A stretch of 64,000 nucleotides of DNA, from the NCBI GenBank assembly GCA_950295325.1, contig OX485806.1, forward strand, positions 44,821,169 to 44,885,168, written 5' to 3'. Source of the stretch: Polytrichum commune (Eukaryota; Streptophyta; Polytrichopsida; Polytrichales; Polytrichaceae). A program made the position numbers and the translations under genes. The first letter of the stretch is position 1; each line of letters opens with the position of its first letter. Below the pieces are notes generated by a model, which was not told the DNA's origin, ran no database searches, and was given only the letters and a program-made list of their open reading frames with translations. Positions 1-64,000 of this stretch are shown one piece after another.

Positions 1-2350
1 ATCCAAGTACCAACCACCAGCCACCAAATGCACGCGTGGAAATTTTACAAGTTGCATGGGTATGTATACACAAAGAATTGAGTTGTCATCGATCCAATTG
101 TCAAGGAATGATGGCAAGGACGAAGAAGGAAAAACATTCTTCACGACAAGCTCACGGTGAATGTACCTACACATCGGAGAATATGACAACAAACAAATGG
201 AGTTGAAAAAATAAAAATTAACGAAGAAAAATGATTACCGGTAAGCAACGCGTTTGATAGCTATGGGACCTTCCTCGAACTCCATGAGATCGAGCCTTTT
301 GGTGAATTTCAAGACTCCCTTGTCATCAAAATACACCCGAAAAGCCTTGTCCCACAAAATGAGCCTCCAATGCTCGACAAAATGAGCAGGTTGCAAAAGA
401 TCTTCCATAGAAACCTAGTCGATGTCGATGGAGCATTCATTTTCAAATGAGGCGATCTCACCCTCAACCCCTTTCTCCAACTAAGATGAGAAAAACATGA
501 AGTTAGAAATTTGGTCAAAATATGGTCGTAATGCCTAACTAAACATACAAAGTATCCAACATAGAAGGCAAAATTTGGTCCTCATACCCTCAACAAAAGA
601 CCTTCTCGGATCCGAGAGGGTCGTCTTCTAGAGCACACCAAACTATTTCAACATCACAACCCAACATCACAATTCAAAAAGTATAAGGTATTGGAGCACC
701 TGTGCCCAAAAAGAAGCTTTGTGAAGCCAGTCATCGAGGGTTTTCTCGCAAAGAGGAAGAAAAGAGGGGAACTTATTTTTGGTTTTGACCTTGGCGGGGG
801 AATTCCACCATCGAAGCCATCTAGCCTTAAAGGAAGCATCCACATGTGTAGTTGCCACCTTTTGCACTTTCTCAATAATCATATCCGCGACGAGGAAGGT
901 GGAGAAATGACGGTCAATATGCAAAAATGAATAGTGTAATGTAAGGGAATATACATAAAACACAAGTAGAAAAACACGAAGGTGGAAGCAAACAAAAAGT
1001 GAAGAGGTGCAAGGAGTACCTCTTGGAAGAAATCATCGCCGTTGTCCTTGTGGGCGATGGAGATGAACTTCTCAAAGCTCCGAGATCGAATACTTTTGAT
1101 CAATCTATCGTGGGCTTTTGTCATAGCATCCCAAATCCTAGGAGCAGATCTTAGAGCCTCGGGAGTGGTCTCACGGTATAACCGTGCAGCAGTATCCGCC
1201 GAATTGGAGATCTCTCTCTAAAACAAAGAGAAATGTGTATAAGGATAAATGCATAAAACATGAGAAAGGAAAAAACTAGAGCGAGGAGAAATATCACCTT
1301 GTATGAGAACTTGACGAAGACATCCAATGTAAGGGAATACCAAGTAGGACTCTTCTCCATCTTAGCCTCGCACATCTTGTAAACGTCAACCAAAATGAGG
1401 TCCTTGAAATCCTAAAGCTTCATTTTTCCAAATGTACGAAAGCAAAGCAATTTGGCGGGGAGGTTGTCCTTGACATGATCGTGTGTCGTGGACCTAAAAA
1501 ACAAAGTAATGAGGGTCCAAAAAACAATAAAACATAAAAAGACAACGGAAAAGGAAAAGAAACAAAGGAAAAAAACTGAACTTACCAATTGATGTCATTC
1601 ATGGCATTCAAGAAGACGGCAATGCAATTTCTTGGGTCCACCACAATACAGTCAACATAGATATGCCAATCTTTATCCAACGAATGATGCTTATTAATGT
1701 GCCTCCACCAAGCCGACAAACGGTGGTTCCCCTCCCACACGTAGAACATCTTGCCAGAAAGGTTTTCAAGGTCAGGGTCATTTTGGAGCATGGCGTCGAA
1801 TTCCTCATTGGCCTCTTGCCATAATGAACTCCAATAATTGTGGATGTCATCGGAGACATCGAGTACCTCATTGAGGTTGTTGTAGGGAGACACATACATG
1901 GCTCGGTCACCGTCACGGTAACCCATGACGAATTCATTTTCCAACCGAGCAACATCAACCTCGTTGATGGGACGAACAAGTGGAAGACATCGCAAGCGGC
2001 ACAATGGGATAGAAAAACGCGACTTATGAAAAGGTTTCATTCAAACCCGGTGAATCACAACATTAAAGTCTTCTTTTTGCGATCTCCGAATCAAGAGCTC
2101 AGTCTCCTCTGGGTTGGACTCATCAAGAGGACGCAAAAAGTTCGTTGCAACTAGTGCATCATACTACAAGGGCAACCATAAAAACATTAGGTAGTGCCAA
2201 AATTATTGAAAATACAATGAAATCGAGGCGATGTTTGAAACACAACGAAAATTCAAGGATTGAGGCAATGGCTTATAATCATACCAGAGGAACCTGCAAT
2301 TGAACATTATGGTCATCCATTGAGGGATCCGCCGATAGAATGAGATCCAT
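1..2350 (-). pseudogene. Gene A: ParB-like-fold protein gene, seven exons seen, 3' end outside window
   Basis: Exons read on the minus strand: 2350-2285 (ATG at 2350), 2163-1586, 1493-1298, 1217-1020, about 918-699, 480-239, and about 171 to the left edge, mostly with GT/AG borders and matching phases. Exon 2 holds a segment starting SRFSIPLCRLRCLPLVR, with a later GYRDG and then YVWEGNHRLSAW. That order (strand, arginine, helix, GY turn, then GNHR plus helix) is what ParB/sulfiredoxin-type domains show, but the assignment is by eye and distant. Function is unknown. The frame is broken: TGA at 2043-2041 aligns with an arginine codon in gene B, TAG at 1414-1412 aligns with a glutamate/glutamine position, and TAG lies at 417-415. 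The acceptor before exon 5 (near 919) reads AT where gene B has AG. Gene B (57960-60941) has the same exon order. It is probably dead, unless a short form starts at the ATG at 2040. Confidence 0.6.
599..622. repeat. 24-bp near-palindrome inside gene A intron 5
   Basis: Arms GACCTTCTCGG and CCGAGAGGGTC around a central AT, with one mismatched pair. The flanking bases (an AAATTTGGTCCTCATA-like stretch) resemble the 138-bp repeat at 2395-3680. A single repeat unit therefore seems to sit in the intron at 480-699, which is also the longest intron of the gene. Confidence 0.7.
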
Positions 2351-2394
2351 GGATTGTGATACCTATACAAATGCAAGACAATATTGAAGTCAAT

Positions 2395-3680
2395 CTGGTC
2401 CTAATGTCCTATCTCGAGACTATAAAACATACATGCCTCACAACATTGAGCTCCAAATCTGGTCCCTATTATCCTACCTCATGACCCTCTCGGATCCGAG
2501 AGGGTCCCATTTACAACTACGCCAAACTTGTCTAAACAAGTAAACTCTATCTACACAAAGATGACTCACAACATTAAGCTCCAAATCTGGCCCTTATGAG
2601 CCTACTCCATGACCCTCTCGGATCCGAGAGGGTCCTATTCCAGCCCATACATAACTACGCTAAACTAGTACACACAAGAAATATCTACTTAAACATACAT
2701 GCCTCACAACATTCCAATCAAAATCTAGTCCTTATAATCCTACCCCATGACCCTCTCGGATCCAAGAGGGTCCTATTCCAGCCCATACATAACTACGCCG
2801 AACCAGTACACACAAGAAATATCTACTTAAACATACATGCCTCACAACATTCCACTCATAATCTGGTCCTTATAATCCTACCCCATGACCCTCTCGGATC
2901 CGAGAGGGTCCTATTCGAGCCCATTTACAACTAGGCCGAACTTGTCTAAACAAGTAAACTCTATCTACACATACATGCCTCATAACATTCCACTCAAAAT
3001 TTGGTCCTTATCATCCTACCCCATGACCCTCTCGGATCCGAGAGGGTCCTATTCCAACCCACTAGGCCGAACTAGTCTAAACCAGTAAACTCTATCTACA
3101 CATACATGCCTCACAACATTCCACTCAAAACTTGGTCCTCATGGCGGACTCGAAACTATAAGCCGATCTAGCCTACACAAGTCAACCATATCTGCACATA
3201 CATGCCTCACAACATTGACCTCAAAATTTGGTCCCTTGGCCGACTCGAAACAACTAAGCCGAACTAGTCTACACAAGTGATATCTTCCTACACATACATG
3301 CCTCACAACATTGACCTCAAAATCTGGTCATAATGGCCCACCCGAAACTATTAACCAAAATAGTCCAAGAGGGCCCAATTCCAGGCTATATCCAACAATT
3401 CGAACATACCAGAAAATTCACATGACACAAGTTGAACCTATGAGCACACACAATCTTCACAACCCGAACTAAAAATCTGGTTCTTATGGCCTACCAACAC
3501 ACAATCAACGGAAGTAGTCCACACAATTCGAGTCTATGTATCCATACAAGTTTTACAACATCATTTCAAAAACTGGTCGTTATGGCCTACCCGGCACTAT
3601 CAACCAAACTAGTGCACACAAGTTTACCCTATCTACACATACAACATACACAACCTTGAATTCAAAATCTTGCTTGTCCT
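2395..3680. repeat. 138-bp tandem repeat with a 24-bp palindrome
   Basis: Palindromes lie at 2483-2506, 2611-2634, 2749-2772, 2887-2910 and 3025-3048, so the period is 128 and then 138, 138, 138. Each has 11-bp arms GACCCTCTCGG and CCGAGAGGGTC around AT (the BamHI hexamer is central); the third copy has one arm change. Each unit also carries CATACATGCCTCACAACATT and a CAAAATCTGGTCC-like stretch. From 3050 to 3680 the units continue in degraded form without the palindrome. The array lies directly upstream of gene A's first ATG and ends before the MULE-like gene, so it occupies the space between two divergent genes. It could act in regulation, as a binding-site array, or be selfish satellite; nothing decides this. 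Confidence 0.85.
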
Positions 3681-3689
3681 ATTCTTTGC

Positions 3690-4325
3690 AAGTTTTCTTC
3701 CATATTTAGATAATTGAATTTCCTGTGTCATATTCCCGAAAACCTAAATCTTGAAGTACCCTTTGTGCATATAAGCTTTACGACAAACTTACGGTATTCA
3801 TCGAATTCTCCCTTCTCTCCTCGCGAGACCCGCTCTGATTGGAACTGTTGTGATGCTCGCTCTCTGCCATAGATGGTGCTTGTGAACCACTGTCCTCCTC
3901 TTCTTCGTCTATCGACTGCATATTTAACCCTCCCTTGTCCACTGCACATGTATTCTGCGAGTCTAATGGGGTCCCTCTTCCTTCTATGCACGTTTCCTTC
4001 TTCTTCTTTAGTTCTCTCCATCTCCTCTGTTTCGAATTACTGAAACTCGTCCCGTTTTTTTCTTCTTATGCTTCTTTCCTGGATCGATTGTGGAGACTAT
4101 ATTTTGGTCTGGTTCCTTCATGTGTGCGTTCCAGTTCCCCTCTGATTGTCTTTCGTGCTCTCTATTCTCTGGGCATCCTTTTACTTCACTCACAAAATGA
4201 CCCTTCACCGACCTTTTCTTACCTTTATAGTACCACTGTTCAACGTTTAGGGTTTACAATTCTCTGGTAGCTGTGCCTCATTTTCCTTATTTGGATTTTT
4301 CTATAATTCGTCCCTACTTTTGTCC
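3690..4325. other. Spacer and probable leader upstream of the MULE-like gene
   Basis: Unique, pyrimidine-rich on the plus strand (many TTCTTC and CTCTC runs). Short open frames exist on both strands, but none has recognisable motifs. Its position just before the ATG at 4326 suggests promoter and 5' UTR of the transposase gene. I see no firm TATA box. Confidence 0.35.
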
Positions 4326-4539
4326 ATGGCTTCTTCATCCACAATGCCATGTGTATCAAAAATGGTTGAGCTTCGTGCCAATGGCATCGGGATCCCCCTT
4401 CTTTCCCCCATTGATGCGAACGGATTTGCATCTATCTCTTCCCTTCACCTTAGTATCAAGTTTTCTTTGCAAGATAGTACAATATGGGTCGAATGCGAGA
4501 TTTATGATAGTGCTACTTCCTTGTTGTCATTGACCATGC

Positions 4540-4634
4540 GTGAGAATCCTAGGGTTGCCGACAACGGATCTTCAATGTGGGAACTCTACGTTGGTAAATA
4601 CATTGTGTACGGACTCCTAGTTCCTTGCACGAAT
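4540..4634 (+). repeat. 95-bp flank copy 1, left of the solo LTR
   Basis: Starts GTGAGAATCCTAGGGTTGCC and ends CTTGCACGAAT. It is coding sequence of the MULE-like gene and is repeated at 6842-6936 with six mismatches in 95 positions (about 94% identity). Confidence 0.9.
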
Positions 4635-5243
4635 TGTTGAAGTCACAACACTACCAAGAGAAGAGGACAACAATTTCAAAGAGAAGGAAGTGCCCAACGA
4701 CACTTAATCACCAAGCATGCAAGAGCAAAGAAGGATTCACGGAAAAGAAAAAGAAAAACACTGAAGAAGAACGCCGAAGAGGAGTTCGGAGCTCAACCAC
4801 GGTATTGGGCTTCCCTTCCACGGAGATACAAGGAAGTCGCACGGTTATAGGGTCCCTTACCCACGGCAATGGGTCCCCAACGGCTTAGTGTAGGAAAACT
4901 TAGAATTTAGAGATAGGAACTATTATATAAGTATAAAAGGGCTTATATGAGGAGTATATAGGGGTATATAGGGATATTATGAAGTATGTAGGACTTGAAT
5001 TACATTCCATTAGTATAAGTATATGGGATTTTGTCAAAGACAATTATGAAGGAAGAATATTAAGCAATTACGAGAAATATAAGGGCATTAAGGAGTATAT
5101 AGGAATATGGTACATTCTACTAGTATGATCATTGAAATCTAAATCAATCAATATGAAGATTTGATGGATTCTCAAAAAGGATTTAAAATGTAGCCACGAC
5201 AAAGATATAGTGGAATCTTAGAAGGACAAATATTAGAGTGGTA

Positions 5244-5261
5244 AAACGGTTATAACCGTTT
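5244..5261. promoter_or_regulatory. Palindromic double MYB-core site in LTR
   Basis: AAACGGTTATAACCGTTT is a perfect 18-bp palindrome with an AACGG core in each arm, the core bound by plant R1R2R3-MYB factors. The same 18 bases occur at 42651-42668 in the other LTR, at the same 100-bp distance from the TATA box, while the surrounding LTR has diverged. Confidence 0.6.
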
Positions 5262-5361
5262 ATGTTAGATATCATCTACCTATGTCGGAGATAGGTAGTT
5301 ATCTAGGGAAGTGGAGTTAACAACCACTTTAAATATAGATTTTGGGTTAGGAAGAAAATAC

Positions 5362-5369
5362 TATATAAA
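5362..5369 (+). promoter_or_regulatory. Probable LTR TATA box
   Basis: TATATAAA, aligned with TATATAAG at 42768 in the 3' LTR of the large element. The sequence after it (AGAGACCTAACACCTCATTT) is also conserved, as expected near a transcription start. Confidence 0.6.
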
Positions 5370-6069
5370 GGGAACAATTTAGAGACCTAACACCTCATTT
5401 TCAATACGACGAAGTTATCTTAAATTTGAATGTCAAGAATCACTTGAAACTTTTGTAACTCTCCTCTCGAGGAACTTTTTGCAATATACTTATCTTTTCT
5501 ACAACATGAGTGATCTCTCTTACGTCTCTCAAATTGAACTACGAGTCGTCAATGGTACTTTGTAGCTTAAGATATTGACAAGTGAGAGAAGAGTAGATAC
5601 TTTTGAGAAAGAATTCAAAAGATTAGTGTGAGGGTGAGAACAAAGCGCTCAAGATATTTTGGAGAATCAATGGAACTTTGAGATAAATTGATATGAGAAA
5701 ACAATTGTCAATTTATACAACTTGAGTGAAGGTAATAAGATTATCTTTCTCAAGCGGAACTTATCATTGATCTCTTCAAAAGGAAATTATATAATTAGAA
5801 AGAGTTAAAGATTAAGATTGTATTGACAAGTATTGCATGCATAATTCAATTATTTGTGAGTAAGACTTTGTGATGAATACTAAACTCTTGACAAAAGGAT
5901 AATTGAAAGAAACTCATTAACATAAACTATATGTGTAACTCGTATATGTGATAACGATTACGTGACTTATGCATATTGAACTTGCTCTATAATTTATACT
6001 TACATTGATTGACGAGATATTATTTAACAAAGATTGTTTGAGTGAATACTTGCAAAGATTATTATTGAA

Positions 6070-6345
6070 GCTTCTTTCTTTAAGTTTCTTTGTAAATTGT
6101 TGGATGTCATTACAATTTGAAGGATTATCTATTCAAGAGAAGATCTCTCTCTTGAACAAAACTCAAGAGAGATAGGTTTACTTCTCGTCATCAAGAAACA
6201 CTTTATAGTAAAAGTGCTTTTAAGATACTTTGTGAGTTGTTGGATGTCATTACAAGTGAAGGATCAACTATCAAAGGGAAGAGTTCTCTCTCTTGAGTAA
6301 ACTCAAGAGAGTTATAATTACTATCGTCATCAAGAAACATTTTTA
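6070..6345 (+). repeat. Two tandem copies (about 158 bp) inside the solo LTR, each with a hairpin
   Basis: The phrase TTGTTGGATGTCATTACAA and the following 100 bp occur twice. The second copy has a perfect stem CTCTCTTGAG / CTCAAGAGAG (6288-6297 and 6302-6311) with a TAAA loop; the first has a 9-bp version near 6147-6171. The LTR at 43475-43580 has one copy with an imperfect stem. This duplication explains most of the length difference between the LTRs. Confidence 0.75.
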
Positions 6346-6841
6346 AGTTAAACGTGACATTGCAAAACAATCAATGATGTGTTCATGAAATTATAACTAC
6401 TATATGCATACATGTCAAGTTACAATATTATAAGTAGTAACACTTGAGCTTAAAAAGGAAGACTCAAGAATATTATATCTTCTTCATCATTATAAGATTA
6501 CTATCATTTGTGTGATTGATGTTTATGAACTACGAACCTTAAGGATTCATATAACTTATTGAAAACTATATTATTATCGAGGATATTGTTACACCTCTTG
6601 AAGCTTTCTTTAAATCTAATGGTTCTTATTATCAATGATGCCTTACATTGAGAGTAAGAAGTAAGATAATGAGATTGTGTTCACTCCAATAAGTATATTC
6701 ATATCATAAGGAGAAGACAGGGATTATTAATTCAAGACCGAACATATTAATGAGGCACGGTAGTTCTCAAGCGAATATAAATTTACGTGATGTCTAACCG
6801 TGAGTCTTCTTGAGCTAAATTGCAAGGGAACGACCCACGGG

Positions 6842-6936
6842 GTGAGAATCCTAGGGTTGCCGACAACGGATCTTCAATGTAGGAACTCTACATTGGTAAA
6901 TACAGGGTATACGGACTCCCAGTTCCTTGCACGAAT
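6842..6936 (+). repeat. 95-bp flank copy 2, right of the solo LTR
   Basis: Second copy of the 4540-4634 sequence. It overlaps the LTR end by GTG, a 3-bp microhomology between LTR end and gene sequence. The MULE-like reading frame resumes directly after it with codons for VSTEIRTPP. Confidence 0.9.
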
Positions 6937-8697
6937 GTATCCACGGAAATCCGTACCCCTCCCCATTCCTCTGCTTCCACTTTCAACACTCCTCCCCTGG
7001 TGAAAGTTAAGATTGAACCCAGTGTACACACTGTCATACATCTTTCCGATTCCTCTGATGGTGATGAGCCCCCGTATCCACTCTCATTCACAAGCCATCT
7101 CCATCCTCCATCCGTTCCACTTTTGTTACCCCACCTCTTATGTTTCCTCTTTCTCTTTCCCCTGCCAAACCCCCCATTTCCATTCTTCAATGTCTACGTA
7201 CTCTTGCCTCCATGCCCGGTAGGAAAAATATCCTCAAGAAACTGGATTATGACACCTTGCAAATTGAAGAGGTGAATTTCCTACCGCCTCGCTTTGATGG
7301 GAATCGGATGTTTGTCCACCCCCCAGTAGGCGTCTCGTCCTCTCATACGAAGGCCAAATCCATGGACGGCATGAACAAACGCTATGACAACCATGTTTGG
7401 ACCAAAACCCAGACCACCAATATCATCAATGACATGGGCCTTGCTTTTCGCTCCTCCAGTTGTGTTGTCCACCTCCAATGCCAAAATCCTCTTTGCAATT
7501 ACCTCCAACGTGCTCATCGCACCTCCCCGGTCAATGATACTGATTTTGACGGCTTCACAAAGGAGCCCTTTCTCGTTGGTGGTCCCTTCCTTTTGGGCTC
7601 CACTGTTATGTGCAGAGTCTGTAAGGAGCCCCCCACGTGCATTGTACCATGCCACGCCAAAATCTTCTACATCCACGGCAATGACACCACTCAGCGTGCG
7701 TGCATTCATCTGGGCAACTACAGAGATAGCCGCCAGTGCATCGACGCCCTAATCGAGTGAACGCCCCAAGCCACTCATAGCAAAATTGTCCTTGAAGCCA
7801 ACAAGGACCTTGTGGGTGAGTTCCTCCTTCGCAATGATAGTGATCCTCATCAACTTCTTTCGTTGGAAGAACTTGAGCCCGTTTTTTATCGTTGCAAGGA
7901 GTTGAATTCCCCCCACCTCCAAAACAATGTTACCACTTTCAAATACTTATGTAGGTTAGGATATGGATGGCATCGTCAAGCTTAGAGGCGTCAGCACTTG
8001 GGCCTATGTCCAGCGGAATCAGTTACCGGGCCAAGGTGACAAGACGGACAAAGTTTTTGTTTTCAAGATGTCCGAAGTCAGCCCTGGTAGTGGGGTCGAC
8101 TTGGTTAGGCACATGCACCCTGGCGGGGATCTCGAGCATACTTGGGTCATGTCCGACCATGTTAAACGCGTCGCCAAGTGGACCACCATGGCTTGCCACG
8201 TATATGACGGAACCTACCAACGCATCATGACCATCGCTTGCTGCAACTTTCAATCCGAGGACAAGGATGCTCAAGTGTTTTCCTGGCACAACCTCAACCA
8301 CGTCATGGCTAGGCATGGAATTCCCAAGCCTCGCTTCAAAGGATTCATGGCGGACAGTGCGCAAGCGAATTGGAATGCCGTTAGGATTGTCTACGGGTCC
8401 GGAGATCCAAAGGTTCCCATCGATGGGTGCGAGAGAACCTGCTACTTCCATTGGACCTGGTCTTTGGAGAAACATACCAAACTCTATATCAAGCACAACT
8501 TGCAAGACCAACACAAGCGTCTTTGCCTCCACTATCACGACATTTCCTCTATGCTAGAGGCAGAGACGAGGTACCTCGCCATCAAGGCCTGGTGGGCTCC
8601 GTCTAACTGCACCTCTAAGGATGGACTGAAACACCTTCAACTTTGGTTGGCCTTTTGGCAATTTGGATATCGACAATGGGGTGGCTTCATGGAATTG

Positions 8698-8784
8698 GTG
8701 CGTTTGTTTTGTTTTAACTTTTTTGTTTTATCATTTATTTTTTCAAGTTTTGCTTATTCCTTACAATGCCATTCCATTTTGCAG
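8698..8784 (+). other. 87-nt intron of the MULE-like gene
   Basis: Donor GTGCGTTTG after the Trp-Gly-Gly-Phe-Met-Glu-Leu codons; a T-rich body; acceptor CATTTTGCAG. Length is 29 codons and there is no in-frame stop, so the surrounding frame reads through it. The translated intron (Phe/Leu/Ser-rich) does not fit the protein on either side, which supports splicing. Confidence 0.75.
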
Positions 8785-10447
8785 GAGAAAATCATAATCG
8801 CCGAGGAATTTGCACAAATGCCTAATTGCAACCTTGCCGAATCCCTTCACAACAAATGGCGTCAAGCGTCCGGCAACAAGGGTGGCGATATATACGTGGC
8901 CACTGTGGATGACTACATTCGTCCAAGTCGTGGCGTACCATCAATTTCTAAAGGGTGGCATTGGAGGCGATGGCCCTAGCGAAAAAGAATTCAAGCTTCG
9001 ATGCGCTCAATGTCGTGCTCAATGTATTGGTGACCTGCTCTTCTGTAGAAGGTTCTCCTTGCCTTTGAAGGCGGGGACAAATTCTATACTCGTAGTCCCC
9101 ACCTCGAGGGTGCCGAGGTATTCGGCTCGCAAAAACGCAAGCCCGACACCCCCATTGGAGCTGACGATGAGACACACCGCCCTGACACCGTCAACTTCTC
9201 TTGCCCTCGTGTCGCTCAGAGAACCACAAGATCTCATGCGTCACCTTTGCCTACCATCATCGAGGAGTCTTCCTTGACCGTGATCGAGGTTCCACCACCC
9301 CCTCCTACTGGTCTGGATTTTCGCCGTCTCACTGCTGTACAAGAATCCAAAGTGGACGAGAAGCTCTGGCATATTGCTCACGTTCCTTACAATTCTTCCA
9401 AGGCATGTTGGGCCATGCATACTGTCACCAAGAAGAAATACACTGCCAAAATCGTCTCCAACTCCAAGAGCACCCCTGTACCGGCATACCTTGGAGTTTG
9501 GAACTATTACAAATTTACAACACCTAAAGTCGAGAAGTTTTTTTTTTCCCCGACGACATTGAACGTTGTGTCTAAGGATCACGTCGCAAGTAGGTCGACA
9601 AATTCTCTGCTGACCAAAAACGACCTCCAATCCCGCCCGTGTGGCCTGTCAAGCTTGGTACCAACGTCATTCGTCCGAGATCTTGAAGCTGGAGAATGCC
9701 GATTTTCATCTCCCTAAAAAAGAACACAACACACCCACTCGCCTCTTCAACACATCGGTTCCTCCCTCGACCTCTCCGGAGTGGACGTTCCAGCCAACCC
9801 AGACTCTTATCCTTCTTCCAGGCAATCCAAGACTACGACACGGTCTGCCACCGCACCATCAACAAAACAGATACAGATGGTCGCATCTGCTCGAGCTATG
9901 GACGAGACCATATTGAAGGTCACCATGATTCCACACCGTGGATTTGGTTGCGTGATCATCTTGTAGTCCAAACCTGCACCTACACAATCTATTTACCAAC
10001 TCATAGTGAGTTCCATGCCTGAATGTAATTGCCCGATCTTCAAGGATATGATATCAAAGTTTGGCCGCAAACGAAATTCGTTCCTGCATTGCAAGCACCT
10101 TTACTTCATCTTTGTTAAGGTCTTTAATGCAGACCCCAAATTTGACTTGTTCATTCACGCCCCGACATTTAGCTTCAATGAGGTCAAACTCATCATAGAA
10201 GGGGGCCTTTTAACACAATCTACTTCCTAGAATTCCTCTCAGCCTAGCACTACATTGTGCCCTGAGAGATGTGTCCATTTCTGGACCTCTTGTGAACTCA
10301 TTATTATTTTCTATAATAAATATGATCTCATGGATTATTTTTATTCCCTTCAAAATATTATATTAAAATATTCAATTGTGCCATATGTTTCTCTCCCGGT
10401 TGAACATTACATGTTCAATTTGGAGGTGTTTCCTATGTCTATCAATT

Positions 10448-10948
10448 TTATTTCCGTTTTACAAACCTCTTGGATGATTCGGACTTCATCTCATCGTCCC
10501 TTCTTGACAGAAGTGGACCCGGTCGAAGCAAATCAACGTATGAAACCGTTTTATCCCTCATTCGATCCTTCAGTAAACAACGATGTGGCGATAATCTTTT
10601 CATTCTCTCGCGAAACGACAAAGACTTCGAAGATTTGCCTACCACCTTCACCTCCTTCTCCGTTTCAATCAATTTGTCTTCATCCAAATCAACATCCTTC
10701 TCCGGCACATCTGCCCGCCTTTTATCATGTTTGGCACATCGTTTCTGCTCCTCCTGTATCCTCCACTTCCATGCTTGTGTGGATTGCGAAAATGAAGTCA
10801 GCTCGTAGTCATCACTACATCGATTTGCAGCACCTATGTCATGTTCCGGCGATGGATTCAAGGGAACATGGGGATCTCCAAGACTTCTAATTTCCTTCTC
10901 CCAGCCTAGGCCAGCAAACATGTCTCTCTCATCTCCCATTGTGTGCAA
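10448..10948 (-). CDS. Uncharacterised charged ORF, 166 codons
   Basis: The minus-strand frame opens with ATG at 10948 and runs to about 10448. The product is rich in Lys, Arg, Glu and Asp (for example KDVDLDEDKLIETEKEVKVV) with no domain I recognise. It lies just beyond the decayed C-terminus of the MULE-like gene, on the opposite strand. Plus-strand frames overlap it but look less protein-like. It may be an exon, an accessory ORF of a mobile element, or chance. Confidence 0.3.
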   Translation of the reverse strand: MHTMGDERDMFAGLGWEKEIRSLGDPHVPLNPSPEHDIGAANRCSDDYELTSFSQSTQAWKWRIQEEQKRCAKHDKRRADVPEKDVDLDEDKLIETEKEVKVVGKSSKSLSFRERMKRLSPHRCLLKDRMRDKTVSYVDLLRPGPLLSRRDDEMKSESSKRFVKRK

Positions 10949-11450
10949 GTGTATCTACAATCATGTTGGGTATGAGTCTAATTTATAATCTATTCGACCA
11001 CAAACGATAATTGTTGTAGTCCAAGCTCTAGAGTTAACTCACATATAGGACGAAGAGAAAAGTGATGGAATAAAAACGAAGCAAATTGGTCGCCCTTTAT
11101 ATTTTGATTGACTCATTCTTCAATTATACCAATCTCAAAAAAACTTTTCCATTTATTCTTTCTTGGGATCAACATTGGTTTTTATCATTTACTTATCTAT
11201 AATTTTCCTATCATATTTATATCATACTTATATCATAATTTTCCTATCATATTAGCACTTCACGGTTTCAAAATTCAATGAGACCATTTCAAATTCAGGG
11301 CCTACTTATTTAATTTATGACCTATACATTCCACGGAAATAGGTCACAAATTTTTACTATGTTTGGAAGAATCTAGAATATTCAAAGTATATTCGATTTT
11401 AAAAAAAATTCTAAATTTGGTCTATAAAGTTTGCTATTTTTACTTCCTCT
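10949..11450. other. AT-rich spacer, no gene seen
   Basis: AT-rich sequence with short direct repeats (TATCATATTTATATCATACT near 11210). No coding, RNA or element signature was recognised. Confidence 0.5.
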
Positions 11451-11487
11451 CCGCTCACCGCTCACCGCTCACCGCTCACCGCTCACA
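11451..11487. repeat. 7-bp microsatellite (CTCACCG), about five copies
   Basis: CCGCTCA units repeat back to back and end in CATAGG. The unit is not the plant telomere unit. Confidence 0.9.
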
Positions 11488-11499
11488 TAGGAGTGTCGT

Positions 11500-12299
11500 C
11501 CGCCAATATGGATGTAAGAAATGCCTTGTGTTATAATTTGTATAAAATTGTAAGGTCTTCCTACACATCGCCAATCACTTGTGTAGGTTTGTGTGGTGTA
11601 AGCATAAGCCCCACATATGTAACCGCTCAAAAACTATTTGCAAATGTTTCACATACTCCTGTGGTGTGTTGCCAAAAATGATAACATCATCAATATAGCA
11701 CAGAGCAAAAGACAACCCTTCCAAGATTTGGTCCATCACCCAACATGCCTTCTTGATTGAGTATTGGAATCAAAAAAACAATTGGTGGTAGCCAAATCTC
11801 AACTCTAATATGTTCAAAATTCAAGAAATATTTATTATATTAAAACAACTATTTAAGAGTTAGTCTTTGATAACGACCAAATTCGGTAATTTTGTTTACT
11901 AGATGATAATCACCACACATGCTACTCTTTGTCCAATTACCAAAAATATTGTTATTTGATGGCATGAGCGTTGCACAAGCATACTCCTTGTTGGACAACT
12001 CAATCAACCCCACATCCAAAAGCTCTTTGCACCGAGTTTTGACCCCAATTCTTTCAAATAGACTCAACGTTTATGGATTTTAAAGATGGGATAATGATTT
12101 TTAGTTCTATCCAAATAGGTTTTCCTTTATAACCTTCAAGATCATGGAGGCTAAAAACAAAAAAAAATCGATATGAATGAATGAATGCCCGTACCCTTTG
12201 TGCTTCAACATTTGTAAGATGAGACCTTAACTTTGATGGCCAATCAGCAAACTCTGTGGTGTCATTTTTCTCCAAAATATTTGCCTTTGGTATCGACAA
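11500..12299 (-). pseudogene. Decayed gypsy reverse transcriptase fragment
   Basis: Minus-strand pieces in order: FSLHDLEGYKGKPI (near 12150), ELLDVGLIELSNKEYACAT with FGNWT and MCGDY (11850-12060), then the catalytic CYIDDVIIF at about 11683-11700 followed by HLQIVFERL. These are N-terminal to palm RT blocks of a Ty3/gypsy pol. Frame changes and gaps separate them. Protease, RNase H and integrase are absent next to it, and downstream it stops at the CTCACCG microsatellite. Confidence 0.75.
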
Positions 12300-14640
12300 A
12301 GTATTTGACTATCAATTTGGTGAGGAAACAACATCTTTGCCCCCAACATCATCACTATGCGTGGTGTCATGAAGCCCTTTCAATGTGCCAACACACCTTA
12401 CCTTGGTAGTTTTTTTGTTCTCCAAGGGTTCCTTTGAAGAAAACATAAGGAAAAATCTTACTAGCTTCATTTATTCTAGATTTTTGAGCCAAAATTTTAA
12501 AAAATTGATGAGCACGAAGTTCTTTCAAAACTTGTTATTTCAAATGACAATATTGTTTGAAATTGGCATCATAATTTGGTGTCGATGGATTAATCACCCT
12601 CTCTGCCCCCCGAGCCAATAATTGGTCACCACCCACCCACAGACTTCAAAGAGATTGCCCTTGAAGTTAGAATGTAGCCACGGCAAGTCTTCGCCCGTAG
12701 CTGGTTCACCGATGGGAGCAACTCCTCTGCCCCTAGCTCGGCTGCATTCCGCAAGTGACCTCCGAATCCAAATTTGAACTCGGCGCCCTTCAGCTCTAAA
12801 CTGCCCATGCCTTTGTGCTTGCCCACTTGTGTTGACGACAGAAAAAAAAACTCATTCCTCCACCGAAACAACACACTTGCCTCGCATTCTATCGTCCCGA
12901 TGCCCCTATTTTCCTTCCGTTTTTAGAGAGCCAGAAGAAAGACCTCCTCCGAGTACACCAGGGACTTTCATCCCATATTTGAGAATCGTGCTCCTAATCC
13001 ACAATGTGAAGCCCCCCCCTCCTAAAACAAACAAGGAATTAAGCCTAAACGGCTGACATTGCCAGCCTCAAGGCACTTGAGTTTGGCATTAACTAACTTT
13101 TATCAACTAATCAACTCATTTTGTAAATTTGTCATTTAATAACCGAGGTCTAACATCTTCACTCAACTAAGGTCTAATTTTGAACTCCAATCCAATCTAA
13201 CTCCCAACTAACTCACCAATTGCTAAGTCTAATGTTTTGGTAATTTTAAAGTTTAAATTGAATTGTGGGCACAAAATCGGGCTCACATGCATCAACTCCC
13301 AAAAGAGCTTGGATCGAGGGTCATCCAAACCCTATCCTGATCCTACACAAGAGTGACCTTGTGATAAACTTGTGATGAACAACTCCACATGCCCTAATTG
13401 TTTCAAATATTCTTCTCCAATGTGATAAATTTCTTTGGAAAAGCTAGAGAATGTTCTGTCCATGGCAAATTGGGGTAATTGCTCAGGAAATCAAAATATC
13501 AACTAGTTGATATGATGTATTGCTGCTTTGCAAGGTACAAACGTGCTATCCACATGAATCTACCTTTGTATAGTGAGTTTGGCTTCCATGCCTGCAACCA
13601 ATCCAATCCCTATGCTTGCAAACAACTCCACAACAACACCACATGTTCTAGGAGGTTGCCAATAACTTGATAAAAAATGGTGTTTGGATCAATAAAAATA
13701 TCCATGAAGGTGGAAGTCATTCCACTCACAATCTTTTGACATAGCCGAGATAACAACTCAGGGTTCCCCCATGGTAGAACTGGATCCTTTGAATATCACA
13801 TTGGCAAGAGTCAAAAATATGGAATTCTCCATTATCTTCTAGTTTTCCAACTATTACAAAATATTCTACCAATAAAGTTGCTTCAAAAGGTAGATTATTT
13901 GTGGTTGCAATGCAACCAAACACAATTTTGGCCACCATGGACATGGCCAATGTGCCAAAGGTGACCAAAATCATCTCCTTTCTTCCATCTTCAAAACTCC
14001 ATCCTGGTCAAATCCATGCATGTTCAATCCAATTATCCAAACCAGACCCAAGTTAGTAGAAAATTTGTTTGCTAACCAGTATATCATAATTGGTGGCTCT
14101 TGTAATTGTACATTAGAAAGATAAATGTAAAAAAATGGGACCTACCCTCACATGTTTGTCCAATGGCTTGCTTCATACCACCTAATGAGGTCAAGACAAT
14201 ACATGGAATTGATTCTAGATCAAAAGGTTGTCAATGTCCATGGATCGGCAAATTATTTTTGTTGTGCAACTCTTCATGAGGAGTGCCCAAAACACCATGG
14301 GCACAAAAAGGACGCCAGAGTGACACCTGATATTTGTGGCGCCATTCATGAGAAGGCCCAAGTGATCCTAATATGGGTGAGGGCTCGGGTGTTGAGAACA
14401 CCTCCCACCCATAAAGACTAAGAATCACGAGGGTAAGGCCATGACCTATAAGTAGCTTATGGTGTCCAAATTTTTGAATGGTCAAGAACACCTCAATTGG
14501 AGGTGTTACCTAGGAGATTTGTTTATGGGGCACTGCTTAGGGACAACACCTTAGGCCAGCTGTGACGTGGGAGTGGTCGCCAAAACTGCCAGGGTTTGAA
14601 CACCATAACTTCTTCAATACTTGCATGAATGGAGCAAGTG
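12300..14640. other. Gene-poor stretch between two gypsy fragments
   Basis: Short frames on both strands with no recognised domains, plus AT-rich runs. The part next to 14640 continues the minus-strand pol fragment in broken form (beyond integrase), so some of this may be 3' sequence or LTR of that dead element. I could not define LTR borders. Confidence 0.4.
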
Positions 14641-14649
14641 TGGGGTCCA

Positions 14650-16717
14650 TCAGCATCTAAGTGTTGAATGTGCCCCCTCGAAGGATAGGTTAGTAGGTTG
14701 GAGCACATCCGCTCCATAAGCCATCACGAAAGACGTGCCTTTGGTCGCCAAGTGCGTGGCTACATTGCAACTAAACTTTGCCCGACCCACATAGTCCATC
14801 CAATCTCTTTGCTCCGTACCCACCAAGTTTGTCAAGTATTGCTTTGAAACTCCATTCACATGCTCTATTTTTTCATCTGTTTGGGAATGGAAGGCCATGC
14901 TAAACCTTGGTTTTGTTCCAATCTTCCTAAAAAAATGCCTCCAAAGTGCACTTGTAAACTTTGGATTTCGATCCGACACAATCATTCTTGGCAACCCGTG
15001 GTGCCTCCACCATCCTTTGACAAAAGGCTATGTAGTCTCCAACGAGGTTGTGGTTCCCACAATCAGCACCATGTGTGCCAACTTGGCAAACCGATATACC
15101 ATCACAAAGATTGCATCATGTCCTTGTGACTCTCACATACTTTGCCATGGCCTTGATGGCATAGGCAACGGTTGCAGGAGGTTAACTTGCTATTGGTAAG
15201 AGGCTCAGTACCTCATGCAAGTCTCCACAAAGTGGGCTATATGCTTTATGCGTAGCCAATGGTACCTCCTTGATACCATTCTATGGTGGTTTATTTTTTC
15301 TCCTCTATAGTTGACAATGGGACTATCATATTCTTCCTTCAAAACTAATAACCTCAATCTTATTTGTCGCACATACACCTCGCTTTGCTAATACCTGAGC
15401 AATCCGTTCACCAACTTGACTTCTTTGAGCGCCATGCCCTTGCGAAGCTCACCTAGAAGCCTTTGTGCTTTGGGGTAGTTAATGTACCCTTCCCTTATCT
15501 TGCATCACAAGTTTCTTTCACCAAAAAACATTAGCCACAAGATTTAGATGGTGTTCATTGCTAGGAACTCTTCCCGTGTACTTAGCACATCCAACACCAC
15601 ATTGCCATAGCCCGATTTGTGGATCAAATCCACCTTTCTAAACGCCAAAATATCATGCCAACGCAATGGCTTGGCGCTCACTTGCGCTTGTGTCTCAAAA
15701 TACTTCAAGGACACATTTTTTGTGTAGACCATTATTTTGTGTAACCCCAAATAATGTCACCGTGTCTCAAGCAATGCACTACGGCAAAACATTCTTTTCA
15801 TGAGGTGGACGTCTCCTTTGATAATCATCGCGCTTCATGCTCTCATATGTAATGGCCATTTATCTTGCATCAACAATCCGCCAATGGCAAAGTCACTCGC
15901 CCCCATGTGCATCTCAAAAGGTTTGTCAAACTTTGCAAACTTGAATACGGACAATGAAGACAACTTGCTCTTAATTTCCCCAAAGGATTGGTGACAAGGC
16001 TCATCCCATTATTGGGATACCATTTTGTCAACAGGTCAGACAAGGTCCTAGCAACCTTAAAAACATCTCAAATGAAGTGATGTTAGTATTTGACTAGGCC
16101 AATAAATGACCTAAGCCTTTTTGAGTCAAGGGCCACTTCCCCTCTTGGATTTCCTTGACCTTCCTCATGTCTGTCCACCAACTTTATTTGTCACCACATA
16201 GCTCCAAAATTCAATATCTAGTTGAGCAAAGTTATATTCTACTCCTTGGCGGTAACAATTTGAGCAACCCATTGGTGAGTATATCCTTGTACCTCACCAA
16301 CACCCCAAGAATGTGGTTTGGGGGAGGCCTAATTTTTTTCTTAGCCTCCCCATGAGTTCCTTGGAGATACTCTAGTTAAACCATGACCATTGTTTGTTCA
16401 TTGTTCATTTGGTCCATTAAGACCAGATTCAACTTGACTCCTCTTACCATAGGAGTCATTTTCAATTGCAGAATCAATTCTTTGCCATCATGGCACATCA
16501 CAATTGCATCGGTTTATGCCTTACATCTATCATGTGAATCTTAAAGAAGGTGTTCTCCATAATGAGGTGCACCTCATCTATTTCATATAGTGTGAAATCT
16601 TCACAAATTCCAATGTTTCAAATTAAAATGTCATATGCAACGCCACCTCCTTTGCCTCATGTGGTTCGCCCTTTGCAAACTGTATTTTGATGGATTTGCC
16701 CGCTCTATGTGTCGGTA
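14650..16717 (-). pseudogene. Decayed gypsy pol: protease remnant, RNase H, integrase; RT core missing
   Basis: Minus strand, high to low coordinates: a protease-like segment (about 16500-16717), an LPPR motif that normally opens RT (about 16230), then directly the post-RT LRSFIGL-type motif (about 16075-16110). RNase H follows at 15544-16010 (ASDFAIGGLLMQ, then GYGNVVLDVLS), then integrase at 14650-15250 with IVSDRNPKF and HSQTDEKIEHVN holding the second D and the E. Most of RT between LPPR and LRSFIGL is deleted. Many stops and frame changes exist. At 16717 it is cut by the left 2.84-kb LTR, inside coding sequence. Confidence 0.75.
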
Positions 16718-19561
16718 AGCTTGTGAACCCTTTGAGTGGTCCACCACTCTGCGGGATCACTTTTAGTTAGAATGTTAGCATTAAAAGTTAGAATTGATAG
16801 GGAATTTAGGAAAAATTAGTTCATTTAGCATTTAGCCTAGAAGAAGGAAGGTCAAAATGAAACTAAGTAGTGCTAGAAGATAGCAAAGTAGAAAAAATAT
16901 GCTAGCTAGTAAAAACAACTAGCTAAGCAAATATTAGTAGATGCTAGCTATTAAGCAAATGTTAGTAAATGCTAGCTAAGCAAGTGTTAGTTTATTAGTT
17001 AGTGTGAGGCACACAAGACTATTGGAGGTGTTTTACGTAAGAAGATAAAATCGGCGTGAAGAAATTTTGAAGACAAAAAAGAAAGAGAGCAAGGGGGATA
17101 CTTGCCCACTTGCCCCCTTGCCAACTCGATGGCGGAAAAATTAGAAAGATTTCTAAAGGTTTTTTGTCGGAGCCACCTCGGCGAGAGGGTGGCAACCTCA
17201 ACCGGGAAAACCCCCGAGCCAAAATTTCGGGAAAGGGTTTGAAAAATGGATCCGGTGGAGGAGGGGTCCAACCCTTTTGTGAGAGGGTTTAAAAACCCCT
17301 CCTTCCACCTTGTAGCTCTCTCTCTTTCTCTAGTTTTTGGGCGAAGCCCTGCTTCAATATAGTTCGGAAAAAATCCTTTAGCATGTATTCTCAATGGTCT
17401 AAAAGAAAGGCTTGAGAACCTCCTCTACTCTCTCTCTCCTAGTTAGGTTGTGTGTTTATTAACACACCAACAAAATTATTCCTTCTTTTGTAGAGGTAGG
17501 TTGGATGGTAGAGTTTTGAGTAGAGGCATTATAGACCTCATCTGCCAATGCCCTGAAGGCTTAGTTCAAAAGCTAGAACAAGATACTTATCATTTTTCTC
17601 TTAGAGAGATTTCATATAGCTATCCATAGCCGTTTCCCATTTGTGATTTGGTTGAGATGACAATTAGTTATGGATTTTCAAAGATGGAGTAGAAAAACTG
17701 GGTGGTCTTGTGGGTAGCGGCTGCTGGATCAGACCTGCGAGCCCAATAGGAATTTTAATTCCAAGAAATTATATTTTTTCCAAGTAGAACTTTTGTGTAG
17801 CTTTCCAAAATGGCTTAGAACATTTGATTTGAGCATGATTTGAATTAGATATGAATTGTGCAAGATGGGACACATAGTTTGAGAACTTTTGGTTGACTGC
17901 TGCATTACAGAGGACCTGCTGGGTTCACTTCGGCTTACCTTTCTAATCACATATTTTTATCAAATACATCTTTTTAATATCTCTCCAGGGTCATATAGAA
18001 CGTTTGATTTGACTAAGATTTGAATTAGATATGAATTGTTGAAGGCGAGATACATAGTTTAAGCCTTCTTGATTGACTGCTGTGTTACAAGGAGTCCGCT
18101 GAATTTCTATTAGCTTAACCTGCTGATGTCATAATTTTTCTAGTTAGAGCTTGTTCATAGCTTTCCAATGGTATAAGGAAAGCCTAGATCCAAGTAGTAA
18201 GGAATGTGCTATGAATTTTTGAAGTTAGAAGGTAGATAGGTGGGTTGGAAGGGTCGGTTGAATCGACCTCACACTTCCAACCCTCATAACTTTTACATTT
18301 CTTATCCGATTAGAGTGATTTTTAGATCATTGGAAAGATAATTTGGTGCACTAAGTATAAATATTATGCTTAGGATTAAATTACAGGGCAGAATAACACT
18401 TTATATTTTAATTGTTAACTAAGGTACGCTTACTACCAAACTAGTTATAAAGAAGGAGGCAAGGTCGACGCTCGGAAAGTGGAGCAAGGAAGGAGGTAGC
18501 GGCTCGGCCTACATCAAGCCCAAATCAACCGAGGAAAATTGAGGTAAATTAACTAACCTTAAGCCTTCCATTTAGGATTGGAGGGAGCACGGCTAAGGTA
18601 CGCATTTCTAAACCCACTCACCTATCTCGTAAGGTCAAGTGGCTTGACCACTTGACCGCCAAGGGAGTACCCAATTCCATTGTTTTCGGGGCCCTTGGTA
18701 TGTTTTGTGGTAGTAGCTTCATTTATTAGCAAGTTTCGTGTGTGGTAAGTCGGATTAATCACCGACACGACCACTCTGAATGTTGTTGGTGGAAAGGTGG
18801 GGTTAATGACCCGCGAATCCACTATTATGTTGTTGGCCCCATAGATTGGGAGTAATGGCCCCAATTTATGAAGATTGCGCAACAGGTTGAACCTACAGGT
18901 CGCCCGTCACCTTGGTCCCATTGAGTTGCATTTCGTGGTCTATCCAGTGTAAACACATTTAACAATCAAAACATACAAAATAAATCGTAAACCCTTGTTG
19001 GCAAGAGACCCGAGGTAAGGGGTGATGCCTAATATGTTAATGTAGTAAGTTAGGACGTGCAAACAAAAGTAAGTAATTAAGAAGGAATTTGTGTGAAGGG
19101 TGGGACTTAGGCCAAGTTCCCCCGCTTAGAAAACTAAATAGAACTAAATAAAGAAATAGGAAGAATTGAATGGTCCATCAAATTGTCGTTATTCCGTTCG
19201 TTGAGTTGGGGTGGTATGAGTCACACCCGGTTGGGTGTATCAGAACCATCCCAATTCACAAATTAGGATTGCCTTGGTTTCAAGGCTGGTGCGTCTGCGC
19301 GTAGAATAGGTTGTAGGTTAAGGTTAGAACTAGATATGAAATTGGTTAGTGGAGTTTAAAGCCACACTAGTAAAAAACTAAGGCCTAACCTCCGGAGGTA
19401 CTACGACGCATATTTAATCTCCCTTAAAAATCTAACTACTCACGTTATATACCTATCATCCGGGTTCGGCTTGGGCGCCTGCAAATGCAGGCCACCTTCA
19501 CCGAAGGGCTTGTGTGATACTTTTAGGCTCCCTCGAAAGGGGGTGGCCCAAAAGTACCACA
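16718..19561 (-). mobile_element. 2.84-kb solo LTR, left copy (inverted)
   Basis: On the plus strand it begins TGTGAACCCTTTG and ends GTACCACA; it is the reverse complement of 39580-42419. Only a few differences were seen by eye (for example near 16770, 16806, 17365, 17477 and 19110). Flanks are AAGCT (16713-16717) and ACCAC (19562-19566), so there is no target-site duplication. The left neighbour is dead gypsy pol and the right neighbour is 214-bp satellite. Short open frames inside are not counted as genes. Confidence 0.85.
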
Positions 19562-22500
19562 ACCACCTAAGACCCCTAATTTCAAACTCACAAACTTGCA
19601 AACTAAACTTAATATGACAATTTCTAACCACCTAATACCCCTCCCAGTAGCTATCTCGGCACCGAGACACCCAAATGAAGTTCAATGAAACTGCCTCACA
19701 TATGATTCAGACCCCTACTTTCTCACTTACAAACATGCAAACTAAACTTAATCAGACCATTTCTAACCATTTCAGACCACCTAAGACCCCTAATTTCAAA
19801 CTCACAAACCTGCAAACTAAGCTTAATATGACAATTTCAAACCACCTAATACCCCTCCCAGTAGCTATCTCGGCACGGAGACACCCAAATGAAGTTCAAT
19901 CAAACTGCCTCACATATGATTCAAACCCTTACTTTCTCACTTACAAACATGCAAACTAAGCTTAATCAGACCATTTCTAACCATTTCAGACCACCTAAGA
20001 CCCCTAATTTCAAACTCACAAACCTGCAAACTAAGCTTAATATGACAATTTCTAACCACCTAATACCCCTCCAAGTAGCTATCTCGGCACGGAGACACCC
20101 AAATGAAGTTCAATCAAACTGCCTCACATATGATTCAGGCCCCTACTTTCTCACTTACAAACATGCAAACTAAACTTAATCAGACCATTTCTAACCATTT
20201 CAGACCACCTAAGACCCCTAATTTCAAACTCACAAACCTGCAAACTAAGCTTAATATGACAATTTCTAACCACCTAATACCCCTCCCAGTAGCTATCTCG
20301 GCACGGAGACACCCAAATGAAGTTCAATCTAACTGCCTCTTACAAACATGGAAACTAGACTTAATCAGACCATTTCTAACCATTTCAGACCACCTAAGAC
20401 ACGTAATTTCAAACTCACAAACCTGCAAACTAAGCTTAATATGACATTTTCTAACCACCTAATACCCCTCCCAGTAGTTATCTCGGCACGGAGACACCCA
20501 AATCAAGTTCAATCTAACTGCCTCACATTTGATTCAGGCCCCTAGTTTCTAACTTACAAACATGCAAACTAAGCTTAATCAGACCATTTCTAACCATTTC
20601 AGACCACCTAAGACCCCTAATTTCAAACTCACAAACCTGCAAACTAAGCTTAATATGACCATTTCTAACCAGCTAATACCCCTCCCAATAGCTATCTTGG
20701 CACGGAGACACCCAAATGAAGTTCAATCAAACTGCCTCACATATGATTCAAACCCTTACTTTCTCACTTACAAACATGCAAACTAAGCTTAATCAGACCA
20801 TTTCTAACCATTTCAGACCACCTAAGACCCCTAATTTCAAACTCACAAACCTTCAAACTAAGCTGAATATGACCATCTCTAACCACCTAATACCCCTCCC
20901 AGTAGTTATCTCGGCACGGAGACACCCAAATGAACTTCAATCAAACTGCCTCACATATGATTCAGGCCCCTACTTTCTCACTTACAAACATGCAAACTAA
21001 ATTTAATCAGACCATTTCTAACCATTTCAGACCACCTAAGACCCCTAATTTCAAACTCACAAACCTGCAAACTAAACTTAATATGACCATTTCTAACCAC
21101 CTAATACCCCTCCCCGTAGTTATCTCGCCACGGAGACACCCAAATGAAGTTCAATGAAACTGCCTCACATATGATTCAGGCCCCTACTTTCTCACTTACA
21201 AACCTGCAAACTAAGCTTAATCAGACCATTTCTAACCATTTCAGACCACCTAAGACCCCTAATTTCAAACTCACAAACCTGCAAACTAAGCTTAATATGA
21301 CAATTTCTAACCACCTAATACCCCTCCCAGTAGCTATGTGGGCACGGAGACACCCAAATGAAGTTCAATCAAACTGCCTCACATTTGATTCAGGCCCCTA
21401 CTTTCTAACTTACAAACATGTAAACTAAACTTAATCAGACGATTTCTAACCATTTCAGACCACCTAAGACTCCTAATTTCAAACTCACAAACCTGCAAAC
21501 TAAGCTTAATATGACCATTTCTAACCACCTAATACCCCTCCCAGTAGTTATCTCGGCACGGAGACACCCAAATGAAGTTCAATCTAACTGCCTCACATTT
21601 GATTCAGGCCCCTACTTTCTAACTTACAAACATGCACACTAAGCTTAATCAGACCATTTCTAACCATTTCAGACCACCTAAGACCCCTAATTTCAAACTC
21701 ACAAACCTGCAAACTAAGCTTAATATGACCATCTCTAACCACCTAATACCCCTCCCAGTAGTTATCTCGGCACCGAGACACCCAAATGAAGTTCAATCAA
21801 ACTGCCTCACTTAAGATTAAGGCCCCTAGTTTCTAACTTACAAACATGCACACAAAGCTTAATCAGACCATTTCTAACCATTTGAGACCACCTAAGACCC
21901 CTAATTTCAAACTCACAGACCTGCAAACTAAGTTTAATATGACAATTTCGAACCACCTAATACCCCTCCCAGTAGTTATCTCGGCACAGAGACACCCAAA
22001 TGAAGTTCAATCTAACTGCCTCACATTTGATTCAGGCCCCTACTTTCTAAGTTACAAACACGCAAACTAAGCTTAATCAGACCATTTCTAACCATTTCAG
22101 AGCACCTAAGACCCCTAATTTCAAACTCACAAACCTGCAAACTAAGCTTAATATGACAATTTCTAACCACCTAATACCCCTCCCAGTAGTTATCTCGGCA
22201 CAGAGACACCCAAATGAAGTTCAATCAAACTGCCTCACATATGATTCAAACCCTTACTTTCTAACTTACAAACATGCAAACTAAGCTTAATCAGACCATT
22301 TCTAACCATTTCAGACCACCTAAGACCCCTAATTTCAAACTCACAAACCTGCAAACTAAGCTTAATATGACAATTTCTAACCACCTAATACCCCTCCCAG
22401 TAGCTATGTTGGCACGGAGACACCCAAATGAAGTTCAATCAAACTGCCTCACATTTGATTCAGGCCCCTACTTTCTAACTTACAAACATGCACACTAATC

Positions 22501-25500
22501 TTAATCAGACGATTTCTAACCATTTCAGACCACCTAAGACCCCTAATTTCATGCTCACAAACCTGCAAACTAAGCTTAATATGACCATCTCTAACCACCT
22601 AATACCCCTCCCAGTAGTTATCTCGGCACAGAGACACCCAAATGAAGTTCAATCTAACTGCCTCACATATGATTCAGGCCCCTACTTTGTAACTTACAAA
22701 CATGCAAACTAAGCTTAATCATACCATTTCTAACGATTTCAGACCACCTAAGACCCCTAATTTCAAACTCCCAAACCTGCAAACTAAGCTTAATATGACA
22801 ATTTCTAACCACCTAATACCCCTCCCAGTAGCTATGTTGGCACGGAGATACCCAAATGCAGTTCAATCAAACTGCCTCACATATGATTCAAACCCTTACT
22901 TTCTCACTTACAAACATGCAAACTAAACTTAATCACACCATTTCTAACCATTTGAGACCACCTAAGACCCCTAATTTCAAACTCACAAACCTGCAAACTA
23001 AGCTTAATATGACAATTTCTAACCACCTAATACCCCTCCCAGTAGTTATCTCGGCACAGAGACACCCAAATGAAGTTCAATCAAACTGCCTCACATATGA
23101 TTCAAACCCTTACTTTCTAACTTACAAACATGCAAACTAAGCTTAATCAGACCATTTCTAACCATTTCAGACCACCTAAGACCCCTAATTTCAAACTCAC
23201 AAACCTGCAAACTAAGCTTAATATGACAATTTCTAACCACCTAATACCCCTCCCAGTAGCTATCTTGTCACGGAGACACCCAAATGAAGTTCAATCAAAC
23301 TGCCTCACATTTGATTCAGGCCCCTACTTTCTAACTTACAAACATGCACACTAATCTTAATCAGACGATTTCTAACCATTTCAGACCACCTAAGACCCCT
23401 AATTTCATGCTCACAAACCTGCAAACTAAGCTTAATATGACCATCTCTAACCACCTAATACCCCTCCCAGTAGCTATGTGGGCACGGAGACACCCAAATG
23501 AAGTTCAATCAAACTGCCTCACATTTGATTCAGGCCCCTACTTTCTAACTTACAAACATGCAAACTAAGCTTAATCAGACCATTTCTAACCATTTCAGAC
23601 CACCTAAGACCCCTAATTTCAAACTCACAAACCTGCAAACTAAGCTTAATATGACCATCTCTAACCACCTAATACCCCTCCCAGTAGCTATCTCGGCACG
23701 GACACACCCAAATGAAGTTCAATCAAACTGCCTCACATATGATTCAGGCCCCTACTTTGTAACTTACAAACATGCAAACTAAGCTTAATCATACCATTTC
23801 TAACGATTTCAGACCACCTAAGACCCCTAATTTCAAACTCCCAAACCTGCAAACTAAGCTTAATATGACAATTTCTAACCACCTAATACCCCTCCCAGTA
23901 GCTATGTTGGCACGGAGATACCCAAATGCAGTTCAATCAAACTGCCTCACATATGATTCAAACCCTTACTTTCTCACTTACAAACATGCAAACTAAACTT
24001 AATCACACCATTTCTAACCATTTCAGACCACCTAAGACCCCTAATTTCAAACTCACAAACCTGCAAACTAAGCTTAATATGACAATTTCTAACCACCTAA
24101 TACCCCTCCCAGTAGCTATGTGGGCACGGAGACACCCAAATGAAGTTCAATCAAACTGCCTCACATTTGATTCAGGCCCCTACTTTCTAACTTACAAACA
24201 TGTAAACTAAACTTAATCAGACGATTTCTAACCATTTCAGACCACCTAAGACTCCTAATTTCAAACTCACAAACCTGCAAACTAAGCTTAATATGACCAT
24301 TTCTAACCACCTAATACCCCTCCCAGTAGTTATCTCGGCACGGAGACACCCAAATGAAGTTCAATCTAACTGCCTCACATTTGATTCAGGCCCCTACTTT
24401 CTAACTTACAAACATGCACACTAAGCTTAATCAGACCATTTCTAACCATTTCAGACCACCTAAGACCCCTAATTTCAAACTCACAAACCTGCAAACTAAG
24501 CTTAATATGACCATCTCTAACCACCTAATACCCCTCCCAGTAGTTATCTCGGCACCGAGACACCCAAATGAAGTTCAATCAAACTGCCTCACTTAAGATT
24601 AAGGCCCCTAGTTTCTAACTTACAAACATGCACACAAAGCTTAATCAGACCATTTCTAACCATTTGAGACCACCTAAGACCCCTAATTTCAAACTCACAG
24701 ACCTGCAAACTAAGTTTAATATGACAATTTCGAACCACCTAATACCCCTCCCAGTAGTTATCTCGGCACAGAGACACCCAAATGAAGTTCAATCTAACTG
24801 CCTCACATTTGATTCAGGCCCCTACTTTCTAAGTTACAAACACGCAAACTAAGCTTAATCAGACCATTTCTAACCATTTCAGAGCACCTAAGACCCCTAA
24901 TTTCAAACTCACAAACCTGCAAACTAAGCTTAATATGACAATTTCTAACCACCTAATACCCCTCCCAGTAGTTATCTCGGCACAGAGACACCCAAATGAA
25001 GTTCAATCAAACTGCCTCACATATGATTCAAACCCTTACTTTCTAACTTACAAACATGCAAACTAAGCTTAATCAGACCATTTCTAACCATTTCAGACCA
25101 CCTAAGACCCCTAATTTCAAACTCACAAACCTGCAAACTAAGCTTAATATGACAATTTCTAACCACCTAATACCCCTCCCAGTAGCTATGTTGGCACGGA
25201 GACACCCAAATGAAGTTCAATCAAACTGCCTCACATTTGATTCAGGCCCCTACTTTCTAACTTACAAACATGCACACTAATCTTAATCAGACGATTTCTA
25301 ACCATTTCAGACCACCTAAGACCCCTAATTTCATGCTCACAAACCTGCAAACTAAGCTTAATATGACCATCTCTAACCACCTAATACCCCTCCCAGTAGT
25401 TATCTCGGCACAGAGACACCCAAATGAAGTTCAATCTAACTGCCTCACATATGATTCAGGCCCCTACTTTGTAACTTACAAACATGCAAACTAAGCTTAA

Positions 25501-28500
25501 TCATACCATTTCTAACGATTTCAGACCACCTAAGACCCCTAATTTCAAACTCCCAAACCTGCAAACTAAGCTTAATATGACAATTTCTAACCACCTAATA
25601 CCCCTCCCAGTAGCTATGTTGGCACGGAGATACCCAAATGCAGTTCAATCAAACTGCCTCACATATGATTCAAACCCTTACTTTCTCACTTACAAACATG
25701 CAAACTAAACTTAATCACACCATTTCTAACCATTTGAGACCACCTAAGACCCCTAATTTCAAACTCACAAACCTGCAAACTAAGCTTAATATGACAATTT
25801 CTAACCACCTAATACCCCTCCCAGTAGTTATCTCGGCACAGAGACACCCAAATGAAGTTCAATCAAACTGCCTCACATATGATTCAAACCCTTACTTTCT
25901 AACTTACAAACATGCAAACTAAGCTTAATCAGACCATTTCTAACCATTTCAGACCACCTAAGACCCCTAATTTCAAACTCACAAACCTGCAAACTAAGCT
26001 TAATATGACAATTTCTAACCACCTAATACCCCTCCCAGTAGCTATCTTGTCACGGAGACACCCAAATGAAGTTCAATCAAACTGCCTCACATTTGATTCA
26101 GGCCCCTACTTTCTAACTTACAAACATGCACACTAATCTTAATCAGACGATTTCTAACCATTTCAGACCACCTAAGACCCCTAATTTCATGCTCACAAAC
26201 CTGCAAACTAAGCTTAATATGACCATCTCTAACCACCTAATACCCCTCCCAGTAGCTATGTGGGCACGGAGACACCCAAATGAAGTTCAATCAAACTGCC
26301 TCACATTTGATTCAGGCCCCTACTTTCTAACTTACAAACATGCAAACTAAGCTTAATCAGACCATTTCTAACCATTTCAGACCACCTAAGACCCCTAATT
26401 TCAAACTCACAAACCTGCAAACTAAGCTTAATATGACCATCTCTAACCACCTAATACCCCTCCCAGTAGCTATCTCGGCACGGACACACCCAAATGAAGT
26501 TCAATCAAACTGCCTCACATATGATTCAGGCCCCTACTTTGTAACTTACAAACATGCAAACTAAGCTTAATCATACCATTTCTAACGATTTCAGACCACC
26601 TAAGACCCCTAATTTCAAACTCCCAAACCTGCAAACTAAGCTTAATATGACAATTTCTAACCACCTAATACCCCTCCCAGTAGCTATGTTGGCACGGAGA
26701 TACCCAAATGCAGTTCAATCAAACTGCCTCACATATGATTCAAACCCTTACTTTCTCACTTACAAACATGCAAACTAAACTTAATCACACCATTTCTAAC
26801 CATTTGAGACCACCTAAGACCCCTAATTTCAAACTCACAAACCTGCAAACTAAGCTTAATATGACAATTTCTAACCACCTAATACCCCTCCTAGTAGATA
26901 TCTCGGCACAGAGACACCCAAATGAAGTTCAATCAAACTGCCTCACATATGATTCAGACCCCTACTTTCTAACTTACAAACATGCAAACTAAGCTTAATC
27001 AGACCATTTCTAACAATTTCAGACCACCTAAGACCCCTAATTTCAAACTCACAAACCTGCAAACTAAGCTTAATATGACAATTTCTAACCACCTAATACC
27101 CCTCCCAGTAGCTATCTCGGCACCGAGACACCCAAATGAAGTTCAATGAAACTGCCTCACATATGATTCAGGCCCCTACTTTCTCACTTACAAACATGCA
27201 CACTAAGCTTAATCAGACCATTTCTAACCATTTGAGACCACCTAAGACCCCTAATTTCAAACTCACAAACCTGCAAACTAAGCTTAATATGACAATTTCT
27301 AACCACCTAATACCCCTCCCAGTAGTTATCTCGGCACAGAGACACCCAAATGAAGTTCAATCTAACTGCCTCACATATGATTCAGGCCCCTACTTTGTAA
27401 CTTACAAACATGCAAACTAAACTTAATCAGACCATTTCTAACCATTTCAGACCACCTAAGACCCCTAATTTCAAACTCACAAACCTGCAAACTAAGCTTA
27501 ATATGACCATTTCTAACCACCTAATACCCCTCCCAGTAGCTATCTCGGCACCGAAACACCCAAATGAAGTTCAATCAAACTGCCTCACATATGATTAAGG
27601 CCCGTACTTTCTAACTTACAAACATGCAAACTAAGCTTAATCAGACCATTTCTAACCATTTCAGACCACCTAAGACCCCTAATTTCAAACTCACAAACCT
27701 GCAAACTAAGCTTAATATGACCATCCCTAACCACCTAATACCCCTCCCAGTAGCTATCTCGGCACCGAGACACCCAAATGAAGTTCAATCAAACTGCCTC
27801 ACATATGATTAAGGCCCCTACTTTCTAACTTACAAACATGCAAACTAAGCTTAATTAGACCATTTCTAACCATTTCAGACCACCTAAGACCCCTAATTTC
27901 AAACTCACAAACCTGCAAACTAAGCTTAATATGACAATTTCTAACCACCTAATACCCCTCCCAGTAGTTATCTCGGCACGGAGACACCCAAATGAAGTTT
28001 AATCTAATTGCCTCACATATGATTCAGACCCTTACTTTCTCACTTACAAACATGCAAACTAAGCTTAATCATACCATTTCTAACGATTTGAAACCACCTA
28101 AGACCCCTAATTTGAAACTCACAAACCTGCAAACTAAGCTTAATATGACCATTTCTAACCACCTAATACCCCTCCCAGTAGTTATCTCGGCACGGAGACA
28201 CCCAATGAAGTTCAATCAAACTGCCTCACATTTGATTCAGGCCCCTACTTTCTAACTTACAAACATGCACACTAAGCTTAATCAGACCATTTCTAACCAT
28301 TTGAGACCACCTAAGACCCCTAATTTCAAACTCACAAACCTGCAAACTAAGCTTAATATGACAATTTCTAACCACCTAATACCCCTCCCAGTAGCTATGT
28401 TGGCACGGAGACACCCAAATGAAGTTCAATCAAACTGCCTCACATATGATTCAGGCCCCTACTTTGTAACTTACAAACATGCAAACTAAACTTAATCAGA

Positions 28501-28508
28501 CCATTTCT
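19562..28508. repeat. 214-bp satellite array, left block (about 42 monomers)
   Basis: The period is 214 bp, as seen from recurring positions such as 19675, 19889 and 20103. Diagnostic blocks are CCACCTAAGACCCCTAATTT, CTCGGCACGGAGACACCCAA and AACTGCCTCACATATGATTC. Each monomer is an internal dimer: ACAAACATGCAAACTAAGCT and ACAAACCTGCAAACTAAGCT lie 75 bp apart and are followed by similar sequence. Because 214 is not a multiple of 3, frames shift at each monomer and the many 60-94-codon frames are by-products. The array starts at the left 2.84-kb LTR and ends abruptly inside a monomer at the truncated gag. Confidence 0.95.
21226..26790. repeat. Higher-order duplication in left satellite: two 2782-bp blocks (13 monomers each)
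   Basis: Variant monomers recur at an offset of 2782 bp (13 x 214): 21632/24414, 21846/24628, 22274/25056, 22702/25484, 23130/25912 and 23558/26340. I saw no differences in the places compared. A shorter 1070-bp (5-monomer) relation links 22702 with 23772. Confidence 0.85.
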
Positions 28509-29179
28509 TGGGAGAACAAATTAGAAAAACTTGGTTCATAAATGGACTAAGAAAGGAATATGAGAAGTATGTAAACATCTTGCCAAGTGATACTTTGGAG
28601 GAAGCACTAGCTTCGGCACGAAAGATTGAGATGAGCAAGACAAAGAAAGAAAGAATGAGAGAAGAAGAATCAAGTGGAGATTCGAGGAGCGATTCCGATG
28701 ATGAAAGAAGAAAGAAGAAAAAGGGAAAGGCTAAGAAAGCCGATATTACTAAGGATGATTTAAAGGCTCTTAAACGAGAGATAGAGGAAGTGGCAATCGG
28801 TACTCGGAAGTTTAGAACGGGAGTCCCTTGCCAGAAATGCCGGAACGAAGGTCATTATTCGAATGAATGCCAATTAAAGAATTGCACAAATTGCAATAGT
28901 ACTACCCACAATACAAATGAATGTGTTTATGATGGAAGAAGGCGAGAAAGGAGATATGGAGTGAATCAAGTACAACCACAATTTAACAACAACCGGAGAA
29001 GGGCGGGAGCCGAACCTCCGAGATTTAGAGATGAAGAGAGACCGCGGTTCGGGGAGAATCGGCGAGATATGAGATACCCCTATCAAGGGAGAGATAAGCA
29101 AAGGGATGAAGAATACCCCTATCACGGGCAGGAATACCGAAGCCAATACTACCCAAGGGAAGAAGAAAACCCCTATTAG
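28509..29179 (+). pseudogene. gag: gag C-terminal part with two CCHC knuckles
   Basis: The frame enters from satellite; the first recognisable gag residues (GEQIRKTWFINGLRKEYEKY) are the end of a capsid-type domain. A Lys/Arg/Glu-rich linker follows. Then come two CX2CX4HX4C zinc knuckles, CQKCRNEGHYSNEC and CTNCNSTTHNTNEC, at about residues 108-139 counted from 28508. Next is an Arg/Tyr-rich tail with repeated YPY..G motifs. A TAG at 29177-29179 stops the frame where earlier tail repeats have Gln or His. The same frame continues at once into pol, so this was probably one gag-pol frame. The capsid N-terminus is lost. Confidence 0.85.
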
Positions 29180-32100
29180 GGCGGCCCTAGAGGACCCATT
29201 AATCACGGGAGATTGGAATACCCCAGGGAGGTGATGGACAACAATGGCCAAAAAGCCGCGCCGAGAATCGGGTACACTGGCCTACCACGACGGGAAGGCA
29301 ACGCCGACGAGTGCTATTATTGTCATCAACAGGGTCATAGAAAGCCGGAGTGCTCATTGTTTAGGAAACATCAAGATGAAGCGAATGAATACGCGAAGAA
29401 GCCCATGGTGGCGGCAAATGTAGTGACACCAAGTGTGTGTGTGATGACGAGAGCCCAAAGAGCGGCGAAAGAAAACTCTAAGGAAGAGAGTGAATCGGAA
29501 GATGAAGAAGATGATAGAAAGAGCGAAGACTCGGAGAATAGCGATAGTGATGATGAAAAGGATACCATAAAGGTTATGGATGAAGAAAGCGAAGAGCTTA
29601 GTGAGAATGAGAATGAGCCAAAGAATAGGCGAAAAGAACACGAGTCACAAGTGTTGCGGGATGCACCGGAGGACTCGGAGTGGAAGAAGAAGCGGGAGAT
29701 ACACCGCCAAGTAACGAATACGATCAAGGAGATCCAACGGGAAGCGGGCGAAGATCTTTTAGAGCCAGAAGATCTGGCCCCAAAGTACCAAAAGTCAGCT
29801 AAGGGAAAAGCGACGAAAGAAGAACCCCGGACGAGGGTAGGACAAATTATTCGAAAAGTACTAGATTCAACTCAAGCAAATATAACTATAGGGCAACTTT
29901 TGGAGATAGCCCCTTATTGCAAAAGAAAAGTAATAGAAGCAATTTACACGAACGGGCGAGATGAGAGGGAAGTACCTCAAACATATCTCGTGGCCACAAA
30001 AGACTTTGATGAAGAAATGCCGATGATAACGGTATGGACTAAGAATCGACGAATATCCAACGTGTTACTAGATGGAGGATCGGGAGTGAACCTCATTACG
30101 GACACTTTGATGGACAAATTGGGAATAGAGAAACAACTTGAAGTAGCACCATTCACAATCAAAATGGCGGATCAAAGGAAGGTAACGCCACTTGGAATCA
30201 TCAAGAATTTGAAAATCAATATTGGAGGATTAACTTTTAAGATTACCGTGACGGTGATAAAGATGGAGAATCAAGAGAATAGCTACTCAATGCTACTTGG
30301 ACGACCATGGCTTAAGCAAGCACGTGCCAAGCATGATTGGGGAAAGAGTCAACTAATCTTGTATCAAAATGGAATAGATGTATGTATTGGTACTAATCGA
30401 AGACCAAAGCTTCCGGATTCATCAAGACCAATCAATATCGAAGGTTTTGATTGGGAATCCGGATTAACCGATGAAGAGGAACAAGTAGTTTATCAAGCTT
30501 ATCCAAGCTTACACCACATAGCCGATGTGGAACTAGATGGATTGAAGCTATTATATGAAACCGAATGCAATATGGTCATGACAAGCATCGAAGGAGAAAA
30601 CGAGGAGAATATCAACAAAAAGGGACTCAAAGCAATCGTGAAGAAAAAGGAGAAACAAATTCCAAATCTCAAAGAAGGAACTCCAAAACAAAAAGAGGAT
30701 ATGGGAGAAAAATCCATTTATCCGTCCCATTTCTATGAAACAAAAGAAGGAGAACAAGCAATCGATCAAACACCGGCATCCGAAGCGGTTAAGGGAAAAA
30801 CAATCGCGGGATGGACCGTCGAAGATGAAGATATGATAAAAGAAATTAACCTTGGGACAACGGAGGACCCCAAAATGGTACGAATAGGAAAGGAACTTGA
30901 CCCTACCTATGAAAACCAAGTGATTGAGATACTAAGAGATTATAAGGATGTATTCGCATGGACGTATGAGGATATGAAAGGGATACCACCTCACATTTGT
31001 GAGCACAAGATAGAACTCAAACCAAACACCAAGCCGATCAAGCAAAGCCGTTATCGAATGAATCTGAATTATGCGGCGAAGGTGAAGGAAGAGATCGACA
31101 AATTGCTCAAGGCCATATTCATATACCCGGTAGATAGAGCGGAATGGCTTTCACCGATAGTGATAGTACCGAAGAAAAATGGGAAGTTGAGAGTATGCGT
31201 AGATTATCGGAAACTCAATGGAGCAACAAAATCCGACCCATTTCCATTACCATTCACGGAGGAGATTCTTGAAACGGTAGCTGGACACGAGATGTTGTCA
31301 CTACTAGACGGGTTTAGTGGTTACAATCAAGTGAGGGTAGCACCGGAAGATCAACCGAAAACTTGTTTTATTACGGAGTGGGGAGCTTATGCTACTAGAG
31401 TGATGTCATTTGGACTTATGAGTGCGCCATCTACTTTTCAAAGGGGAGTAATGACGATTTTCGCGGAGTTTCTAAATGATTTTATGAAAGTATTTTTAGA
31501 CGATTTTAGTATATATGGGACAAAGGCGGATCATATCAAGCACCTTAAGCTTTGTCTTCAACGATGTAGAGAGTGTGGGTTAAGTCTTAATCCGGAGAAG
31601 TGCATGATTTGTGTGATCTCGGGGAGATTACTTGGTCATGTGGTTTGCAAAGAGGGACTTTTGATAGATCCCAAAAAAATCTCCGTGATTCAAAACTTAC
31701 CACCACCAACAAATGTCAAGAGTTTACGAGCTTTCTTAGGCTCGGTAACATACCATAGGAGATTCATATGGATGTTTGCACAAATTACGAGACCTCTTTA
31801 TGCTCTCCTCAAAAAAGATGAAGCATTTGAATGGACGACAAATTGCCAACAAACATTTGAACTAGTCAAGAGACTTCTAACTACGACACCAATATTAATG
31901 GCTCCAAATTGGTCAATGGAATTTCATGTCCATTGTGATGCATCAAACATAGCCATTGGAGCAGTACTAGCGCAAAAGGTGAATGGGAACATCGACTCGC
32001 CGATTTACTATGCAAGCCGATTATTAAATCAAGCGGAAAAAAATTATAGCACGACGGAACGAGAAGCCTTAGCAATGGTATATTCGGTAAACAAATTCCG

Positions 32101-32368
32101 ACACTACCTTTTGGCGAATCATTTCGTGTTCTACGTGGATCATCAAGCATTGTTATACTTGATAAATAGACCGATAATCTCGGGGAGAATCACAAGATGG
32201 ATGCTTCTTCTACAAGAATACGATTTTGAGATTGTGTATATGCCTGGAAGACGACACGTGATGGCGGATCACCTCTCAAGAATCGATAATGGAGAACCAC
32301 CTACCGGATGCCAATTTATTTTGTATGGAAGTACTAGAAGAGGAAGAAGATTACATGGAAAAAAGTGA
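29180..32368 (+). pseudogene. pol: gag-pol continuation: third knuckle, aspartic protease, RT, RNase H
   Basis: The ATG at 29213 is in the same frame as gag. Domains in order: a third CCHC knuckle (CYYCHQQGHRKPEC, residues 34-47); an acidic linker; a protease with VLLDGGSGVNLIT near residue 283 (DGG in place of the usual D-S/T-G); RT with LRVCVDYRKLN and catalytic FLDDFSIYG near 31495-31520; and RNase H with CDASNIAIGAVL, TEREALAMVYS and YVDHQALLY, ending near GRRHVMADHLSR. All catalytic blocks look intact over about 1,000 codons. At about 32300 the frame shifts: the residues expected next (an LPDANLF-like segment) lie in another frame, so the last 20 codons before TGA at 32366-32368 are out of frame. 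Confidence 0.9.
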
Positions 32369-34457
32369 GCAAGTGAATGAAGAGGATGAATGAAGAGAAG
32401 AAAGTAAGACACCATGTCTAGAATGGTACATGGTATATGTCCAACCAACAGAAGATTAGAGAAAACCGTTCAAAGAATATCTCAAGTATGGAAAATTGTT
32501 AACAATCGGAATAACGGAAGAGGAACAAACGCGCATAAAACGGGCTAGTGAGCCCTACATCATGGATGGAGATAAATTAATACGAATTAGCCCAAGTGGA
32601 GAATCAAAAACATGCATAGCGGGACAAGTTATTGAGGAGATCATCGCGGAAGCGCATGAATAAGAAGGTCATCATCAAACCTTCGGAAATACTTGGTTCA
32701 CCATATTAAGTGGACCTTATTGGTGGCCAACAAGAAAGAGGGACGTAGCAAGTTATTGCGAAGAATGTCCGGTTTGCTTACGACAAAATGAAGGACGAAT
32801 ATATGAACTAGAAAATGATACTCTAGTACTAGACTCGGTATCGGATGACGAGTCAACTACGGAAGAAAACCACTCGACGGATTGGAGAACACCCTATTTT
32901 GAGTACTTAAGAAATGGACAAGTAAATGGAGAAAATATTACCAATGAAAAACAATTTCGATGGGCAAACAAATGCAAGCGGTTCGTTCTCAACGGAGGAA
33001 CTTTGATAAGATTACTACCCAACGGAGATACGCGAATATGCGTCACACGAAGTCGAGGAGGAAAACTCATAGCGGCCACTTACAACGCAAAAGGCAAGCA
33101 TTTGACCTTACCTATGACTAAGCAATTAATATTCTTTAGTCCTTATTGGTGGCCTACAATTGACGAAGACATCAAGTATCACGCGGAATACGAATGTGAA
33201 GAATGCATGTTACAACTCAATGGGAAGCAAGAAGAGATGAATCTAAAAGATAAGCAAACGACTACATTAAAAAAGATGTCACCATCCGATTGGAGAAAAC
33301 CTTACGTCGAATACTTGTCATTCGGAAAGGTAACTAGCAATGAATTAACCGAAGAAGAGAAGGAACGAATTGCGAATAGAAGCCAATTCTTCGCCATCAT
33401 GAATGGCAAACTAATGAGACAATTTGTCGCCAATGAGATACCAAAAGAATGCATTTTGGAGAATCGAATTCTACAATTCTTAAGGGAACTTCATGAAAAA
33501 CATCAAACATGCGAAGAAATGATAAAACAAGCGACACAAGGATCATATTGGTGGCCTACAATGACTCGCGATATTCAAAATTTTACCAAACAAAGAAATG
33601 GTACTACACCAACGCGACAAAAGAATGAGTCAACCAAAGTGGATTGGAGAACGCCAATAGTAGAGTATTTGATTCAAGGAACAACCAGAGATCGGTATCC
33701 ATTTGAACAAGAGAAAAAAACTTACTTTATGGAAGAGGGAGAATTACGGAAGGAAGTAGACCACGGAGAAACCAAGATATGTATCGCGGGAGATCCAATC
33801 AAGCATCTAATCAAACGAGTGCATGAACAAAATGATTATCATCTCAATCCGAACGATACTATTCAACAAATTCTCAACGGGCCTTATTGGTGGCCTACTA
33901 TAGCACAAGACACGGGACATTATATCAATGGAGAATGTCCGAGATGTAAGAAGAAAGCAACAACTAAAATACAATGCGGAGCAATTACCACCGATCCACA
34001 AGAGGATTGGAGAACACCATTTATTGACTACTTATCGCATGGGATATTGACAACACCGGCAACGACTTCTCAAAGACAACAAATAGCGATAAGAAGTAGA
34101 CCTTTTCAACTAATCAATGGAGACCAATTAATCAAGGAAGGGGCCGACGGAATGAAAAGGAGATGTGTCTCCGGACCAATTACCGAGGCGATCATCGCCG
34201 AAGCACATGAAGGCATTGCGGGAGGACACTTCGCGGCAAACATCACATTACACAAAATATTGACAGCTCTTTATTGGTGGCCTACTATGAAAATGGATGT
34301 GTATATGTATTGCAAACAATGCGACATATGCCAAAGAGTGGGACCAAAAGTCTCCAAATCCACACAACCATTACACCCAATCATGCCTACGGAAGTCTTT
34401 CAAAGATGGGGATTAGACTTTATAGGTCCAATCAATCCTCCCACCAAAGGTACTTAA
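32340..34457 (+). pseudogene. pol: Five tandem RNase H-integrase linker plus H2C2 zinc modules
   Basis: One frame (the frame of 33003) carries five copies of a module of about 354-426 bp: a DWR-P-YL-G linker, a G-L-R/K segment, a Cys-Ile segment, His residues, the signature YWWPT, then a CxxC. Module starts are 32454, 32880, 33288, 33642 and 34005; YWWPT lies near 32718, 33145, 33550, 33890 and 34275. Module 5 is the canonical one and leads into the integrase core (CDICQRVGP, then WGLDFIGP). Module 3 has lost its CxxC pair. Stops: TGA 32391-32393, TAG 32457-32459 (at the Trp of the first DWR motif), TAA 32661-32663 and TAA 34455-34457. Copies differ strongly from each other, so the amplification is old. 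Normal elements have one such module. Confidence 0.85.
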
Positions 34458-37400
34458 AATAGATACATCATCACCGCCACGGATTACACTACCAAATGGG
34501 TTGAAGCAAGAGCACTAAAGGATAACACCGCGGCATCTACCGCGAAATTCATATTTGAGGAGATCATCACCAAATTTGGATGTCCGATTGAACTAGTTAG
34601 TGACCAAGGGAGTCACTTTCTAAACGAGACAATCCAAATTCTAACCAAGACATTTATGGTCTTGCATCGTAAATCGACAACTTACTATCCTCAAGCCAAC
34701 GGACAAGCCGAAAGCACGAACAAAGTCATTAAAACGACACTTACCAAAATGGTAAACGCCAATCGCACGGATTGGGACACTAAACTATATGTGGCACTAT
34801 GGGCATATAGAACGGCATACAAAGTCACCACCAAGCATACACCATTCTCATTGGTATTCGGAACGGAGGCATTACTTCCATTAACGTTCATTTACAACGA
34901 GGAGAATCTCCAAAGGAATCAAGAATGGCATCCCGTTCTTAAACGGAGAATGGAACAATTAAGGACGTTGGACTTGACCCGAATCGAGGCAGAGGAGAAT
35001 ATAGAACATGTCCAAATTATGAGAAAAAGGCGACAAGATAAAACCTTAATGGAAGGAAAGAGGTGCAAACATTGCAAGAAAACCTCTTATGATACTAATG
35101 AGGAAACTCATCAAGCAAGGGAGAAATTAGAGAGGAACAAAACTCCCAAATTCTACAAGGGTCAAAAGATTCTATGGCATCAAAGGATGAACAAACTTGG
35201 TCCAAGCAAATTTAGGACCCGATGGAGCGGACCTTACGAGATTATGGAAATTTACGACAACAACACAGTGGATGTAAGCACATTGCAAGGAGAAAATCTT
35301 GGAAGGGTAAACATGAGTAAGATTAAGCCTTACCATGAACCCCTTGAAACAAAGGCATATGTTTTGGAAGTTGGTGACGTCACAAACTCGTCACTTCACA
35401 AAACAAATAGAAGTTATAAAAACGGATCCAACGCTACCAATGGAGAATCAAGCTATTCGGAACCATGTAAATTTTACAAAGGGCAAGGGATGATTATCAC
35501 ATCCCCGGATTATGATGAAATACATCACAAAATGATTGAATGCTATCGCATACAACCAGTGGAGGCAGAGGATAAACACAAACTACTTACAAAAATAACG
35601 ACAGAGAATTACACTATCCAGCCGTTATCGGAAGCAACCACGAATCAACAATCAACAAATGGGCCACAAACAATGGAAATTGAAAACTTGATTTTTCAAA
35701 CACCAACAAATTACGACAAAGATGAACCACACAAGCATCCATTCATGAACTCACGTACAAGCAAGTTGTACGACCACGATCCAACTACGCCAAGCAAGGA
35801 CAACACACATGCCAAGTACAAAGTGCCCAAGGGTTTCTCATATCATGAGTTCTTAAGCATGTTAACCAACATATGGTTACGACACATGTCTAAGATTTTG
35901 AGTTTAGTAATGGTAATACTTATTATGGGGAATTGGTACTCACAAAAGAATTCATCCATCCATGTTTCCAACAACAAAATTTCAAAAGGGTCTACCGAAT
36001 CCATGAACCCACAGTTTCACCAAGCTAATTGTATAAATAAGCAGGCTCTAAGGACAAAATTCCGTCAACACTCGAAAAAATTTCAAAGGATAAAACCAGG
36101 GTTTTCAAAATTTGTAGTTAAATCTGATCTTAAATCCAATTTTATTTTTATTGGAGGGGTCCGCACAAGGCGAACCCCAAGAAAGGCGAGAACACTGCAC
36201 AAGGCAGCGTTCTCTTTAATGTTCATCTGCACAAAACACACCACAGGTCAGAAATTGTTAGTAGAAACAGGTATTACAACCAAGACGGATAGGGTCTGTC
36301 ATGGCACCAGTACGCCACCTCAAGGCCAGGTCAATATTTATCACACTAGGGAACCTAGCTGGAGTTGCCAGCAAGCTGCCCGGGAAGTAACAAGATTAAC
36401 CAACACCATCATTAGCAAGACTGTGCTAACCAAGCCAGTAACAGAACCACCTACGTTATTTTCGAAGGGGATCAACAGTTTGAGTCTTCTTTTTCACTTA
36501 TTCAGAGTGACGATCAAGAAAGGTCTTTTTTGTTCGAAGAAGTCTGTAGTGTGCTCAGAGAGTGACAAAAGCATTCTTCAGCTTAACCCTTATGCTGAAT
36601 TAGGAACAGTTTCCATCACACTTAGTTTAGTCTGTAGCAATTACACAGCACAGAACAAAATTTCTGTAATAGACTCAGGGTATTCGGATGAACAGTCGCT
36701 AGTAGAGGTTGATTCTGATCACTTGATAGTAAACAGTAGATTCGGTCAGCTGATAATTAGTCCAAATATTCTTCAACTGACAGGAAAGGGTAGCCTTTAC
36801 AAAACAGAAGCAAGAGTTGTCACCATGAGGACTCCAGCAAAAGAAAAAGGAAAAGCTGCCCAAATGAGGGCAGTAGATGACATTGTATTTAGCACAGAGA
36901 TGGCCGCGCTCGATTTTGAGCCATCACATGCAGAGGAAACATTTTTACAACTGATAGGACTTGACAGATTTGTGACAAGGGTCACTTGGGAGATGTTAAA
37001 TGTCTCAGTGGTTCAAGAAGTGCTTACAAATCTCAATTTGGAGACAAGGGAATCTGCTCTCAATGGGCAGGTCTTTCCAATTTTCGGCAAGGATTGGAGG
37101 AATACAATGAGAGCAGTGTTCTTCCTAACGCCATTTTCGGCAAAAAGAGAACCAGGGACTGCCAAAGTAACGACTACACATATCTTCCCAAATATCAGCG
37201 ACAAGGCCAAAACCAAAGCGGGAACCTGCAAAGTTGTGGAGTGCACAATATCTGAAGCAAGAAGACCACTAAGGTTCTTTAATTCCCTCTTTCTGTTGCG
37301 CACAAGCACTCACACAATTCCTTGCCAAGCAGTTGCACACTTAGCTGATGCCCTTAATGGCAATTCTGTAGATTGGCCAGCATTGTTTAAAGATTTCATA

Positions 37401-39155
37401 TGGGCAGAACTCAAAAATCTTAAAGAGGAACTCTTTAAGGATAAGTCCACACTGCTCAAGACAATGGTGGGACCTCCTATCACTATGATTCTTATGTCAG
37501 ACGGGCTGCTAAGCGTCCAACAGGAAATTGAGGCAGGTTTCTTAGAAACCTCAATCCTGCAAGACAAATCTGCCCCTAACTCCAAGAAGAGGAAGCACAA
37601 CACAGAAATGGCACAAGTAGGGTTAGATAGAGGAGAACCATCATCAGAAAAGGGACTATTAGCCAATATACCCCCAGAAATAGAGGTAGCAGTAGTAACA
37701 CCCATTGTGAAACCAGTGGAACAACAATGGTCTTCCAAAATATTGGAAGAAATTTTGGAAAAATTGACACAAACAAACTCTTCTATAGAGCAAACTCGGC
37801 AGACATGCACAGCTTTACTCCCAAAGGTACAACAGGGGAGTTCTCCTGAACAGGATCTTGCTAAAGGAACCATTCACAAGTTACAAGCTGAACTAGCAGA
37901 GGAGAAACTACAGAAAACACTCCTCCAAGATAAACTAGATCACATAACAGAGCACCATAGCACTGAACTCAAAGCCATCCGCAACGCCGAACAAGACCAC
38001 CTCCTGCGCGTCAAAAATCTCAGCAGGTCTCTACTCAACCAGAAGCACTCAGCCGCACAGATCTTGAGCAATTTCCAGCAGATCAAGCAAACAACTTCAA
38101 CTCTGAAGACAGAGTGCCGAAACCTGATCCAACAATCGGCCACAGAAATCTCCAAACAGCTTAAACACTTGAACCTGAACTATTTTCCGACCACAAATCA
38201 ACAGCGAGCTTTGGAGTTAACAAAAATGGAACTCTTCGACCAATGGTTGAGCAAACCAAAGGCCACAAAAGAGGAACTTATTGCCAAACAAACCTTTGAC
38301 AGAATCACATCCAAAATAGGCCACATGTTCAAATCACTTCGAAACGAACTGGCCCAGACAGTTGCCGAACGGGAGAATCTACAGGAGAAATTAGAACAAT
38401 ATGAGCGATATGCTCCAATGGAATGGGAAACCCTATTCGGCCATGAACTGATAGAAAATTCGGACAACCTACTCACAACCACAATGAGAAACTTACCCCC
38501 GCCGGTGAGTATTTTTCAATACTATCAGGCTTTTAAGCCTATCATCCTAAAGGCAAGTAACCTACCAGATCTGAAACAAAAGAGCCACATCTCAGAGGCA
38601 CAATTTCAAGAATTATGGCCAAAAGCCAATTCGTCAGCAAAGGACCTTCTTGTATTCATGTGGATACTTAAGGATCTGATTGTTCCAAGGGGCGTAATGG
38701 AGATCACAACAGTAAACCCAAATTTCTACCTCACCAGGTTTTGCATTGCAGCTCTCAATCACATCCACAAGCATCATGAGGCATTTTACACAAATATTGC
38801 AATCAGAAACTCTCTGCCACAAATTGATCCATATGAGCCAGAAACTCTTAAGGAGATTCAAGAGCTGACCACTTCCAAATTTCCAGAATTCCTCACAGCC
38901 ATTGATATATTGGCGGCAGAGGACACTGCTCTTCTACATGAAGCTACTCATCAACACCAAGACCTTATCAGAAAGTTTCCGGACTCATTTCCGCAAGGAT
39001 TTCACCGAATACAGCTCAATGGGTACATAACAAGGGCTTTTGAAGATCGGAAGCGCACATTGGAAAACAGGACTATATCTACACCACATGCTCGCACTCT
39101 ACTCTACCTTCCCCAATATGATCCAGGGAGCATGAGGATCCCTAAGAGATCCTGA
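34458..39155 (+). CDS. pol: Integrase core and C-terminus fused to about 1,270 extra codons
   Basis: In frame with the zinc modules after a single TAA at 34455. Integrase DDE residues: D in TATDYTTKW, D in VSDQGSHF, E in QANGQAE. The C-terminal domain has RWSGPYEIMEIYDNNTVD (GPY/F type) near 35220 and ends near 35350. From there the frame stays open to TGA at 39153-39155. The extension has a hydrophobic stretch (KILSLVMVILIMGNWY, about 35890-35940). An internal ATG at 36825 could start a separate 776-codon protein beginning MRTPAKEKGKAAQ. It also contains HLADALNGNSVDWPALF, a KKRK basic patch and a coiled-coil-like helix (TIHKLQAELAEEKLQKTLL, about 37870-37930). I recognise no known domain. 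It is uninterrupted, unlike gag-pol. Confidence 0.75.
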   Translation, partial: NRYIITATDYTTKWVEARALKDNTAASTAKFIFEEIITKFGCPIELVSDQGSHFLNETIQILTKTFMVLHRKSTTYYPQANGQAESTNKVIKTTLTKMVNANRTDWDTKLYVALWAYRTAYKVTTKHTPFSLVFGTEALLPLTFIYNEENLQRNQEWHPVLKRRMEQLRTLDLTRIEAEENIEHVQIMRKRRQDKTLMEGKRCKHCKKTSYDTNEETHQAREKLERNKTPKFYKGQKILWHQRMNKLGPSKFRTRWSGPYEIMEIYDNNTVDVSTLQGENLGRVNMSKIKPYHEPLETKAYVLEVGDVTNSSLHKTNRSYKNGSNATNGESSYSEPCKFYKGQGMIITSPDYDEIHHKMIECYRIQPVEAEDKHKLLTKITTENYTIQPLSEATTNQQSTNGPQTMEIENLIFQTPTNYDKDEPHKHPFMNSRTSKLYDHDPTTPSKDNTHAKYKVPKGFSYHEFLSMLTNIWLRHMSKILSLVMVILIMGNWYSQKNSSIHVSNNKISKGSTESMNPQFHQANCINKQALRTKFRQHSKKFQRIKPGFSKFVVKSDLKSNFIFIGGVRTRRTPRKARTLHKAAFSLMFICTKHTTGQKLLVETGITTKTDRVCHGTSTPPQGQVNIYHTREPSWSCQQAAREVTRLTNTIISKTVLTKPVTEPPTLFSKGINSLSLLFHLFRVTIKKGLFCSKKSVVCSESDKSILQLNPYAELGTVSITLSLVCSNYTAQNKISVIDSGYSDEQSLVEVDSDHLIVNSRFGQLIISPNILQLTGKGSLYKTEARVVTMRTPAKEKGKAAQMRAVDDIVFSTEMAALDFEPSHAEETFLQLIGLDRFVTRVTWEMLNVSVVQEVLTNLNLETRESALNGQVFPIFGKDWRNTMRAVFFLTPFSAKREPGTAKVTTTHIFPNISDKAKTKAGTCKVVECTISEARRPLRFFNSLFLLRTSTHTIPCQAVAHLADALNGNSVDWPALFKDFIWAELKNLKEELFKDKSTLLKTMVGPPITMILMSDGLLSVQQEIEAGFLETSILQDKSAPNSKKRKHNTEMAQVGLDRGEPSSEKGLLANIPPEIEVAVVTPIVKPVEQQWSSKILEEILEKLTQTNSSIEQTRQTCTALLPKVQQGSSPEQDLAKGTIHKLQAELAEEKLQKTLLQDKLDHITEHHSTELKAIRNAEQDHLLRVKNLSRSLLNQKHSAAQILSNFQQIKQTTSTLKTECRNLIQQSATEISKQLKHLNLNYFPTTNQQRALELTKMELFDQWLSKPKATKEELIAKQTFDRITSKIGHMFKSLRNELAQTVAERENLQEKLEQYERYAPMEWETLFGHELIENSDNLLTTTMRNLPPPVSIFQYYQAFKPIILKASNLPDLKQKSHISEAQFQELWPKANSSAKDLLVFMWILKDLIVPRGVMEITTVNPNFYLTRFCIAALNHIHKHHEAFYTNIAIRNSLPQIDPYEPETLKEIQELTTSKFPEFLTAIDILAAEDTALLHEATHQHQDLIRKFPDSFPQGFHRIQLNGYITRAFEDRKRTLENRTISTPHARTLLYLPQYDPGSMRIPKRS

Positions 39156-39173
39156 GGGCAGGATCTTCCTCTT

Positions 39174-39182
39174 GGGAGGGGG
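39174..39182 (+). other. Polypurine tract of the gypsy element
   Basis: GGGAGGGGG, followed five bases later by the LTR start TGTTAAGCAAC at 39188. It lies 19 bp after the stop codon of the long extension frame. Confidence 0.8.
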
Positions 39183-39574
39183 TAAAATGTTAAGCAACAA
39201 CATTACAAGAGAAAAAGAGGCAAGTTAGAGTATACAACAACATCAAACAACTCCGGAGAAGCAAGAGGAAGAATGCCGAAGAGGAAGGCCGAAGAGCTCT
39301 CGGCCACGGCATTAGGAGCACGAGAACGGCTATACGGTCCCCAACCGTGGGAATGCAAGGAAGACGCGCGGTCTTAGGCGCCCTTACCCGCGGAAGTAGG
39401 GTACCGGCGGTTTACAAAGGACTTTCTAGCATTTTATCAAAGGACTTTAAGGGGTTATATTAGGCGCATATTAAGGATGTATTAGGAATACATTAGGGGC
39501 ATATTTAGGGATGTATTAGAGGTATATTAGAGTATAGGATTTTGAGGATAAATGACTATCCGAAGTACATGATT

Positions 39575-39579
39575 ATGGT
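39575..39579. other. Target-site duplication ATGGT, left copy
   Basis: ATGGT just before TGTGGTACTT; the matching ATGGT is at 42420-42424 just after GGGTTCACA. Five base pairs is normal for Ty3/gypsy or Copia integration. Confidence 0.85.
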
Positions 39580-42419
39580 TGTGGTACTTTTGGGCCACCC
39601 CCTTTCGAGGGAGTCTAAAAGTATCACACAAGCCCTTCGGTGAAGGTGGCCTGCATTTGCAGGCGCCCAAGCCGAACCCGGATGATAGGTGTATAACGTG
39701 AGTAGTTAGATTTTTAAGGGAGATTAAATATGCGTCGTAGTACCTCCGGAGGTTAGGCCTTAGTTTTTTACTAGTGTGGCTTTAAACTCCACTAACCAAT
39801 TTCATATCTAGTTCTAACCTTAACCTACAACCTATTCTACGCGCAGACGCACCAGCCTTGAAACCAAGGCAATCCTAATTTGTGAATTGGGATGGTTCTG
39901 ATACACCCAACCGGGTGTGACTCATACCACCCCAACTCAACGAACGGAATAACGACAATTTGATGGACCATTCAATTCTTCCTATTTCTTTATTTAGTTC
40001 TATTTAGTTTTCTAAGCGGGGGAATTTGGCCTAAGTCCCACCCTTCACACAAATTCCTTCTTAATTACTTACTTTTGTTTGCACGTCCTAACTTACTACA
40101 TTAACATATTAGGCATCACCCCTTACCTCGGGTCTCTTGCCAACAAGGGTTTACGATTTATTTTGTATGTTTTGATTGTTAAATGTGTTTACACTGGATA
40201 GACCACGAAATGCAACTCAATGGGACCAAGGTGACGGGCGACCTGTAGGTTCAACCTGTTGCGCAATCTTCATAAATTGGGGCCATTACTCCCAATCTAT
40301 GGGGCCAACAACATAATAGTGGATTCGCGGGTCATTAACCCCACCTTTCCACCAACAACATTCAGAGTGGTCGTGTCGGTGATTAATCCGACTTACCACA
40401 CACGAAACTTGCTAATAAATGAAGCTACTACCACAAAACATACCAAGGGCCCCGAAAACAATGGAATTGGGTACTCCCTTGGCGGTCAAGTGGTCAAGCC
40501 ACTTGACCTTACGAGATAGGTGAGTGGGTTTAGAAATGCGTACCTTAGCCGTGCTCCCTCCAATCCTAAATGGAAGGCTTAAGGTTAGTTAATTTACCTC
40601 AATTTTCCTCGGTTGATTTGGGCTTGATGTAGGCCGAGCCGCTACCTCCTTCCTTGCTCCACTTTCCGAGCGTCGACCTTGCCTCCTTCTTTATAACTAG
40701 TTTGGTAGTAAGCGTACCTTAGTTAACAATTAAAATATAAAGTGTTATTCTGCCCTGTAATTTAATCCTAAGCATAATATTTATACTTAGTGCACCAAAT
40801 TATCTTTCCAATGATCTAAAAATCACTCTAATCGGATAAGAAATGTAAAAGTTATGAGGGTTGGAAGTGTGAGGTCGATTCAACCGACCCTTCCAACCCA
40901 CCTATCTACCTTCTAACTTCAAAAATTCATAGCACATTCCTTACTACTTGGATCTAGGCTTTCCTTATACCATTGGAAAGCTATGAACAAGCTCTAACTA
41001 GAAAAATTATGACATCAGCAGGTTAAGCTAATAGAAATTCAGCGGACTCCTTGTAACACAGCAGTCAATCAAGAAGGCTTAAACTATGTATCTCGCCTTC
41101 AACAATTCATATCTAATTCAAATCTTAGTCAAATCAAACGTTCTATATGACCCTGGAGAGATATTAAAAAGATGTATTTGATAAAAATATGTGATTAGAA
41201 AGGTAAGCCGAAGTGAACCCAGCAGGTCCTCTGTAATGCAGCAGTCAACCAAAAGTTCTCAAACTATGTGTCCCATCTTGCACAATTCATATCTAATTCA
41301 AATCATGCTCAAATCAAATGTTCTAAGCCATTTTGGAAAGCTACACAAAAGTTCTACTTGGAAAAAATATAATTTCTTGGAATTAAAATTCCTATTGGGC
41401 TCGCAGGTCTGATCCAGCAGCCGCTACCCACAAGACCACCCAGTTTTTCTACTCCATCTTTGAAAATCCATAACTAATTGTCATCTCAACCAAATCACAA
41501 ATGGGAAACGGCTATGGATAGCTATATGAAATCTCTCTAAGAGAAAAATGATAAGTATCTTGTTCTAGCTTTTGAACTAAGCCTTCAGGGCATTGGCAGA
41601 TGAGGTCTATAATGCCTCTACTCAAAACTCTACCATCCAACCTACCTCTACAAAAAAAGGAATAATTTTGTTGGTGTGTTAATAAACACACAACCTAACT
41701 AGGAGAGAGAGAGTAGAGGAGGTTCTCAAGCCTTTCTTTTAGACCATTGAGAATACATGCTAAAGGATTTTTTCCTAACTACATTGAAGCAGGGCTTCGC
41801 CCAAAAACTAGAGAAAGAGAGAGAGCTACAAGGTGGAAGGAGGGGTTTTTAAACCCTCTCACAAAAGGGTTGGACCCCTCCTCCACCGGATCCATTTTTC
41901 AAACCCTTTCCCGAAATTTTGGCTCGGGGGTTTTCCCGGTTGAGGTTGCCACCCTCTCGCCGAGGTGGCTCCGACAAAAAACCTTTAGAAATCTTTCTAA
42001 TTTTTCCGCCATCGAGTTGGCAAGGGGGCAAGTGGGCAAGTATCCCCCTTGCTCTCTTTCTTTTTTGTCTTCAAAATTTCTTCACGCCGATTTTATCTTC
42101 TTACGTAAAACACCTCCAATAGTCTTGTGTGCCTCACACTAACTAATAAACTAACACTTGCTTAGCTAGCATTTACTAACATTTGCTTAATAGCTAGCAT
42201 CTACTAATATTTGCTTAGCTAGTTGTTTTTACTAGCTAGCATATTTTTTCTACTTTGCTATCTTCTAGCACTACTTAGTTTCATTTTGACCTTCCTTCTT
42301 CTAGGCTAAATGCTAAATGAACTAATTTTCCCTAAATTCCCTATCAATTCTAACTTTTAATCCTAACATTCTAACTAAAAGTGATCCCGCAGAGTGGTGG
42401 ACCACTCAAAGGGTTCACA
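39580..42419 (+). mobile_element. 2.84-kb solo LTR, right copy, inserted in the gypsy 3' LTR
   Basis: Begins TGTGGTACTTTTGGGCC and ends GGGTTCACA (TGTG...CACA), flanked by the direct repeat ATGGT. It is the near-identical inverted partner of 16718-19561 (2840 versus 2844 bp). Nothing resembling gag or pol is inside and no internal LTR pair was seen, so I call it a solo LTR; a non-coding LTR element is the alternative. It contains four degenerate tandem units of about 178 bp (40850-41590). It is the youngest event visible on this side because it splits another LTR. Confidence 0.85.
40850..41590 (+). repeat. Degenerate tandem units of about 178 bp inside the 2.84-kb LTR
   Basis: Recurring marks: CAGCAGTCAATC at 41059, CAGCAGTCAACC at 41239 and CAGCAGCCGC near 41415 (steps about 180 and 176); each is followed by AATTCATATCTAATTCAAATC-like text and a GGAAAGCTA...TTCTA...GAAAAA block. 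A fourth, earlier unit precedes 41000. The left LTR carries the same units (17600-18310). Confidence 0.7.
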
Positions 42420-42650
42420 ATGGTATTTTGAAGAAGCATGATTATAAATTATGTAAGAATTTTAGATTCTTATACATTATGAAGATGCATTATGAACATA
42501 TAGGCCAAGGATAGATTCTACTAGTATGTTTAAATACAAATCATTGGAATCAAGCAAAGGTGAAGACTTGATTACATTCTCAAAAGGAACTACAATGTAG
42601 CCAAGACAAGGATATAGTAGAATCTTAGAAATATGAACATTCAAATGGTA

Positions 42651-42668
42651 AAACGGTTATAACCGTTT
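42651..42668. promoter_or_regulatory. Palindromic double MYB-core site in 3' LTR
   Basis: AAACGGTTATAACCGTTT, identical to 5244-5261 in the solo LTR and 100 bp upstream of the TATA box. Confidence 0.6.
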
Positions 42669-42767
42669 AGGATAGATGGCATCTACATATATCAAAGATA
42701 GCTAGTATCTATGGAAGTGGAAGTTATTAACCACTCTTAGTATAGATTTTGGATAGGGAGAAAAGAC

Positions 42768-42775
42768 TATATAAG
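42768..42775 (+). promoter_or_regulatory. Probable TATA box in 3' LTR
   Basis: TATATAAG in a conserved context, aligned with 5362-5369 of the solo LTR. Confidence 0.6.
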
Positions 42776-44065
42776 GGAAGCATTTTAGGAGACCTATACC
42801 TCATTTTCTACACAACGAAGTTATCTTAAATTTGAGTGTCAAAAACACTTGAGTTTCTTTGTACCTATCCTCTCGGAGCACTTTTGCAATACAATATATT
42901 TTCCCACAAATGTGTGTGTGACATTTCTATCTCTCTCTCAAATTGTCTTACAAGTTTGTCAAGCGACACTTGGAACTTGAGTGAGTGAGCAACCGAGAGT
43001 AGAGTAGATTGAGTAGACTCTTTTGAGAAAGAACTCAAAAGATAGTGCGAGGGTGAGAACAAAGCGCTCAAGATAAATTGGAGAATCAATGGGACTTTGA
43101 GAGAGATTGAATTGAGAAAGCGATTGTTTAACTTGAGTGAAGGAAACAAGATTATCTCTCAAAGCGGAACTTATCATTGATCTCCTCAAAAGCGAATTAT
43201 AAATATACATGTGATTGAATGATTGAAGAATTATATGCATGTTTAAAGCAAAACCACTTAACGATTACAAACTCCTTCAAAAGAGGAGGAGCTTATTATT
43301 GAAAACTACATAATTGACTTATAAGTATTATACTACATATTGATTGTTGAACTTGTGATTGACAAGAATGATGAAGACATTAATTCACATCAAAGTTTGA
43401 ATACATATGAATGAAGTAATATTGATATAAGATAATCTACTTACTACAATTGTTATTGAACTTTTTTTAAGATACTTTGTGAGTTGTTGGATGTCATTAA
43501 CAATCGGAGAAGAGTTATCCTCTTCTGAGCAAACCTCAAAAGAGTTATAATTAACCTTATCATTAAAACACTTTAAAGTTCAACGTGACATTGCAAAACA
43601 ATTAATGTTGTGTTCATGAATTACAACTACTATATATGTCAAGTTACAATATTATAAGTAGTAACACTTGAATTTAAAAAGGAAGACTTAAGAATATTGT
43701 ATCTTCTTCCTTATTATAAGATTACTATCATTTATGTGATTGATGTTATGAACTACAAAACTTAAGGATTCAAACAACATATTGAAACTATATTATTATA
43801 TGTTATTGTTACACCTCTTGAAGCTATCTTAAATCTAAAGGTTCTTATTGGCAAAGATGCCTTACATTGAGAATAAGAATTAAGATAATGAGATTGTCTT
43901 CACTCCAATAAATATATTCATATCATAAGGAGAAGAGAGGAGTTATTAAATTGAGGACCGAACATATTAATGAGGCACGGTAGTTCTCAAGCGAATATAA
44001 ATTTACGTGATGACTCACCGTGAGTCTTCTTGAGCTAAATTGCACGGAACGACCCACGGGGTGCA

Positions 44066-47000
44066 TCAGTTATCTCGGCACGGAGACACCCAAATGAAGT
44101 TCAATCAAACTGCCTCACATATGATTCAGACCCTACTTTGTAACTTACAAACATGCAAACTAAGCTTAATCAGACCATTTCTAACCATTTGAGACCACCT
44201 AAGACCCCTAATTTCAAACTCACAAACCTGCAAACTAAGCTTAATATGACCATCTCTAACCACCTAATACCCCTCCCAATAGCTATCTCGGCACAAAGAC
44301 ACCCAAATGAAGTTCAATCAAACTACCTCACTTATGATTAAGGCCCCTACTTTCAAACTTACAAACATGCACACTAAGCTTAATCAGACCATTTCTAACC
44401 ATTTGAGACCACCTAAGACCCCTAATTTCAAACTCACAAACCTGCAAACTAAGATTAATATGACAATTTCTAACCACCTAATACCCCTCCCAGTAGTTAT
44501 CTCGCCACGGAGACACCCAAATGAAGTTCAATCAAACTGCCTCACATTTGATTCAGGCCTCTACTTTTTAACTTACAAACATGCACACTAAGCTTAATCA
44601 GACCATTTCTAACCATTTGAGACCACCTAAGACCCCTAATTTCAAACTCACAAACCTGCAAACTAAGCTTAATATGACAATTTCTAACCACCTAATACCC
44701 CTCCCAGTAGTTATCTCGCCACGGAGACACCCAAATGAAGTTCAATCAAACTGCCTCACATATGATTCAGGCCCCTACATTGTAAGTTACAAACATGCAA
44801 ACTAAACTTAATCAGACCATTTCTAACCATTTGAGACCACCTAAGACCCCTAATGTCAAACTCACAAACCTGCAAACTAAGCTTAATATGACCATCTCTA
44901 ACCACCTAATACCCCTCCCAGTAGCTATGTTGGCACGGAGACACCCAAATGAAGTTCAATCAAACTGCCTCACATATGATTCAGGCCCCTACATTGTAAG
45001 TTACAAACATGCAAACTAAACTTAATCAGACCATTTCTAACCATTTGAGACCACCTAAGACCCCTAATGTCAAACTCACAAACCTGCAAACTAAGCTTAA
45101 TATGACCATCTCTAACCACCTAATACCCCTCCCAGTAGCTATGTTGGCACGGAGACACCCAAATGAAGTTCAATCAAACTGCCTCACATATGATTCAGGC
45201 CCCTACATTGTAAGTTACAAACATGCAAACTAAACTTAATCAGACCATTTCTAACCATTTGAGACCACCTAAGACCCCTAATTTCAAACTCACAAACCTG
45301 CAAACTAAGTTTTATCAGACCATTTCGAACCACCTAATACCCCTCCCAGTAGCTATCTCGGCACGGAGACACCCAAATGAAGTTCAATCAAACTGCCTCA
45401 CATTTGATTCAGGCCCCTACATTCTAACTTACAAACATGCAAACTAAGCTTAATATGTCCATTTCTAACCATTTTAGAGCACCTAAGACATCTAATTTCT
45501 AACTCCCAAACCTGCAAACTAAACTGAATATGACAATTTCTAACCAGCTAATACCCCTCCCAGTAGTTATCTCGGCACGGAGACACCCAAATGAAGTTCA
45601 ATCAAACTGCCTCACATATGATTCAGGCCCCTACTTTCTCACTTACAACCATGCAAACTAAGCTTAATCACACCATTTCTAACCATTTTAGAGCACCTAA
45701 GACCCCTAATTTCTAACTCCCAAACCTGCAAACTAAACTTAATATGACCATTTCTAACCACCTAATACCCCTCCCAGTAGCTATCTCGGCACAGAGACAC
45801 CCAAATGAAGTTCAATCTAACTGCCTCACATTTGATTCAGGCCCCTACTTTCTAAGTTACAAACATGCAAACTAAGCTTAATCAGACCATTTCTAACCAT
45901 TTCAGACCACCTAAGACCCCTACTTTCAAACTCACAAACTTGCAAACTAAGCTTAATATGACAATTTCTAACCACCTAATACCCCTCCCAGTAGTTATCT
46001 CGGCACGGAGACACCCAAATGAAGTTCAATCAAACTGCCTCACATATGATTAAGGCCCCTACTTTCTAAATTACAAACATGCAAACTAAGCTTAATCAGA
46101 CCATTTCTAACCATTTCAGACCACCTGAGACCCCTAATTTCAAACTCACAAACCTGCAAACTAAGCTTAATATGACGATTTCTAACGACCTAATAGCCCT
46201 CCCAGTAGCTATCTTAGCACGGAGACACCCAAATGAAGTTCAATCAAACTGCCTCACATATGATTCAGGCCCCTACTTTCTAACTTACAAACATGTAAAC
46301 TGAACTTAATCACACCATTTCTAACCATTTCAGACCACCTAAGACCCCTAATTTCAAACTCACAAACCTGCAAACTAAGCTTAATATGACCATCTCTAAC
46401 CACCTAATACCCCTCCCAGTAGCTATCTCGGCACCGAGACACCCAAATGAAGTTCAATCAAACTGCCTCACATATGATTCAGGCCCCTACTTTGTAACTT
46501 ACAAACATGCAAACTACACTTAATCACACCATTTCTAACCATTTCAGACCACCTAAGACCCCTAATTTCAAATTCACAAACCTGCAAACCAAGCTTAATA
46601 TGACCATCTCTAACCACCTAATACCCCTCCCAGTAGCTATCTCGGCACGGAGACACCCAAATGAAGTTCAATCAAACTGCCTCACATATGATTCAGACCC
46701 CTACTTTGTAACTTACAAACATGCAAACTAAGCTTAATCAGACCATTTCGAACCATTTTAGACCACCTAAGACCCCTAATTTCAAACTCACAAACCTGCA
46801 AACTAAGCTTAATATGACAATTTCTAACGACCTAATAGCCCTCCCAGTAGCTATCTTAGCACGGAGACACCCAAATGAAGTTCAATCAAACTGCCTCACA
46901 TATGATTCAGGCCCCTACTTTCTAACTTACAAACATGTAAACTGAACTTAATCACACCATTTCTAACCATTTCAGACCACCTAAGACCCCTAATTTCAAA

Positions 47001-50000
47001 CTCACAAACCTGCAAACCAAGCTTAATATGACCATCTCTAACCACCTAATACCCCTCCCAGTAGCTATCTCGGCACCGACACACCCAAATGAATTTCAAT
47101 CAAACTGCCTCACATATGATTCAGGCCCCTACTTTGTAACTTACAAACATGCAAACTAAACTTAATCAAACCATTTCTAACCATTTCAGACCACCTAAGA
47201 CCCTTAATTTGAAACTCACAAACCTGCAAACTAAGCTTAATATGACAATTTCTAACCACCTAATACCCCTCCCAGTAGCTATCTCGGCACGGAGACATCC
47301 AAATGAAGTTCAATCAAACTGCCTCACATATGATTCAGGCCCCTACTTTGTAACTGACAAACATGCAAACTAAACTTAATCAGACCATTTCTAACCATTT
47401 CAGACCACCTAAGACCCTTAATTTGAAACTCACAAACCTGCAAACTAAGCTTAATATGACAATTTCTAACCACCTAATACCCCTCCCAGTAGTTATCTTG
47501 TCACGGAGACACCCAAATGAAGTTCAATCAAACTGCCTCACATTTGATTCAGGCCCCTATTTTCTAACTTACAAACATGCAAACTAAACTTAATCACACC
47601 ATTTCTAACCATTTGAGACCAGGTAAGACCTCTAATTTCAAACTCACAAACCTGCAAACTAAGCTTAATATGACAATTTCTAACGACCTAATAGCCCTCC
47701 CAGTAGCTATCTTAGCACGGAGACACCCAAATGAAGTTCAATCAAACTGCCTCACATATGATTCAGGCCCCTACTTTCTAACTTACAAACATGTAAACTG
47801 AACTTAATCACACCATTTCTAACCATTTCAGACCACCTAAGACCCCTAATTTCAAACTCACAAACCTGCAAACCAAGCTTAATATGACCATCTCTAACCA
47901 CCTAATACCCCTCCCAGTAGCTATCTCGGCACCGAGACACCCAAATGAATTTCAATCAAACTGCCTCACATATGATTCAGGCCCCTACTTTGTAACTTAC
48001 AAACATGCAAACTAAGCTTAATCAGACCATTTCTAACCATTTGAGACCACCTAAGACCCCTAATTTCAAACTCACAAACCTGCAAACTAAGCTTAATATG
48101 ACATTTTCTAACCACCTAATACCCCTCCCAGTAGTTATCTCGGCACGGAGACACCCAAATGAAGTTCAATCAAACTGCCTCACATATGATTAAGGCCCCT
48201 ACTTTCTAAATTACAAACATGCAAACTAAGCTTAATCAGACCATTTCTAACCATTTCAGACCACCTAAGACCCCTAATTTCAAACTCCCAAACCTGCAAA
48301 CTAAGCTTAATATGACAATTTCTAACCACCTAATAGCCCTCCCAGTAGCTATCTCGGCACGGAGACACCCAAATGAAGTTCAATCAAACTGCCTCACATT
48401 TGATTCAGGCCCCTACTTTGTAACTGACAAACATGCAAACTAAACTTAATCAGACCATTTCTAACCATTTCAGACCACCTAAGACCCTTAATTTGAAACT
48501 CACAAACCTGCAAACTAAGCTTAATATGACAATTTCTAACCACCTAATACCCCTCCCAGTAGCTCTCTCGGCACGGAGACATCCAAATGAAGTTCAATCA
48601 AACTGCCTCACATATGATTCAGGCCCCTACTTTGTAATTGACAAACATGCAAACTAAACTTAATCAGACCATTTCTAACCATTTCAGACCACCTAAGACC
48701 CTTAATTTGAACTCACAAACCTGCAAACTAAGCTTAATATGACAATTTCTAACCACCTAATACCCCTCCCAGTAGTTATCTTGTCACGGAGACACCCAAA
48801 TGAAGTTCAATCAAACTGCCTCACATTTGATTCAGGCCCCTAGTTTCTAACTTACAAACATGCAAACTAAACTTAATCAGACCATTTCTAACCATTTGAG
48901 ACCACCTAAGACCCCTAATTTCAAACTCACAAACCTGCAAACTAAGCTTAATATGACAATTTCTAACGACCTAATAGCCCTCCCAGTAGCTATCTTAGCA
49001 CGGAGACACCCAAATGAAGTTCAATCAAACTGCCTCACATATGATTCAGGCCCCTACTTTCTAACTTACAAACATGTAAACTGAACTTAATCACACCATT
49101 TCTAACCATTTCAGACCACCTAAGACCCCTAATTTCAAACTCACAAACCTGCAAACCAAGCTTAATATGACCATCTCTAACCACCTAATACCCCTCCCAG
49201 TAGCTATCTCGGCACCGACACACCCAAATGAATTTCAATCAAACTGCCTCACATATGATTCAGGCCCCTACTTTGTAACTTACAAACATGCAAACTAAAC
49301 TTAATCAAACCATTTCTAACCATTTCAGACCACCTAAGACCCTTAATTTGAAACTCACAAACCTGCAAACTAAGCTTAATATGACAATTTCTAACCACCT
49401 AATACCCCTCCCAGTAGCTATCTCGGCACGGAGACATCCAAATGAAGTTCAATCAAACTGCCTCACATATGATTCAGGCCCCTACTTTGTAACTGACAAA
49501 CATGCAAACTAAACTTAATCAGACCATTTCTAACCATTTCAGACCACCTAAGACCCTTAATTTGAAACTCACAAACCTGCAAACTAAGCTTAATATGACA
49601 ATTTCTAACCACCTAATACCCCTCCCAGTAGTTATCTTGTCACGGAGACACCCAAATGAAGTTCAATCAAACTGCCTCACATTTGATTCAGGCCCCTATT
49701 TTCTAACTTACAAACATGCAAACTAAACTTAATCACACCATTTCTAACCATTTGAGACCAGGTAAGACCTCTAATTTCAAACTCACAAACCTGCAAAGTA
49801 AGCTTAATATGACAATTTCTAACGACCTAATAGCCCTCCCAGTAGCTATCTTAGCACGGAGACACCCAAATGAAGTTCAATCAAACTGCCTCACATATGA
49901 TTCAGGCCCCTACTTTCTAACTTACAAACATGTAAACTGAACTTAATCACACCATTTCTAACCATTTCAGACCACCTAAGACCCCTAATTTCAAACTCAC

Positions 50001-53000
50001 AAACCTGCAAACCAAGCTTAATATGACCATCTCTAACCACCTAATACCCCTCCCAGTAGCTATCTCGGCACCGAGACACCCAAATGAATTTCAATCAAAC
50101 TGCCTCACATATGATTCAGGCCCCTACTTTGTAACTTACAAACATGCAAACTAAGCTTAATCAGACCATTTCTAACCATTTGAGACCACCTAAGACCCCT
50201 AATTTCAAACTCACAAACCTGCAAACTAAGCTTAATATGACATTTTCTAACCACCTAATACCCCTCCCAGTAGTTATCTCGGCACGGAGACACCCAAATG
50301 AAGTTCAATCAAACTGCCTCACATATGATTAAGGCCCCTACTTTCTAAATTACAAACATGCAAACTAAGCTTAATCAGACCATTTCTAACCATTTCAGAC
50401 CACCTAAGACCCCTAATTTCAAACTCCCAAACCTGCAAACTAAGCTTAATATGACAATTTCTAACCACCTAATAGCCCTCCCAGTAGCTATCTCGGCACG
50501 GAGACACCCAAATGAAGTTCAATCAAACTGCCTCACATTTGATTCAGGCCCCTACTTTGTAACTGACAAACATGCAAACTAAACTTAATCAGACCATTTC
50601 TAACCATTTCAGACCACCTAAGACCCTTAATTTGAAACTCACAAACCTGCAAACTAAGCTTAATATGACAATTTCTAACCACCTAATACCCCTCCCAGTA
50701 GCTCTCTCGGCACGGAGACATCCAAATGAAGTTCAATCAAACTGCCTCACATATGATTCAGGCCCCTACTTTGTAACTGACAAACATGCAAACTAAACTT
50801 AATCAGACCATTTCTAACCATTTCAGACCACCTAAGACCCTTAATTTGAACTCACAAACCTGCAAACTAAGCTTAATATGACAATTTCTAACCACCTAAT
50901 ACCCCTCCCAGTAGTTATCTTGTCACGGAGACACCCAAATGAAGTTCAATCAAACTGCCTCACATTTGATTCAGGCCCCTAGTTTCTAACTTACAAACAT
51001 GCAAACTAAACTTAATCACACCATTTCTAACCATTTGAGACCACCTAAGACCCCTAATTTCAAACTCCCAAACCTGCAAACTAAGCTTAATATGACAATT
51101 TCTAACGACCTAATAGCCCTCCCAGTAGCTATCTTAGCACGGAGACACCCAAATGAAGTTCAATCAAACTGCCTCACATATGATTCAGGCCCCTACTTTC
51201 TAACTTACAAACATGTAAACTGAACTTAATCACACCATTTCTAACCATTTCAGACCACCTAAGACCCCTAATTTCAAACTCACAAACCTGCAAACCAAGC
51301 TTAATATGACCATCTCTAACCACCTAATACCCCTCCCAGTAGCTATCTCGGCACGGAGACACCCAAATGAAGTTCAATCAAACTGCCTCACATATGATTC
51401 AAACCCTTACTTTCTCACTTACAAACATGCAAACTAAGCTAAATCAGACCATTTCTAACCATTTCAGACCACCTAAGACTCCTAATTTCAAACTCACAAA
51501 CCTGCAAACCAAGCATAATATGACCATCTCTAACCACCTAATACCCCTCCCAGTAGCTATCTCGGCACGGAGACACCCAAATGAAGTTCAATCAAACTGC
51601 CTCACATTTGATTCAGGCCCCTACTTTGTAACTGACAAACATGCAAACTAAACTTAATCAGACCATTTCTAACCATTTCAGACCACCTAAGACCCTTAAT
51701 TTGAAACTCACAAACCTGCAAACTAAGCTTAATATGACAATTTCTAACCACCTAATACCCCTCCCAGTAGCTCTCTCGGCACGGAGACATCCAAATGAAG
51801 TTCAATCAAACTGCCTCACATATGATTCAGGCCCCTACTTTGTAACTGACAAACATGCAAACTAAACTTAATCAGACCATTTCTAACCATTTCAGACCAC
51901 CTAAGACCCTTAATTTGAACTCACAAACCTGCAAACTAAGCTTAATATGACAATTTCTAACCACCTAATACCCCTCCCAGTAGTTATCTTGTCACGGAGA
52001 CACCCAAATGAAGTTCAATCAAACTGCCTCACATTTGATTCAGGCCCCTAGTTTCTAACTTACAAACATGCAAACTAAACTTAATCACACCATTTCTAAC
52101 CATTTGAGACCACCTAAGACCCCTAATTTCAAACTCCCAAACCTGCAAACTAAGCTTAATATGACAATTTCTAACGACCTAATAGCCCTCCCAGTAGCTA
52201 TCTTAGCACGGAGACACCCAAATGAAGTTCAATCAAACTGCCTCACATATGATTCAGGCCCCTACTTTCTAACTTACAAACATGTAAACTGAACTTAATC
52301 ACACCATTTCTAACCATTTCAGACCACCTAAGACCCCTAATTTCAAACTCACAAACCTGCAAACCAAGCTTAATATGACCATCTCTAACCACCTAATACC
52401 CCTCCCAGTAGCTATCTCGGCACGGAGACACCCAAATGAAGTTCAATCAAACTGCCTCACATATGATTCAAACCCTTACTTTCTCACTTACAAACATGCA
52501 AACTAAGCTAAATCAGACCATTTCTAACCATTTCAGACCACCTAAGACTCCTAATTTCAAACTCACAAACCTGCAAACCAAGCATAATATGACCATCTCT
52601 AACCACCTAATACCCCTCCCAGTAGCTATCTCGGCACGGAGACACCCAAATGAAGTTCAATCAAACTGCCTCACATATGATTCAAACCCTTACTTTCTCA
52701 CTTACAAACATGCAAACTAAGCTAAATCAGACCATTTCTAACCATTTCAGACCACCTAAGACTCCTAATTTCAAACTCACAAACCTGCAAACTAAGCTTA
52801 ATATGACAATTTCTAACCACCTAATACCCCTCCCAGTAGCTATCTCGGCACGGAGACATCCAAATGAAGTTCAATCAAACTGCCTCACATATGATTCAGG
52901 CCCCTACTTTGTAACTGACAAACATGCAAACTAAACTTAATCACACCATTTCTAACCATTTCAGACCACCTAAGACCCTTAATTTGAAACTCACAAACCT

Positions 53001-56000
53001 GCAAACTAAGCTTAATATGACAATTTCTAACCACCTAATACCCCTCCCAGTAGTTATCTTGTCACGGAGACACCCAAATGAAGTTCAATCAAACTGCCTC
53101 ACATTTGATTCAGGCCCCTACTTTCTAACTTACAAACATGCAAACTAAACTTAATCACACCATTTCTAACCATTTGAGACCAGGTAAGACCTCTAATTTC
53201 AAACTCACAAACCTGCAAAGTAAGCTTAATATGACAATTTCTAACGACCTAATAGCCCTCCCAGTAGCTATCTTAGCACGGAGACACCCAAATGAAGTTC
53301 AATCAAACTGCCTCACATATGATTCAGGCCCCTACTTTCTAACTTACAAACATGTAAACTGAACTTAATCACACCATTTCTAACCATTTCAGACCACCTA
53401 AGACCCCTAATTTCAAACTCACAAACCTGCAAACCAAGCATAATATGACCATCTCTAACCACCTAATACCCCTCCCAGTAGCTATCTCGGCACCGACACA
53501 CCCAAATGAATTTCAATCAAACTGCCTCACATATGATTCAGGCCCCTACTTTGTAACTTACAAACATGCAAACTAAGCTTAATCAGACCATTTCTAACCA
53601 TTTGAGACCACCTAAGACCCCTAATTTCAAACTCACAAACCTGCAAAGTAAGCTTAATATGACAATTTCTAACCACCTAATAGCCCTCCCAGTAGCTATC
53701 TCGGCACGGAGACACCCAAATGAAGTTCAATCAAACTGCCTCACATTTGATTCAGGCCCCTACTTTGTAACTGACAAACATGCAAACTAAACTTAATCAG
53801 ACCATTTCTAACCATTTCAGACCACCTAAGACCCTTAATTTGAAACTCACAAACCTGCAAACTAAGCTTAATATGACAATTTCTAACCACCTAATACCCC
53901 TCCCAGTAGCTATCTCGGCACGGAGACATCCAAATGAAGTTCAATCAAACTGCCTCACATATGATTCAGGGCCCTACTTTGTAACTGACAAACATGCAAA
54001 CTAAACTTAATCAGACCATTTCTAACCATTTCAGACCACCTAAGACCCTTAATTTGAACTCACAAACCTGCAAACTAAGCTTAATATGACAATTTCTAAC
54101 CACCTAATACCCCTCCCAGTAGTTATCTTGTCACGGAGACACCCAAATGAAGTTCAATCAAACTGCCTCACATTTGATTCAGGCCCCTAGTTTCTAACTT
54201 ACAAACATGCAAACTAAACTTAATCACACCATTTCTAACCATTTGAGACCACCTAAGACCCCTAATTTCAAACTCCCAAACCTGCAAACTAAGCTTAATA
54301 TGACAATTTCTAACGACCTAATAGCCCTCCCAGTAGCTATCTTAGCACGGAGACACCCAAATGAAGTTCAATCAAACTGCCTCACATATGATTCAGGCCC
54401 CTACTTTCTAACTTACAAACATGTAAACTGAACTTAATCACACCATTTCTAACCATTTCAGACCACCTAAGACCCCTAATTTCAAACTCACAAACCTGCA
54501 AACCAAGCTTAATATGACCATCTCTAACCACCTAATACCCCTCCCAGTAGCTATCTCGGCACGGAGACACCCAAATGAAGTTCAATCAAACTGCCTCACA
54601 TATGATTCAAACCCTTACTTTCTCACTTACAAACATGCAAACTAAGCTAAATCAGACCATTTCTAACCATTTCAGACCACCTAAGACTCCTAATTTCAAA
54701 CTCACAAACCTGCAAACCAAGCATAATATGACCATCTCTAACCACCTAATACCCCTCCCAGTAGCTATCTCGGCACGGAGACACCCAAATGAAGTTCAAT
54801 CAAACTGCCTCACATATGATTCAAACCCTTACTTTCTCACTTACAAACATGCAAACTAAGCTAAATCAGACCATTTCTAACCATTTCAGACCACCTAAGA
54901 CTCCTAATTTCAAACTCACAAACCTGCAAACTAAGCTTAATATGACAATTTCTAACCACCTAATACCCCTCCCAGTAGCTATCTCGGCACGGAGACATCC
55001 AAATGAAGTTCAATCAAACTGCCTCACATATGATTCAGGCCCCTACTTTGTAACTGACAAACATGCAAACTAAACTTAATCACACCATTTCTAACCATTT
55101 CAGACCACCTAAGACCCTTAATTTGAAACTCACAAACCTGCAAACTAAGCTTAATATGACAATTTCTAACCACCTAATACCCCTCCCAGTAGTTATCTTG
55201 TCACGGAGACACCCAAATGAAGTTCAATCAAACTGCCTCACATTTGATTCAGGCCCCTACTTTCTAACTTACAAACATGCAAACTAAACTTAATCACACC
55301 ATTTCTAACCATTTCAGACCACCTAAGACTCCTAATTTCAAACTCACAAACCTGCAAACCAAGCATAATATGACCATCTCTAACCACCTAATACCCCTCC
55401 CAGTAGTTATCTCGGCACGGAGACACCCAAATGAAGTTCAATCAAACTGCCTCACATATGATTCAGGCCCCTACTTTGTAACTTACAAACATGCAAACTA
55501 AACTTAATCACACCATTTCTAACCATTTCAGACCACCTAAGACCCCTAATTTCAAACTCACAAACCTGCAAACTAAGCTTAATATGACCATTTCTAACCA
55601 CCTAATACCCCTCCCAGTAGTTATCTCGCCACGGAGACACCCAAATGAAGTTCAATCAAACTGCCTCACATTTGATTGAGGCCCCTACTTTCTAACTTAC
55701 AAACATGCACACTAAGCTTAATCAGACCATTTCTAACCATTTGAGACCACCTAAGACCCCTAATTTCAAACTCACAAACCTGCAAACTAAGCTTAATATG
55801 ACCATTTCTAACCACCTAATACCCCTCCCAATAGCTATCTCGGCACGGAGACACCCAAATGAAGTTCAATCAAACTGCCTCACATATGATTCAAACCCTT
55901 ACTTTCTCACTTACAAACATGCAAACTAAGCTTAATCAGACCATTTCTAACCATTTCAGACCACCTAAGACTCCTAATTTCAAACTCACAAACCTGCAAA

Positions 56001-57690
56001 CCAAGCTTAATATGACCATCTCTAACCACCTAATACCCCTCCCAGTAGCTATCTCGGCACGGAGACACCCAAATGAAGTTCAATCAAACTGCCTCACATA
56101 TGATTCAGGCCCCTACTTTGTAACTTACAAACATGCAAACTAAACTTAATCACACCATTTCTAACCATTTCAGACCACCTAAGACCCCTAATTTCAAACT
56201 CACAAACCTGCAAACTAAGCTTAATATGACATTTTCTAACCACCTAATACCCCTCCCAGTAGTTATCTCGCCACGGAGACACCCAAATGAAGTTCAATCA
56301 AACTGCCTCACATTTGATTGAGGCCCCTACTTTCTAACTTACAAACATGCACACTAAGCTTAATCAGACCATTTCTAACCATTTGAGACCACCTAAGACC
56401 CCTAATTTCAAACTCACAAACCTGCAAACTAAGCTTAATATGACCATTTCTAACCACCTAATACCCCTCCCAATAGCTATCTCGGCACGGAGACACCCAA
56501 ATGAAGTTCAATCAAACTGCCTCACATATGATTCAAACCCTTACTTTCTCACTTACAAACATGCAAACTAAGCTTTATCAGACCATTTCTAACCATTTGA
56601 GACTACCTCAGACCCTAATTTCAAACTCACAAACCTGCAAACTTAGCATAATATGACAATTTCTAACCACCGAATACCCCTCCCAGTAGTTATCTCGGCA
56701 CGGAGACACCCAAATGAAGTTCAATGTAACTGCCTCACATTTGATTCAGGCCGCTACTTTCTAAGTTACAAACATGCAAACTAAGCTTAATCATACCATT
56801 TCTAACCATTTGAGACCACCTAAGACCCCTAATTTCAAACTCACAAACCTGCAAACTAAGCTTAATATGACCATCTCTAACCACCTAATACCCCTCCCAG
56901 TAGTTATCTCGGCACGGAGACACCCAAATGAAGTTCAATCTAACTACCTCACATTTGATTGAGGCCCCTTGTTTCTAACTTACAAACATGCAAACTAAGC
57001 TTAATCAGACCATTTCTAACCATTTGAGACCACCTAAGACCCCTAATTTCAAACTCATAAACCTGCAAACTAAGCTTAATATGACCATTTCTAACCACCT
57101 AATACCCCTCCCAATAGCTATCTCGGCACGGAGACACCCAAATGAAGTTCAATCAAACTGCCTCACATATGATTCAGGCCCGTACTTTCTAAGTTACAAA
57201 CATGCAAAGTAAGCTTAATCAGACCATTTCTAACTAATTCAGACCACCTAAGACCCCTAATTTCAAACTCACAAACCTGCAAACTAAGCTTAATATGACA
57301 ATTTCTAACCACCTAATACCCCTCCCAGTAGTTATCTCGCCACGGAGACACCCAAATGAAGTTCAATCAAACTGCCTCACATATGATTCAAACCCTTACT
57401 TTCTCACTTACAAACATGCAAAGTAAGCTTAATCAGACCATTTCTAACCATTTGAGACCACCTATGACCCCTAATTTCAAACTCACAAACCTGCAAACTA
57501 AGCTCAATATGACAATTTCTAACCACCTAATAGCCCTTCCAGTAGCTATGTCGGCACCGAGACACCCAAATGAATTTCATTCTAATTGCCTCACATTTGA
57601 TTCAGACCCCTACTTTCTAACTTACAAACCTGCAAACTAAGCCTAATCAGAACATTTCTAACCACCTAATACCCCTCACCTGATAACTCA
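44066..57690. repeat. 214-bp satellite array, right block (about 64 monomers)
   Basis: Same monomer as 19562-28508 in the same orientation. It starts mid-monomer after the gypsy LTR with AGTTATCTCGGCACGGAGAC and ends near 57690 with CCACCTAATACCCCTCACC. Variants include monomers with CCCTTAATTTGAAACTC and a 1-bp-short form with TTAATTTGAACTC. Two consecutive monomers (44795-45019 and 45009-45233) encode identical translations, a sign of very recent duplication. Confidence 0.95.
46800..55290. repeat. Higher-order repeat in right satellite: 2139-bp (10-monomer) and 1069-bp (5-monomer) periods
   Basis: Matching variant monomers: 47149/49288, 47363/49502, 47577/49716, 48005/50144, 48219/50358 and 48433/50572 at 2139 bp; 50999/52068 and 51367/52436 at 1069 bp; 52068/54207, 52650/54789 and 52924/55063 at 2139 bp. 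The period is 10 x 214 minus 1 because one monomer per block carries the 1-bp deletion, which serves as a tag for the copied blocks. Confidence 0.85.
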
Positions 57691-57959
57691 TTTTACTACT
57701 TGAATTTCTGTATGGCTATTATGAACCATATCCCAAGCATATACAAATCTTGTACAAGGTATGCATGCCTATAATGGACACTTCTAACTTCACGTGCACT
57801 TCTGGCTGCTGGATGGGAGTACAAATTGTCTCATCCATTTAGCATTTGTGTATCATGAAGATTGTTGTTCCATGTGTCAAAATCAGAGTTGAGATGCAAA
57901 AATTATAAGAGGTAAAAAAGAAGATTCTTCTTTCGCTTAAAATGATCACGTCGCTTAAA
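57691..57959. other. Unique spacer between satellite and gene B
   Basis: Non-repetitive, AT-rich. It is immediately downstream of gene B's last recognised exon, so it could hold a terminal exon or 3' UTR; no motif was seen. Confidence 0.4.
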
Positions 57960-60941
57960 TTATAATATGAAAATAAAAATCGTTAATGTTGGCATAACAA
58001 ATAAAAGAAAAAATACCTTAATCATGAAGTTTTTTAAGTCTTTGTAATTAGAGGTGTAGTCATCTGAGCTACCGCCAAGGACTTCCATCATGGAGGCATT
58101 GAGAATGAGCTCGTCAATTTGGCTTTCGTTCTCCTCTCCCAAATAAAAAACAGGACTCAACTGGTCGTATGAAGAATCCCGCTTTGTACCTCGGGAAAAA
58201 GTAGGAGCTTGAGATCCAAAATCATTAGTCGAGCTTGGAGAAACAAAACTTTTACCTTCTGGCTCAGAATGGGGGTTCATTTTTCTTTTTCCCCCTCATG
58301 CTAGTCTTCTCCAATGACTTCTGAAGTTTTTCCATCTCTTTCTGTGCCGCTTTCTCCTCTGCTTCCTTTACTCTAAGCACCTTCTTCCTATCCTCTTCAA
58401 GACGTTGCGAAAGGGCCTTTGCCTTCTCATGCTCGTCTTCTATGCCCTGTAAGTCAACCATCTCAACACCAGATTCTCCAACTGCCTCCCTTGACTTCCT
58501 AAGTTCAGTTTCAAAGGAAAGAGTGAAACTAGGAGCACAGTCGAGGTACCAACCACCTCCTGTGAGATGTGAGGTTGACCACGTACGCTGTTGATTTGCT
58601 GAGAAATGCACGTTGAGTTAGACCTGTCCAGCCATGCAGAGAGAAATATGGGAAGATCTTATTTTGTTATTGCTCTTTTTGCAAGGAGCTCGTATTTGAA
58701 ATACCTGCGGGTAAGACACAACTCATCATTATATACCTTGCAATGGAAATAACTGTCATGTGAAAAACCAAAATACTATGCCAAATATAAGAGAGTACTA
58801 GTAGTTAAAGGAGAAAACGCACCGAAAGAGTACTCTTCGCACAATTAAGTCAGTCCCGTTAAATCCCACAAATTTGAGAGTTTTGTTAAAAACCTCCTGC
58901 CCTCGGAAGAAGGTGGGAAACGCATTGTCCCATAATTTCATTCTACAGTCCTCGATGTATGCAGCCAAGGTCAAGGGCTCGCTGGGTATATCAAAGTTGA
59001 TAGCCAGTATGTCTTGGCGCAAAGTGTCTTCAAAGATAATGGAAGCCTGATCGGATATCTGTAGAAACAGAGTGAGCAAGGCCGAGAGCAAGAATGAAAA
59101 CAAAACTGATTCATATATTGAAATCAGAGTGAGCAAGACCAAGAGAAAGGCTGAATTAATGTAAGTGCTCAAATCAGGTCACACATAACTAAAGGGTACA
59201 TAGGGGGATATGTACTCACTCCTTCCCAAAAACATGCCTTGGATAGGAATGCCTGCAATTTCTCCTTGTTGGTGGGCTTGGTTGGCAGTTTGCGGGCCTC
59301 ACGGGTTGATGCAGAGGAATTGAAATATTCCAACCATTTGATTTTAGAAACGGGTGATGCTTTTGCAGTAGCGATCAACTGCAATTTCTTTAAGTTGAGC
59401 TCCAGTGTAATTGAGTTAAGAGTATAGTGACGCGCAATCTGTGAACCATAGAGCAATATATTAGAATCATGGAGTTGATTGAATTACTTGAGGAATGAAA
59501 AATGGGTCTTAAAGTAGTGGGCATACCTCTCGAAGCCATCCATCTGTCAACTATGGGTTTGCCACACAAACTAGTTTTGACGTTTTCTTATGAAGTGCCT
59601 CGGCTCTCTTTGAAGTAGCTACCTTCATGGCGGCTTCTTTCTCAGCAGCACACACCTCTCCATCCGTTTGTTCAACAAGTTGACAAACACCCTCATGTGC
59701 AGCTTGTGCCAATTCGTGCTGCAAAGGGATTACCTTAGTTAGTTTGTCATCAAGATGATGAAATAGATCAAGAGCAATATAATGTTGAAATAGATAACAA
59801 GAAGGAAAGACGTATGCATATGAAATTTTGACATCCAGAGCTAGTGTAGAAACTATATCTTGGTCCCAAGATTCAACAATTGATATCTGGCCAAAACAAA
59901 AAGTAACACAGGCGGTTTTTATACATGAGCAGAGCAGCTTAGTCTAATAACCCAAATTTCCCACTTCCAATCAAACGGAAACAGAAAGAATAAAAAAAAA
60001 ATAGAGATCATACCTAGAATACGAAGTTCGTAAAAACATGTAGATTTAATGAATACCACGTCTTCTTCCTATTTTGAGAATTCTTGCACCTTTTAATGTC
60101 CGTTGGAGTCAATATGTCTTGGTACTGTTCGAGCGGCATAAGTCCATATTTTTGCACCCTAAATAGAGTGTGAACTGTGTTGGTCTTGACGTGAGAGTCT
60201 TCAGTATCTCTACAATCAACAATCATAGAGTAAAGATTAGCACATCATAATATTTGTAGATTCAAAGTAGTGTACATAGATGAAAACATTACATAATGAA
60301 AACTTACTTGTTGATGCTATGCATAACTTGCATAACAACACCAATTTTCCCCTTCGTGTCAAGTAGGATGTTGTCCACCGAACAATGCCAGGCCTCTCCG
60401 GTTTTGTGAAGTCTTTGAATATGATTGAGCCAAGTCTGCCGCCTATGGTTTTTGTCACAAACAAAGAACATCAAATTTTTAAAATTTGCTAGCTCCGGAA
60501 CGGATTGAAGAAAGGAGTTGAATTCTTCATTTTTGGCACTCCAAATGGGACCCTACGATGTCTTATGCGCTTCAGTCACCTCATGTGTTTTGCCTTCTTC
60601 ATCCGTTATTGTGACATAAAATACTGAGGCACCCTCTCTATACCCATGGACAAACTTCTGCTCCAATTAAGCAAGATCATTTGAGAGAGTGGCCTCACCA
60701 TAGGCATGGCCAACATTCTGCACAACGGAATATGGAACCTTGAGGAATTCAGGGGTTGGACTCTCAGTCGAGAAATCGTGGCAACGGAGTTAAGTTTCTG
60801 TCGAGTCCTGATATCATCTTCATCACCTTCATATGGATCTCTATCTCCAAGCCCCTCTTCATCTTCATCTTGCCTCTCTTCAGAATTTTCCATAGAAACC
60901 TGAGAAACACCAGGAACAATATCCTTTGCGTTGTTCACAAC
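57960..60941 (-). pseudogene. Gene B: paralogue of gene A, broken, first exon missing
   Basis: Exons on the minus strand: 60941-60308, 60209-60014, 59718-59527, 59438-59220, 59058-58823 and 58704 to about 58000, with GT/AG borders at positions matching gene A. Parallels include SRFHIPLCRM with SRFSIPLCRL, TWYSLNLHVF with TWYSLTLDVF, KACFWEG with KASFWAQ, and RMKLWDNAF with RLILWDKAF. The GNHR motif of gene A reads KNHR here. The last exon encodes a Lys/Glu-rich coiled-coil-like helix (EEDRKKVLRVKEAEEKAAQ) and a polar tail. Breaks: TAA 60669-60667, TAG 60555-60553, TAG 60016-60014, TAG 59553-59551, a TAA early in the last exon, and frame changes near 58600 and 58270. Upstream of 60941 the sequence soon becomes satellite, and no match to gene A exon 1 is seen. 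Confidence 0.6.
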
Positions 60942-61040
60942 CTGCAGGTTCGATACTTTCTATGTGTAAACAAGTTATACATCGTATAACAACATTTCAT
61001 TGAAAATCGGGCCGGCATTGCTAATACATCGCATAATGTA

Positions 61041-61330
61041 TACCATACATGCAAACCAAGCTTAATATGACCATTTCATACCACCTAAGACCCCTAATTT
61101 CTAACTCACAAACCTGCAAACTAAGCTTAATATGACAATTTCTAACCACCTAATACCCCTCCTTGCAGCTGTTTCGGGACCGAGACTCCCGAATGAAGTT
61201 AAAACTAACTGCCCCACATATGATTCACACCCCTAATCTCTAACTCAGAAACATGCAAACTAAGCTTAATCAGACCATTTCTAACCACCTAATACCCCTC
61301 CTTGCAGCTGTCTCGGTCCCGAGACACTCA
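61041..61330. repeat. Diverged 214-bp satellite monomers at the 5' side of gene B
   Basis: Recognisable blocks are ATGCAAACCAAGCTTAATAT, ACCACCTAAGACCCCTAATT and CACATATGATTCACACCCCT. In place of the array form CTCGGCACGGAGAC, these carry GGGACCGAGAC or TGTCTCGG / CCGAGACA around TC (61309-61326), which is palindromic. They look older than the main arrays. Confidence 0.85.
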
Positions 61331-61411
61331 TACTCACAACTAGGAAATCATTTCAGACCTATCTATCCTCATATCATAATACACTTTTTACACACAAATT
61401 TGTTCCAAAAA

Positions 61412-61435
61412 GAGTGTCTCGGTCCCGAGACACTC
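61412..61435. repeat. Perfect 24-bp palindrome near gene B
   Basis: Arms GAGTGTCTCGG and CCGAGACACTC around TC. The text after it (ACTCATACTCACAACT) also follows the shorter palindrome at 61309-61326. It has the same length, spacer size and core as the palindrome upstream of gene A. Confidence 0.9.
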
Positions 61436-62160
61436 ATACTCACAACTCAAAGAAAAAGAAAGCTGAAGAACAAAACGAAATGAACGTACTGCACCGCCTC
61501 GCCCGGCCCGCGCCCGCTCCAGCTCTTTCTCCTTCTCCGTCTTTTTCTTTCTTTAAGGATGCCTGGTGGGTTTGAAGCAATGGTTATGGGTTTGCCACTC
61601 ACAGACTTCGCCTCTCCGCTCACACAGACTTCGCCGCCTACAGACTTCGCTGCTCACACAGGTTTCTCCGCTCACAGGTATCACAACTCACAGATTTCAC
61701 AACTCAAAGAGGCCGGCTCCCTCACAAATCACACAGGTACTACTACGACACAACAACTCTCTCACAGAAGTAACAACAAATTTAGGGTCCAGGTGTTCGT
61801 TTGTGAAACCAACAACGAAAATGGAACCTCCACTACTACGGAGTCAAAGTTGGTTTAGGGAAGCAAGGGGAGCCCTAAACAACAAGCCAACAAGGCATAG
61901 TCTCCAACTATGCTTAGTATTGAAATCCTTACCTAAAATATATATATTTGGTCAGCTGCCCCGCCGTGAATTTTTTTTCTTAATCGGCAATTTGCCGTGG
62001 ATACTCAAGGGGAGCTTGCCGAAATGCCGGCATTTTATTTTTCTAATCGGCCCCTTTCCGTCAACCTTCATTTTCTTCCTGAACCGCTGCCTAAACTTTC
62101 CAATTGCATTCGGAAATTCTCAAAATCAACCGGCTAGCTCGTAACTAACTGCCGACACTA
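61436..62160. other. Spacer with GC- and CT-rich blocks; short weak ORFs
   Basis: A GC-rich patch (CGCCTCGCCCGGCCCGCGCC) near 61495 is followed by a CT-rich tract and short repeats of CTCACAGACTTCGCC-type text at 61600-61690. Open frames such as 61559-61858 are low in complexity and have no motif. It may be leader sequence of an unidentified plus-strand transcript. No gene is called. Confidence 0.35.
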
Positions 62161-62165
62161 CCCGT

Positions 62166-63055
62166 TCATTGCTCCCAGTAGCTATCTCGGCACCGAGACA
62201 CCCAAATGAAGTTCAATCTGACTGCCCCACATATGATTCAGACCCCTAATCTCTAACTCACAAACATGCAAACTAAGCTTAATGTGACCATTTCAGACCA
62301 TTTCAGACCACCTAAGACCCCTAATTTCTGACTCAGAAACATGCAAACTAAATTTAATATGACCATTTCTAACCACCTAATACCCCTCTTTGCAGCTGTC
62401 TCGGGACCGAGACACCCAAATGAAGTTCAATCTAACTGCCTCACATATGATTCAAACCCCTACTATCTAACTAAGTAACATGCAAACTAAGCTTAATATG
62501 ACTATTTCAAACCATTTCAAACCACCTAAGACCCCTAATCTCTAACTAAAAGACATGCAAACTAAGCTTAATGAGACCATTTCAGACCACCTCATACCCC
62601 TCCCAGTAGCTATCTCGGGACCGAGACACCCAAATGAAGTTCAATATAACTGTCCCACATATGATTCAGACCCCTACTATCTAACTAAGTAACATGCAAA
62701 CTAAGCTTAATCGGACCATTCCAGACCATTTCAGACCACCTAAGACCCCTAATCTCTAACTCAGAACCATCCCTAACCACCTAATACCCCTCCCAGTAGC
62801 TATGACGGCACCGAGACACCCAAATGAATTTCATTCTAACTGCCTCACATTTGATTCAGACCCCTACTTTCTAAATGAGAAACACGCATACTGAGCTTAA
62901 TATGACAATTTCAGACCATTTCAGAACCCCTCCGAGTAGCTATCTCGGGACCGAGACACCCACATGAATTTCAATCTAACTGCCTCACATATGATTCAGA
63001 CCCCTAATTTCTAACTCGGAAGCATGCAAAGTAAGCTTACTTCGCCCATTTCAGA
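62166..63055. repeat. Diverged 214-bp satellite monomers, second group
   Basis: About four monomers with the usual blocks (GAGACACCCAAATGAAGTTC, CACATATGATTCAGACCCCT). The palindrome core is intact in several: TGTCTCGG / CCGAGACA around GA at 62397-62414, and CTCGG-GA-CCGAG near 62606 and 62943. They are more divergent from each other than monomers in the big arrays. Confidence 0.85.
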
Positions 63056-63207
63056 CTAGCGAATTGACTTGGATTCCTCAAATGTCCCCCTCGGCATCGA
63101 TATGGATAAACAAGCTCTGAAAGTCTCTCTCGGGTCTGATAGTACAATTTTAGGTCCCACCTTCGATCTTCGAACCCTACGGGGTGTGGGAATGTGGGAA
63201 AACCTAC

Positions 63208-63978
63208 CTCTTCCCCGAAGTGCCTCTCCTCATTATCCATGCTCCCTTCGCAAAGATCTACCACATCAGCTTTGCGATCAAATTCTCCTAGGCTTAACTC
63301 AGCAACCTCAGCGTCCCCAACGAAATCTTCAAGGCTCTGTTAAGTGGATATGTCCTGTCCTCATTAGCTAAGAAGTTGGCCTAATAAATTGTTGGCATTT
63401 GAAATAAACATTACCCTAAACCCAAAACCCTAAAAGTCACCAATTAAAAACATTCTTCACAAACCTACTGCTCACTATGATCTGATGTTGAGGCACTCGA
63501 GGCTGCCCCAGGTTGAAGCTGTGTCTGCGTCACTCCCTATTCCAGATGCCCAAGCCAAATCCTAGTTACATTCCATCACCAAAGATAAAAAAACTACATA
63601 AAGGGAAGCAAATGGGTCTCAATTGTTCTAACTATCCGTGAGAGTGGTTAACATTACGATTGCAAAGAAAATAATATCATTAGGAATGCAGATAAACAAC
63701 ACCTCACTGCCCCCTTTGTCAACTTGGTTGTCTTCCTCTGATACAGGAAATAAAACGATGGGAGCTACCGCTGCGACATCAAACATTTTTTCCCCTTTTG
63801 AACCTCTACCTGTACCCCTGGAAGAATTAACCCCTCTTCTACCCATTGTTGTCCGCAAGTTGTACGGCATTTCTAAGCTTTCTCTTAATTCTAACCTTTG
63901 CCTTCTCTCAATACGCCTCTATTTTTCAATAGTCCTCTTAACTTCTTGATCTGCTCTCGCTCTCGACCTAGTGATCAT
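63208..63978 (-). pseudogene. Two exons of an unrecognised gene, one in-frame stop
   Basis: Exon 1 is 63978-63703: ATG at 63978, then MITRSRARADQEVKRTIEK, TAG at 63921-63919, and the same frame onward through MPYNLRTTMGRRG to DKGGSE at donor GTGTTG. Exon 2 is 63336-63208: acceptor CTTAACAG, SLEDFVGDAEVAEL to ERHFGEE, donor GTAGGTTTTC. Both introns are in phase 0, which supports a real spliced gene. The product is charged, with no domain I know. A second ATG after the stop (63871) could start a shorter protein. It continues beyond the diverged satellite or is truncated by it. Confidence 0.4.
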
Positions 63979-64000
63979 CTTTACCAACACTGAATCAAAC

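What the first reader, a model, noticed from the sequence alone, without database searches (positions are those of the whole stretch)
32340..34457. Gypsy element with five tandem integrase zinc-binding (H2C2) modules
Seen directly: YWWPT occurs five times in one frame, each time preceded at a similar distance by a DWR-P-YL-G linker and usually followed by CxxC. Known: Ty3/gypsy integrases carry one such N-terminal module, needed for multimerisation and LTR-end handling. Inferred: ancient amplification of the RNase H-integrase linker plus zinc domain, giving a polyprotein with an array of zinc modules. Modules differ strongly and four keep the Cys pair, so they were probably kept under selection for some time. 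Possible roles are extra binding to LTR ends, to satellite DNA, or a spacer in the polyprotein.
Basis: partly seen in the sequence, partly recalled or inferred. Interest (0 to 1): 0.88.

Follow-up and report, generated by a model that had tools for sequence, protein, structure and literature searches.

The report
Retrotransposons with arrayed integrase docking modules
A group of plant jumping genes carries 5, 8 or 11 copies, kept by selection, of the zinc-holding front part of its DNA-inserting enzyme, where other elements looked at in the same genome carry one, which suggests a new way of building that enzyme.

Summary
Five modules stand in one frame at 32424-34364. The repeated unit is more than linker plus zinc finger: one internal module of a relative folds like residues 9-104 of foamy-virus integrase, i.e. 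N-terminal extension plus HHCC domain (NED+NTD). The window's own genome holds three array sizes: five modules in 16 of 16 long window-type copies, eight in six and eleven in four of ten fetched arrays of a sister type. In L039 one open frame runs from RNase H through the array into the catalytic core. Eight elements of the next lineages, of 68 places listed, have one module each. The extra three modules of the eleven-type trace to one old in-frame block duplication. Modules are under purifying selection: dN/dS 0.05-0.24 between subfamilies in frame, 0.73-2.52 in the wrong frames. Arrays 99.7-99.8% identical lie on different contigs. Six literature searches listed no report. Mechanism is inferred: most likely a multivalent NED-NTD scaffold for integrase assembly.

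The parts
28496..29179 (+). 3' part of a gag-like frame with a CCHC knuckle; its 5' end is cut off where it meets the 214-bp satellite at about 28508
   Evidence: PF00098 19.9 bits, E 7e-4, just under its cut-off of 20.8; satellite junction
29180..32368 (+). protease, reverse transcriptase and RNase H frame (1062 aa)
   Evidence: RVT_1 85 bits, RT_RNaseH 117 bits, gag-asp_proteas 26.7 bits (just under its cut-off of 28.2)
32424..32795 (+). NED+NTD module 1 (stops at 32457 and 32661)
   Evidence: module HMM 138 bits; stops
32844..33236 (+). NED+NTD module 2 (first His ligand missing in this copy)
   Evidence: module HMM 127 bits; ligands
33246..33632 (+). NED+NTD module 3 (CxxC lost)
   Evidence: module HMM 124 bits; ligands
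33597..33974 (+). NED+NTD module 4 (HMM ends overlap those of module 3)
   Evidence: module HMM 129 bits; ligands complete
33969..34364 (+). NED+NTD module 5, the one next to the catalytic core and nearest to ordinary single modules
   Evidence: module HMM 147 bits; splits first in the tree, 35% identical to outgroup modules against 22-26% for modules 1-4
34458..35300 (+). integrase catalytic core, preceded by a TAA at 34455
   Evidence: rve 33 bits on residues 3-78 of the piece from 34458; alignment A2, which contains last module plus core of relatives, matches foamy-virus integrase E 6e-20 and Ty3 E 4e-11
35301..39155 (+). long open C-terminal extension without a credible Pfam match
   Evidence: open frame 34458-39155; pieces 34458-35660 (rve only), 35661-37400 (none) and 37401-39152 (best E 0.095) scanned
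39576..42420 (+). probable 3' LTR
   Evidence: 99.72% identical to an inverted copy at 16721-19565; begins TG

Best explanation
What it is: a lineage of Ty3/gypsy retrotransposons of a plant in which the N-terminal unit of integrase (NED plus HHCC zinc domain, about 130 residues) was tandemly duplicated inside pol, between RNase H and the integrase core. It was then kept as an ordered array of 5, 8 or 11 diverged modules under purifying selection (shown). The last module keeps the ordinary integrase role next to the catalytic core (inferred from conservation and tree position). How it works: most likely the extra modules stay joined to integrase and act as a multivalent docking array, giving each chain in cis the additional NTDs that some retroviral intasomes obtain by adding integrase subunits. 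They would contact other integrase cores, the LTR DNA ends or a chromatin partner, and so stabilise the intasome or its targeting (inferred). My odds: architecture and selection about 0.97; cis docking array about 0.4.
Against: No model shows array against core: the last module and core of the P0006 model are under pLDDT 50, and the window model is poor (39). Net charge of modules ranges from -12 to +10, so DNA binding by all is not indicated. Module 3 of the five-type lacks CxxC in 15 of 15 copies and position 6 of the 8/11 type lacks ligands in 3 of 5, so zinc is dispensable in some modules. [quoted passage not shown] Two degraded relatives, L061 and L062, show no module and one half module upstream of the core. 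Protease cuts between modules were not tested.
Confidence: 0.5

Rival explanations
1. The array is cut out of the polyprotein by the element's protease and works apart from integrase, as a multi-zinc-module accessory protein, for example coating cDNA or RNA or binding chromatin. Only the last module stays on the enzyme.
For: Some linkers between modules are long and acidic. In the 11-module type the duplicated block carries along sequence that stands at the RNase H/integrase border, where a cut is expected. Best matches of window modules 1-4 in the 8-module copy L043 are 30-54% identical, against 72% for the last module.
Against: No cleavage site was shown. In L039 array and both neighbours are in one open frame.
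Confidence: 0.25
2. The modules bind host factors or target DNA (satellite or heterochromatin) and diverge with them, giving integration-site choice.
For: The window copy abuts a 214-bp satellite. In dN, modules 1-4 of the five-type and positions 2-7 of the 8/11 type change faster than the last. In PMC9065133 (passages) integrase NTDs add contacts to a host factor.
Against: Between subfamilies dN/dS stays below 0.25, no sign of positive selection. Position 1 of the 8/11 type changes no faster than the last (dN .068 against .072). The satellite map could not be made.
Confidence: 0.2
3. The array is a neutral by-product of template switching, tolerated as a spacer.
For: Tandem duplication during reverse transcription is easy (general knowledge). 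Zinc ligands are lost in two positions.
Against: Purifying selection in each module position tested, with wrong-frame controls. Ligands and NED motifs are kept in most positions. Only three sizes in 26 arrays.
Confidence: 0.08
4. Assembly artefact or recent local duplication in one copy.
For: None beyond the odd architecture.
Against: Copies with arrays lie on several contigs. Proteins of other database records, whose species I do not know, share them. Modules of the window copy are only 24-38% identical to each other.
Confidence: 0.01

Closest known systems
Ty3/gypsy (Metaviridae) integrase; solved Ty3 intasome 7q5b
   Different: Five, eight or eleven N-terminal units in place of one
Spumavirus (PFV) and gammaretrovirus (MLV) integrase NED+NTD
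   Different: Single copy there (general knowledge); arrays here
Multi-subunit intasomes such as that of maedi-visna virus (16 integrase chains)
   Same: Many NTDs per complex; works-like comparison only (PMC9065133, passages)
   Different: Extra NTDs come from extra chains, not from one chain
Plant Ty3/gypsy clades of PMC6317226 (Tat with additional RNase H; Phygy, Selgy, OTA)
   Same: Plant gypsy elements; pol altered by an added domain in Tat
   Different: [quoted passage not shown] clade membership of this lineage was not tested

Membership tests
Ty3/gypsy LTR retrotransposon | pol order protease, RT, RNase H, integrase | tested here: met
   Pfam order in window pieces, the protease match just under its cut-off; RNase H, H2C2 and rve in one frame of L039; RT, RNase H and H2C2 in one frame of L056
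Ty3/gypsy LTR retrotransposon | LTRs flanking the element | tested here: inconclusive
   A 2845-bp repeat lies at the 3' side; its other copy in the window is inverted and beyond the satellite; the 5' end of this copy is missing; LTRs of other copies not fetched
Ty3/gypsy LTR retrotransposon | one HHCC N-terminal integrase domain (usual, not strictly defining) | tested here: not met
   5, 8 or 11 domains; one in 8 of 8 fetched elements of neighbouring lineages
Integrase N-terminal domain (PF17921, HHCC) | H-x(n)-H and CxxC ligands | tested here: met
   Both pairs in 13, 12, 0, 14, 15 of 15 copies at positions 1-5 of the five-type (L017-L019 are near-identical, so not independent; in three of the misses at positions 1-2 the script found no WWP anchor); in 5 of 5 at seven of eight positions, 2 of 5 at position 6, and 9 of 9 in the extra block of the 8/11 type
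Integrase NED+NTD fold | fold match to PFV or MLV integrase N-terminus | tested here: met
   [not shown]
Chromovirus (Ty3/gypsy with chromodomain) | chromodomain after the core | tested here: inconclusive
   No chromodomain reported by Pfam in pieces of 34458-39152 of the window; other copies not scanned beyond the core
Phygy / Selgy / OTA clades | RT-integrase tree position | not tested
   No reference sequences of these clades were at hand

The most novel reading that the evidence does not exclude
A single polypeptide carries the N-terminal domains that other integrases gather by oligomerisation: an integrase with a built-in scaffold of 5, 8 or 11 NED-NTD modules, its size changed by whole blocks of three. 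The extra modules have become specialised by position, some without zinc, and build a larger or otherwise organised intasome or cDNA complex.
Probability: 0.35. Interest if true: 0.92.

Novelty: new variant of a known kind. Interest (0 to 1): 0.82.

Why it matters
Elements with 1, 5, 8 and 11 integrase N-terminal units exist within one genome, the array modules under selection and some arrays near-identical on different contigs. That makes it possible to ask directly what an integrase N-terminal domain does beyond catalysis and how intasome size is set. It also shows a blind spot: a reference survey of plant LTR elements discarded elements with repeated domains as likely prediction errors (PMC6317226, passage seen), so such lineages could be missing from classification libraries.

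Tried and rejected
Rejected: assembly artefact or one-off duplication (copies on several contigs; 24-38% identity between modules of the window copy). Neutral spacer. Capture of a foreign zinc domain (array modules form one clade, SH-aLRT 99; but the program warns of long branches meeting). My first reading that array size grew from 5 to 8 to 11 was dropped: the block duplication is older than the split of the sampled 8- and 11-module copies.

Led nowhere: viral contigs and plasmids, no relatives. Structure of window modules 4-5 (mean pLDDT 39). Literature searches: nothing in their listings describes repeated integrase N-terminal domains; of these papers I saw listings only, save passages of PMC6317226 and PMC6338049; the library holds open-licence papers only. 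Searches looked for a Polytrichum genome paper with no useful result. One search was for NED function. Host name: seven large contigs of 42-78 Mb make me think of a Polytrichaceae moss (n=7, recalled); not tested. Satellite mapping in the genome: not completed. Four more places with cores 58-74% identical or array pieces 61-63% identical were fetched late: L060 and L063 hold broken arrays of several modules, L061 no module in the 2.9 kb before its core, L062 one half module. I cannot tell whether L061 and L062 are truncated array elements.

Limits: genome searches score only the best candidates (73 of 1525, 138 of 2788), so copy numbers are lower bounds. The ten 8/11 arrays were mostly chosen for long open frames, which biases towards intact copies. 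The module HMM was built from 60 units that include window modules, so its scores for them are not independent; Pfam is. In the 8/11 type 8-10 of 10 pairs were kept per position, the rest dropped for saturated or too low dS. All-pair ratios in the five-type are .209 .140 .220 .293 .105, those of the extra block .098 .088 .182 (2-3 of 3 pairs); wrong-frame controls were run for the subfamily pairs and positions 1-8 only. L024-L038 were left out of the ligand count, as broken, partial or (L024) with a partial first module; the subfamily dN/dS pairs used six and four copies. L059's first module is cut by the edge of the fetched stretch.

Full report
What is in the window. The finding lies in the pol region of a broken Ty3/gypsy element. 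RT and RNase H are in one frame (29180-32368), the array in another (32340-34457), and the catalytic core follows a TAA at 34455. Five YWWPT motifs in one frame, each with its DWR-type start, are confirmed, and they are the only ones in six frames of the window. Pfam Integrase_H2C2 scores 124 bits on the 597-aa frame; four stretches pass E 0.001 and five pass E 10. Module 3 has lost CxxC, the others have it.

Array sizes in the genome. The window lies in a 408-Mb genome. A search with the array gave 117 matches from 73 scored of 1525 candidates. All 16 long window-type copies, the window included, have five modules (in L024 the first is partial). A sister type, mostly 55-62% identical over the last one to two modules and about 30-40% elsewhere, has frames of up to 3716 aa. 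Of ten arrays fetched, mostly chosen for long open frames, L042, L043, L055, L056, L057 and L058 have eight modules, and L039, L040, L041 and L059 eleven (the first module of L059 is cut by the fetched edge). In L039 RNase H, eight H2C2 stretches passing E 0.1 on their own and the rve core fall in one 1700-aa translation without a stop; in L056 RT, RNase H and seven H2C2 stretches do.

Single-module relatives. By integrase core, window-type places are mostly 80-95% identical to the window, a second group mostly 65-74%, and 68 further places 45-53% (138 of 2788 candidates scored; groups counted by me). I fetched eight of those 68, at 46-53%: eight of eight have one module at 69-77 bits, and their other matches score below zero. 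Four places in between or odd were fetched last: L060 and L063 are broken arrays of several modules, L061 shows no module in the 2.9 kb before its core and L062 one half module. The last two may be truncated copies; they do not fit the simple picture and I leave them open.

History. With the eight single modules as outgroup, the 53 array modules of seven copies form one clade (99). The last modules form one branch (97) and the other 46 modules the other (97); among these module 1 forms a clade (80) and the internal 37 another (95). Last modules are 33-35% identical to the outgroup, the others 15-27% (four copies). First and last modules are shared by all three types, and module 4 of the five-type groups with modules 6-7 of the eight-type (93). 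Hence the common ancestor already had an array. In the eleven-type, modules 1, 2 and 3 fall in one clade each with modules 4, 5 and 6 and with modules 1, 2 and 3 of the eight-type (99 each). The junction of module 3 to module 4 joins the tail of module 3 to sequence found at the RNase H border, alike in L039, L040, L041 and L059: one in-frame duplication of a three-module block. It is old. The two blocks are 56-73% identical on average, while the shared modules of eight- and eleven-type copies are 74-84%, and dS between the blocks is about 2-3 or saturated. Moreover copies do not sort by size: eleven-module L040 is closer to eight-module L042 than to eleven-module L039 at all eight shared positions. 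So the eight-type may have lost a block, or the block moved by recombination (the extra block is 92-95% identical among eleven-types); I do not claim growth from 8 to 11. Support values are SH-aLRT from quick searches on 131-132 columns, and the program warns of long branches meeting.

Selection. NG86 dN/dS between two subfamilies of the five-type (24 pairs) is .172.115.213.242 and .092 for modules 1-5; over all pairs it is .209.140.220.293 and .105. In the 8/11 type (8-10 pairs kept of 10) it is .074.162.088.144.124.189.099 and .055. The subfamily and 8/11 alignments read in the two wrong frames give 0.73-2.52. Modules are therefore constrained as protein, the last most. Zinc ligands are complete in 13, 12, 0, 14 and 15 of 15 copies for the five-type; in the 8/11 type in 5 of 5 at seven of eight positions, 2 of 5 at position 6, and 9 of 9 in the extra block. 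P0001, a near relative at 78%, still has CxxC in module 3. So zinc ligands were lost in some modules while selection on their sequence went on.

Recent spread. Eight-module arrays on C5 and C6 (L042, L055) are 99.8% identical over 4.3 kb, and eleven-module arrays on C4 and C2 (L041, L059) 99.7% over 4.4 kb. This fits recent transposition; I did not fetch their LTRs.

Function. Shown: in-frame, conserved, multi-module arrays joined to RNase H and the core. From papers: in the 16-chain maedi-visna intasome NTDs from numerous chains contribute to the core and/or to IN-vDNA and IN-IN interactions (PMC9065133, passages); [quoted passage not shown] Inferred: the array supplies such docking units in cis. 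Against: module charges range from -12 to +10, so not all need bind DNA; release of the array by protease is a serious rival, and no model shows array and core together.

Novelty. Six searches showed no report in their listings. [quoted passage not shown] I call it a new variant of a known kind: a Ty3/gypsy element by domain order, with an integrase architecture that I could not find described.

Confidence. Architecture and selection: about 0.97. Cis docking array as mechanism: about 0.4.

Noticed in passing
16721-19565 and 39576-42420: Two LTR-like copies 99.72% identical in opposite orientation, with a 9-kb block of 214-bp satellite between the inverted one and the cut gag end (28508). It looks like an inversion or a second truncated insertion.
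   Followed up: partly
35301-39155: The frame of the integrase core stays open for more than 1200 codons after 35301; scanned in pieces it gave no credible Pfam match (best E 0.095 beyond the core).
   Followed up: partly
19562-28508, 44071-57664, 62172-62761: Arrays of a 214-bp satellite, 88-97% matches between copies. Their place in the genome could not be mapped because the search machine did not answer.
   Followed up: partly
C4 of G000: By my count, 12 of 26 window-type elements or fragments lie on C4, which is about one seventh of the genome; only 73 of 1525 candidates were scored.
   Followed up: no
14650-15027 (-): Fragment that looks by eye like the integrase core of a different gypsy element.
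   Followed up: no
G000:C6:10217529-10268604 (L017-L019): Three five-module copies within 51 kb are 99.98-100% identical over 4782 bases, probably a segmental or tandem duplication rather than three insertions.
   Followed up: no
L039, L040, L041, L059: The extra three-module block is 92-95% identical between eleven-module copies whose other modules are far more diverged (L039 against L040 55-88%), which hints at recombination between subfamilies.
   Followed up: partly
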